Of a stretch of DNA of 64,000 bases, positions 1-64,000 are shown in pieces. Each line of letters begins with the position of its first letter. Within the stretch, counting starts at the first letter, position 1. The notes under the pieces were generated by a model. That model did not search any database. It was given only the letters and a program-made list of their open reading frames with translations, and had not been told where the DNA came from. The position numbers were made by a program, and so were the translations under genes. Source of the DNA: Beroe forskalii (Eukaryota > Ctenophora > Nuda > Beroida > Beroidae); contig WFMF01000052.1 in assembly GCA_011033025.1 (NCBI GenBank), positions 62,001 to 126,000 of the forward strand. The letters are read 5' to 3'.

Positions 1-61
1 CAGATTACACTACTTTACTAAGACAAAAGATAATATTATTTCCACATAGCAACCTGAGTAC

Positions 62-3000
62 CCTGTAGAACTCGAAGAAGAGTCTGCCGGTGCCCTGGTA
101 GATTCCCTTTCTAGCAGGGTTCACATGGGAGAGCTCATTGCACGGACTTCCTCCCATGACCAGATCAAATGGTCCAAGCTCTCGTATCTGTAAAGTTATA
201 TTCTTATATATCTTGGACATAATTCTCCCCTTTTAAGTATTGATACCTTTAATCTTTTATTTCGACTGCATTGATGCCTCTATTTCGGGAAATACAGTAC
301 CCGTTTGAGAGTGAGCTTCTTAATGTCTCCTATCTGAACAACATGGGGGTGGTGAACAAGTGACACTTTGATAGCTTCTTCATCAATCTCACTCGATATG
401 TACTTACTGATCTGAAATAAAACATTTTCCTTGGGCCGTCAAAGCCTGGCAAGAAAGATGCTCTGTAGCATAATAATGTCCCGCTTAGGCTTTTCGCCCT
501 TGGCTGACACCATGGTCCTCTGTTTATGAACATGGCCATCGGCCGAGGCCAGGGGTGGTCAGAGGACTGCTGCCTTGCACTGGTATTCTACCTAAATATG
601 ATAACAATTAAATAAAAAAGCTACTGGGTAAAGTGTATGGAGATAATGCACTGATTTTCATGAGCGATAAAGCGTTGTATTGAATAAAAGTTAAGCTGTT
701 AAGTTCTGTACCAAGATATCATTGCAATTATATTATCAGTTAATAACATGTTAGACAATGAACCAAGAGCAGTGCAAGACATCAATGGAAATCGTTAATA
801 ATGACCTGGTAATTTTAAGTCGGTAAGTAGCAACCAGTATTTACTTACTAAAGGCTTAAGTTATAATAATCAATCAAAACGTAGTCACTGAGTTTATGGT
901 GTAATTCAACATTCAATACCTGCAAACCAACCCTATTGAGAGCCACAAGTCCTGTTGATATCCCATCAAACAAGCTGAGCACTCTGATGGGTTTCCTTTG
1001 GGGTACAGGAGGAACTGGGTATGGGATGTAGACATTGTAATCGCAATCTTTACTATCACTTTTCATCAGCAATGTTTTCAACTGCTCCTGAAAGGGTGAA
1101 GTACCGACAGTGACTATTACTTTCTTATCATTATCAAGGCAGCAAATTAAAAAGAAATAAGAGCATCAGTCTAAGTGTGAATGCTGCGTTTTGGGAATAT
1201 TGAACGTATTGTCATTTTTTTCTTGAAAGAGGATACCACTACCTCAATACAAAATAATGACTCATATCAGGGGGCTGGCAAGCCCCCCGCGGCGGTTTGC
1301 GAGCCCGAGGGCCCGAAGGGCCCGAGGGTGAGCATTGGACGGCGGTCCTAACAGTGCGAGGGCCGAAGGCCCGAGCCGCGAGCCCGAGGACCCGAAGGGT
1401 CCGAGGGCGAGCATTGGACGGCGGACCTAACAGTGCGAGGGCCGAAGGCCCGAGCGCGAGCCCGAGGACCCGAAGGGTCCGAGGGCGAGCATTGAACGGC
1501 GATCCTTACAGTAAACGTGCTTCCGGACATCGGAAGTGAGTTTTGTTAACTTTGCTTGCCAGCCCCCAACTATATGTTTTTATGGATTCGCTATATTTCA
1601 CGTTGAAATTTGAGTAAGTTCCCGTTGCCGAAATAGCACCAAAATTTGAACATCGCATGTTTAGAGGTCAAAGGTGCAACTGTCAAAATTTCAGGTCAAT
1701 CAGATGAAAAAGGGCCGAGTTATTACAACTTGAATATTGCCAAAATCGAGGGTGTTCTTGTTAAATTGGGTTACGACCATATAAGTATATACATATAGAC
1801 ATAGGTATATACATATCGAGAGACTTTTTTAGTGAAAGAAGTATACCCTATTTAAACGGCCATATCTCGGGAACGGTAAAAGATACAGAGCTCATCGACC
1901 CAGTGTTGGAAAGTAGAAGGATAGAACTTGCGAATAATGCCCTTAAAAACTTTTTTACGTCACGATAATGACGTCATAATGACGTCACAAAACTAAGAAT
2001 TTCAAATGTCGATTTTCCCAAAAATAGGCGTTTTTTAACGCCATTTTTCGGTATGAAGCTTTCGAGATAGGGAAAAATGCTCCTCCTAGCGTAGAAAGGA
2101 AATTTAATGTACTTTTCAAAAATGTGGTTTAAAAGTTCTGAACTCCCCAGCATCATTGAGATATATGCGATTGTTTGAAACACTTTGACACGAAAAAAAT
2201 CCCAAAAAATGGCAAAACTTGTGAAGCTAGTGGAGAGAGAACGGGACAATCCCAGAACTTCATCTTTGGATATGTTGTCGGTCATAGTCCCATACCAATT
2301 GTGTTAATGAATGGGTCTCAGATAGCTTAACTAATTTTATGACGTAATTGTGACGTCATCAGTAATGCTAGGTAACGCGAATTTTTACGCGCGATATGAT
2401 GCCAAATTTCAATATCTGGGCACAGAAAAAGGGTGATATTTTTTCCCAAAACCAAAAAGGATTTGGTTGTGATGGTCCGCGGCGGTTTTAAGGCGTTCTT
2501 TACTGTAAAACCCATGATATGAGAAAGAACGCGACGGTTAAAACTGCTGCAACGTCACAATATACACCATTCACGTAACTTTAATGCATCGAAAAAGTGC
2601 CGTTGCGGCAGTTTTAACCGTCGCGTTCTTTCTCATATCATGGGTTTTACAGTAAAGAACGCCTTAAAACCGCCGCGGACCATCACAACCAAATCCTTTT
2701 TGGTTTTGGGAAAAAATGTAGTATATATTTCTATGTTTCCATATAAGATACCTTGACAATAAGACAATACCTGCCAGTCCTTCCTTCGTGATAGACTTCC
2801 CATCTTTCCGGTCTCAGAGCACAGGATACAAAGCCAGGGCTTAGGCAGATCTTCAGCAGTTTTCATGGACTTTGTGTAACAGAATCGACTCATACAGTCG
2901 TGGCAATATGGTCTTCCACACTGCAACTCATCACAGATGAGCAGTAGATTTTCTCCATTGTTACAAATGGAGCAATAGAAACCTGGATGTAAGGATTCTA

Positions 3001-6000
3001 CTTTAACTTTGTCACGGGAATCAAATTTCTTTGAAGAAAATGAAGCACTTAATAAACAAAAATGGGTTTATTGGTTTTTTGCTTCAAATTAACAACTTAA
3101 CTTAGTGACGAAATGATGAAATATAATATAATATGGAATTTTGATTTATTGAATCTTTAGGAATTTTGGGCTTTCATGCGAGCAGATATCTTGAAATCTC
3201 AAGCCACTTATTTTCTGGTTTGTGATGTCTATAAAAGTATAAAAGTGAAACTTGAAAGTGAAAGTTTTGTTTGAATAAAGTTTCGTTTTGACGCCTAGAA
3301 AAAAGAACTCAAGAAATAAGCCTTATCCCTTCATCGGTTTGTCATCTCTTTGCACAGATACTTACTCGGGAAAAGTAAGGACAGAGAACTATAAATCTCT
3401 ACATATACCAGAATGTATACATACGTATACCTTATCTAATATCTATTATTGCAAAATTGCAGCAACACGCATGCAAATTTATTTTGATAAGATCCTACTA
3501 CTATTATACATCATAAAATTTATATACAATTATGGATAGCCAAAAACAATTGAAAATTGTTTGGGTTCCGCAGCCACTCCAGTACCTAAAATTATACGAT
3601 TAAAACTATTGATATGAGTTTCAATCGCAGCCTGTCCGTGGCGGTGTGCTTTGGTTACTAAGAAATAAGCAGAACTTAGCATTCATCAACTCACTGCCGT
3701 TTGAATCTCCTTAATCAAGCGTGAGTTAACGCGTAAAGAAAGTACCTATAATTTTGAGCATTCTTTTACTTGTGAGGTTCACGTGAAAAGGCTTGAACGC
3801 TTGCTAAAATTAATCGTACATTCATCTCTATTAATTGATGATTGAAATCGTCAACTTGCAGCGACATGAGTTCACTACTTTACCAATGCCGTTAGGAAAC
3901 ACGAAGTCACACTTATTACGGTTGGAGTCACAGCATCGCAATTGTGAAGATATTCGACAAGAATGAAGTACTGTATAATAAGCTCACATCATTTACGTGA
4001 CCAAGATATTTCTTAGTAACCAAAGCACACCGCCACGGACAGGCTGCGATTGAAACTCATATCAATAGTTTTAATCGTATAATTTTAGGTACTGGAGTGG
4101 CTGCGGAACCCAAACAATTTTCAATTGTTTTTGGCTATCCATATCACTCTTTTTTGGCATAAAACTTACGACATTCAGTTCAAATTGTGATGCTTACTTT
4201 AATTGGTCAATCTGTTATCTCATTGCCAATTAACTAATGGAGCGGTTGGCAACCGGTGCTTGAATGAAAAGAATAAATCGTAGTTTCGACGTAAATTAAT
4301 AATGCCGTTATTAGGATTAAGACGCTATCATATTTTTTGAGTTATACGCGATAATTACTTTAACTGGCCAATTTCCTAATTAAGTGGTTGGCAGCCGGTA
4401 CTTAAATAAGAGGAATAAATCGTAATTGCGGCTTAAGTCACAAATGCTGCTGAAATTAAGACGCAATCATATTTACTTTTTAAGTTATAGGCGATAATTA
4501 CTTTAATTGGTCAATTAATTAATTAAGCATTTGGCAACCGGTACTGAAATGAAACGAATAAATTGTAGTTTCGACGTAAGTTAATAATGCCGTTAGAATT
4601 AAGACGCTATCATTTCAACTTTTTGAGTTATACACGATAATTACTTCAATTGGCCAATTAACTAATTAAGCAGTTGGCAACCGGTAAAAAATATATATGA
4701 ATAAACCGTAATTGGGGCTTAAGTAAATAATGCCGTTGGAATTGAGACGCTATCATTTTTACTTTTTGAGTTATATGCGATAATTACTTTAATTGGCCAA
4801 TTAACTAATTAAGAATTTGGCAACCGGTACTTGAATGAAACGAATAAATTGTAGTTTCGGCATAAGTTAATAATGCCGTTAAAATTAAGACGCTATCATT
4901 TTTACTTTTTGAGTTATACACGATAATTACTTTAATTGACCAATTAACTAATTAAGCGGTTGGCAACCGGTACTTAAATGAAACGAATAAATCGTAGTTT
5001 CGACGTAAGTTAATAATGCCGTTTAAATTAAGACGTTATCATTTTTACTTTTTGAGTTATACGCGATAATTACTTTAATTGGCCAATTAACCAATTAAGG
5101 AATTGTCATTTTCAAAATTTCATATAGCCTAATGCACGCACATCATTCTGAAGTTTTATATGCCGTTGAGATTATAATTCTATCTTTTATAGTTCTCGAG
5201 AACACTCAAACACAATTTTATCATCGTCGGGTCAGTCCATGTTCTAATTTTTGATAAAATAGCGTTTTTTGATAATTTATTGTGAAAAACGACGCGGTCG
5301 ATTTTCATGAAATTTTCAGGGTTTGTTATTCGTGTCAAGGACTATGTCTGTGCAAATTTTCGTGACAAACGGATAAAATTAACAGGTTAAAAGCGCGACT
5401 CGAAAATCGCGATTTTCGCAATTCACTGTATTTTTATATAATAGGCGCTGGCAACGTATTTTTTCAATACTTGAAAACGGTTCCAAGCAATAATTTTAAT
5501 TTAATCAGAATAGAACATTGTAAGAGGAATATTCACCAGCTTGTGAGATTGAGAAGATCATTCATCAACACGAGAAACCGACACAACAACGACAGTTGCA
5601 TGTTCTAACCAATCTAACCAATAGAATGTATGACTATGATGAATGATATATCCATTGAATATCACAAGAACACGGCGTTTTAATTGTTACAATTAAAGAT
5701 GTTCGTAACCACTTGGTACTGTCCTTTTCTGTCAGCTGTATGTTCTAACCAATTAACTTCAGAATGTATGATCATGATGAATGATATATTCATTGAAATA
5801 TCACAAGAACACGGCGTTTTAAATGTTACAATTGAAGATGTTCGTAACCACTCTACTCGTCCTATTTCTGATTAAATTGACGAAGAAATCCCTATTCTAC
5901 ACACCTACCACTCTTAGCACTTCATGCTGGTATTACCGGCTTGTTCGGAGTGTCTGGCCAGCAGTCCCGGCCCTTCGGGCCGGGACTGCTGGCCTGTACG

Positions 6001-7369
6001 GCTGCCCTCGGTCCTTCGGGCCGAGGGCATCTGCCCTTCGGGCAGATGCCCTCGGATGGAGGGACTTTTCCGTGGCTGCGGGCGCTTGCCAGCGCCCTGA
6101 TAAACCGTTGATCGATCGACCAATTCCATTTGATCGACCGACGAATGTTACGGCCGCCTCATTGATAGGTGACAGCAATAAAATGATTTGTGTACCTGTT
6201 TCATCCTCATTGCACAACAGAGTACCCTGCAAAAATTCTTGCATGCAAACTTTGCAAAGGTAGCACCTTTCAAATAGTGGATGAGAATGTTGAACATTAT
6301 TTGTTTGGCAAACCATACAAAATATCTTCTCATATAGAATACACGAAATTTCTGTATCACCATTGAGTTCTCTGGGGTCAGTTACAGTTTTAAAATAAGA
6401 ATCGGTAGGGCTCCACTCTCTTGGTGGTCCATTAGGAACAAAGCCTCCTAGAGCCCACTGTACCAGTCTCTCAAGAGCTGCCTCATCAATATTGACAGAA
6501 TCAGGAGCATGGATTTCGGAGTAGTTGCAACTTTGTGCAACATCTGATAAAACATCGTATAAAGCAACCTTGTACAATCCACTTCGAGTTGGTTGGTATA
6601 ATTCAGCAAATTTTGTAATAGGAAGAAGATACTTGATTTCAATTAAAGACTTGGTACAGTCTCCAAACCAATAAACAAGACGTTCTTGAGCATCACGTGG
6701 GTGTGGTCTGTTTTTTGGATCAGCAATCTAAAAAATAATAAATTATAATATGTTGAATTTCTTTAATTAGCTATTCATCATATCAACTTATCAGGGCATT
6801 GTGGTGTCTTACTGTATACTATGAATCTGTATATCTTTTGCAAGAAGAAGTCCATTTATTGTCACTGAATCAAGTCATTATTCGAACAAACATTGAAGGC
6901 CAGAAGGCATTGGTTATTGAGAAAGGTACAGTAATTGTTCAATTCCATGCTGCAAAAGACATCTCACAGAAGCATAAGACAGCATAACTATAAATAAAGG
7001 ATTGCCAGGTCTAATACAGAGATAAAGAAATGCATCCAAGAAGGATGAGTCATTTCCGATTTTAGAAAAAAAAAGTGCAAGACGACTTACCAAGCCAGGC
7101 CACCAGCCATGTTTAGGAAGTCTTCCAAAAACAAATGAACCAACTTCTGGAGATTTATAACCTAAATGATTAGAGGGACTGCTTCTTCTTAAATTTGATA
7201 AACATTTCAATAACTTAGTTCTCTTATTTTGATATGATGATAACTGTGCTTTATTAGGCGATGTCAATCCACTGTCGATGATCACCAGTGACAATTTTCT
7301 TTTTTGCGAAAATCCTGATAAGCCACATTTCGTATTGGTTTCCTCCACAGATTCTATGACAGAATTCAT
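62..7369 (-). CDS. DNMT3: DNA (cytosine-5)-methyltransferase 3-like gene, copy 1, six exons, 3' end off the window
   Basis: Exons that join in phase are 7369-7091, 6727-6196, 2982-2771, 1087-920, 411-301 and 187-62 (the last donor is less certain). The chosen start is the ATG at 7369. A PWWP domain is split over exon 1 (GWWPGL) and exon 2 (VYWFGD, then WALGGF). The ADD zinc-finger module spans the end of exon 2 (CMVC, CYLCKVC) and exon 3 (CSIC, CHDC, CILC, then SRRKDWQ). The methyltransferase domain starts in exon 4 with motif I ([11 protein letters not shown]), continues in exon 5 ([19 protein letters not shown]) and reaches motif IV in exon 6 ([15 protein letters not shown]), which carries the catalytic Cys. 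Motifs VI-X lie beyond the left edge. Family knowledge: nuclear de novo CpG methylation, with ADD reading the H3 tail and PWWP reading H3K36 methylation. The two longest introns contain insertions missing from copy 2. No frameshift is visible in these exons. Confidence 0.93.
1297..1530. repeat. GC-rich tandem repeat, about 78-bp unit, roughly three copies
   Basis: Three diverged units carry the core CCCGAAGGG/CCGAGGGCGAGCATTG followed by ACGGCGG and a second GGCCGAAGGCCCGAG segment. ORFs on both strands are simple translations of the repeat (Arg/Gly/Pro-rich) and are not taken as genes. The same CCCTTCGGG-type core recurs in the hairpins at 5956-6050. Confidence 0.8.
2438..2717. repeat. Long hairpin: two 117-bp arms around a 46-bp loop
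   Basis: The arms at 2438-2554 and 2601-2717 are almost perfect reverse complements (one mismatch near the loop: GCTGCAACG against CGTTGCGGC). They end in TTTTTTCCCAAAACC and GGTTTTGGGAAAAAA. The right end coincides with the junction to intron sequence shared with copy 2, so the hairpin forms one end of the insertion. Confidence 0.9.
3533..4141. mobile_element. 609-bp MITE-like element with 134-bp terminal inverted repeats and TA target duplication
   Basis: The arms 3533-3666 and 4008-4141 are reverse complements, starting TGGATAGCC and ending GGCTATCCA. TA dinucleotides flank both ends (3531-3532, 4142-4143), which fits a Tc1/mariner-type non-autonomous element. The 341-bp centre has no ORF. 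It is the leftmost part of a roughly 2.57-kb block missing from DNMT3 copy 2. Confidence 0.85.
4190..5105. repeat. Tandem satellite, 143-144-bp unit, about 6.5 copies
   Basis: The phrase GATAATTACTTTAATTGGCC recurs at about 4349, 4492, 4636, 4778, 4921 and 5066. Each unit continues with TTGGCAACCGGTACTT, a GAATAAAT(C/T)GTAGTTTCG segment, AATGCCGTT and AAGACGCTATCAT. Units differ by scattered substitutions and short indels. The array lies in a DNMT3 intron and is missing from copy 2. Confidence 0.9.
5600..5852. repeat. Two direct copies of a 140-bp unit
   Basis: The segment from TGTTCTAACC to GATGTTCGTAACCAC occurs at 5601-5712 and 5741-5852, with shared GAACACGGCGTTTTAA and GATGAATGATATAT phrases. 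It belongs to the composite insertion in the DNMT3 intron. Short ORFs over it are translations of the repeat. Confidence 0.8.
5956..6050. repeat. Three consecutive GC-rich hairpins, each with a TTC loop
   Basis: Hairpin 1 (5956-5994) has perfect 18-bp arms around TTC. Hairpin 2 (6004-6028) has 11-bp arms with one mismatch. Hairpin 3 (6026-6050) has perfect 11-bp arms. Every centre reads CC-TTC-GGG. They sit at the right end of the composite insertion, about 140 bp downstream of the DNMT3 exon 2 donor. They may be terminal structures of a mobile element or just a GC-rich repeat. Confidence 0.85.
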
Positions 7370-7529
7370 CACAATCAATTAAAAATTACGATGCCATCGA
7401 TATCCAATCCACCATACTGTCTCATAACTTTCTAAGTAATAACTTAACCTTAGTTTCCAAATTATTTATATCAGTAACATTTACTCAGTATTTATTTTAT
7501 GTTTGTCATGTACCAATACACCAATTGCT

Positions 7530-7690
7530 TCAATGGGGTTATACTCAAGAGTCGCATTGTTTCAATTGATCTGAGTAAATTTTGATATTCCTCTAACTTT
7601 TTAAGGAACTCGTTTAGTGAAACAAGGGATTATTATTCAAAAATATTTTCAATGATCGACATCATCTTCAGTTCTGAAAATTAAAAATTA
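7530..7690. mobile_element. Half copy of a foldback element (family of 30366-30606)
   Basis: The stretch from GGGGTTATACTCAAGAGTC through GATCGACATCATCTTCAG matches the reverse complement of the right arm of the element near 30510-30645. Only one arm is present, so this is a solo or truncated copy. It lies just upstream of the DNMT3 copy 1 start. The rest of 7380-8030 shows no coding signal. Confidence 0.7.
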
Positions 7691-8029
7691 GTTATTGAAA
7701 TGAAAAATCTGAAAATTAAGTTAAAATAAAAATTGAAATTATAAAAGTATAAAGTTATAATTACGTCTTAAAATTGTCAAAATATAGATTATACAAATAT
7801 TGGTAAATGTATACAATATACAATGTTACAAATACTACAATAATATACGCGTCAAAAACTGGAACTGTAAACATCAACCTTATAGCATACATACGAGGCT
7901 GCTACACACATTATACACAACATACTACCAAGCTCCTACACTATGATACATTCTCGATTCCTGGTTTAACTGTTCTTACACATAATGCCTATGTTACGAT
8001 GTTACACTACATTATATACACTGATCAAC

Positions 8030-8566
8030 GTACAATGAATTTCATAGTGTCAACCAGTTCTTCCTTATTATTGAAGCTCGGTTTGTCCTTATGTATTTTG
8101 ATAGCCTCTGATATCTTACGTCGTACACTGTTTGATTGTTTGTCTATACCTAAATGTGAACATAAGTTTACACTGATTTTCATTCACGTGGTATTTTGCA
8201 TAATAGCATAATGTTTCCCAATACCATTGGATGAGTAACTAGCAGGATTGTTACCCGCCCTAGTATGTTCCATGAATCTATCATGAGCAGGTCTGTCCGT
8301 TTCGCCTTCATAGAACTATAGAAGTCCTGACTACCATTACATAGTAAACAGTTAACTCGATAATATCGAGTTAACTGTATATATTATACTCCATGCTTCA
8401 TAGCACAAGTACCATTCGTGATGTTGGGACATATTTGGCACTTTTTAGGGTTGCCTAAAACACATGTTGGTTTATCGAATGGTCTGGAGCAGCAAAACAT
8501 TTGGACACTTGCCATTATTGGCATCTCTTTGTGCGTGTGGTTTTTATTGATATGAATACTGTACAT
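8030..8566 (-). pseudogene. Decayed Penelope-like retroelement 3' end (GIY-YIG endonuclease region)
   Basis: On the minus strand the first frame reads CQICPNITNG, a Cys-rich segment like that preceding the GIY-YIG domain. After frame changes it continues FYEGETDRPAHDRFMEH, then HYAIMQNTT and, past a stop, RRKISEAIKIHKDKPSFNN and KEEL. This order (GET.R....RF..H, then EA..I...P..NN..E) is typical of the C-terminal endonuclease of Penelope-like elements. At least two frame shifts and several stops are present, and no reverse transcriptase domain remains. The family assignment rests on these motifs alone. Confidence 0.65.
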
Positions 8567-9839
8567 ATATATAATATTGTTTCAAAACCCTTATGGGTAC
8601 CCCACCGTGGGTTTTTGACAGGGTGAGTAAGCTGACTTCCTTTCCTAATTTTTTGTATTATATTCTTATATTGGTATGTTATCTAGCATTGTATTGGGTA
8701 TACAGTGCGATTCCCTAATTTGGTGTGTTTGCCTAGTAGTGGATGATCAGTTTATTTGATGTTTTAGTAACGCAATGTAGTGGATTATTGGGTGAATAGA
8801 CATAATTCCCTTATTCCATGTTTATATAGTAATGTAACGTAATGTAGGTTCTGTAGTACAGCGAAATTCCTTTATCTAGTGTGTTGTTAATTAACTGTTT
8901 AGAGTTGGGTGAAAAGACTAAAATCCCATATAAACATATAATTCCTGTGATACAATAATTTTGCATGTAGTGTTGAATTGGGTGAACAGCATGAAATCCA
9001 CTGTTTGGTGAGTTAATATAATGTTTCAGTGTTGCATATTATTGCTTTATTGGGTGGATAAAGTTAATTCCCTTGAAGTTGTTGTTACTATAGGATTACA
9101 TTACATAGGATTACATAGTAAGCGATGATGTTCTCTTATTTGATGTTTTAAAGTGCATTATTTTGTTCAGACAAGTTATACTGTGTTATACTGTGTTTTT
9201 TATAATCGAAGTTGCGAGTGGTATAGCGTGTTGACAGGAATGATATTGTCATGGTGATCAGGATTCAGGAGTTACCATCAATGTGTAGTGTAGTCATGGG
9301 GCTTAGAAATGCACTGTTCTGAAAGATCATTTTGGTAAGATTTGTCCCTTATGGTTCTTGTGCCTCGTCTGCTGTGATGATGTGTGCGAGCACCGGGGCA
9401 TCACACACATGCCACACATCACAAGCATTTTGGGATTAGAGATGTGTTTTCGACATCTGATGGGTTGTGGCAACCCTCCAGATGTAGACTAGCATAGTGC
9501 AATGCTAGCGCTCCTTAGCTCAGACCTAAGCTGCCAGGGACAGAACAGAAAGGCCAGTTTCCAGGGTCGCCACGTGGAGGAGAGCAATTGACCCCAGGTT
9601 CTGTTCAGACCAAACTATTGTGTCAAATGAACTTGGTTGATCCAAATTTTCAAATTGTTTTCCTTAGCACAATGAAAGGAGCAAGATTTCTTTGTTTTCT
9701 ATATAATTCAAATTTGTTTGCAAAAAATAATTCATGTGCCATTATAATATGCTACACTTGAAAGATCAAGACACTTTATTGCCACTTTATTGCCTGCCAT
9801 GATATTATTTTGAAATATAAGCTCAATTAACTTAATGGT
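8567..9839. other. Noncoding, weakly repetitive DNA
   Basis: No ORF of note. Between about 8690 and 9080 a loose motif resembling GGGTGAA-AG-AAATTCC recurs at irregular 60-100-bp spacing, suggesting an old tandem repeat. A GC-richer stretch (9360-9600) has no recognised content. Confidence 0.4.
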
Positions 9840-12032
9840 AGAGGGAGTGTCACTGTCCCAATTGTCCCTGTCCCAATTTGTCAATTTACTTTTTTGAGTT
9901 TAGGACTGGTTTTTGGGACAATTTGGACAACTACCTTTTTAACCTCCAATATTTTAGTCGGGTAAAATATAGTCGGAATTATTATAGTCGTAAAATGTTA
10001 GTCACATAGGGTCTGAGCATATGGTCAGCAGAAATTTAAGTCAGCATTTTTGGTGATTTTTAACCTCAAACTTCGATTTTCAAAGCATTTTTCTTAAACT
10101 TCTTTGATCTACAATTATCGAAAATCATAAATTTTAGTATGGCTGACTGAGTAAATCCCTACAACCTTCTTAATTCTTACAAAACCACGCTAGAATGACG
10201 TCATAACAATCCATTTTCAGACCAGGTTGCACTCTCATGAATGCTGAATTGCAAGACCTACAAAAATTATACTTGCGCTTTCTATAGTCGGTTTCCCGAA
10301 TTTATAGTCGAAATTTGAATTTTGACTCAAATAGTAATACAGTCAACTTCTACACCAAGCGATGGTTTTTTGCATGAAAAATCGATCTAACAACTTTCCA
10401 CACCTCTCCGAGGTGTTGAAAGTGCCAAAAAACTCATTTTTTCATTGATCCGATATATAAAAATTTCGGCTCAGGAAGGTCGTAGATACTTCGTTTTGGG
10501 CGGAAAATCTTCGCAATGGCCATGTTTATCTACGACTTGCTAACAAAAATATGCCCTTAAATGCTTAGGAACGGAATTATGGGCGAAAGCTAAAATTTTG
10601 GTACCCACAAGCCCTGATTAAGGCAAATTTTGTATCTCAGTCCGGGAAGATCGTAGAGACTTCATCTTGTGCACAATGGCCATGTTTATATACGACTTTT
10701 TGATGAACATGTGCCCTAAAGTGCTCGGGAAAGGAATTTTGGGCAAAAAAGTGATTTTTTGGGCGGGGCAAGTCTAGGTAGGTACTTAAATATTAATTTA
10801 AAGATTTAATATTATTTCTTCATCATTGAAGTATTGTGATGCATTGTTTTTGAGTCTCATGGTACAACTGATATTTCAAATTTTTTGAAATCATCAAAAT
10901 ATCAATAATATTGTGTTGGGATATATTGTTATCAATCAATGCTACAATTTTAGTTTGAATATTCATTTCTGTTATCTGTTGTACAAATCAAAAATTATGG
11001 ATGCATTAGTCAAACATCACACAGTCAAGCAGATTTATCAATTACTCATTGAGAATTGCGGGAACTTGGTACTTTGGTACTCTGCCGATGGATCCTCACT
11101 GGGGCTTCCAGGGGCCTCACGAGGGCTTCCTGGGACCTTCCTGGGGACTTCTCAGCTACTTTCCGATGACTTCCCAGTGACTTCCCCGGAACTTCCCAGG
11201 GGCTTCCTGAGCATTTTATGGCACATGTTCATTAACAAGTCTTATATAACCATGGCCATTGTGCACATTTTCATGCCCAAAAGTCTCTATGATCTTTCTG
11301 GATTGAGATACAAAATTCGCCTTAATCAGAGCTTGAGGGTACCAAAATTTTAGTTTTTGGCCATTATAACTCCTTTCCTGAGTATTTTAGTTCACATGTT
11401 CATTAAAAAGTCTTACATAAACATGTCCATTGCGAACATTTTCCCACCCAAGATGAAGTCTCTACAACCTTCCTGAGCCGAGATATGAAAATCGCATAAA
11501 TCAGGTCTTGCACCTGCCCAAAAAATCGGTCTTTCGCCTATAAATTTGTTCCTGAGCATTTTAGGCACATGTTCATTAACAAGTCGAATATAAACATGGC
11601 CATTGCGCACATTCAGAGAGGTGTGGAAAGTTGTTAGATTGATTTTTCATGCAAAAAAATCCATGGAAACCATGCAAAATCGTTTGGTGTAGAATTTGTC
11701 CACTTTTAAATCCAATTTTGACTGTATTATAGGCCAACTATATTTTCGGAGGTTAAGATGTAGGTTATTAAGGTAAGCCCCAGTTGTCTCTGTAACTTTT
11801 GTCCCAAATGTCCCATTTGTCACTGTCCGAATTCATTTTTAGAGTCTAATTTTTCTCTGTCTCAGTTGTCCCAATTATCCCATTTGTCCCAATTTTCCCA
11901 GTCCACATTCACTGTTTTGAGTCCTACTTGTTCCATATTTTTCTCTGTCCCAATTGTCCCATTTGTCCTAATTGCCCATGTCCCAAGCCACTTTTTCTTG
12001 AGTTTGGGACAATTGGGACAGTGACACCCCCC
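9840..12032. mobile_element. 2.2-kb foldback element with 6-bp target duplication
   Basis: Flanking AATGGT occurs at 9834-9839 and 12033-12038. The ends are inverted: GTGTCACTGTCCCAATTGTC on the left and GACAATTGGGACAGTGACAC on the right. Long diverged arms follow; for example, the phrase with CAACTTTCCACACCTCTC near 10385 is reversed near 11620, and AATGGCCATGTTTAT near 10517 and 10675 is reversed near 11250, 11420 and 11590. The centre (11085-11215) has short GGGGCTTCC/GGGACTTCC repeats. Just inside each end are TGTCCCA-type minisatellites (9860-9890, 11790-11980). No transposase is present. Its right end lies 96 bp before the P450 start codon. Confidence 0.8.
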
Positions 12033-12128
12033 AATGGTGAGTGGGAATTTCACATCCATAAAGCAAATTTTTGAAGCTTATACAGGACAAATCAGTGTTT
12101 CAATATAATATACCAAACCACCCATAGG

Positions 12129-13646
12129 ATGAGTATATTAGTACTCATTACAGTACTATGTGTTATCTCCCTTGTCATTTATCACATTCTAACCTATCTG
12201 AAGAGAGCTAAATACTATCATATCCCTTCCCCTCCCATACCAATATCCTTAACTTGGTGTCTTGGACATTCTCAACTCTGCCAACAAACAGCTCAAGAAA
12301 ACCACTGGAACTGGTCTGAGATCTTTGAAGCATTAAGGAGGGCTAGTGGTTCTGATAATGGTGGAACTGAAACCTGTGTAGTGTTCCTCGGATTCAATAA
12401 CCAATCCCATCTATACACAACAGACATAAGCATTTACTCCAAGTTTCTGAAAGATCACAGGATCTACTATAAGCAGAGTGCAAAGGAAACATGTACAGAC
12501 TATGTTCATGGGCACAGGATACTGGGGAGGAAGAGCTTATTTCAGGACCCCGGTACAGAGATATGGTATGCTAAACGACATATCATGGATATGGCATTTC
12601 ATAAGAAGTTTCTTTGTCAGCTCCACAAGCAAATTAGTGAGGTTGGGAAGAGGTTTTGTCAGTATCTGATGAGGAGGCAGAGTGAAACAATTGAGATACA
12701 CAACATTATGATGAGGATCACCTTGGAGGTAGTGTGCAATTGTGGGTTTAATCTGCACGAGGATTTCCTGTTCAATGATGAGTCTTATAGAAGGGTGCCA
12801 GTGGCTAAATTGCTGACAATCCTTCAAACTTATGCCTTTAACAAATTAGAATTTGGCATGCCATGGAAGTTTCAAAATGAGAAGAGGATTTTCAAAGAAG
12901 TAGTAGATTCCTTGCGTGGCTTTGCAGGGCTCCATCTAAAGGGAAGATTTGATAGAATCCACCAAGGAGAAGTTCCAGCAGACATGCTAACTCACATCAT
13001 TAAAGCTAATGTTGATGCAGGACTATCCTTCGAAGATATGGTTGATGATTTTCTACTGTTTCTAGTTGCTGCAATGGAAACTACATCAGGTAGCCTGTCT
13101 TGCCTGCTCTGGGAATGTCTTAAGAACAAGGACGTGGCACAAAAGATATCAAATGAAGTTAAGGATGTCTATGGACAACAACAAGAACTGCAATATGATG
13201 ATCTGAGCCACTTGATATACCTGGAACAATGTTTCAAGGAGGCACTCCGACTACACAGTCCTGTATACAGCACTTGGCGGGAGAGTCCATCTTTTGAAAC
13301 AACTGTGGAACACTTGGTGATCCCACCCCAAACCAAGTTGTTCATCAACTTCCAGCATGCTCATATGACAGAACAGAATTGGGAGGAACCTGAGAAGTTT
13401 AATCCAGACAGGTTTGGAAAAAACGCTAAGTTTAACCATTTTGCTTTCCTGCCATTTGCTGCTGGACCAAGAATCTGCATTGGAAAACAGTTTGCAATGA
13501 TGGAAATGAAAATTGTCTTGTCTAAACTTTTCAGGGAGTTTGAACTCCAAGATCCTTATCCCAATGAAAAGATTTTAGTAAAAGAAACAACCTTTACATG
13601 CCGACCTAAAAATGGAGTTTTCATCAGAATTGTGAAGAAAACATAG
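12129..13646 (+). CDS. Cytochrome P450, intronless, CYP46-like
   Basis: A 505-codon uninterrupted ORF, the usual length for a microsomal P450. An N-terminal hydrophobic anchor (about residues 2-24) is followed by a Pro-rich hinge (HIPSPPIPIS). The I-helix reads AAMETTS (315-321), with Ala where the consensus AGx(D/E)T has Gly. The K-helix ExxR is KEALR (Glu371, Arg374); FNPDRF is the meander motif. The heme loop is FAAGPRICIG with Cys450 as the axial ligand. EVPADMLTHIIKA and the overall pattern resemble cholesterol 24-hydroxylase (CYP46A) more than other clans; this subfamily call is from memory of motifs. Expected role: NADPH-dependent monooxygenase on the ER membrane, substrate unknown. 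The foldback element upstream may displace or supply promoter sequence. No intron or damage is visible. Confidence 0.95.
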   Translation: MSILVLITVLCVISLVIYHILTYLKRAKYYHIPSPPIPISLTWCLGHSQLCQQTAQENHWNWSEIFEALRRASGSDNGGTETCVVFLGFNNQSHLYTTDISIYSKFLKDHRIYYKQSAKETCTDYVHGHRILGRKSLFQDPGTEIWYAKRHIMDMAFHKKFLCQLHKQISEVGKRFCQYLMRRQSETIEIHNIMMRITLEVVCNCGFNLHEDFLFNDESYRRVPVAKLLTILQTYAFNKLEFGMPWKFQNEKRIFKEVVDSLRGFAGLHLKGRFDRIHQGEVPADMLTHIIKANVDAGLSFEDMVDDFLLFLVAAMETTSGSLSCLLWECLKNKDVAQKISNEVKDVYGQQQELQYDDLSHLIYLEQCFKEALRLHSPVYSTWRESPSFETTVEHLVIPPQTKLFINFQHAHMTEQNWEEPEKFNPDRFGKNAKFNHFAFLPFAAGPRICIGKQFAMMEMKIVLSKLFREFELQDPYPNEKILVKETTFTCRPKNGVFIRIVKKT

Positions 13647-13892
13647 GCATCAAGAATTCAAACTTTTGCAGCGGTGATGGATATGTGGTAGCATAATGAA
13701 ACTACAAGGCAAACTTTTTCAGTACATAACAGTGCAGAATCTACAAATGATCTACAAAAACTCAATAACTTTTAACTACTTAAATGAATGAAATATTGAA
13801 ATATATCTGCCATCTTGTTATGAAATTTTTTGAAGGTTTTACTTCTATTCCAACAGCCATACGGCCAATGACAGGAATCAAAGGATTCAAGT

Positions 13893-14325
13893 GAAATGAA
13901 GCCAGTGACGGTTAAGGAAGTGTAATCCATACTTTCTTCTTTTTATTCTTTACAGTATGCACTTTATTGAGAGTGTTTTGAAATTAACTAACCAATTTAT
14001 TTCAGCATATTATTTGATATATTATATTTATTTCCCTAATGGGTGGCCTTGATAACAGTCTTGATGATTGACTAAGTGCTGTCCCTCAGCACAACCGAGA
14101 TGCTCCTTTCTATAAATTATTGAAAAAAATATAAAGCAATTGTGCTGTAAAATGATATTCAAATTCAAATTCAAGACCTCGCTGCAATGGGCAGCTCCTC
14201 ATTTAACCCTCCTGCACAGTTTCCTGTACGCTCAGCTGAGTGAACCGTCGAGCTGCATAGGCTCAAGATGAATCTCTCACCCTTAGCTCAGTGGCGCTGG
14301 CCGGGAATCGAATGTCATCCATCCC
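13893..14325 (-). mobile_element. SINE relative, interrupted and truncated
   Basis: GCCAGTGACGG with GGAAGTGTAAT (13900-13930), and later CGCTGCAATGG, CAGCTCCTC and GTGAACCGT (14175-14250), match the SINE body at 51725-51850 in the same order. Here the two parts are separated by about 220 bp of other sequence. GGGAATCGAATGTC near 14305 corresponds to the B-box region, and the rest of the tRNA-like head is missing. Confidence 0.6.
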
Positions 14326-16129
14326 TAATCGTGATACCCAAATATGGGATTGTGGACTTTGGACGGAGCTGCCCAATGACCTACCAAAAGAGTTTGAACA
14401 GTTTTTCTGGAGCAAAAGTGTGCTGCGCCCTTTCCAGCAGCAAAAAGAGCTGGAAGTCTTGCTGCTCCCTGCAGCAAGACTTCACCACAAGAAGCGCGCA
14501 GCACACACTGCTTATAGCTACAAACAGTTAATAGACACAAGAGATTGTATTTGTTAACAGCGACTATATATGATACAATAATATAGGGTTTTCAGTAGCT
14601 TAGAAGTCAATAGGCGATTTGAGATTGTATTTGTCAAAAATGACCGTATGAGGGGGTCAGCTTGATACTTGGTATCGGTACTCGACTCTTAACCACAGGG
14701 AAAGTGAGGAGAGTTATTTTGGGACTCGATCGAGTCCCAATGAGGGGCATGTGACCGAACGGAAGGCAGCTACCGGGGAAGTTGTGATACCAGGCAGCAG
14801 GCTACTCAAAGGATTATCAAAGCAAGTACTGAAAATGGTACTTGACTCTAAACCGCATGGAAATGGAGGAGAGCTAATTAATTCTGAGTTTCCCTGGAAT
14901 CTCGTGATCCCCAGGATATATCCCCCCAAGAGACCGGGAGAAGTTCAGTTTTAGCCAGTTTCTGATTTGCTGTTGGAGCGGACACGGCAGCGGAGTGTGG
15001 ATCCAGACCAGTTCGGAGGCTATACTGTTTCGTTGCTTCGTGTCGAAACGACATGGATCAGGGAGGCACAAGCTGATGAACTGGAACTCTTTAGTGATCT
15101 CTAACTCACTGCAGCTCACTCTAGATAGGGAATCAGAGTTCCTGGTTTGAACCTAACGCACTCTGCTTCCAAGTATGATTTGAAAATTGAAATCAAAATA
15201 ACTCAAATTTAGATAAATGCATCTCCTTCATCCGTATAAAATTACCCCTGCCCCCAATTTTCTCCATTTCCTTGCCCTGTCTCTTCCCTTGGTACCCACC
15301 TATGCCTTCCCTCATTAATACATTATGACAAGCAATAAACCTTTACTAATTTGCATGTGCCATTCTCATAATTTTTTTCTTGCTTAATTTTATCCATCCA
15401 TGATCCCACCCACTGTCCCAGGGATGTGATTAAGCTGACAAGGCGAGAGCATCCTTTAGCTGCAGTGAAGTGTGTCACCCAAAAGTTGAAACTATCAAAA
15501 TAATATAATACTGAACTGGGATTGCCTGAATTATTGGTTTACTTAAGCCAACAAGGCATCTCTTGCATACTGAATAAGTACCATAGACACCTAGGCCTAA
15601 ACTAGGATCAGTCGATTAAGAAATCAAGATCTCAGATCAATTATCCTACCCCGAAGCCTGAAACAACTACTCAATTTTCCTTTTTTCCTTGCTATCCTCC
15701 CAAAACCTCCAAACCATCCTCAGATTAATACCCAGATTAATCTCAACCCTGTATTAACTTAGCAAACCAACAATTTTGCTATTCAGTCAATCTGCAAGGC
15801 TGAGTCCTTTCAGTAAAAATATCTCTATCTGTACTATATCTGTACTCTTGAAGTTCTTGAAATTTCTTTTAAAAAGGGTGCCATTGAAAACGATATTTGA
15901 GATTTCATACCAGATTTATTTATTACTGTGTTTTTCAATAAAGAAATTCTGTGAGCTATAAAAATATTAATCTTTGTTTCATTAAAAAAAAATAATCTTT
16001 GTTTCATTAGTCTGCAGTTATATTGTGAGGTATTGAAACGAAGGAGATTGTTTATAGTTTGATTGACAAATGTTCTGCTGAAACTAATGTATTACTCGTA
16101 AATATTTCTTTTTTCTTATGCCCCTTATT
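14326..16129. other. No recognised gene; short repeats
   Basis: A short plus-strand ORF ends near 14557 (78 codons after the SINE remnant) and resembles no family I know. Two related segments containing CTCGACTCTTAACC and CTTGACTCTAAACC (near 14680 and 14840) suggest a 160-bp duplication. A direct repeat of AATCTTTGTTTCATTA occurs at 15968 and 15993. The rest is noncoding. Confidence 0.4.
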
Positions 16130-16392
16130 CTGGAGTCTTACTGTTTACACTGATCGGTCAGTACACGAATCTCGAAGCTGGATAAAATTGATGCTCTTCC
16201 AGGCAATATGACTTTTACCTAACCAGCCGATAGGGGGCGGATGAGATTTACTCTCGGCGCTTGAAGCCGAAGATAGTAGAACGCAGCACCCCATTATTAT
16301 CTTAAACTCCAGCGAAAATCGCCGAAATGACATCGAACCCGGGATCTTTCGATCCTGTGCTCAACTCAATACCACTACACCACTGACCCATA
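16130..16392 (-). mobile_element. tRNA-derived SINE, minus strand
   Basis: On the minus strand the head (16392-16325) has an A-box-like TCAGTGGTGTAGTGGT, an anticodon-arm-like stretch and a B-box-like GGGTTCGATGTC. It is followed by an unrelated body down to about 16130. The head cannot form a clean acceptor stem, so this is a SINE promoter, not a tRNA gene. Confidence 0.7.
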
Positions 16393-16669
16393 TGTTTCTC
16401 AAAACAACGTCACAGATCTTATCTCCCTCCAGTCACACTTTTTTTTATTTCTGACGGGTGTTACAGCGTTACAGCATCGATGTACAATTTTGTCAACACA
16501 TAATATCAATACAACCAATGTAGCTCTCATATCACAGACACGTCATTCCTGTATAATTCACGATCACTGCAGGCGCACTGTTACTACCTTACCCACATTA
16601 AATATTCTTATTAACTGGGCAGTGATTGCCCTTCTTCTCTTTACTAAGAATCATGGTAGAAGTCCATCT

Positions 16670-17600
16670 GTACTTGAAACCATGGCGCGCTCAAGGCTAC
16701 GAAGCGCGCCGCGCGACGATAACAGGGGTATACGTGTTTAGTTCCCCTAACCAGGGGCGTCGCACTCGCCGCGCCGCGCACTCCGTGCGCGTGACCTAGA
16801 TTGTAGATGGATTTCACCCATCCCTAGCGCGCAACACTCGGAAATTTGGAGGGTCGTGTTGCGGAAAAAAATGGCGCGCGGCGGAGGGTATGGTAAAATC
16901 CTACTAGCGTAACCAGGGTCCTGGTTAGGGCAACGTGTTTAGCAAATCACGGTGGAAGTTCAGTGATTTGATAATACTATAAAAATTTAAAATATACTTG
17001 TTGATTCCTAAGCCCGCATAGGTGTGCGTACGCGCGCCGCGCTACCCTACGGGACACCTGAGGAAGCGCGCCGCGCAACGCAGACAGGGATATACGTGAA
17101 TTTAGCAAACTTGTTGAATACTTTACTCCACATCTCCTTCAGAACTTATAGTTATAAAAGTGTTTCGCTTTGTTATGATTTTTGAAAGTTGATACAAAAT
17201 TTGCCCTCACCAGTTAGTGGAGACACTTAGGGACAAAAAATGCAAGATGTAAAATTTTCTCCAAAATTGACAAATTTGATACCAAAAGAAAGCTCTTGTT
17301 GAGATTACGGATCCGACTAGGAACAATCGAAATTCTGCGTTTAAAGTGCGCGTGCGCGGCTCAGAAGCGCGAGCGCGCGCGACAGCGCTGAAATTGGGTC
17401 ATTACGTGCATTTAATCTCATTTTCATGCTAAAAATGTTACATCATCACTTTTCCGCAATTTTTCTGCATAAGATTAAGTCTTAATCTGAATTTATAACT
17501 GGTACTACAAAATTTCAGATTTTTTGGTGCGCCGCGCATAAAAGTTGCGATTTTACTCGACGCGTAAGTGTTAAAATATTTGGGCGTTAGGTAAAAAAAT
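16670..17600. repeat. GC-rich repeat block with GCGCGCCGCGC motifs
   Basis: Related phrases AAGCGCGCCGCGC followed by a GGGTATACGTG or GGGATATACGTG tail occur near 16700 and 17070, with further GCGCGC clusters at 16765, 16870, 17030, 17350 and 17530. Surrounding DNA is AT-rich. No ORF is supported. The block looks like repeat-derived DNA, not a CpG-island promoter, because the motif repeats with its flanks. Confidence 0.55.
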
Positions 17601-18545
17601 ATTTGTACGAATTCTGTTTGAAATTGACTTTGATGTCCTGTCGGTGCTGATTACAGTGGGTATACTTCATTTTGATGTAATTTTATTATCAAATTATATC
17701 AATGGCTGCATTATAAAGTCATTGCTATTCTTCTTAAGGGATTGACTCCAATATTGAATATGGGCTTGATGATCTAGTTTTAGTTAAATGTGATAAACAA
17801 TAAACTTACTTGGCTACTATACAGATACATGATACTCTAAGTAAAACGTGTGGTATAGTTAGACATATGAATACCTACAAATTGAAGAGCTATGTTGTCT
17901 GTTTGAGCTTGGTTATTATCTACATTAAGGAATGTTGGATGACATCCTCCCTCATGCTCACAGTAACACTAGATAAGATTTAGATTGATCTGAGTTCTGT
18001 AGTGCAATGGATTATCATGCAGGAAATGTGGGATAGGTGGCTACAGAAAAAAGCTGAAGGTGTTTGGATGCACAAATCTCTTTATTCTCTGTTTTAGTCC
18101 TCGAATAATCAATAAGAATCAGAAACAGAGGTGAATGTTTTTACCATTTTCATCACCTTAAAAAAGAAAAGTATTAATTCGGTTAAGGATTGATCAGACA
18201 GATGACTTCCAAAACTGGGGCCACTGGGGTCTATTACCCAGCTGGAGAATATATTTAAGCGAGCAATAATCCATCTAGTTAGCTGTCCTCTATACTTGGA
18301 GTATTGATTATGCAAACATATTAGCAGATTTGTGACCGTAACCCCTCAGTTTATTTGTGAGGGGTCTTGTTGCATGGCACCAGCACCCTGGCAACAGGAG
18401 TGCACTATACATACATACATATACATCGCAACGATAGAGCTGGTTGAAAACAATGGCAAAACACTATTGAGTTGTTATGTCAACTAGACGTTTGGCTTCT
18501 GAGGGTTGCTGAGTGCTGCTCCAGACCACTACTACTATTTTGATT

Positions 18546-19035
18546 TTATATTTATTGAGATTTCGTACACAGCAACAACAGTGCTGTTAAGTTGAAAACA
18601 ATGTCCAAACACTATTGAGTTGCCATTTCCTTATTCTCCAGACCTCTGGCTTCTGGGGGCTGCCACCCCCAGACCCCTGCTGCTCTTTTGACTTTATATT
18701 TTCTGAGATTTATTGATTTGAGCCATGCCCCTTCAATATTTGTTGGCGATAAAAGGCTTTGCTTTGTAACAAAAAGCAAGGTTCTTGGCGTTATATTTAT
18801 TGAGATTTCGTACACAGCAACAACAGCGCTGTTAAGTTGAAAACAATGTCCAAACACTATTGAGTTGCCATTTCCTTATTCTCCAGACCTCTGGCTTCTG
18901 GGGGCTGCCACCCCCAGACCCCTGCTGCTCTTTTGACTTTATATTTTCTGAGATCTATTGATTTGAGCCATGCCCCTTCAATATTTGTTGGCGATAAAAG
19001 GCTTTGCTTTGTAACAAAAAGCAAGGTTCTTGGCG
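18546..19035. repeat. 245-bp direct tandem duplication at the 5' edge of a retroelement remnant
   Basis: Segments 18546-18790 and 18791-19035 are nearly identical. Each runs from TTATATTTATTGAGATTTCG to AAGGTTCTTGGCG. The second copy leads straight into the retrotransposon reading frame. Partial relatives of its 5' half also occur near 18425-18540 and 20385-20520. Confidence 0.9.
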
Positions 19036-20126
19036 TTACAATTGATGAAAGATTGAACTTTGCAAATCATGCAAATGTAACTCTTAGAAATTGTTGGCAT
19101 GCTTGGTATCGAGTAACTGGTAACACCTCAAGAAAACAAGGACTTAATACTGCCACTCTATCATTACTATTCAAAACAATAGTACTGACCAAACTCATGT
19201 ATGCAGCCCCAATATGGTTACATAAACAAAAAGATTCATTTAAAGATCTCTTTGCCAGAGCTATACTAAAGATCCTTGGATCACAGTTTCACCCGCCAAA
19301 ACTGCTTGGAAGTGTTCTCACAGGTCTTCCACCAATATCTGTTCTCTTAAAAGTTAACACAATAAAGTTTGTCCTAAAGGCTCTCACTCAACAAGATTCA
19401 TTGACAGCTATGATAATGCAAATTGAAGAGACACCAAATCATGAATTCTTCCCCCATATCTATGATACAAAATTATTCCTTTTATGGAAGTTCAAAGTCA
19501 AAGGAAATGTTACTCTGCCATCCTCTATTAGAGGTATGTTCTTCACGCAGTTGCAAACAAATAATTTCATTTATGATGAGCACTTAATGAAACTCTACCA
19601 ATGTTAAGAATGGAACATTCAATTGAGAGAAGGAATTGATGGGCTTATCAATCAGGACCCATACAGCATTGAGCCACTACACACAACTGAAGAACTAGAA
19701 ACGTTGATCAATACTCAGAATATAATGAATTTCCCTCTTGTGCTAAGGTCCTTTTCTAGGTATCAAAGTAGCATCCTGATGGACTTTTTACATGGAAGAT
19801 GTCTCCGTTTTCAAAACTTCGTGTACTCCATCTTGAAATATGACAAAGACTCTCATGCTCCAATTTGTTTAGAATGTTGCAATCTGCCTGATTCAGCATA
19901 TCATAAATTATTTGAATGCTCCGAATATTGTGCAGAAGTCACAGTACTCAGAGATAAGTTGCCTCATCTTCAAAAGCTAGAAGTTAATTTTCATCTTGGA
20001 GTTATATTCACTGATGACATGACTATCAGGAAACTGTTTCATGACCTTGTTTGGCTGATTTGCAAGAACTCTTCATTTAAAGATGATTACCTTGTTGCAA
20101 TGGACACCCAAAATGTTTCATTATAA
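18933..20126 (+). pseudogene. 5'-truncated non-LTR retrotransposon ORF (end of reverse transcriptase plus C-terminal zinc knuckle)
   Basis: One frame is open from 18933 to 20126 except for a single TAA at 19605-19607. KVLGVTIDERLNFANHA and LLFKTIVLTKLMYAAPIW match the segment that follows the catalytic YADD block in non-LTR reverse transcriptases (LGv.iD..L.w..H, then y...i.p.l.Y...iW). Farther on, ICLECCNLPDSAYHKLFEC is a C-x2-C...H-x4-C knuckle typical of the C-terminus of Jockey/I/CR1-like elements. The endonuclease and the catalytic RT core are missing, as expected for 5' truncation. A 3' UTR-like stretch to about 20380 ends in short TTAA repeats. Clade not assigned. Confidence 0.75.
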
Positions 20127-20384
20127 TGTTTTTGTATATATGGACTGACTTTGTATAATTAGCAAGAACATTTTGGGGTTTTTAAAGTTGGTTGAAATCA
20201 CATTTAAGTATTCAGCCATTTTACATTTTTTACTTAATTTATTTCATTAGGTTTTTTATTAACATGCGCAATTGCATTATAGTAGAGAGTAGATAATTGT
20301 TTTTGGAATTGTTCATTGGGCTCACAAAAAGGAGCAGGTTATACCGTGGGTATAACTAAGTTAGATTAATTAATTAATTATTCT

Positions 20385-20520
20385 GAGATTTTGTGATTTG
20401 TACGACAGCAACAACAGCACTGTAAAGTTGAAAACAATGCCCAAACACTATAGAGTTACCATTTCTTTATACTCCAGACTTCTGGCTTCTGGGGGCTGCC
20501 GCCCCAGCTCTTGCTTATAC
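20385..20520. repeat. Further copy of the 18546-type repeat, 5' half only
   Basis: CAGCAACAACAGCACTGTAAAG, GAAAACAATGCCCAAACACT and TCTGGCTTCTGGGGGCTGCC match the repeat at 18570-18670 with a few substitutions. It lies downstream of the retrotransposon 3' end, so the remnant is bracketed by related repeats. Confidence 0.75.
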
Positions 20521-20729
20521 ATGAATTATCATTCAAACATTCAAAAACGTCCTATGTGCGAACGAGGTGCTGCGAAGCGGGGACGAGTGAGCTTAATAAA
20601 TTTGCATGCCCTCAAAAATTCTGGGCAGGATCCATGCCTGAACTTGTTACCTATGATATTAAGTTTTTTGATGATTTGGATACCTATGACATTGCTTCTT
20701 TCATTGAATATCAACCATATATTTGAGCA

Positions 20730-23700
20730 ATGTTGAGGTACTTCTTCCTGTTACTAGGATTTTCTGTATGGTTGATAGCTTCTCAAGAAGGTAATATTAT
20801 TCTGTTTTTCTCTGGAAGTGTGGCTAAAATTTGCCTTCCCATTAGATTGCTTTCCTTCAGCACACCAAAGGTATAACATGAATCCGTAATAAGCTTGCAC
20901 GTATGATAGCAATAAGATAAGAAATATCTCACTGTGAGAGCTGTGCAAGGTGCCTCAACAGGGCCAGTAGTTATTAGAACAGCATTCAAATGATAAGTTA
21001 TAATTGGTTTGCAATTGATAAGCCATTATCTCACTATTAATTTCAGGTGAAACTGACATTTTGGATGATCCTAATGATGAAACAGCTAATGGTGAGGTGA
21101 CAGTTGAAAATGAAGTTCGTGTCCTTACACCAATCAACTTCAGCAACTTCATAGCATCCCATGAAATTGTGATGGTTGAATTTTATGCTCCATGGTGTGT
21201 TTAACATGAATACATCTATATACTTATATATTTAACATTGTACTGGGAAGCTCATGGGTACTGTCATGGGTACTGTCATGCTTCTTACCCAGATATTCAA
21301 GTATTTACAATATGATCCGTTCATCTCTATTATAAAATTGGGTGGGGGGCAAAATCACATTCTCTGTACTATTTTTTGTACGTCGTCATGTCTTTTGTCC
21401 TTTTGTAGACATGCAATATGGATATATTGATATAGACATGTGCATTGCTATGGTTGCAGTAACAGTTATCTTTGTTCTGTCCTGAGTTGCATTACTGCGC
21501 AGTTTTTAGGTCACTTGAGGATTCAGTAACATCTGCATGGTTTTCTTCATAATTGGCAGCAACATTTCTCTACTAATCTTTCTCAGTGACGATCTGTTTT
21601 TAATTTATTCCACACAGTTGAGCATAGGAACAGAGTATTGATAGTATTTTGTTACCTCGTTACTGTGTATAAGCTACCATATTTTATTATTACCGACCTT
21701 ATGGACAAAAAACAAATCATTTTTGAACCATTTTAACTGGTCTTTGGACAAAAATTTTTCAAGCAGGTGCCAACCAAGAAATTTTTGCTCAAAAATAGCC
21801 ACGAAAACAAACTTATACTAAGTAAATTGCATCAAAAACCCATATATAATACAGCCGATTTTTGAAATGACCTGGAACTGTTTTAAAACAATTCATTTTC
21901 GGTTTCAGAGGCTAGTTTAGGTCTCAGGAAATCACAACAGAAAGTTTAAGATCCTAGCTAATGGGGGTGATGGTTTTTTGACCACGCCCTTTTACTCTTT
22001 TATGAGTGATGTGTAGGGCCTGAAAATAAAAATCTTTATTTTTTGTCCGATTTTTTGAGTTTGGTGTCTAAATATAAATTGAGGTATTTTGATACGAGAA
22101 AAACGATGGAAATGATATTAATTACTTTCGAGCATGATTTCTCGTCCTAAAATTAAAAAATATGATTTTATGTTGATTTTGGCCATTTCAGTAGCCCAGC
22201 CAAAGTCAGTATGCAATATATGAGTGGAGAGAGTTTCTCAACGATTTTTAATAGATCTAAGGGTCCTTCATTGCTGCCCTCCCGTTTATCAATGTCCTTA
22301 TGGGTGCTGGGGCCACACTCATTTTTCTGCTGAGACACGTATGGGTGTAAACCCATAACTTGGATCAGGAAGGTCGTACAGACTCCGTTTTGGGGCTCAA
22401 ACAAATCGCAATGGCCATGTTTATATACGACTTGTCAATAAACATATTATGCCCTGAAATGCTCACAAACCACGTTATGGACGGAACGAAACACAGTTTT
22501 TGAGACCAAGCACAAGCCAAAATTTGGCTCTTTTTCATAATTTGTGCATTACCCCTTTAATTACTTGATTAATAGCTTAAAAGATTTGTAATTATCATGT
22601 TTACATCTATCCTGAGAATAAAGATATGCTCTAGAATCTTACTACTTATAATTCTTCCTCATATATAAATATATAAATAAATAAATAAATAAATAAATAT
22701 ATATCTGTCTGTCCGGTTTATGATTTCTGTCTGTTCGGTGGCTTATATATAGCCACAGATTTTTCTGACACCACTCAGTACCCAATCATGCATGCCGATT
22801 GCCGATGATCGGAATGTTCATACCAGAGTACCAGTGACGTTTGACACCACCTGACATATAGACATCACATAGAGGAGTAGGCACACCCGATTAAAATATG
22901 GCCTCATCACTGATAAGAACTACAGTACTGCATTATACTGTACGAATTGCTGAAGCGAAAAAATTGTGAACGATGGCCGGAGGCCATGGGTTCTGCTAGT
23001 ATATACAAATCAAGCAAAAACTTGATTCTGGTTACATTTGCAATCCAATATTGGGTGATGGGTCCATATTATGTTAAAACTGACCCCTGGTAAACCCCTA
23101 CTGACTCCCTGGTGAACCCTTACTGACCCCCTGCTGACCCACCAGGGGGTCAGTAGGGGTTCACCAGGGGGTCAGCAGGGGGTCAATGCTGATAATAGTA
23201 CTATAGTAGTTACTATAGTTTTGAAATTGACCGTCATTAAGAGCAATTTAATTTAAAGGTTTCCAAAAGTGTACTTAAAGGCCCCCTTCACTCCAGAACA
23301 TATCGACTAATTTTGTAGATATAGTCCCAGTATACATCATTCACGCGAAAATTCGATCAAATTAGCTTCCGCGTAGAGCCTACACCCTAAATTAGATCTG
23401 CAATTTTCCTGAACTGCAGCATATAGCGCGCTATGTTTACGTAGTGCTATACAAACAGTTACTAATACATGGTACATTGTGCACTGTTTGCTGAGTTTCT
23501 GTGCTTGTTTCTTGCGATTTGATTTATTTAGGCCCATAAGTAAGACTGGTAGTTGGCAACAAATATATTATTTTATTTAAATTGACCAGTAATTAGCTGT
23601 AAACTAAGTAGAAAACAGGGATGCAATCATTATGCTACAATTCTATGTCCTGATCGGTAGCTTTATGATTTTGGTCATGTTGAAAGCTGTCTTGACATAT

Positions 23701-26700
23701 TTTATAGTCCATAAAATGCTTGGTTGAGGGGCTCCACCAGTATTTATCATTTTGAGTCATGTGGAGACTTCTGCCCGAGGAAATTTTACATCTATTTTTT
23801 AAAGAACGAAATTAAAAGCTTGATTGGTTCCAAAGATATAGCCTAATATATGATATGTGGAGCTACGTGTGGAGCAAGGCCCTCAACCAGCTCCAGATGG
23901 ACATTTTGATCGAAATTTCAGTAGCTAATGGGTTACATCATTTCACAACTTTTTATTAAGGTTTCTGACATTTATTCCTCAACCAATGTGGAAAAGATTG
24001 AAAATAAATATTAAAATTCCCTCAACCAGGGTTTTATGTCCAATTTGAGTCAGAATTTTCAATTTTAGCTGAAGTCATCTTCTGGCCAAATGTTTGAGGC
24101 CATAAAAGTTCTCTAGTGACCTCAACCAGTGTGGAGAACTATTTCAAATACTCTCACCCCTTCAATTCTAAAATGTGGAAAATGAGAAATTGTAGGTAAC
24201 CATCAAATTTATATCAATTATGAAGCCACACGTTGGTTATACAGGCTCATTTAGTATTTGTTGCTCCATAAGGGTTTACTGACATGATTGTTAGCTAATT
24301 GGATGATATAGCCCTCAACCATGTGGAGCTGTACCCATATCTATAATTTAGATCAGTCTCCACATCTGGTTGAATATTCAAATCAATGTAATGTTCATTC
24401 AAAGTTATCCAGTATCTATTTACGAGCAAAAAAGGATGCTATCTTGAATAATATCTCAACCATGTGGAGACACTCTTCCAGTTTGTATTGGCAACTCCTA
24501 TTAGATCTTCAGCTAATTCTTGCTTTGGTTGAGAAATCTGTAATTTTTAACTGATGATCATGCTTGGATAGTGGAGGATAGTGTTCAAACAACAAAATAA
24601 TAAACAATCAAGGTGAATGAGACTCTCAACCATGTGGAGCTGTTGTTAACACAGACGCAAACAAGTCACACATAAAAACTCATGCAACAAAAAATAACAG
24701 AAACAGTACCTAATTGATTTTGCAGCAGGTAATTAGATATAGTTATTTAGATATTTTAGAGACTGCTCCACTTGGTTGAGTTTTTATGATATGCCACAGA
24801 CAAAACAAAACGACAAGATTTTGTGATTACGTCAACGAATCACATCATCACTAAATCACCCAAAAACTCTTACATATCACGTTAGCCCAGTAGGTTACAA
24901 ATCATGTCCCAGACTTGCATGACGGCAAGCTCCACACTGGTTGAGTTTATGCCATTCAACTCACATGTTTTCAAACAGTACAAAAACATCTCTGGATCAT
25001 TCTGTTGTTCTAAATACAGTAGTAGTAAAAATTGTATATTGAAGCTGGATTATAGATGATCAATTCGCGCCTGGTTGTCTCCACATGGTTGAGTAAGGAC
25101 ACATCAGAGCTGGTCTAATGTAAAGTATCAATGAATCATATTTTATGTTTGATTTAAAATCTTTAACAGACACACCTCTTCTTAGAAAGAGACGATAGGT
25201 TTGTACATCTTCACTTGTGAATAAAGGCTCCACATTGGTTGAGGATACCTATAAGGAGTCACATGACTTACTTTCTATCTATGTCTGGACTGCCATAGTG
25301 ATCAAAGACCCTCTCTGGTTGAAAAAATGCAACTTAAATTGAACTTGAAGCACTTTCCATTAGCATTCTGTTTATTAGAATGCAGCTCCACGCTAGTTGA
25401 GGACTGTTACACATTTCAATCATTCAAAATTGTAATCATACATATTTGTTTTAGTTTTTAACAAAGGTTTGACATCTCTATTCACTTAACTTTTGATTCT
25501 GTGGACATTTAAAAAATCGCCTTTCATTCATAAGGATGCTCCACATCAGTTGAGTGAGTAACCAAAGTTACTCAACCAGGGTGAAATATGTTCTCAATGC
25601 ATTTCCAGAGGTGAATCAATTTGAAAAATTATGTTTAACCTAATGCTGCTCTCTGGAATCCCGTGAACAAAAACCTGGTTAATTCTAGTCACTGGCTCCA
25701 GTGGTTGAGATACAGACCTAAAATTGGTATCATAAGACATTTTAACCACTGTGTAATAGTGTCATGAAGTATCATCTCAAAATTATGAGTATAAGTACAA
25801 ATAAAACGTAATTAACATTTTGAGGTGAAAAATGGGTAAAAATCGGTCCTCAAATGTGTCAAGACAGCTTTCAACATGACCTTTTATCTTCCGTTTTGTC
25901 AAATTGGCCGTGCAAAGCATTTATGTCACCAAAAACTAGTGTTTGGAGCCTCGCCTTGTCCTACTAAGAGTCGTGTGATTTGATTGAGTTGTTTTTAACT
26001 TTGTATTAGCAATGAATGCCGAGTAAAGACGGATAAACCTGACGGCTATTTCACTGAAATAATAGGCTCATGATAATTTATTAGAGCTCGAGGATCATCT
26101 TACTACTTATAATTCTTCCTCATATATAAATAAATATATATCTGTCTGTCCGGTTTATGATTTCTGTCTGTCCGGTGGCTTATATATAGCCACAGATTTT
26201 TCTGACACCAATCAGTACCCAATCAAGCATGCCAATTGCCGATGATCGGAATGTTCATACCAGAGTACCAGTGACGTTTGACACCACCTGACATATAGAC
26301 ATCACATAGAGGTAGGCACACCCGATTAAAATATTACCTCATCACTGATAAGAACCTAAGAACCACAGTACTGCATTATACTGTACGAATTGCTGAAGCG
26401 AAAAAATTGTGAACGATGGCCGGAGGCCATGGGTTCTGCTAGTAAGTACAATTTACGATTATCAATTGCAAATTATAGCATTACGATTTATAGATCAAGT
26501 CCTAAATCATCTGTTATATAATAAGTTCACATTAATAATTTTCATCAAAAATTTCACAGCTTAGGATATTTATACCTGGTAAAACACTAAACAGTACTCG
26601 TGAGCTCGTGGCAATGGTTTTGGAAGGTATTGCCCAGTATGTCAGAGGATAATTCTGGTAAACATGCGAGGAAGAAGCAAAAGGCAGGGGGCTCCTTTTG

Positions 26701-29700
26701 TGCAAATGCTCATTGTTCCAACAGAAGTCATAGGAATAAAGAAAGCAGCCGAGAAGATCGGAAGTTTTTGAAGTATTATTTCATCCCTAAAGATCCTATA
26801 CGTCGGAAAGCTTGGGCCTCCAGAATGGGCCGGGAGCTAAGCTGGAAACTTCTGCCATACCAGGATATGCTCCGATCATTTTGAACTGATTGATTTTAAT
26901 GAGCAAGACCTTTCCCGATGGAATCCAGATGAAATCGTCTATCTTACTACTTATAATTCTTCCTCATATATAAATAAATATATATCTGTCTGTCCGGTTT
27001 ATGATTTCTGTCTGTCCGGTGGCTTATATATAGCCACAGATTTTTCTGACACCAATCAGTACCCAATCAAGCATGCCAATTGCCGATGATCGGAATGTTC
27101 CTTACCAGAGTACCAGTGACGTTTGACACCACCTGACATATAGACATCACATAGAGGTAGGCACACCCGATTAAAATATTACCTCATCACTGATAAGAAC
27201 CTAAGAACCACAGTACTGCATTATACTGTACGAATTGCTGAAGCGAAAAAATTGTGAACGATGGCCGGAGGCCATGGGTTCTGCTAGTGAATACTAATGA
27301 TTGCTATTCTCACTCAACGAGAAAACATTATTGATATGCTTTACTTCCTTATCATTGTTATCATAAATTTATATATTTTTATCATATTTTACATTTTATG
27401 TGATTGGTTAAATTGTTACAGTGCATAAACTTCACACATTGGCAGATAATTACGTGATATCGGCTAATTACATTGAATCACGTAAAATCACATAATATGA
27501 GCAGTGTTTGTTTACTTACAGCAAGCGCGCATATGCTGCAGTTCTTGTATCCGCTCGAAACGGAATGCTAATTAGATCAGCCCTGGGCCCGCCTCGGTTT
27601 GTTATTTATAGCACATTGCGTTCAGTACTATTATAGCATCAATTTAGGATAAGGTCGGTTCTGGACCGCAGGGGGCCTTTAATTCAATCGAGTCGGATAT
27701 AGGTGTAGCAGTTCCTGGTCTAGATCAATGTGAACAAAAAATTGTCCAATGTCAGTATGAGAATCAGTTGTCAGAATCAACATCATCTTGCAGCACAAAA
27801 GTCAATTGGTTTAGCACGACTAAAACTAACAAATGAAGTTCTATTTTCCAATCATAAAGTTGAATATTTGATTTCGTTGCTCATAACTTTTGATCTGATT
27901 TTTGAAATTTTTCCCTCGCCAATTTTCTTTTTGTTTTACAAAAAGGCCTTGTAAGGGTTAGCAGACGTCATTATTTTGAGAGGATTGGGTGAACAAAAAA
28001 ATTAATGTGATCTGTAATGTGTATACTACCTTATTAATATCCTTACTGTAAAATCTGAAAGTGCCCGGAAATTTGAGGGAGATATGCCCACAAAATTTGA
28101 GGGAAATGTCCACAAATTTGAGGGAGATGTCCTCATATTTGAGGGAGATTTCGTCAACAAGGTACCATTGCAGGCACAATGTGCAACAATCAACTGCTCC
28201 TTTATAAAATCACTCGTGCAGACTGCAGGTGTAGATAATCAGTTTGGTGTAGTGGCATCTCACAGCAGCTAGCTTACAGCTATTTGGGTTCAATGCTTCG
28301 GCGATGCTAACCTTGCAAATTTTTATTCTTTTTTAAAACTTTGTTTATAAATTTCAACCATCGGACTTTTAAATTTACAGATAAGATGTGGCCCAGGCCC
28401 TTCGATAAGTAGGGATAAATATGTATCAACTTTCATCGTCAAGGAATTTTTCATCAATATTTTATTGGATTTCAAGCATTCTTGTTGCATAGAGACAATT
28501 GACAATGAGAAATTTGAGTGCGATCAATGATGACCATGGCTTCCAGTAAAAAATGTGTCTTGGTAATCAGAATCATCAATGTTGAACAGTATGAAGTATT
28601 GAAGTACGGACACGGTTATGATATTTATTCTTTTCCATGTCTTGAAATCATGTAAAGGGATGGTGTGATGCAAAATGAACCAGAAAGTGGAACAATTGTA
28701 CAATGTTTTGAAATCAACGTTTAGGTAAAATGTGATGCGTAACAGAAATGGGGCTAGATTCGTAATGAAATCTTGAAATGACACACAAACAAAATGGCAA
28801 AATGCTACAAAGAGTTCTAGGAATTGGCCGGAGCGTGCGCAAGGATTTGGCACATGTAATGGACCGAATTCACCCACGTGTGTTTAGTACGTTGGAGAGG
28901 GAAATAAAGCACCAGCAAAACCCTGTAAAACGAGGCAATGGGACAAACAAGAATTGCGCCGGCAGGTGCAATTCTTGTTTATGTGGTCAAAAGTATCCAA
29001 TAAATTTAAATTGTTTGAAATTTGTGAACAAGGTGCTGCGTAGCAGCGCCAAGTGAGCCGTGTATATGCAGGCCCAATGGGCCTGCTAGTTAGTATATAA
29101 CTTGATAAATGGTTTCATCCAACATTACTCAGGTGTGGTCATTGCAAAAAATTAGCCCCTGAATATGATGCTGCTGCAATGGAACTCAAGGAAGCAGGTA
29201 GTGTTGCTGTTCTTGCCAAAGTGGATGCTAATGAACATCAGGAACTTGGAAGTAAATATGGTGTTACTGGCTTCCCCACCCTTAAAATATTTAAGAAAGG
29301 CGTTGAAGAACCAATTAACTATGATGGAGGTCGGACAACATTTGACATTGTTGAAAAGATGAAGGAGTTGTCAGATCCAAACTGGGAGCCTCCTAAATCT
29401 GAAGTTCTTGAACTGACAACTGACAACTTTAATAGTATCGTCAATGATGAGCCCATCATTCTTGTGGAGTTTTTTGCCCCATGGTGAGTAGCTGAGTGTA
29501 AAATGATCATTGATAGTATCATTAACCACTAATAATTCTTTGTGGGTAATCAGAGCACTCAAAGCTATTACTGAAGTACTGAGACCTCATGAATTGATGG
29601 TCTAAAGCTTTATTTCTCTGTAAAAGATTTTAAATCAATGGTGTAAGCTGCCAACATCAATTTATTTTATGTATGCTGACGTGATTGAATTATTGAATGG

Positions 29701-32700
29701 CAATTGGCTACATTGATTTGTTGAATGGCTACATAGAAGTCATAGATGCATATGAGTGCAGATCATTCGAAAAAGAATCCTCGATAAATTTAGATACTAT
29801 AACAGTTGCCCGCACTTATCTATGCAACAGTAACTTACTGTTGTTTGGAGTATCTTAACATATCGAGCACTCCTTTTCAAGCAATCTGTGCTAATGAAGG
29901 ATATTGACTATACTAAACATGTGATGGATCTGCGAGAAATCCCCCAGTCCACCAGTGTGGAGACATTGACACGGCATCTGGGAGATATAGATATTGATTA
30001 CAGGATAGCTATTGTCGAAATAATACAGGTGTGGTCACTGTAAGAAGCTGAAACCAGAGTACGAGAATGCTGCTCGGCAACTGAAGAGCCACGATATCCC
30101 CCTCGCCACTGTGGATGCCACTGTAGAAACAGATCTTGCCAAAGAGTACGGAGTAACTGGATATCCAACACTTAAAGTCTTCAGAAATGGGAAAGTCAGT
30201 GATTTCAAGGGAGGCAGAACTGCAAGTGGTATGCAATGACTAAATATACGATTAATACAATGCAGAACAGATTTTATTTGATATCCTTTTTGTTAATTTG
30301 GCATACAGTAATTAACTGTTCAATCGTCAATATAACACATTGCATAAATTTATGATCCCAAAATGTCAATTGATCTGAGAAGTGAGAAAATTCTGATATT
30401 CCTCCATGCTGCGAACTTGTTTAGTGAATAGTGAAACAAGGAGTTATCAATCAAAAATATTTTCGACGATCGACATCATCACCATGTCTGAAAGATGATG
30501 TTTTTAATTTCAGAACTGAAGACGATGTCGATCATCTAATATATTTTTCAATAAACGAGTTCGCAACATAATAAGAGGAATATCAGAATTTACTCAAATC
30601 AATTGAAACAATGCGACTCTTGAGTATAACCCCACTGAAATAACTTATCCCAAAATGTGATCGTGAAATCGATCTTGGTGGTTCTATGACTATTTACTTG
30701 ATTATTTCCTAGAAATCGTTAATACGATGGTGACAGAAAAGAATCCACATACTTACGAAATCTCCACAAATGCACACAAAAAAGAGGTATACAGACGACA
30801 GCAATTATTGTTAATATTGTTTGCGTTCAATCAAATTGGTTTACTTTATATGGGTGAGCATTTGAGCAATCGGAGACATTTTGTCCTTATGTTATGTTTT
30901 ATTTACAGCTGTTATTTTCGGTGGGTACTTACCTAGAATATATAATAGATTATAGGTCCAAAATAGTTTTATTACCACTGAATAAATATGAATAGAAATA
31001 TAGCAATCACTGCCATGTCATAGTACAACAGGTAATACTTGATGAATGATGTTACAAACTGACTCATAAAAGTTAAAACTTTGAAAGAAATTCCCCCCCA
31101 CTACAGGTTGAGAAGCCCAGCACTGTTAGGCTGGTGGGGTTGTTCCCTGGCTTAGCTTGGGATTCCGTGGAGTTCCAGCTCTTCGAGGAAATCACCAACG
31201 AATTCCGGAGCTCCTACCCGTGCAGCCACTCCTTCGATGCCACTTTCGCTTCCAAATCATTCAAGGTTTGCAGAAATATAGATCATAATTCTTTGCTAAT
31301 TTCATTTTCTGTTTCTATTGCATTTCATAACATATTTCATCTGTTATTTTGTGCTAATGATGTGTTTATTATTCCCATTTTCAGGCATCAAAGCCAGCAT
31401 TGGTCGTAGTATACCCCTCTCTTTACGTCGCCAAGAAGGAGAAGGCTTTTGTTACTATTCCCATCACAGCAGAATCGTCTGTTTCGGACATCACAGCTTC
31501 CATCAGGTAAGACTAAGTTCTTGTTGCTAAAGTAGATCCCTGTCCCCGAGATTTTGATAATTGATGTAGTTAAGGTCCTAGAAATTTTTCGGTAAATTAA
31601 GCGATCCGACGAGGCCAGTATCGCGCCAGTATCACGCCAATAGCGCGCCAGTATCAGGCCTACCTCACGCCGTTATCGCGCCAGTAGCACGCCAGTAGCG
31701 CGCCAGTAGCACGCCAGTAGCACGCCAGTAGCGCGCCAGTAGCACGCCAGTAGCGCGCCAGTAGCACGCCAGTATCACGCCAGTATCACGCCAGTATCGC
31801 GCCAGTCGAAACTAACTTAAAGCCAGGACGCCAGTAACACGCCAGTATAAGATCGGATACTGGCGTGCTACTGGCGTCCTGGCTTTAAGTTAGTTTCGAC
31901 TGGCGCGATACTGGCGTGATACTGGCGTGCTACTGGCGCGCTACTGGCGTGCTACTGGCGTGCTACTGGCGTGATACTGGCGCGATACTGGCGCGATACT
32001 GGCGCGATGACGGCGTGAGGTAGGCCTGATACCGGCGCGCTACTGGCTTGACACTGGCATGGTAATGGCCTGATACTGGCGTGATACTGGCCTCGACGGA
32101 TCGCCCAATTAACCAATTTTTCTCCCAATATTTAATTGTACCTATTCGCGTATATTTAGCAGCTTCTGAAGTTCTGAGTTCTGTCTGAATTACTGAATAA
32201 GCTATTTTGATGGGTTTTAACGTTCTTTTGTGCAAAGTACGAGTACCTAATTTTTCTGAAACAATTAATAAAACCTACCTTTTAAAGTTTAGTAACGCAT
32301 TTCAAACAACCTTGTCGCCTTGCAGTTCACATGACAAACCTTTGGTGGGAGATTACGACTGTACCAACTGTAATAAGATATACGATGCTGTGGACACGGT
32401 CAGAGTCTACACCAGCAAAGACTATGGCAAGGGATTCGATAAAAGTGAGTTTCTCAAGAACTATTCATGTCTTCAGGGTTTGATACTTGTTCTGTATTAC
32501 AGTATTACCAATACTCATACCTGATCCCTAATGAATCATGTGACATGGTATTTATCTGGGGTTGTGTTGAGAAACACACTTTTTAGGTATACCAACATTT
32601 GGTATTCGGTCATTTGGCCTAACTGGACATCTGGCCTAACACTGGTTAGGGTCAGGGGAGAGAGATAAATTCAAAATTTCTTGAGTATTTCTTGAGTTTA

Positions 32701-35700
32701 AGGCGTTAGGCCAAATGTCCAGTTAGGCCAAATGACCTAGAACCCAACATTTCACCAACATTTTGACCAACATTTGACCAACATTTGACCAACATTTGTA
32801 ATTCGTGAAATTAATGAGCATTGACTGATGACTCTCTGAATTCGTTGGACCACCAGTCCACTACAACTCAAACCCATCCCTTATCAACAAACCACTATTG
32901 GTTGAAACATGGATTTCTTACTATTGTGTCATAATATGTTGGTTTATACAAATCGTGTTTCTCAACACAAACTCATGTTTAAAGCCCTCCCTAGGAGGCT
33001 AGTATTCCTGTACAGCCTTATGGTCGGGGTTTGATAAAAACTCATAGAAATATCATACTTATTTTTATTATACTATTATTATATTGACTTATTGAAGGGT
33101 TGAGCCAACGCGTTTGAATCTAAAACTCTAAAATACTCAATTTTTCTTGACTTAAAGATCTGTGATTGCCTTTTCAAGTATGAAGTGCTTTCAAGTGCTC
33201 TATAGTTGGACCTGACCACTTTATAGGTGACATCTTTAACTCTTTAAAAGGACAACAGTTTAACTATTAAAAGGTGGCATTTAGAACTAAACTTGAGGAA
33301 GATACAAAATATACGTACTTTCTTTTATTCTCATTGGAGGATGAGCTTATGCCCTTTGGATGGGAAAAAGTCCCGTTCATACTTCTAAGCCCGGTATTAT
33401 CTAGAATTACAAAGATGTCAGTTTGTCCTGAAACTGGGGTTCTTTTCGAAACAAAAAAACGGACTGAATTCAAATTTGCACTAAAATTTTGACTTAAATC
33501 TGTTTTGACTTGATCCGTTTTTTGACTTAATTAAATCTGTTTCGGAGTACATGTGCGTGACACATCCCTCAGCTGTGTTCGTGATGTCACCGCTCTACGT
33601 GTAACAATGGTGGCTGTTTCACAACCATGTCGTTTGTTTGAGCCACGTAGTTCCACTTGCATGGTGCTGTGCACATAGCTCATGATTCTTGTTACCTACT
33701 TGCTGTTCTAACTTACATTCAGATGCACCTTACCTTGGTATTTAGTTGATCATTATAAATATTCATGTTGGGCGTCGCGTACTAGAAACAGAGAAATGGC
33801 GGTTCGTTATTCAATACCTTAGTGGTAGAAATTAAGAAGTGTATTTATTAAGGACGTACTAATTAAGAAGTGTACTAATTAAGGCAGTAAAATTTCTCCA
33901 AAAATCAGGCAAATCTAGGACTAAATTTCACGTCGTTTCACCAATTTTCAGCCAAAAATACTGATATGAAAACAAGAAGAGGGCAGATTTTTCCATTGAA
34001 TTCAATCTATTTGGAATCTATGAAATAGACAAAAGTAAAACTAGGCGTTATAGAGAAACAGATTAGCAAACGGGTCAATGAGCATCCTAGAGTCAACACC
34101 ATGTTCTTTGCAACGTTTCACTGGAAGATGTGCAGGAAGACGAAGAAGCTGAAGAAATGCCTATAATTTTTTCGAGTGACAATTGTTTATCATATCAAAT
34201 TTGATTTTGTCTGCACTAATGCTTTCACTGAAAAATTCTGAACCTGTATTGAGAGAAAATAGAATGCTTAATATTGTAGTGAAAGAAAAGATAGGTATAA
34301 ATGTATAAATCTTTTACTTTAACAAAATTTTCTAAAATTTCGGTATTGTACAAATTACGGTAGGTAGAAATTAAGATTTGTAGAATTTAAGGAGTGTACT
34401 ATTTAAGGCAGTAAAATCGCTTACTACCTTAAATAGTACACTTCTTAATTTCTACCACTAAGGTATACCATTTCAAAGCATCGTGATATTCAGTTTAGAG
34501 TATCTAGCACCTATCTACTGTCTATACTCTATGATACAAACCGTGTTTATCCCGTCTCTTTCGTGAGATGTATTTTGTGTAACAACTTCGTGATTAATTC
34601 CAAACGGGATCTGTCTATATCATATTATAAGCTTTAAAACCGGAACGCTCATACTTTATGGAATTTAATTTTCGAGAACATGTAATGCCCAAGTCCAAAT
34701 TAAATCATTATTGAATCACGAGCTGTAAAACGAGTGCTTTATTTTTACCATGAAGTTATAAACGTGGACCTCATTCGGACACTGCGTTTTTGTTAGATTT
34801 TAATCACCACTCAGAGCGTAGTGAATTGGAACAAGTCTCTTCTTAGAGCTTTAGAGTGCAGTTAGTATATAGCAGTTAGCATTATATGTAATCTTATTAT
34901 GGAGATTGCGTTTGATAAAACTTTTGGGGATAGACCTCTGCAGTTGATTTATCCTTTTATCAGCATTGCAATGTTTACAGATCCAAACAAGAATTGCGCC
35001 CGTTACCCATTTGCGGGCGCTTAATTTCCCTCCCCCGAGCTTGAAGATATTAATAGAAACGCACAATTCTATATTCACGTGTAAATTTAACGATTTTCAA
35101 TTTCATTGATTCCGCGCTGTGTTGTTCCAGTGTCACTAAATTGCAGTATTTTTCACCCCTTCTATTGATGAAACAATCAGTAAGTAATTATGAATTAAGT
35201 GAGAAAATTAAAGCGATGGCTGTCACGGTTGAACTCGAAGCAACTAGCATTGATGATTTCGTGATACGCAAAGAATACAATGTAATGTAGTAATTTGCTT
35301 TCTACTTTTCTACCACAAATTTTTCAAAATTGCTCGATTTTCTAACATTGGTAAAATGTGAACTTGGAGCTTGAATTTTTGATAAACATTTGATCGGCTA
35401 GCTAAAGCTTAACTTGCGCGCAGTGCGCACCACGCATGATGTTGAGCCGCAGTGCCGCGCACAAAACTGGTCGATATGTACCTCCATATTGATCTTGCGG
35501 AGTGAATAGCGCGCAACTGCGCGCGCAATTAAGGTTGTTATGCAACCATTGTTGACGAAATCTCCCTCAAATATGAGGACATCTCCCTCAAATTTGTGGA
35601 CATCTCCCTCAAAATTTGTGGACATATCTCCCTCAAATTTCCGGGCACTTTCCAGAAATTACACTAGTTGTATTGCAAATCTGGACATGCTATGCACATA

Positions 35701-38700
35701 TCCTATTTCTCACCTTCCCAAACACGATCTCTGCTAACCCTCTACAATGCCTTTTTGTGAGACAAAAAGGCGATTGGGGAAGGAAAAAATTTGTACGATT
35801 AATACAATGATAATAAAATAATAATAATTATAAGAATAAGAATAAGAAGTGTAATTTAAACACCGCTATTACGCTTAAAGCTTTAAAGCCTATACTCTTC
35901 AAGCCTTTTATTTACTCTGCAGTGTAAAACATATTAGCCAATTTTGAGGGTACTTGTAGGCGTGCATTAATTTGTAATATTGCACTCCTCACATTGGCTA
36001 ATACACTTAGAGCATGGCAAATGGTCATGACGCTAATAAAATTATTGCACTCGGCTTCGCCTCGTGCAATAATTTATATTAGCGCATTCCCAGCCATGCT
36101 CTAAGCGTATATTATTATATATTGGTAAAACATAAATATTGGTTTTATTTGCAGGGCCAGCGTTGTTCTTTAATACTTTAATAAGAAGCAGCAAATCAAC
36201 TGCGGTGCGAAATCGTGCTACGTAATCACATTTCCCCATCACATTTCTCCATATCAGGCCTGTCATGGTACTTCTATCGCAAAGAAAAATTAAAACCTGT
36301 CATCAAAAATAGTGGTCTCCTGTGCTGATCTCTGTGCTGATCATCTAACTCTATATTGTATTATTGCACTGCATCTTCATCCTTCATGCTTCTATCTTCT
36401 ATGAACATTTTGATATCATGATTATAACTTTATAATTCGCAGTGGCTATATATATATTCATCTAAAATTGCCTCCGATAATTATTCGTCTGAACTGAATA
36501 TAATAGGATCATTTTAATATATCCTTAATACATCCATATATTATGATAGCATTGCAGGCGCGTGATTTTAACCATCAATTCGTACCGGAGACCGCTATGT
36601 TTTAGGTATTACTTGCGTCGCAGTGCGCATTGTGAATACCACTTTAATTTAAAGTTTGACGGTAAAATGCGGAGGTAATTGGTCACGAAAATCATTTTGC
36701 TGTTGGTTGTGTCAACAGACTTTGCATGGCGCGTGTGATATTATCGATTTATCTCCAAGACTTGAAGAACCGATGGCTGATATATTGATGGCTGAAATCC
36801 ATTTTACGGAGCGGCCTCTGCATGTCTTTGCTCGGATCGTTGAATAATAGCGTTACTACAAACTACTTCGGTGTGGATTTTAACTTTTCTGGAATCGAAT
36901 TAAAGCGTGTTTCGTGACTATCATGCTATAGAGCTACAGGTTATGAGTAAACTGCTCTCCAAGTGCTATATCCGGGGGCACTGGGCCTCTCCCAAACAAA
37001 TATATTCTGGGCTCCATCATGGGTCGATTTAAAACGTTACTATCCCAATCCTTCCAGCTTTATCATATCCAATACTAGCGTTATCGAGTTAATATCCGCA
37101 GTCACAATTCATCTTCATTATAATTTTAGTGTGATAGTAACTCAGTAACAGTTACAGTTCTGATTTAAACGACGGTCATTGATTCTATTCCTAATTACAC
37201 TATGCGGACATGCTCTATTAACACGCATGTACCTGATAACACTAATAGTAGTATAACTTTTAGTATAGCTGTAGAACTTCTAAGAGTCATGACGTGTAAC
37301 CATAAAACGTAATAAGGTTCGCAGTAGTCGCTCGCCTCTTCGAGGTTCCCTGTTATTACCCACCGTATTTACTGCACTAGTTTTACAATACCACAAAGAA
37401 AACTTGTAATTTCATTTCGAAACCTCTCTTTGAATACTCAGTAAAATATCACTCATCCGATAGCATACACTGAGTCTAATACTCATTCCATGCAGTAAGG
37501 CGCTGTCCAATGGATGGTTTCAGGCTTGCTGACATAGTGATGGGAAGTCTTCTTGTATTCATATCCCTTGCTGGAGTGGCAGGCAACAGTCTGGCGCTAT
37601 CCTACTTCATCAACGCTCGGCCCAGCAAATCCAACAACCGCTACATCAGGAATCTCTACATTGTCATAACCATTGTGGATCTCCTGGCTTGTGCATCTCT
37701 CTTCCCCATCATAGAGGCTGCATTCCAGGATGGTAGGGGTGGGGTGATGTTCATGTCTCCGTGGTTTTGCGATGTCTGGGGGCTGCTGTGGACCGGACTT
37801 CCCATCCGCTGACCGACAACTGCACCCCCTACTGATCATGTGACTTGATCACGTGACACACAATTATCACGTGATATATCACATGACATGACACGTGACT
37901 TTGTGATGAGTTAATTGAAAATTTATCATAATGTAGTGGGAGAGCAATCTGCAGTACAATTGAAACTGAATGTTGTATGTACATGTAAAGAAAAACTTAG
38001 AACATTTACTACAACATAAAACCATATAAACATGATATAATTTCTCAATATGACTAAATCGGATAGATAAACGATGAAAATCCACTGGTAACTTCAAATT
38101 TCATGTCCAAAATATTTCGCCACTTCAAACAAATATTCAAGAATATATTCATAATCTTCAAAAGCGCAACAGATGTCATACAGTTCTCGGTTGCGGGTTT
38201 TTCGCTTTTTGGCAGGTGAGATCCCCACAGCCAATCTGTCAAGATGAAAGTCTGTTGCAACTTGCTGCTCAGAGATACCTCTAAAGTACTCTTGCACAGA
38301 TGGCTTGGCCCTGTTTACCCTCGTCTTAATAAAGCCACGGTGGAAGCCTTCGACCATGTTGCTAGTCCGAGGGTAATCAAAATCAACCATGATAGTGTTA
38401 TAGTGATTCCAAAATACTGCAGGAAATCGAGGTTCACTCCTCTCATCACAGTCAGCACTAGAAAGTCCCAAATACGTTAACTCAAAATAATTTACGACAC
38501 TTAGTAAATTAGGATACTTACTAGCAATATAAATTGAAAGTTCTTCAAAGGCATCATCTACTTTGCCCATTGGCACAAAAGCTAAGAACACAACAAGCCT
38601 ACTTGCTCTTGCAAAATCTTTATCCTTGTAATATAAAATTTTAAACTTTTTAAATATATTTTTCTGTACACTCTGGCATAAATGGAAAAAGCAATTTATC

Positions 38701-41700
38701 AGAGTAAAACTTTCAAAAACATTTCTGAATGCATTCATAGCAGCTTTTTCAAAATCAATCATAACAATACCTACTGATGCCAAAAGATTTCCTAAAGCGT
38801 CCTTGATAACTGTGAGCAAAAATGTGTAAGTTTTTTCTTTCTTATCGGATAATAAAGCATATATAAGAGGTAAGCACTTGCCATCAATGACTGCATGAAA
38901 GGTGTAGGACTGCTGAAATTGTGGGGGGCAAACATAAAACGTCCCATCACAAATCCAGTTCGGGTGGTCTGATAATGTTTCCAGGTTCCGCTGTGTAGAG
39001 AAAACTATCAATCGCGAACCTGCATCCGTGAAGTCATCGAACAAAACGAAGGGATCTCCCCGATGAGTGACGGAGCATGTAGGTGGAAGGACGAATTCCT
39101 CAGCGTCTTTGGCTTCAGGGTGCATAGCTGATCCACAAGCCCTAGCTCTGCTGCGTTGTACGATTCGTCTGAGGGACTCTTCAGTAGGGAGCAGGGTGTT
39201 CAGTTCCGACGAAGACGACTTCTGAGCTTCTGTCACAAGATTCTGGGTTGCTGACAGTGGTTGGTCTGACGCCTTCCGCTTCAGAGAAGAGATCACATCA
39301 TGTCTCTCTCCCAACTTAGGATCAGGAGGATGATTGTGAAGCTTCTGCCCACGACAAAGGGAATCCGGTGCTTCATCCAACGAAAGGAATACCCTAGATG
39401 GACACTTGAATGATCTGTGCTTCGTACAACGCCAGCAAAAAGATGTTGAGCTGTTCTTATCCTTGTGATTGTTGTACGTGTAGCCATCAGTATCTAGGAT
39501 TTGACGATTCCCACGCTGACCAGTTATGAAGCGCTCGAATGCAACGTTCGTGGGAACAGGAGCAGAAAGGACAGCAGGGACAGGAGCAGCAGGGACAGGA
39601 CCAGAAAGGACAGGAGCAGCAGGGACAGGAGCAGCAGGGACAGGAGCAGCAGGGACAGGAGCAGCAGGGACAGGACCAGAAAGGACAGGAGCAGCAGGGA
39701 CAGGAGCAGAAAGGACAGGAGCAGAAAGGACAGGAGCAGCAGAGACAGAAGCATCAGGACCAGGAGCAGCAGGGACAGGAGCAGCAGGGACAGGAGCAGA
39801 AAGGACAGGAGCAGCAGGGACAGGAGCAGCAGGGACAGGAGCAGAAAGGACAGGAGCAACAGGGACAGGAGCAGCAGGGACGGGAGGAAGGATGGTGGCC
39901 GTGGATGACGATGCAGTAGAGGTTGGAACCATTAGAGTTTTAACTCAAAAATTCAGAAGTATACAAGTATAGCCATTGATAACTATTTCATCAAAGTTTT
40001 GAGTGGCCGTTTTTTGGTTAAGAATTAATTTATATGGTTTTTAGCAGACAATAAAGTGTAACATTTCTCCATCGATTGTTTTCATAACACTTAGACAGAA
40101 ACATAAGATGAAACAATGTGAGACGTTCATTTCTGATTCACTATCATGACTAAAATATGACTTTTACACCCAATTAGCCATAAGGTACTCCGAAGGTCAT
40201 GAAAAAGTAATTGCTAATTGGTTATAAATTGTTACAATCTAGACAAGGACTGACTGTCTCCTTTTGTTTCCAGTTCATGCCATCAATACGCTAACTAAGA
40301 GAGCACCTAATACCTACGTATCACATCCTCGTATCCTGTTATGTAAAGCTAATAAGCCCTTCTCCAATTCCAATGACGAAGGGAGAGCTTCCCTTTAGCG
40401 TTTGCGTGGAAAGGCGAACCACTGCGTAAACAAGTTGACGGTGGTAAGTTAATCAGTAAACAGTAAAGTAGTAACCCCAAAACATCGACTCTTGCACTAT
40501 AAATGCATAAATGCATAAATAGTGACTATCGTCAATTTTCATTGGTTTGCAATGTTAGGGGTTTTCCTCTGGCTTCAAACCTAATAACATTTTAAGGAAA
40601 AACATGTATGTTTCAGTCGACGCAAAGTGTTTTGAAAATTTCAAGTTGACTCAAAGTTTTGTTTTATATAGAATCACAAGCTATCTATTTTAAACTTTGG
40701 TCCCACATTGTAATAGACGGACTTAGATTTTAATTTATTTGAAAATTTAGATAAAATACATGAAATTGTACATGGCAAGGTCTTATTACCAGCACCTTCC
40801 AATGCAATGTTTGGAGCGAAGTACGTTCGATGTACCGTACTGTTTTTTCTTCGTACCTATAAGGTATTGTCATAATCATCATGTCTCTGATGTTAATTTT
40901 AACTTGATTGTGAATGGAAATATGTTTTGATAGTGAGGGGTGCAGTTGTCGCCCTGAGTTCATATCTTTGATTGAAACTTCAGCACATCACATGTACATC
41001 ACATGACACATCACGTGACAATTTGATCATGTGACATATCACGTGACCTTCTCCTGGGGGTGCAGTTGTCGTGCAGCCTTCCCATCATGTCTATCTTCCT
41101 CATAGCCTTCATGGGCCTGTCTCGTCTCTGTGTGATCATCCGGCCCAGCTTCCGTCTGAAGGAGCGCATCTCGTGGGCGGTGCCCCTGTGCTTCTGCATC
41201 GTCCTCCTCACCCTCATCCTGGCCATGTTCTACTCCGAGGGCATGTACATCGTCTACAGGATGGAGTGGCTTGCTTGCTACCCTGCTGTCTTCCCTTCTC
41301 ATGAGGACCCTGACTCACTGGTATCCCCTAAAGATATCAGCCGGGGCGTGGTCCTTTCCACGCTCTTCTCCATCATTCCGGGCATATCCATCGTCCCCAT
41401 CTCTGTTTCAGCTGTTCTGTCTGTGGTCTACCTCAGGGTCTCTGCCCGACTGTCCAGCCGGATGTCTGTATCCACGAAGCAGCAGAACTCTGCCACAGTC
41501 ACCATCCTGCTGGTCACACTCCTTTACTTCCTATTCAACATCCCCTTCTCCCTCACTGTTGTTGGTGGACTGGTTATCAACCACTCTCTGGCTGACGAGA
41601 GTGTAGAGATCACTGTGAAGACGTACAACTCAGCTGCCTTGTGGGACAGCAGAGTACTAAACGAGTACGGCTACTTTGTGATTTTCTACCTGTGTATCAG

Positions 41701-43338
41701 CCTCAACAGCTTGTGTAATCCTCTTATGTACTTGTACCGGATGGAGAAGTTCAAGAGTTGGGTCCGAGCCAAGACGGGATTAGGTTCGTCTACAGAAGGA
41801 CGATCTAAAAAGGACCCTGACAGAGATCTGGTATTGGTCAACGAAGGTGGTGATGGTGGGACTAATACTGGATGCAGTGCTACCAACATATCCTCAGATC
41901 GAGTTTAGATTTTAGGAAGATATTTACGTGTATATGACTGATGTCCTTGAACGGCATCTGGTCGCTGTGGTTATATTCGAGAATGTTCAGTGTTGATGCA
42001 GTAGTTTCCAATGCGCACAATTAAAGACCATCCGCACAATTTAAGCCCTTCTAAGTTCCAAAGGACAATTTGCTCCACAAAATATATGTTCCAGAAACTA
42101 CCTGGATAGAATGTGCCTCATCATGATGAGGACTTCATTGTTGAGCCTGATATTTCTTTCACGATCACGAAGAAGAAATAATGTTATTGCTGACCCCTTT
42201 TTCGGGGAATGAATGTTTGCAAGTCTAATTATTTTTACATTTTAATTGTAAATTGGATACCTCATCAGTATTCATTATACTCCCTTTATTTATTGCTGAG
42301 CATTAATTTTTCATTATCTTTACCATACCTCCTTCTTCAACCAATAGAAATATGGACTTTAGAGTCACGGGACTGGTAAAATCACTGGTAAATTGCGATC
42401 ATAGACAGAACCCCCGCATCACAATAAAATTGAATCGACTAGACGTTGATTATTAAAATTAAGTTGGCAATGGAAAACATCATTGAACATGAGCATTATT
42501 TGTCTGTCAACTTGAATCCCTACAATTATGTTAGTTAATGAATTTCAATGCTCAATGATGGGCAAGCAAGCCTAGCTTGTTAACTTGATACTCAATACTC
42601 CTTAGAACTTTAGAAATATTGACAATACGCTTAACTAAGTATGCAGTTTATCTTGATACCCAATATCTTTAGGAGCTTTAATAATACGCTAAACTATTCT
42701 AATTATTCAGTTGTGGACCTAGTTGTCAACATGTCAGCCAGGTTATAACCCCACATGAGTTAAATTCGAACCTTTTAAATCCAATCTAATACTGCTGCAA
42801 CGTTTCAGATACTAAATACTGGCAGGAAAGTCTGCCAGTGTCGCGAGGAAGTCTGTAGCAAAGGCCCCAATTCTCTTGTGATGTGCGACGACTAAGCAGA
42901 CTGCTGACATGGATGTCATGAAGCTTACGGGACTTGGAGCTGTGAGTAACTTACTAACTGCGTCTAACTATGTTTTTGATGAACTTGCACTATTTAAATG
43001 CGCACTGATTAGAATTGTGTTCTCACTAGTTAAGTGCTCACCAATTGCGTCAACGTGGTTCAGTTCCTAAGTGTATTAAGTGTAAAAAGTAACTGCTTCC
43101 TGCAATTTAATAACTTCAATTAATCAGGAATTCAGGAGACCGCTATTATTATAATATCTCACTGAACAACACCACCGTGTCTCCCTAACAAGCTAACACT
43201 TCCAATCCCCAGGAAACGGTGTTTGGCATCAAGACAGCTAAGGGTGACAAGTACAGCCCTGATGAGGAGGTGCTGGATGATATGGACGACTCGAGGACCT
43301 TGAGGAGTTCATCGAGGAATATCTGGCAAAAACTCAAA
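20730..43338 (+). CDS. PDIA4/ERp72-like protein disulfide isomerase, ten exons recognised, last two damaged
   Basis: Exons joining in phase: 20730-20790, 21047-21194, 29133-29483, 30029-30228, 30713-30786, 31107-31265, 31385-31506, 32326-32444 (411 codons). Damaged exons follow at 42809-42941 and 43213-43338. Exon 1 encodes a signal peptide ([18 protein letters not shown]). An acidic linker follows (DILDDPNDE), then two thioredoxin domains, each with a WCGHCK redox site (exons 2/3 and 3/4) and cis-Pro segments GFPTLK and GYPTLK. Exons 5-8 fit non-catalytic b/b' domains ([28 protein letters not shown]). Family role: oxidation and isomerisation of disulfides in the ER lumen. The final a' domain and a KDEL-type tail were not found. 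Exon 9 starts in phase (TKYWQ) but needs indels to reach DVMKLTGLG; exon 10 needs one to reach [14 protein letters not shown]. Either the 3' end is decaying or the sequence has indel errors. The eighth intron contains a GPCR gene. Confidence 0.88.
21195..22636. other. Intronic repeat DNA, related to the 9840-12032 foldback family at its right end
   Basis: Within PDIA4 intron 2. From about 22330 to 22500, GATCAGGAAGGTCGTACAGA, AATGGCCATGTTTATATACG and ACTTGTCAATAAACAT match arms of the foldback element upstream of the P450, so a relative is inserted here. No ORF of note. Confidence 0.6.
22637..22999 (+). mobile_element. Non-autonomous Helitron-like element, copy 1
   Basis: Starts TCTTACTACTTATAATTC after an A, and ends with hairpin ATGGCC-GGA-GGCCAT, then GGGTTCTG and CTAG followed by T. 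A 5' TC, a 3' hairpin about 10 bp before CTAG and insertion between A and T are Helitron hallmarks. The copy has an expanded TAAA microsatellite at 22676-22700. No Rep/helicase ORF. Confidence 0.8.
23081..23185. repeat. GC-rich palindromic minisatellite
   Basis: A left series of CTGACCCCCTG / CTGGTGAACCCT units is followed by its reverse complement (CAGGGGGTCAGTAGGGGTTC and on), meeting at about 23140. Arms are about 45 bp with a few mismatches. Confidence 0.8.
23673..25881. repeat. Array of a short quasi-palindromic motif at about 150-bp spacing, bracketed by 25-bp inverted repeats
   Basis: The motif CTCAACCATGTGGAG or a variant recurs among otherwise unrelated sequence. In the left half it reads CTCAACC..GTGGAG: 23978, 24119, 24313, 24454 and 24624, with partial forms at 23881 and 24020. 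In the right half it is reversed, CTCCAC..GGTTGAG: 24766, 24930, 25079, 25228, 25386, 25539 and 25696. The switch is near 24700. Right-half spacing is 149-164 bp. The block is bounded by exact 25-bp inverted repeats at 23673-23697 and 25857-25881 (starting GGTCATGTTGAAAGC). Exceptions exist, such as a reversed copy at 24355. Likely binding sites for an element-encoded protein; function unknown. Confidence 0.8.
26098..26442 (+). mobile_element. Non-autonomous Helitron-like element, copy 2
   Basis: Same family as 22637-22999: TCTTACTACTT start, CTGTCTGTCCGG repeats, ATGGCCGGAGGCCAT hairpin and CTAG end followed by T. It is about 345 bp and lies inside the TTAA-flanked element. Confidence 0.85.
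26639..26941 (+). pseudogene. THAP-type zinc-finger ORF, frameshifted and cut by a Helitron-like element
   Basis: From ATG 26639 the frame encodes a basic segment (KHARKKQKA) and then [31 protein letters not shown], matching the first half of a THAP C2CH finger (C-x4-C, FPkD..R..W...). The frame then ends in LRSF, but the next frame reads [18 protein letters not shown], the expected CxxH half. One small indel therefore breaks the finger. Farther on (NPDEIV) the sequence is interrupted at 26942 by a Helitron-like insertion. THAP domains are common in transposase-related proteins and bind DNA, so this is probably the 5' part of the host element's gene. Confidence 0.7.
26942..27287 (+). mobile_element. 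Non-autonomous Helitron-like element, copy 3
   Basis: Nearly identical to copy 2, with the same TC start after A, hairpin and CTAG end before T. It is inserted in the tail of the THAP reading frame. Confidence 0.85.
28066..28152 (+). repeat. Minisatellite of AAATTTGAGGGAGATGTCC type, four to five units
   Basis: Units of about 24 bp read AAATTTGAGGGAGATGTCCxCA. The stretch from about 27940 (AAAAAGGCCTTGTAAGGG then TTAGCAGA) to 28160 is repeated in reverse at 35551-35770. This defines a repeat family present twice in opposite orientation. Confidence 0.85.
28946..29092 (+). mobile_element. Helitron-like 3' end with hairpins
   Basis: ACAAGAATTGCGCC-GGCAGG-TGCAATTCTTGT forms a hairpin (about 28946-28980). 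The element ends in GCAGGCCCAATGGGCCTG followed directly by CTAG and T (29088-29092). The 5' end is not defined and may reach 27940. It lies just before PDIA4 exon 3. Confidence 0.6.
30366..30606. mobile_element. Foldback element in PDIA4 intron 4
   Basis: Arms of about 110 bp meet near 30495. TCAATTGATCTGAG near 30366 pairs with the complement near 30593-30606, and GATCGACATCATC near 30470 pairs with GACGATGTCGATC near 30522. Related sequence extends to about 30645. A half copy lies at 7530-7690. No ORF. Confidence 0.75.
31601..32106. mobile_element. 506-bp foldback element made of 10-bp repeats, with 6-bp target duplication
   Basis: Both arms are chains of the decamer CGCCAGTAGC/CGCCAGTATC, reversed in the second half, and meet near 31853. 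The termini are GCGATCCGACGAGGCCAGTA on the left and the complement of GGGCGATCCGTCGAGGCCAG on the right. AATTAA flanks both ends (31595-31600, 32107-32112). It lies in intron 7 of the PDIA4-like gene. A short remnant (CTGGCGCGATACTGGCG) occurs at 44190-44207. Confidence 0.9.
32562..32970. mobile_element. Foldback/MITE-like element with 16-bp terminal inverted repeats
   Basis: TTGTGTTGAGAAACAC (32562-32577) is exactly complementary to 32955-32970. Inside is a second inverted pair around GGCCAAATGTCCAGTTAGGCC (32610-32740) and four direct copies of CCAACATTTGA (32755-32800). Confidence 0.8.
33817..34463. mobile_element. 647-bp MITE-like element with TA target duplication
   Basis: The ends CCTTAGTGGTAGAAATTAAG and its complement are flanked by TA (33815-33816, 34464-34465). 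Inverted similarity continues with AAGTGTACTAATTAAGGCAG-type phrases near both ends. The centre is AT-rich and noncoding. Confidence 0.8.
35551..35650 (-). repeat. Minisatellite, reverse-oriented partner of 28066-28152
   Basis: TCTCCCTCAAATTTGTGGACA units are the complement of the array in PDIA4 intron 2. The family end CCTTTTTGTGAGACAAAAAGG lies at about 35748-35770. The two arrays face each other across PDIA4 exons 3-8. Confidence 0.85.
36004..36107. repeat. Hairpin with CTCGGCTTCGCCTCG loop
   Basis: Arms of about 45 bp (CTTAGAGCATGGC..., GACGCTAATA, ATTATTGCAC) pair across the centre CTCGGCTTCGCCTCG. A similar loop (CTCGGCTACGCCTCG) occurs at 58630-58645. Confidence 0.8.
38094..39932 (-). 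CDS. MULE transposase with N-terminal FLYWCH-like zinc finger
   Basis: A 612-codon ORF starting at ATG 39932. Residues about 15-120 are a low-complexity Pro/Ala/Val tract ([11 protein letters not shown] repeats). Next is a FLYWCH-like module ([20 protein letters not shown], then HNHPP). The MULE catalytic core follows: WICDGTF (Asp329), [10 protein letters not shown] (Asp393), CFFHLCQS and [10 protein letters not shown] (Glu528), a DDE arrangement with the C..H motif between the second Asp and the Glu. It ends YFGHEI. Predicted role: nuclear DNA transposase that binds the terminal repeats and cuts and pastes the element. The frame is intact, so the element may be autonomous. The repeat tract also gives long spurious ORFs in other frames. 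Confidence 0.93.
   Translation of the reverse strand: MVPTSTASSSTATILPPVPAAPVPVAPVLSAPVPAAPVPAAPVLSAPVPAAPVPAAPGPDASVSAAPVLSAPVLSAPVPAAPVLSGPVPAAPVPAAPVPAAPVPAAPVLSGPVPAAPVPAVLSAPVPTNVAFERFITGQRGNRQILDTDGYTYNNHKDKNSSTSFCWRCTKHRSFKCPSRVFLSLDEAPDSLCRGQKLHNHPPDPKLGERHDVISSLKRKASDQPLSATQNLVTEAQKSSSSELNTLLPTEESLRRIVQRSRARACGSAMHPEAKDAEEFVLPPTCSVTHRGDPFVLFDDFTDAGSRLIVFSTQRNLETLSDHPNWICDGTFYVCPPQFQQSYTFHAVIDGKCLPLIYALLSDKKEKTYTFLLTVIKDALGNLLASVGIVMIDFEKAAMNAFRNVFESFTLINCFFHLCQSVQKNIFKKFKILYYKDKDFARASRLVVFLAFVPMGKVDDAFEELSIYIASKYPNLLSVVNYFELTYLGLSSADCDERSEPRFPAVFWNHYNTIMVDFDYPRTSNMVEGFHRGFIKTRVNRAKPSVQEYFRGISEQQVATDFHLDRLAVGISPAKKRKTRNRELYDICCAFEDYEYILEYLFEVAKYFGHEI
39539..39908. repeat. Imperfect minisatellite (AGGAGCAGCAGGGAC type) inside the transposase gene
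   Basis: Units of 15 bp, GGAGCAGCAGGGACA and GGAGCAGAAAGGACA, are repeated about 20 times with small changes. On the minus strand they encode the Pro-Val-Pro-Ala-Ala / Pro-Val-Leu-Ser-Ala pentapeptides near the transposase N-terminus. Length variation would stay in frame. Confidence 0.9.
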
Positions 43339-45554
43339 GTGAGTACGGGTATGTTCTGGGGCACAGTACTGGTACATGTACTGGGGCACAGCATTGCCCC
43401 GTATTTTCATGAATAGGTAGATGATAGTCAAGAAATTGGACTGATGAGATCGATTTAACATTAAGAAGAAACATTAATGCTGGCTGACATGTTCCACTAT
43501 CAAATGCTGGTTATGAAGACATGAAAGAATTTTACAGATAAGAAGACTGGCAAGGGAAGTTACTTAGGCATTTTCTTTCGTTGATGAATACAGTGAAACG
43601 ATCAAGTTTTACAAAAAAATGAAATGATTGAAATGAACGTAAATCAGAATTTATACATCATACATGGATTTGTGAAATGTTATATTTAAGACATTTAAAA
43701 TCAAAATATCAAATTAAGTTAACACTCAATAGTTCAATAAACACAATAATTACTGTTCAAACTTGATACTACACAACGAAAACGCGGTTAAATCGATAAC
43801 AGAATACAAAATAAGTGTAACATAAAGCATCGACTTGGTGAAAGTTGTCAGAATGTTCAAAATATCATACTTAGTCCCATGATAGTTACAAACAAGCTGT
43901 AAGAAGCGTCTATTACATAGTGAGGGATGAAGTGTGGACTTATGATTTGCTTGTATAAATTGGTATCTACGATATGGTACTATTTAATATAATTTGCCAT
44001 TCTCTGTACTATTATTATATTTTTGGTACGAAAACGTTTTCATGTGGAATGTATAATACTTAAACGTATAATATAAACTTAAGGCGCACACGAATGACGC
44101 GCAGAGTACATTTGAATTGCCCCACATAGAAGTTTTGAGTTGTTCTATTTTTTATTGCAGTTTTCAATTGGTGCACTGCAAAGTAAGATGCTGGCGCGAT
44201 ACTGGCGTTGAAAGTTTCTGCACGTTAGACTCCAACTAGTCGGCACCTACTGCAATATTGTACCGCGGTACGTACCGTGGTAGTTGTCCTAACTAGTCGG
44301 CACCTACCGCGGTACGTACAATGGTAGGTGCCGACTAGTGAGGACAATTACGGTACGTACCACGGTACGCACCGTGGTAGTGACGACTAGTTGGGGATTT
44401 AGACCTCAACCAGTCAACTCAATGACTGGTTGAGAGCGCACACGTGTGTTAGTCACGTGGATATTCGCATTCGGCTGGGCACACTCTAGCTAAGAGTGCA
44501 GGGGCAAAGGTAGTTGGAAAATAAACCTTGTTATTTGTTTATTTGTTAATTGTTTTTGTTTTTCGTGAAACTTTGCATAATTTGTTAACCTATTTGATTG
44601 TGAAATATGCTTTTATTTAGTTTATACAATTATCAATTTTCTGTTCAATTAATTAGTACTTTTATTTATTCTCTTTGACTCAAAGATACAAGTACGAATG
44701 TAAACGATGGTTCTTTTAATGACAATCAATTTCGTCGTTCTACGACATCTTCAGGTCTAAGTTAGTTAATTTAATATGTGTTGCAGTTGTAAGTTTATTT
44801 CTGTTCATAGATCATCTTTTATAAGTTCTAAGAAAATAGAATATAAAGCAGAGAACAATAGCTCGTGTGACATATGGTGGTATTGAACACAAAGCTTTAT
44901 TTTAAAAACTCTCATTAAAACTCCTTTCTTCCTTTGAGTTGTTTTATTTTTATTCTACTTGGTATATTCCACTTTACTCTTTCGTCATTTGATTTTGAGA
45001 GCCTTACAAAGGAGGCCTACGATGAGCTTATCAATTATTCAAAATATGATTACTACTCTGAAGTACCTAATCAGTTGTTGAGCTCAGACCTCTATTAACT
45101 TATTTACTTTTGTGCGGATTATAGCAGGCAATACTAGTATAGTGTAAGCTGAAAAGAGTTAAATGATACGAGAAGGAGCAGCCAGAGAAAGCGATTTCTT
45201 AGCTTGATAACTTGCTCCTAAAGTCCTAAATCCTTCATTTCGCTCTGTATTCCTCAGGCTCTTAGGGACTTGACACCACTTGTTAAATTTCTACGTTCTT
45301 GCTTAATATAACGTTGTTGCAAACACTCCACGATCATGTTTACAATCGTCACATCGTGGTATTTGGTACAATAACATGGAGGCAATATCGTTGAAGTTTA
45401 CGTATTATGCTTGTATTTTATTATGTGAATTGTGAATGATGAACCATCGCTTGCTTTCACCAAGTTTCAAGTACGTACCTAGTGTATTACTGTAACAAAG
45501 TTTCACTTGGCACATTTCCATTATACTAAATACTTCAGTCACTCAGTTACTCGG
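43339..45554. other. No recognised gene
   Basis: Scanned for the missing last PDIA4 thioredoxin exon (an APWCGHC-type site) without success. Contains the palindromic element at 44232-44394 and a decamer-repeat remnant at 44190. A short open stretch near 44992-45098 has no family match. Confidence 0.4.
44232..44394. mobile_element. Small nested palindromic element
   Basis: CCAACTAGTCG (44232-44242) pairs with CGACTAGTTGG (44384-44394). Between them, CGGCACCTACCGCGGTACG, GTACCGTGGTAG and ACTAGTCGGCACC recur in both orientations, giving several overlapping palindromes. Confidence 0.75.
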
Positions 45555-45621
45555 ATGGACCGGAAATATATCTTGGTAATCACGATAGTTGCTCATGTGA
45601 CACTTGTTCTATCAGAGCCAG
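45555..45621 (+). CDS. Possible signal-peptide first exon of an unidentified gene
   Basis: ATG at 45555 opens MDRKYILVITIVAHVTL and VLSEP, a charged start followed by a hydrophobic core and a plausible cleavage zone. The exon would end at 45621 before GTAATT. No downstream exon is recognised, and Helitron-like elements begin 120 bp later. The call rests only on composition and the donor, and it could be chance. Confidence 0.3.
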
Positions 45622-45740
45622 GTAATTGTCTAAAATATTGAGTAAAATAATCAAACCTGCCCACAACGGCATAGATAGGCTAATAATAATGTAAACTGCA
45701 AAATAATAAAATATTACTTATAACTATTCAATATATCTAT

Positions 45741-46845
45741 TCAAGGTAGGAGCCTCCGCTCTCCCAGAAAATCTGACAAACTAGGAGTTGAAAAACCGCG
45801 ATTTTTTGCAGGGTGGTAGAAAAAAGGTGTCTTCGTATTGCTACATTCTTCTTTTTTGAATAAAGGCTTTAGATTTTTTGTGGTTAACGCTCAAAGTTGG
45901 AAAAAGGGTCGCGAAAAACATGATCGAGTTTTAGATTTGATTCACCAGTTGAGCGCGTTGCTATGGATACATGGGCTAGCGCAAGCAAAACTGCACGTGC
46001 ATTTTCACGAATCTGCCATTTCGTTGTTGTATATTTTGGAAACGTTTCCACTGTTGAAATTCATAATTTATACGTTCCCACTAGAATATTCGAGTTCAGT
46101 AAAAAGTTTTTGACCGAAGACTATCTTATCACCGTCGTAGGAGAAATGGTAAGAGTTGTTCCATTATGAAAATTAGCGGTAATTCTTTCAAGAAAACAAT
46201 TCGATGGTTTGCTGCGAAAATTCGACGGAATGAGGAATTCAATTATTTACTGAAGCTAGAAGTGGGTTATGAAAAGATAAAAATGCAAACAATTTTGATT
46301 TTAATGAGCTCGGATTCAAATTTGTTGCCCATCTATTCTCCTAATCTGAACTTAAGATTAAAAACATTATTTTTGAGTTCTTCTTATTTAACAGCTGTTT
46401 GTTCGAGGTTAATATGCAATCGTAAAATTTGGTCTATATTTTCATTTATTTTCAAAGCCCTTATGTGAATATTTCGTATTTCGTTACGTTGCACCCCACC
46501 CCAGTAACAAAAAATTGCATCAATGACTAACTTAGCGTAAGATATCACATTTGACAATTCCAAACTTAAAAAAAACCGCAATTGTTCATTTTATTCCAAT
46601 TTCATACGTTTCAATTGTTTTTGTCATTAATTTTCATAATTCAATATTATATTTATGAAACTTGCGTTGTGGCTCATGAATTTTGAAAATACTGCGTACT
46701 TTAATGTCCATTTTTTCAACTTTTTCAAGTCTAAGAAACCAGGGTCCTGACTAGGGGCAATTATATGCTGGCATGGTGGTGCCCTGTAGCCAGCATTGAA
46801 AGGGTCGGGTGTCCTGTGACCCAGAAGGCCCAACGGGCCTTCTAG
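45741..46845 (+). mobile_element. Helitron-like element, copy A
   Basis: Starts TCAAGGTAGGAGCCTCCGC and ends in hairpin AGAAGGCCC-AAC-GGGCCTTCT running into CTAG, followed by T. The interior has short ORFs in alternating frames that match copy B but no known protein. Non-autonomous. It is separated from copy B by 27 bp. Confidence 0.7.
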
Positions 46846-46872
46846 TCTATTATTATAATCGAGAGAGGTAGT

Positions 46873-48365
46873 TCAAGGTAGGAGCCTCCGCTTTCCATGA
46901 AAATCTGACACACTAGGAGTTGAAAACCCGCGATTTTTTGCAGGGTGGTAGGAAAAAGGATTGATTGAAGGGTCACCACTAAGGGCTTTGAAACTTTATT
47001 ACAATAATCGTATATCCATAATTGCAAAATATCAAAACAATGTGTATAAAAACTCAAAAGGTGTCGCGCAAACGTCATTAAGTTTAAAATCAATTCACCT
47101 GAACACATAAATCATGTTATTAGCATTTTTCAAATTTCGGAAAGATCATCCCACAAAATAAACCGTAGAAATCAAATGCAAATCAGTTCAAGTATATTTG
47201 GTTGAGCTACAAGTATAATATTATAAATATGATCATGGTGCGTGCGTGCGTGATAACTCGATTATAATCATAGTGGCCATTCGTCGCGTTTGTAATTTTG
47301 TAATCATTGTCTGTATCGTAGTGGCAGTCAAAAGATGTTAAAAGGTGTCTTCGTATTGCTACATTCTTCTTTTTTGCGTAAAGGCTTTAGATTTTCCGTA
47401 ATTAATGCTCAAAGTTGGAAAAAGGGTCGCGAAAAACAAGATCGAGTTTTAGATTTGATTCTCCAGTTGAGCGCGTTGCTATGGATACATGGGCTAGGGC
47501 GCGCAAAACTGCACGTGCATTTTCACGAAGAATCTGCCAATTCGTTGTTGTATATTTTGGAAACGTTTTCATTGTTAAAATTCATAATTTATACGTTCCC
47601 AATAGAATTTTCGAGTTCGGTAAAAAGTTTTTGACCGAAGACTAACTCTTATCACCGTCGTAGGAGAAATGGTAAGAGTTGTTTTATTATGAAAATTTTT
47701 GGTAATTCTTTCAAGAAAAGAAATTCGATGGTTTGCTACGAGAATTCGACGGAATGAGGAATTCAATTATTTACTGAAGCTAGAAGTGGGTTATGAACAG
47801 ATAAAAATGCAAACAATTTTGATTTCAATGAGCTCAGATTCAAATTTGTTGCCCATCTATTCTCCTAATCTGAACTTAAGTATAAAAAACATTATTCTTG
47901 AGTTCTTCTTATTTAACAGCTGTTTGTTCGAAGTTAATATGCAATCGTAAAATTTGGTCTATATTTTCATTTATTTTCAAAGCCTTTATGTGAATATTTC
48001 GTAATTTCGTTACGTTGCACCCCCACCCCCAGTAACAAAAAATTGCATCAATGACTAACTTAGTGTAAGATATCACATTTGACACTTCCAAACTTGAAGA
48101 AACCGCAATTGATCATTTTCTTCCAATTTCATACGTTTCAATTGTTTTTGTCATTAATTTTCATAATTCAATATTTATGAAACCTGCGTTGTGGCTCAAG
48201 AATTTTTAAAATACTGCGTACTTTAATGTCCATTTTTTCAACTTTTCAAGTCTAAGAAACCAGGGTCCTGACTAGGGCAATTATATGCTGGCATGGTGGT
48301 GCCCTGTAGCCAGCATTGAAAGGGTCGGGTGTCCTGTGGCCCAGAAGGCCCAACGGGCTTTCTAG
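46873..48365 (+). mobile_element. Helitron-like element, copy B, with a 385-bp internal insertion
   Basis: Same ends as copy A. After GGGTGGTAGGAAAAAGG the match breaks at about 46960 and resumes at AAAGGTGTCTTCGTATTGC near 47340. The remaining body matches copy A closely, with scattered indels. The 3' hairpin has one change (GGGCTTTCTAG). Confidence 0.7.
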
Positions 48366-48884
48366 TAATTCCATATATTTAGTAGCTATAAAATGCATTA
48401 TTTTAGAGACATTCTTGGTGTAAATTTTATCTGAAAGTTAAATTGTCTAATTAGGGATTGGGGGTCCAACCCTAATAGAGTAATAACTTGGAAAACACGA
48501 ATTTGGGATAGGAGTTGGCCAGGATGGCCTGGACGTGTACCAACATTTTGTCGGTGGTGTCGAGTCCATGGGTCCAACATTGCCCATGTGAGGCCTCGGA
48601 GCAAACATGGGGTCCAAAAATCGAAATTTTAACGGAAAGAGATAGAGCTTAGTTTTTGCTTGCATTCGATTCGTCTCGACGAGCTGATCATATTTTTAGA
48701 GTAATTGTTTGTCGAAATCGGATGAAAAATGAACAAAGCACGCGTGCCAAAGTGGCAGTTGGCCTATTTTGGACCTATAGGTAGCCAGATTGGCCGGGTT
48801 TTTTGAGATATGAGCTTTAAAATTGTTTTGCCCATCATTTAGGTCAAAATTGATCATGGGCAAACCAAATTACACGAGAATGAC

Positions 48885-50303
48885 CTTACCTTCCAAAAAG
48901 AGAAATCCCCTCGGTAGCAGATTTCAAAATCCCCTCGGTTTCAAGCTTGCTCGGAGCCAAGAGCCAATTAAGTTGCTATTAAGTACAGCCCGCCGCGCAG
49001 GCGAAAATTTTCAAGGTTTTGCACATGAATCTGCCTCTAAGATCAATTTAGTTAATAAATAATGTGATTAAAACAGCCAGCCATAAACAAAAATGTGAAA
49101 GTTTTACACCTGAGATTGTGTCTAGTATAGGATCAATTAAGTGGCATAATTCTATCAGTGCAGCTCGCCGCACCTGAATCAGCCTCTTACATCAATTTAT
49201 TTAATGTATAATGTGATTAAAACAGCCTGCCGTAGGCAAAAATTGTGAAGCTTTTACACCTGAGATTGTGTCTAGGATCAATTTAGTGACATACTTGGAT
49301 CACAACAGCCCGCCGCAGGCGAAAATTTTTAAGGTTTTGTGCGTGAATCTGCCTCTAGGATCAACAATAAATAATTGTTTACCTAAATAATTGTTTACCT
49401 GAATTTGTTTATTAATGTATAATGTGATTTAAACAGCCAGCCGTAGGCAAAAAATGTGAAAGTATTACATCTGAGATTGTGTGTAGGATCACTTTAGTAA
49501 CATTACTGAATCACAACAGCCCGCCGCAGGCGAAAATTTTGAAGGTTTTTTGCCTCAGTCTGCCTCTGAGATCAATCTGGTAATGTTTAATTTGATTACC
49601 AATCCTTTTCTTGCCAAAGGCGTTTTCTATCGATTATCTATCATTGAACTATTACAAAAGTTAAAAATGGTCAGTATTTTCCTCTTGTGTGGCAAATCGC
49701 TTTTCCCTCGCCTTACTTCCCCTCACCTTACAGTTACATCTCATCACGAATCACCGTAATTCCCCTCACCATACTTCCCCTCACATTAATTAGTTAATTC
49801 CCCTCACCATACTTCCCTCACATTAATTAGTTAATTCCCTCACCATATCTCCTCTTACGTTAATAATTACAATAATTACCCTTACTTCCCCTCATCTTAA
49901 TTACTTAAGTCCCCTCACTTTACTTACACTCAGTTAACGTTCCCTCACCTTAATTCCCATCTGCCCATCACACCATCTTCCCCTCTACTTCACTTCCCTT
50001 TGCTTCACTACCCGCTTCCCCTCACCTTATGATCACTTCCCCTCACGTCCCTTTGTATCATGTATGTTTGTCTTCCACTTACATATGCATCTTCACAGTT
50101 AAAATTAATCTACGTTGTTATTAGAACACATTAGATTTAGTTGCAAATTTAGTTGCAAATAAATACAATCGAATTTTTATTCGAGATTTCGGCACAGCAC
50201 GGATGCTGCGCGTGCGTGCATCTTGAATTGAAAATCCCCTCGGTTTTGAAAAAAATCCCCTCGGTAGCAGTGCTACTCCTGCTACCCACTTTTGGAAGGT
50301 AAG
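48885..50303. mobile_element. 1.42-kb repeat element, dimer unit A
   Basis: Bounded by CTTACCTTCCAAAA (48885-48898) and its complement TTTTGGAAGGTAAG (50290-50303). Inside are five diverged direct subrepeats of a CAGCCCGCCGCAGGCGAAAA / CTGCCTCTAAGATCAA unit, then a pyrimidine-rich CCCCTCACCATACTT region (49690-50050). Both termini carry ATCCCCTCGGTAGCAG and CCCCTCGGTTT phrases. No coding ORF beyond a 69-codon shadow. Confidence 0.8.
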
Positions 50304-50304
50304 C

Positions 50305-51715
50305 CTTACCTTCCAAAAAGAGAAATCCCCTCGGTAGCAGATTTCAAAATCCCCTCGGTTTCAAGCTTGCTCGGAGCCAAGAGCCAATTAAGTTGCTATT
50401 AAGTACAGCCCGCCGCAGGCGAAAATTTTCAAGGTTTTGCACATGAATCTGCCTCTAAGATCAATTTAGTTAATAAATAATGTGATTAAAACAGCCAGCC
50501 ATAAACAAAAATGTGAAAGTTTTACACCTGAGATTGTGTCTAGTATAGGATCAATTAAGTGGCATAATTCTATCAGTGCAGCTCGCCGCACCTGAATCTG
50601 CCTCTTACATCAATTTATTTAATGTATAATGTGATTAAAACAGCCTGCCGTAGGCAAAAATTGTGAAGCTTTTACACCTGAGATTGTGTCTAGGATCAAT
50701 TTAGTGACATACTTGGATCACAACAGCCCGCCGCAGGCGAAAATTTTTAAGGTTTTGTGCGTGAATCTGCCTCTAGGATCAACAATAAATAATTGTTTAC
50801 CTAAATAATTGTTTACCTGAATTTGTTTATTAATGTATAATGTGATTTAAACAGCCAGCCGTAGGCAAAAATGTGAAAGTATTACATCTGAGATTGTGTG
50901 TAGGATCACTTTAGTAACATTACTGAATCACAACAGCCCGCCGCAGGCGTAGGTACCTGAAGGTTTTTGCCTCAGTCTGCCTCTGAGATCAATCTGGTAA
51001 TGTTTAATTTGATTACCAATCCTTTTCTTGCCAAAGGCGTTTTCTATCGATTATCTATCATTGAACTATTACAAAAGTTAAAAATGGTCAGTATTTTCCT
51101 CTTGTGTGGCAAATCGCTTTTCCCTCGCCTTACTTCCCCTCACCTTACAGTTACATCTCATCACGAATCACCGTAATTCCCCTCACCATACTTCCCCTCA
51201 CATTAATTAGTTAATTCCCCTCACCATACTTCCCCTCACATTAATTAGTTAATTCCCCTCACCATATCTCCTCTTACGTTAATAATTACAATAATTACCC
51301 TTACTTCCCCTCATCTTAATTACTTAAGTCCCCTCACTTTACTTACACTCAGTTAACGTTCCCTCACCTTAATTCCCATCTGCCCATCACACCATCTTCC
51401 CCTCTACTTCCCTTTGCTTCACTACCCGCTTCCCCTCACCTTATGATCACTTCCCCACGTCCCTTTGTATCATGTATGTTTGTCTTCCACTTACATATGC
51501 ATCTTCACAGTTAAAATTAATCTACGTTGTTATTAGAACACATTAGATTTAGTTGCAAATTTAGTTGCAAATAAATACAATCGAATTTTTATTCGAGATT
51601 TCGGCACAGCACGGATGCTGCGCGTGCGTGCATCTTGAATTGAAAATCCCCTCGGTTTTGAAAAAAATCCCCTCGGTAGCAGTGCTACTCCTGCTACCCA
51701 CTTTTGGAAGGTAAG
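50305..51715. mobile_element. 1.41-kb repeat element, dimer unit B
   Basis: Nearly identical to unit A, in the same orientation, starting one base after it. Differences are few: short indels in the pyrimidine tract, one-base indels, and TAGGTACCTG replacing AAAATTTTG near 50950. The head-to-tail junction is TTGGAAGGTAAGCCTTACC. Confidence 0.85.
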
Positions 51716-51975
51716 CAAGTAACCAAGCCAGTGACGGTAAATAGGGAAGTGTAATACATACTGATATACTTTATTTGCCTGAGCCTTCGCTGCAATGGAC
51801 AGCTCCTCCCGCAGTTTCCTTTACGCTCGGCTAAGTGAACCGTGTGGCTGTAATATAGGATTGACATACCTAATAATACGTATCTTTGACCCTTGGTGGG
51901 AATGGAAGGGAATCGAACTCGGGATCTTTCGATCCCGAGCAAGACTTAATACCATTAAACCAACTGACCACAATG
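51716..51975 (-). mobile_element. tRNA-derived SINE, minus strand
   Basis: The head on the minus strand has an A-box-like TGGTCAGTTGGTTTAATGGT (51970-51951) and a B-box GAGTTCGATTCCC (51920-51908) separated by an anticodon-arm-like GATCGAAAGATC. The body extends to about 51725 (GCCAGTGACGG). Same family as the remnant at 13893-14325; the head resembles 16325-16392. Confidence 0.75.
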
Positions 51976-52790
51976 GAACTATGCCATGAAAATGGCAAAA
52001 TTTTCTTTTTCTTTTTGTAAATAGATTAGGTATCATTAGAAGAGAAATTGCATTCATTGATAAGACTGCCAGTTCAACCAATATGCAAGCAATAAATTAA
52101 GGAAATACAGGAAGAAGCTCTCAGTTTTGAACTTCTGTTAATATTTAAATGAACTTTTACGTTTTTACATGCTGTCCTTCCTCCTTTATAGATTTATCAA
52201 AATAATACCTATTTCCTCTAGAATTCTCATAATATCCTAGATTTCTCATAAGTTTATGGTACTAATCATGGAATAGATTAAAGGAGAGGAGGTTTATTAA
52301 GATTATGTCTTAAAATATCGTCTATTTTTCGTCCGCAAGATTCGCTTGATGAATTTAGAGAAAGCATATACTATACATAACTTTATTTAGATTATGATAT
52401 TATGAAATATGTGTTATATCTAGAAGCTTATTGTGAAGATTCTGACAATCTGTAGGATGTAAGAAATTCTCAAGTTGCTCGCTGATAAGTGAATATTTTA
52501 ACTTTACTTTCTGATTTAGATATTCAAGGATAATCTCAAATCTGCCAGAAGAATTTATTTATCATGAACTTAGGTTATTATCGAAAGAATTTCATGATCA
52601 GAAAAGGAGCTATCTTGGCTACGTAGATATCCTTATCTTAAATTATTATTATTAGCATATATCATTTTTTGTTTCCCTTTGAGATGTGTCTGAAATCGAT
52701 TTTCGTGATTATAGTCCCCTTGATAGGAACTTGGATTGCTGCGTAACTGTGTTCCCGTTAAATTGTAGTGAATACTGAACATGCTTGGCA

Positions 52791-53211
52791 TTATTTAAAT
52801 TCACTCATCATAAGAGGTTCTTTTCTAGTTCCTGCTACTCCTCTGAAATGGCTGATTTTTGTTATCAAAGAGGTAAATAAATTAATTTCAAAAGATACGC
52901 TCACCGCAGTAAAATAATCATGTAAGCGTATAATCATGCTCTCATCATGATCATCACTATCACTTAATAAATGCCATACCACGTTTTCCTGGTATCGGTA
53001 TGTTAACAGTGTCCTCTTTGACCAGGAATTCTTGTTCCAGCTTCATCGTAATCAGGGACTGTTTGCCGCACAAGAGAGTGTGGCGAATGGCGATCCTCCA
53101 GGTTAATGGTTCTCCTATCTGGCATTGGATAAAACTCCTAAATTCAACACAATAGCACAATGGGCGCAAAGACGCAAGAAAATGGAAGGGAATGAATCCA
53201 ATGGGCGACAT
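52791..53211 (-). other. Possible broken coding exon, unidentified
   Basis: From ATG 53211 an 83-codon frame reads MSPIGFIPFHF, then WRIAIRHTLLCGKQS and EEL-like charged sequence, ending GKRGMAFIK. A second minus-strand frame overlaps and continues VVWHLLSDSDDHDES and IIRLHDYFTA before GTGAGC at about 52904. The composition looks coding, and one frame change would join them. I do not recognise a family. It may be part of an unknown transposon gene or a decayed host exon. Confidence 0.3.
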
Positions 53212-54584
53212 ATCGGTAATTAATAATTATGGAATACATATAGATAGAATGGGCGCTTAGACGCTAGCTATAACGTAATAAAGTAATAAAACATACTTAC
53301 AAACCAGCAAATTTACTTCAATACTGTAGTTACCTAAATTATGAAATATAACAACTTAAAGGGGTTGGCAACTATAGAATTGACTAGCAGGAACGTGAAA
53401 ATAATTATGTTTTTATCAATTCTCACCTAGCATGTTACACAATGGAGAAAATCTCACCTCTCTATCTTAATTATTTCGCGAGTTATTGCGGTTTGAAGAT
53501 TTAAGAGCGATGACGTCACTGTGGCAGTAACATGTTATTGCGCTGCGTTACATTACTGGTAAAACGGCTGTATCGTGTTTTAGGTGCTAATTCCTTTACG
53601 ATTTAACCAGACTTTTTATTTATTTATTTGATTCCTTGAAGTTTGGATCATCTCCGTTTGTCGTAGTTTTCTCAGTCTTCAGTCATAACACATACGTTAT
53701 CTATACTTCTATATTATTCATAACTGGTGGTCAGGGGATCTGAATAGACATATTACTTACTGTGCGTGAAACCCCTTTTATATTTGCTCATCACTTCTTA
53801 GCCATGAAAATACGCTAATCAATACGAATAGGTTTTTGCGTTGATACTAAAAGGTGGAACCACCCGAAACCACCCGAAACCACCCGAATCCACCCAACCC
53901 ACCCGAAACCACCCCCGAAACCACCCAATAAAGCTCCGAAACCACCCGAAACCACCCGAAACCACCTGAAACCAGGCGAAACCACCCAACCCACCCGAAA
54001 CCAGCCAACCCACCCGAAACCAGCCAACCCACCCGAAACCACCCGAAACCACCCGAAACCACCCAAAAACATTGTTTTTACTAAAATATTTTGTGAAAAA
54101 TACGAACCCAGCCCGAACCCAGCCCGAACCCAGCCCGAAACGAGCCACAATTTTTCTAAAAGGTGGAACGACCCGAAACCACCCGAAACCACCTGAAACC
54201 ACCCAATCTACCGAAACCACCCAACCCACCCGAAACCACCCAACCCACCCGAAACCACCCAACTGACCCGAAAACACCCAACCCACCTGAATCCGAAACC
54301 ACCCAACCCATCCGACCCACCTGAACCCGAAACCATCCAACCCACCCGAAACCACCCGAAACCACCGAACCCACTTGAAGCTATCCAAAACCGCTCTGAA
54401 GACATGTTTGGGCGTGTCAGGTGGTGGTTTCGGGTGGGTTGGGTGGTTTCGGGTGGGTTGGGTGGGTTCGGTTGGGTTGGGTTGGGTGGTTTCGGATCAG
54501 GGGTAGCTGCATGACCCCTGAAATCCGGTTGGAGCGAGGGACATTTTTGGACTTCAAGATAGTGGTTGATACTTAGCTTAGATA

Positions 54585-55065
54585 AGGGAGCCGCCACACA
54601 TTACGTCACCCTTTTTCCCCATTTTTAACCCCCTCCCCTCCGTCTGTCAGCATATGTCATCATTGGCTGACCCCTCCCCTATGCTTACGTCAGCTGTGGC
54701 CAAAACCCCTCCTTTTTCAAAACAAATTTTGGTTATTTCGAATCGAAACAGACATGAAATATCAGTCTTAAATGTGTGGTGTGATTCATATTGTTAAATT
54801 CGTTTAAAACAAGCAAAATTTGCTTCTTATTGCTATAGACGAACCTCATTTAATCATAAAATATGACCTGTCACGTGAAATAGGTACTCCGAAAAACTTT
54901 GGAAATCGTACCCTACTACCCTAAGGATTTCAAAAATTTAAAATTTTTGCTGACGTCAACAAACCCCAAACCCCCTCCCTCCCCCTGCCCCTACCTGTAA
55001 GCATTTGAAAACCCCCTCCCCGTATAGTGATGACGTAATATGTGACAGCTCCTAAGATTATTTTC
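54585..55065. mobile_element. MITE-like element nested in the foldback
   Basis: GGGAGCCGCCACACATTACG near 54587 and, reversed, GGAGCTGTCACATATTACG near 55055 form inverted ends. Internal phrases AACCCCCTCCCC and CTGACGTCA also recur near both ends. No ORF. Confidence 0.6.
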
Positions 55066-55631
55066 ACGAGGGAGCCCAACTGGTCGTTTTGATAGGTATA
55101 TATCTTGAGGCCTGAAAAGGATGGCAAATTGGGCCATAAACAGGGCAAAAGAAGTTTCGGAGAGCAAAATTTAAAAAAGAGGCGTGAGATGGTACGCAAT
55201 AAATATGAATGTAGTTCATGATAGCTATCTTTAGACTATCGGATGGGTTGTCAGGTTGAATGGGTGGACTCCGTTAATTCAGTGGTTTCGGGTGGGTTAG
55301 ATATTTCAAACTTTCAGAATCCAAAAGTTTACTCAAATGTGTGACCACGGAATGGTTTCTGTATAATCAGGGCAGAAAAGAACATAATTAATAGAAGTAT
55401 AAGAAAATTTGAAAATGTAATAATAATGAAAGTTTAGAATGAACACGATGACAATACGAAACCAAACACTCTCAAACGTAATTTTCAATAAATGATCCGA
55501 ATTTGTACATAACATTTGGGCATGCCCGCGCGCGCCCTTGCCTACGAATGGCTGTCACAAAATGGCGATGTGCGCATTCGAGTATTCATACGTATTTGAT
55601 ATTGCCCGGGTTCTTTCTTTCTTTGTAAATG

Positions 55632-56010
55632 TACAGGGTGCGCCAAAAGTCTTGACCCTTTATTTTTTGATCATTCGAAAAATACATAAGATATTTCGAT
55701 TCTGTAAAAAGTTTCTTTCAATATAACCAAAGAATGGCGGATTCTGAGATTTTCAGGTTGCTGGGACGTCCCTAGCAACCACACGAGTTCCATAGCAACC
55801 GACCTAAAAATTGAAGATTTTAACGTTTCTGACATTTAGATCAAGACCACATTTTATGTTTTGATTACTCATCATACAGGATAGATATTTCGATTCTGTG
55901 AAAATTTTCAGTGATCATAACAAGTCAACGCTGAATTCTGAGATTTTCAGATTGCCATAGCTTTCATTGCAAGCACACGAGTTTCCATAGCAACCGAACA
56001 GTACAGCAAG
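55632..56010. repeat. Mariner-type terminus and a roughly 200-bp direct duplication
   Basis: TACAGGGTGCGCCAAAAGTC (55631-55650) resembles a mariner inverted terminal repeat. Downstream, GATATTTCGATTCTGT, GAATTCTGAGATTTTCAG and ACACGAGTTTCCATAGCAACC occur twice (about 55690-55800 and 55880-56000). No transposase remains. Confidence 0.55.
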
Positions 56011-57479
56011 CTGAATTTCAGCACGGCCGTTGATATAAATTTCGGATTTCAGATGTCTCACAATCTCTGGTCTATGACTACGTAATATTTGAGAATTTGC
56101 AGAGCTTTATCCCACTACTTCCATGCAATTGTGCTCGTAAAAGTAATCCATGCACATTGCACGTGGCACATGATCAGTTCACGATTCATCATTGCATGTG
56201 ATCATTAAATTTCGGAAAGTTACCAAATTTCCTCATTTTATTTGGTAGCAACAGAGCTATACATCATATAATGGAGATTGGAGTAATGGTACCTACACAC
56301 TAAGTTAACGTAAAATCGACAGAGTATCAAAATGTACATATCGGAGGAGAATGATTGATATGATCACAATTGCCAGTTTAGAAACCGTCAGTCCACCATA
56401 ACCCAAAATTCATCGTTTGGGTGGTTTCGGATTGTTGTGGGTTGTTTTGGGTTGTTTCGGGCTGTTTCGAAACCACTTACGAAACAGCACAAAGTGCATA
56501 ATTCATATTTTGTGGAATCGCCTGGTTTCAGGTGGTTTGAATACCCCAATTTACGCAAAAATTTCGAAACTAGCGCAAAACGAACCAAAATTTTACTTAA
56601 ATTTGAACTACCCAAAACCACCCGAACCCATCCAGAATATGGATTTTGGATAGTTTCAGGTGGGTTGGGTCGTTTTAAGGTCATTTTGGTGGTTAGAATT
56701 CCCCAATTTATGCAAAAATTTTGAAACGAGCCAAAATTTTACCTTTGTTTGGAACTACCCGAAACGACCCAACCCACCGAACCAACCCAAAATATGAATT
56801 TTGGGTGGTTTTGGGTGGTTTCGAATTGGTTTCGGGTGGTTTTGGTTGGTTTCGGGTGGTTTCGGTGTTTTAAGTTCCCAATTTATGCTAAAATTTCGAA
56901 ACCATCCCGAAGCCAGCCGAAACCAGCCCGAAACGACCCAAAATTTAACTTAAATGTGGGTGAACCGAAACCACCCGAAACCACGAAACCACCCAACCCA
57001 CCGTTGGCTGGGTTGGGTGGGTTCAAACAGGTTCGTCGCGGGTGGTTTCGGATGGTTTCGGGTGGTTTCAGGTGGTTTCCGGGTGGTTTCGGGTGGTTTC
57101 GGAGTTATGTTGGGTGGTTTCGGGGGTGGTTTCGGGTGGGTTGGGTGGTTTCGGGTGGTTTCGGGTGGTTTCGGGTGGTTCCACCTTTTAGTATCAACGT
57201 AGGTTTTTGAAGTTTTAAATTTAAGAAGCCAAGGCCTGCTTTGATGGATCAAAAATGCATGTGCGATATAACAGATCCATGTCCAGCTTTGAAGACAGTG
57301 TACTCGTCAGAAAATTATCTAGCAAGCCGTACAATACAGGAAATAACAATGTATCGGGTCATATGCAGTGACAATGGGGTTGGCAAGAATGGGAGCCCGG
57401 GAATAGGGGGAGGCATTAACGTTCCCCCTATTCCTGAAATCACACATAACAGCGACACCCGTACATAGGCTTCCCCTTC

Positions 57480-58480
57480 ACATGGGATCACCTCTAATCA
57501 CGGGCTCACCTATACACCACTCCCCTGAATCTAGGGCTCACCTGATTTTCCGGGGCTCACCTCTATACTCGGTGTCACCCTAACCAGACTGTCACCATAC
57601 GAGGCTCCACCTAATCCTGGGCTTCATCAATGCCTTGGCATAACCCCGATACAAGGGCTCAGCCTTACCAGACTCACCTCATTGCCGGGCTTCACCATAA
57701 CAGGCTCCACCTTATCCTGGGCCTTACTGATATTTTGGACTAAGTGAAATATGGGATCACCCAAACGAGGCTCGCCCTTACCTTGGGCTTCACCATACTT
57801 GGCTCCACCTTATCCTAGGCTCCACCTTATCCTGGGCTTCACCATAGGTTGGGCTCCCCCACACTTACTCGCACTCCCCTACCAACCGGGGCTACCCAAT
57901 ACTAACTCGGGCTCCCCCATACTAACTTGGGTTCCCCCATTCTAACCTTGCCCCCCCCCCCCTATATACATACTAACTCTGTCTCCCCCATACTAACTCG
58001 GACTTCCCCATACTAACCTGGGCTTCCCCATACTAATTCGGGCTCCCCCATACTAACCTGTGCTCCCCCATACTAACCTGGGCTCCCCTTTACTAATTCG
58101 GGCTCCCCTATACTAATTCAGGCTCCTCCACACTAATTTGGGCTCCCCCATACTAACCTGGGCTCCCCCATACTAATTCGGGCTCACCCATACTAATTCA
58201 GGCTCCTCCACACTAATTTGGGCTCCCCCATACTAACCTGGGCTCCCCCATACTAATTCGGGCTCCCCCATACTAACCTGGGCTCCCCCATACTAAATCA
58301 GGCTCCTCCACACTAATTTGGGCTCCCCCTTAGTAACTTCCAGGGCTCCCCCATCACCCATGCAAAGCTGGGCTCCCCCATACTATTTGATTATTTGTGC
58401 ACCTCAACCAACTCGGGCTCACCCACAAACTCGGGCTCCCCCATACCAACTCGGGCTCCCTCAAAATAACTCGACGCTCT
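57480..58480. repeat. 1-kb minisatellite, about 20-bp unit GGGCTCCCCCATACTAAYYY
   Basis: Near-regular units fill 57840-58480; more degenerate relatives (GGGCTTCACCAT, GGCTCCACCTTATCC) reach back to about 57480. A higher-order repeat of about 105 bp appears at 58100-58320. No coding meaning. Confidence 0.85.
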
Positions 58481-58891
58481 GTTATGGTGGAGCAATAATT
58501 TATACTAAATTATAGTAGGTTCCCTAACTTTTCACATGCATATTATACATGCTTATGCATTACTATCTTTCTGCTGACCTACTAATATTATTATTGGCCA
58601 TCATTACAATGCATATTGTTCATATGAAACTCGGCTACGCCTCGTCTAATATGCACTAATATGCATCTCAATGCTGTCAAATACTAATAAAATACAGCAT
58701 TAACCTAATGATCATAGCGCTGAGTTGTGGTGAACTGCCACTGTGACGCAATCGCGTGGTAACATAAAGGTGCGATATCTCACGATTGGAGGGGCTTAGA
58801 AACATGGGGATTTCACACATTTTGATTTCACAGTATTTATAGGTAAATTAGATAATAAAATATGGTACTTTTTCTGTAGTTGCCAACCCCT

Positions 58892-59771
58892 TTAACAAAT
58901 TGGAAATAAATGGGGAAAATTGGGAAATAAATTGGGAAACAAAAGGGGGTACAAAGGTTGTCTGACCCGTTCGCGGGGGAAAAACGTCTGACAATACAAA
59001 GGAGAGTATTTTCATTACCAGAAAGTTCACCAGACTTGGGGGTGCGTTTGCTCGATGTACCAAAAAATAAGTGAGCAAAATTTTAGCACAGATAAGAAAG
59101 AAGGGGGCACCTATTATCTTTTCAGGTTGGAGGAGACTTACTTTTGCAGCCCATCAAATTGATGTATAGACTTATAGAGGGCAAAGTATCAATTTAGGAA
59201 AGAATGTATGGTTTTATGATCGCAGCCAGGTTTACAGTGAGGTACCAAAACTACTACTCACCTCTTACTTGAAATAGTTTAAAAAACTTAACGATGAAAT
59301 AGTACAGTAGTCAGCATCGAAAATTAGTCATTGAAAACATTCAGTCTGAATAACGCGGTTTTAATAAGTATTGGCCGAGTGAATTGGCGCGTTACATTAC
59401 CTACGTATTTTAAAATTGATTTGTAGAGGGAAAGATGTAGTTGGAAGGGATGAAAGAGGGGGTGACATGGCGGGAAGCCGGAAGTGAGACAATATAAACA
59501 AGCCAGAAAGTGTTAAGATGATTGATGGATCTAAAGCTGGATGAATATAGCAACAGGACACGCCAACAAAACGATAGAAATGGCTCCATTACGAATTGTT
59601 GATACCACAGCATTGCACTTCATTATGGCTTCCGATGATAAGGCACTGCAAGTAGGGAGATACAGACGTGTGCATACGAAGCTCATCAAGTTCTCACTCA
59701 TAATATCAAGGACACAATATGGCAATAACACATGACATGTACAAGCAGTTTAGAAGCAAGTTATTACTTTA
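58892..59771. other. No recognised gene
   Basis: Short ORFs on both strands overlap at 59410-59735 without a family match. The sequence is moderately AT-rich, with no clear repeat ends. Confidence 0.35.
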
Positions 59772-59772
59772 C

Positions 59773-60430
59773 TAGCGTTTGCCCGCGAAGAATCGCGGAA
59801 ACAATCAACCTGATACCTTTGGTTTATCTTGTATCCAGCAGCCAACAGACCTGCATGAGACTGGCGCCTGGACAAAGTGGCAAACGGATCTATGCCCATA
59901 ATGGGCATTTTTACGGTAATTTTTTACGGTAATCAGGTGCTAACAAAGCAACACGAGAAAGCACATTTGACACAGTTTAAATCTTGATTTCTGAAGATCT
60001 TGTAATTCATCTTACCTGGCGATTCTGCCACAGTTTGGCTCTAGGCAATCTTGCAACGTTAGCTTGTCACTTCCCAAAGCATGTACTTTCCTAGGCATAC
60101 CAGGCAAGTTCCCCCAAAAATAACGTGGTCTGAGGAAGGTACAAATTTACTTTCAGACAATTTCAATCATCGGGGGGAAAGTGATTGCCGAGTAAACTTT
60201 TTGAAAATAACATCCATTCCTTATCAGAGTTATTTTGGGAATTTGGGTCAATGCTTGCAAATTCTGCCATTCGTTTCTTGCTTACCTACCGGTTCATGCA
60301 CGACAAATCTTTTCCGTTGACGACAACAGGATTAGCCTGCAGGACCCTCGAAATGCAAGACTTGTCGTCTTTGGACATGGTCACCACGTTCTCAAACAAC
60401 CAGAACACGTGATTTGAAGCTGATGTCTCA
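59773..60430 (-). mobile_element. Helitron-like element, minus strand, 5' end not defined
   Basis: Read on the minus strand, the sequence ends with hairpin CCGCGA-TTC-TTCGCGG, GCAAACG and CTAG followed by T (59790-59772). This is a Helitron-type 3' terminus. The opposite end is not resolved. Overlapping short plus-strand ORFs (60081-60417) have no recognised motif. Confidence 0.5.
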
Positions 60431-60499
60431 CGCACGTAGCTGCGGGGTAGGATCCTTAATTCAAGATTTTACTTTCCAGCTATCATTGTGTGAGAGTTA

Positions 60500-60693
60500 T
60501 ACAGTGAAAAGTGAATATCTTACATTTTGCTCATGAAACTTTTAGGGGTTTATTAAACCATACATTAGTACCTTTAAATTGCCCAGGCAATGCTCATTAT
60601 GCAAGCAGCAGAATTGCTGAAATTTGTAAAAACTCTACATTTGGTGGCATAATGGATGCAGAATGTGGCATCAATGTATTATGTAGACAGTGA
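60500..60693 (+). other. Short Cys-containing ORF, unidentified
   Basis: From about 60526 the frame reads FRGLLNHTLVPLNCPGNA, SRIAEICKNSTFGGIM and ECGINVLCRQ before a stop. An AG at 60544-60545 could be an acceptor. The composition is protein-like but no domain is recognised, and no partner exon is seen. Confidence 0.25.
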
Positions 60694-60728
60694 TAAGTGA
60701 ACCATAATCTTATAATTTAAAAAGTTAT

Positions 60729-61373
60729 AAGGGGGCCGGGGGGGCCGAGGTCGATTTCCGGTTTTTTGATGTTTCTGATAGAGCAGAACGCCAGCTACCA
60801 GTAGGTTTTTACCCCATGAAAAAATATTATTCCTAGCCGAAGTTATGACTTTTTGAAATCGCAGGTTCGCCTGTTATTACAGTGCACGTGCGGGCTTTTC
60901 GACGCGATTTGCCGAAAATCAACTTTAAAATCTATCTTCTCCTACAAATTTTGAGGAAAACCCTTGACCTTGAAACGTGGTAGTTATGTTCTAGGGCATA
61001 TAACTCAACCTTGTATCGAGCCGATTTTTTTAGGCCTCAAAATTTGAATTTTCAAAGGAGAAAAAATCGTCAAAAATAGATTTTTTCAAAAGTTGAGTTT
61101 TGGCAAAAATCAAAAATCGTCGATAAAAGTTGAGTTTTATGCCCTAGTACTGTTTCAAGGGTTTTCTCCAAAATTTGTAGGAGAAGATAGATTTTTAAGT
61201 TGAAAAGTTTAAAGTAACTTCGGCTATTACAGGCGAACAATAAAAATTTATAACTTCGGCTAGGAACAATATTTTTTCATGGGGTAAAAACCTACTGGTA
61301 GCTGGCGTTCTCCTCTATCAGAAACAACAAAAACCCGAAAATCGACCTCAGACCCCCCCCCCCCGGCCCCCTT
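60729..61373. mobile_element. 645-bp foldback element with G-rich ends
   Basis: AAGGGGGCCGGGGGGGCC with GAGGTCGATTT on the left matches the complement of the right end (GACCCCCC...GGCCCCCTT). Arms share AACGCCAGCTACCAGTAGG, ACTTCGGCTAGGAA and TAGATTTT-type phrases. Unpaired centre near 61020-61120. It directly precedes DNMT3 copy 2, where further catalytic exons would be expected. Confidence 0.85.
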
Positions 61374-61577
61374 AAAAGATCAATCAATCCCAGTCGTAAC
61401 TGCAATGTGATATCAATAACTGCTAAAAAGCTATTTTGGATTTGTAGAAGATCAGGAAGAGAAAATTCGCTTTGAAATACAACTCGTTTGAGCAGCACAA
61501 TCACCACTTTTAGCAGCAGATTACACTACTTCACTAAGACAAAAGATAATATTATTTCCACATAGCAACCTGAGTAC

Positions 61578-64000
61578 CCTGTAGAACTCGAAGAAGAGTC
61601 TGCCGGTGCCCTGGTAGATTCCCTTTCTAGCAGGGTTCACATGGGAGAGCTCATTGCACGGACTTCCTCCCATGACCAGATCGTATCTGTAAAGTTATAT
61701 TCTTATATATCTTGGACATAATTCTCCCCTTTTAAGTATTGATACCTTTAATCTTTTATTTCGACTGCATTGATGCCTCTATTTCGGGAAATACAGAATG
61801 TATTCAGAACTGTGAGAAGGTTACCAAACTATCCATGTACCCGTTTGAGAGTGAGCTTCTTAATGTCTCCTATCTGAACAACATGGGGGTGGTGAACAAG
61901 TGACACTTTGATAGCTTCTTCATCAATCTCACTTGATGTGTACTTACTGATCTGAAATAAAACATTTTCCTTGGGCCGTCAAAGCCTGGCAAGAAAGATG
62001 CTGTGTAGCATAATAATGTCCCGCTTAGGCTTTTCGCCCTTGGCTGACACCATGGTCCTCTGTTTATGAACATGGCCATCGGCCGAGGGGCGGTCAGAGG
62101 ACTGCTGCCTTGCACTGGTATTCTACCTAGATATGATAACAATTAAATAAAAAAGCTACTGGGTAAAGTGTATGGAGATAATGCACTGATTTTCATGAGC
62201 GATAAAGCGTTGTAAAAGTTAAGCTGTTAAGTTCTGTACCAAGATATCATTGCAATTATATTATCAGTTAATAACATGTTAGACAATGAACCAAGAGCAG
62301 TGCAAGACATCAATGGAAATCGTTAATAATGACATGGTAATTTTAAGTCGGTAAGTAGCAACCAGTATTTACTTACTAAAGGCTTAAGTTATAATAATTA
62401 ATCAAAACGTAGTCTCTGAGTTTATGGTGTAATTCAACATTCAATACCTGCAAACCAACCCTATTGAGAGCCACAAGTCCTGTTGATATCCCATCAAACA
62501 AGCTGAGCACTCTGATGGGTTTCCTTTGGGGTACAGGAGGAACTGGGTATGGGATGTAGACATTGTAATCGCAATCTTTACTATCACTTTTCATCAGCAA
62601 CGTTTTCAACTGCTCCTGAAAGGGTGAAGTACCGACAGTGACTATTACTTTCTTATCATTATCAAGGCAGCAAATTAAAAAGAAATAAGAGCATCAGTCT
62701 AAGTGTGAATGTTGCGTTTTGGGAATATTGAACGTATTGTCATTTTTTCTTGAAAGAGGATACCACTAACTCAATACAAAATAATGAATCATATGAAGAA
62801 TATGTAGTATATATTTCTATGTTTCCATATAAGATACCTTGACAATAAGACAATTAAATACCTGCCAGTCCTTCCTTCGTGATAGACTTCCCATCTTTCC
62901 GGTCTCAGAGCACAGGATACAAAGCCAGGGCTTAGGCAGATCTTCAGCAGTTTTCATGGACTTTGTGTAACAGAATCGACTCGATACAGTCGTGGCAATA
63001 TGGTCTTCCACACTGCAACTCATCACAGATGAGCAGTAGATTTTCTCCACTGTTACAAATGGAGCAATAGAAACCTGGATGTAAGGATTCTACTTTAACT
63101 TTGTCACGGGAATCAAATTTCTTTGAACAAAATGAAGCACTTAATAAACAAAAATGGTTTTTTTTGGTTTGTTGCTTCAAATTAACAACTTACTTAGTGA
63201 CGAAGTGATGAAATATATTAATATGATATGGAATTTTGATTTATTGAATCTTTAGGAATTTTGGGCTTTCATGCGAGCAGATATCTTGAAATCTCAAGCC
63301 ACTTATTTTCTGGTTTGTGATGTCTATAAAAGTATAAAAGTGAAACTTGAAAGTGAAAGTTTTGTTTGAATAAAGTTTCGTTTTGACGCCTAGAAAAAAG
63401 AACTCAAGAAATTAGCCTTATCCCTTCATCCGTTTGTCATCTCTTTGCACAGATACTTACTCGGGAAAAGTTAGGACAGAGAACTATAAATCTCTACATA
63501 TACCAGAATGTATACATACGTATACCTTATCTAATATCTATTATTGCAAAATTGCAGCAACACGCATATGCAAATTTATTTTGATAAGATCCTACTACTA
63601 TTATACATCATAAAATTTATATACAATTATAAACTGTTGATCGATCATCGATCGACCAATTCCATTTGATCGACCGACGAATGTTACGGCCGCCTCATTG
63701 ATAGGTGACAGCAATAAAATGATTTGTGTACCTGTTTCATCCTCATTGCACAACAGAGTACCCTGCAAAAATTCTTGCATGCAAACTTTGCAAAGGTAGC
63801 ACCTTTCAAATAGTGGATGAGAATGTTGAACATTATTTGTTTGGCAAACCATACAAAATATATTCTCATATAGAATACACGAAATTTCTGTATGACCATT
63901 GAGTTCTCTGGGGTCAGTTACAGTTTTAAAATAAGAATCGGTAGGGCTCCACTGTCTTGGTGGTCCATTAGGAACAAAGCCTCCTAGAGCCCACTGTACC
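61578..64000 (-). pseudogene. DNMT3-like gene, copy 2, frameshifted; runs off the right edge
   Basis: Exon counterparts: 63732 upward to the window end (PWWP tail WALGGF and first ADD half), 63074-62862 (second ADD half), 62615-62458 region ending at 62448 (motif [10 protein letters not shown], intact), 61951-61841 and 61686-61578 (motif IV). Relative to copy 1, the ADD exon has one extra base (CGACTCGATACAG against CGACTCATACAG), leading to a stop after HENC. The motif IV exon lacks 17 bp around GPF, so GGSPCN is out of frame. Copy 2 lacks both large intron insertions of copy 1 but has about 42 bp more beside the motif IV intron and a TTAAATA-type gain near 62855. No catalytic exon is found left of 61578. 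Most likely a decaying duplicate; a misplaced second haplotype or sequence errors are possible. Confidence 0.85.

Follow-up and report, generated by a model that had tools for sequence, protein, structure and literature searches.

A MULE-type DNA transposon in the coding sequence of one of two near-identical class A-type GPCR copies, with an empty counterpart in the same assembly

Terminal inverted repeats are present in most, not all, MULEs. According to the accessible excerpts of PMC6446971, target duplications in the superfamily range from 8 to 11 bp. The same excerpts describe the Phantom MULEs (group 20), defined by phylogeny, which have invertebrate hosts, duplications of 8-10 bp where these are given, terminal inverted repeats of 18-613 bp or none, one or two ORFs and, in some members, FLYWCH. 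Rehavkus, an outgroup in that work, combines a MULE-like structure with a PHD finger, a 9-bp duplication and a minisatellite that is C-terminal or lies before the 3' terminal inverted repeat. The excerpted text of PMC5225508 describes Muta1, a MULE of Aedes aegypti, in which a FLYWCH finger and a DDE transposase form one protein of 504 aa and duplications are 8 or 9 bp.

The locus reported here lies in a 64,000-bp stretch of DNA (the window; C603:62001-126000 in an assembly of 216 Mb and 1134 contigs, whose gene content points to an animal). We consider it very likely that a MULE transposon encoding a FLYWCH and MULE/DDE transposase inserted in one of two near-identical class A-type GPCR copies and duplicated 8 bp (Table 1). 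The element has the superfamily's MULE domain, a DDE triad by motif, an 8-bp duplication and terminal inverted repeats. It resembles Muta1, as excerpted, in joining a FLYWCH finger and a DDE transposase in a single protein, in its duplication length, and in the H and W conserved between the second D and the E; the D-D, D-H and W-E spacings are 69, 24 and 18 in Muta1 and 64, 24 and 20 here (PMC5225508). Unlike Muta1, its protein has 612 aa and an N-terminal minisatellite, and the likeness is one of features rather than of a tree. With the Phantom/Muta group, as far as the excerpts of PMC6446971 describe it, the element shares FLYWCH, the 8-bp duplication, a single ORF and short ends, and by Pfam and structural features only it fits that group. 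In aphid Phantom elements a minisatellite follows the transposase ORF, whereas here it lies inside the 5' part of the ORF. Rehavkus likewise combines a minisatellite with a MULE-like structure, but it differs in its PHD finger, in its 9-bp duplication and in the placement of the minisatellite, which in our element is N-terminal and in frame (PMC6446971).

Table 1. Features of the interrupted receptor locus, in window positions
Feature	Positions	Strand	Remarks
Block shared with C691:812845-819034 (inverted there), transposon excepted	34742-43910	+	88-96% identical in pieces
GPCR frame, first part: residues 1-99 (TM1, TM2, first half of TM3)	37510-37806	+	open frame, 99 codons
Target site duplication, left, TTCCCATC (8 bp)	37799-37806	+	single copy at C691 empty site
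MULE-type DNA transposon, both ends, 3272 bp	37807-41078	- (strand of transposase)	termini same in 10/10 copies; absent from C691
Left terminal inverted repeat, 23 bp	37807-37829	+	20/23 positions match other end
Left subterminal cluster of TCACGTGA / TCACATGA / TCATGTGA motifs	37836-37897	.	CACGTG at element positions 44, 62, 86
Transposase, 612 aa + stop (codons 38097-39932)	38094-39932	-	no internal stop
MULE transposase domain, residues 350-420	38673-38885	-	PF10551, E 1.5e-8
FLYWCH zinc finger, transposase residues 135-201	39330-39530	-	PF04500, E 5.4e-9
In-frame 15-bp minisatellite, 21 units, Ala/Pro/Val-rich, transposase N-terminus	39568-39886	-	
Second, internal copy of right terminal repeat, 120 bp inside end	40932-40951	+	
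Right subterminal cluster of TCACGTGA / TCACATGA / TCATGTGA motifs	40999-41046	.	CACGTG at element positions 3206, 3234
Right terminal inverted repeat, 23 bp, invariant final C	41056-41078	-	3'-terminal C in 10/10 copies
Target site duplication, right, TTCCCATC (8 bp)	41079-41086	+	
GPCR frame, second part: residues 100-372 + stop (rest of TM3, TM4-TM7, C-tail)	41087-41908	+	
Truncated 3' end of UNC-93-like gene, last ~54 codons	43753-43910	-	gene runs through on C691

The direct repeat CTTCCCATC stands at 37798-37806 and again at 41078-41086. This 9-mer occurs five times in the window, both strands counted, against 0.43 expected, and taken alone the repeat is weak evidence of an insertion. 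The insertion is established because there is an empty counterpart on another contig, C691, and because sibling elements have the same termini. In the window's own assembly, C691 carries the sole other match to the right flank. It also carries the only other near-identical place for the left flank among the matches listed (40 of 156 candidates scored); the rest of that list consists of short pieces (<100 bp) of a dispersed repeat. The two flanks meet at C691:815725-815733, in an empty site that reads GGACTTCCCATCATGTC and contains one CTTCCCATC. There the same gene forms one open 372-aa frame without the transposon (C691:814903-816021), so that the single 372-codon pre-insertion gene, previously deduced by joining the two halves, is now observed directly. 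We found no evidence against an insertion. We suggest that the element moved by cut-and-paste into the receptor coding sequence, duplicating 8 bp of a target gene whose open frame contains no intron. The event is of an ordinary kind for transposons, but it is unusually well documented: the limits of this MULE insertion into animal coding sequence are sharp, and the same assembly contains its empty counterpart.

Sibling copies also settle the length of the duplication. We compared ten copies, the window copy among them, for which both ends were read; other two-ended copies, for example on C301, C936 and C227, were left out, and an eleventh, on C581, was read at one end only. The base that follows ...GTGCAGC is C in all ten and hence belongs to the element, leaving a duplication of 8 bp; the matching base before the last eight of the 5' flank is C in only four. 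The first-pass annotation had described a perfect 9-bp target duplication. The repeated 9-mer is indeed present, but its ninth matching base is a coincidence, and the 9-bp reading is rejected in favour of an element one base longer. A perfect 8-bp duplication accompanies nine of the ten copies, including that in the window, and only the C914 copy has no clean 8-mer. Copies with different ends, which had been named as possible counter-evidence, did not appear among these ten. A repeat read at a single insertion can thus overstate the duplication by one base, and sibling copies reveal this.

The interrupted gene begins with an ATG at 37510, and the insert is its sole break, with no further stop or frameshift in either part. 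The second part supplies 273 codons and a stop at 41906-41908, for a joined frame of 372 aa. The cut falls between residues 99 and 100, in TM3, at what we take to be 3.37/3.38, with C87 assumed to be 3.25 and R112 to be 3.50. Each part aligns to the open C691 frame without indels, and the two copies differ at 16 codons (pS 0.033, pN 0.0083, ratio 0.25). In a Pfam scan, residues 2-99 alone matched no family, the second part alone gave 7tm_1 at 18.9 bits, and the whole C691 protein gave 27.8 bits. The last score is just under the cut-off of 30.5. The protein resembles class A GPCRs (the rhodopsin family) in having seven hydrophobic segments (seven peaks, from a hydropathy profile only) and invariant hallmark residues. 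N26, D57, C87, R112, C163, N306, S307, N310 and Y314 are the same in all nine aligned relatives from the genome, and include several class A hallmark positions; the receptor has SR where class A usually has D/E-R in TM3. With 7tm_1, six of the nine reach E 0.001 or better (the best 5e-13), and three do not. This alignment takes in nine of eleven relatives; left out were L056, twin to L055, and L060, whose N-terminal part is missing. Matches to solved structures were weak (best E 0.0087). The earlier description of a class A-type GPCR frame cut in TM3 by a MULE is borne out in its coordinates, its frame and its insert.

Translation of the window copy would run into an in-frame stop at the insert's second codon (CGC TGA), which limits the product to a stub of no more than 100 residues, containing TM1-TM2 and part of TM3. 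We weighed the alternative that the element acts as, or sits within, a spliced intron and that the receptor is still made. Twenty-five GT..AG combinations (donors 37601-37812, acceptors 40900-41230) do keep some frame open, but none restores the 372-aa protein. The best-scored of them, with donor ATG|GTAGGG at 37733 and an acceptor that ends at 41105, would remove 31 residues, among them C87 and W90, which are invariant in the nine aligned relatives. Ten exact removals of the insert were examined, and none has GT-AG, GC-AG or AT-AC borders. An intron with GT-AG borders had been offered earlier as an observation that would overturn the insertion; with no such borders and no restored protein, we reject that reading and regard it as highly improbable. 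Given the stop after the junction and the lack of a restoring intron among those tested, the window copy is very probably lost unless the element leaves. By sequence, a null allele or a pseudogene is very probable here, whereas the frame on C691 remains open; for the host the consequence would probably be the loss of one of two near-identical receptor copies.

The transposase frame was said to be intact, and it is, running for 612 aa without a stop. FLYWCH scores 36.5 bits (cut-off 23.6) and MULE 35.4 bits (cut-off 27.6), and up to E 1 the Pfam scan returned only these two families, with no PHD finger and no hAT family. Members of the hAT superfamily also make an 8-bp target duplication; with no hAT family among the Pfam matches, we reject membership there. 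D329, D393 and E528, with H417 and W508, fit a putative DDE catalytic triad by motif and by spacing against the Muta1 numbering. Other frames of more than 90 aa inside the element are shadows of the transposase minisatellite, and among the matches listed, arrays on C191, C622 and C969 correspond to the minisatellite part alone. Among solved structures there was no significant relative of the transposase; the three matches (E 0.13 or worse) cover residues 64-133, mostly minisatellite.

A DNA search of the assembly found at least 102 matches to the family (40 of 80 candidates scored). There are 30 exact occurrences of the 15-mer GGGGTGCAGTTGTCG, spread over 12 contigs, and one of its reversed control. 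The 15-mer itself is doubled, 109-120 bp apart, at eight of the ten right ends with an exact match (7 contigs, window included), and the right ends on C35 and C914 have a single exact match; the doubling indicates that a second, internal copy of the end is common in the family. Among copies of the same subfamily, those on C35, C851, C526 and C914 have internal deletions, and those on C164 and C25 are broken up. A sister subfamily (C450, C1, C472, C581, C936 and others) matches at ~75-86% in the longer pieces; pieces ≤28 bp and contained pieces were dropped from these BLAST comparisons. Two short non-autonomous copies in mirror arrangement, with matching internal deletions, lie at G000:C301:37313-38537 and 39026-40249. 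The family was not recognised in literature listings or in the excerpts of PMC6446971, PMC5225508 and PMC13359780, and it may be listed in Repbase.

A protein search with the transposase listed 76 matches (72 of 2274 candidates scored). Among these, the window copy is the only close member open over all 612 residues, and other close matches are partial or contain stops. Copies with both the same ends and an intact ORF had been proposed as a target for searching: the same ends recur in all ten readable copies, and the full-length ORF, among the matches listed, belongs to the window alone. The window element is a candidate for an autonomous FLYWCH-MULE whose transposase may be competent; deletion derivatives of the family are present, and the 8-bp duplication recurs in nine of ten copies. 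Distant MULE ORFs at ~26-33% identity, several without stops, were also among the matches listed and indicate that other MULE families exist in the genome. We compared coding pieces at eleven loci, of which two are the same C35 copy and one (C436, 29% identity) is a different family. Between the window transposase and same-subfamily pieces, pN/pS is 0.17 and 0.00 for C35, 0.00 for C159, 0.27 and 0.64 for C164, and 0.61 and 0.58 for C851, and the sister copy C450a gives 0.08 and 0.10; some of the pieces with high ratios may contain frameshifts. The transposase was formerly under purifying selection, and some dead copies show raised ratios.

The window element had been called a complete MULE, which holds for both ends and for the whole coding part. 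However, extra non-coding sequence stands at element position 2626 in five of six same-subfamily copies (102-128 bp in C851, C526, C914 and C25; 776 bp in C164) and is absent from the window copy; C35, judged from BLAST pieces only, lacks it too. The window copy thus departs from a plain consensus of the family, although its coding part is intact. This absence could suggest an old, inert copy kept open by chance, as could the lack of very near relatives in its subfamily (six of the seven transposase pieces have pS 0.019-0.135, and the seventh 0.275). Such a reading has to accommodate identical duplications, receptor and transposase frames with no second lesion, and a counterpart, differing by only pS 0.033, from which the element is missing; we think it unlikely. 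The insertion took place after the two GPCR copies had split (pS 0.033). It had been called very recent, and this stands in a relative sense only: the duplication is unmutated, there is no second lesion, and the insertion postdates the copy split.

The empty copy has different flanks and is located on another contig; it may therefore be a paralogue, in which case the insertion need not segregate. The block shared by the two contigs measures 6.2 kb on C691, and 9.2 kb when the insert is counted (BLAST pieces ≤150 bp were omitted in one comparison table and <60 bp in another). A further indel distinguishes the two receptor blocks, ~400 bp at C691:816699-817097 that are absent from the window at 36879-36881; it has a 3-bp overlap at the junction and is perhaps another mobile element. 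On balance we favour a duplicate over the other allele, because the block ends on both sides, because an UNC-93-like gene is truncated in the window, and because flanking sequence is seen once. The N-terminal part of a PDI-like gene has no close second copy in the assembly (21/21 candidates scored), and the 5' part of the UNC-93-like gene has none among the matches listed (39 of 3204 candidates scored); for alleles, two copies of each would be expected.

A less probable but still serious reading is that C603 and C691 are two alleles in a highly heterozygous animal, with the insertion heterozygous and still segregating. Collinearity that stops on both sides after 6.2 kb of C691 argues against this, as do the truncated gene and the single-copy flanks. 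The divergence itself would suit alleles: a receptor pS of 0.033 and a block 88-96% identical are like those of an apparent haplotig pair, in which C214 and the 26.8-kb C1048 are collinear in the compared pieces, at 88-97% for pieces >200 bp (BLAST pieces ≤100 bp omitted; for L065 against L066 the first 3.6 kb of L065 are excluded, as L066 ends there). Other window segments have 95-97% copies elsewhere (the P450 on C503, in part; 46947-48876 on C213), and by sequence the assembly seems to retain some alternate haplotypes. Two more near-identical receptor pairs lie on different contigs, L052/L053 (C324 and C691:471k) and L055/L056 (C1048 and C214), in line with either retained alternate haplotypes or recent duplication. 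Similarity within the C324/C691:471k pair ends after 2.5 kb (90.6% identical), which fits allele or paralogue.

Also compatible with alleles are the pieces of the PDI-like gene, which we take to be PDIA4-like, beside the same block edge on both contigs. Its first thioredoxin domains lie at 29101-30236 in the window, on one side of the block edge, and its last domain occurs on C691 in two inverted arms (820420-820593 and 808966-809139) beside the same block end. Searches of the assembly with its parts found no contiguous copy of this gene, so one or both block joins may be rearranged or misassembled; the assembly at the block looks rearranged or partly uncollapsed. Two further explanations of the block were considered. 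It does not appear to be a larger, GPCR-carrying transposon, with no obvious inverted ends by eye at either edge. A chromosomal inversion duplicating the block at its breakpoints predicts that different block ends touch the two PDI halves, and the same end touches both. Which of the two GPCR copies is ancestral is a matter of inference.

In yeast, Muta1 bordered by 8- or 9-bp duplications left precise sites in ~90% of revertants, according to the excerpted text of PMC5225508. By analogy, precise excision of the window element is plausible. In its strongest form, the element would be the last autonomous copy of a decayed MULE family, heterozygous in the receptor, and its precise excision would restore the receptor. 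We regard this combination as quite unlikely; if true, it would be a natural, reversible receptor knock-out whose state is set by the family's last working copy.

Elsewhere in the window, an intronless P450 frame of 523 aa (PF00067) is open at 12075-13646 and has a partial copy in two pieces, 96-97% identical, at C503:744635-747237. DNMT3-like pieces lie on the minus strand at 2633-7378 and 63501-64000, with an ADD finger match for 2636-3067 and the other pieces assigned by eye; 354 bp of 6111-6464 recur at 63647-64000 (99% identical), and 130 bp near 3406-3533 recur at 63501-63630 (98% identical). A ~1.1-kb repeat at 45740-46846 is found at 85-97% in at least 40 other places in the assembly (40 of 2813 candidates scored). 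Finally, 48884-49700 and 50304-51117 form a tandem segmental copy, 99% identical and ~1.4 kb apart, across which rows of tandem repeats recur at a distance of 1418 bp.
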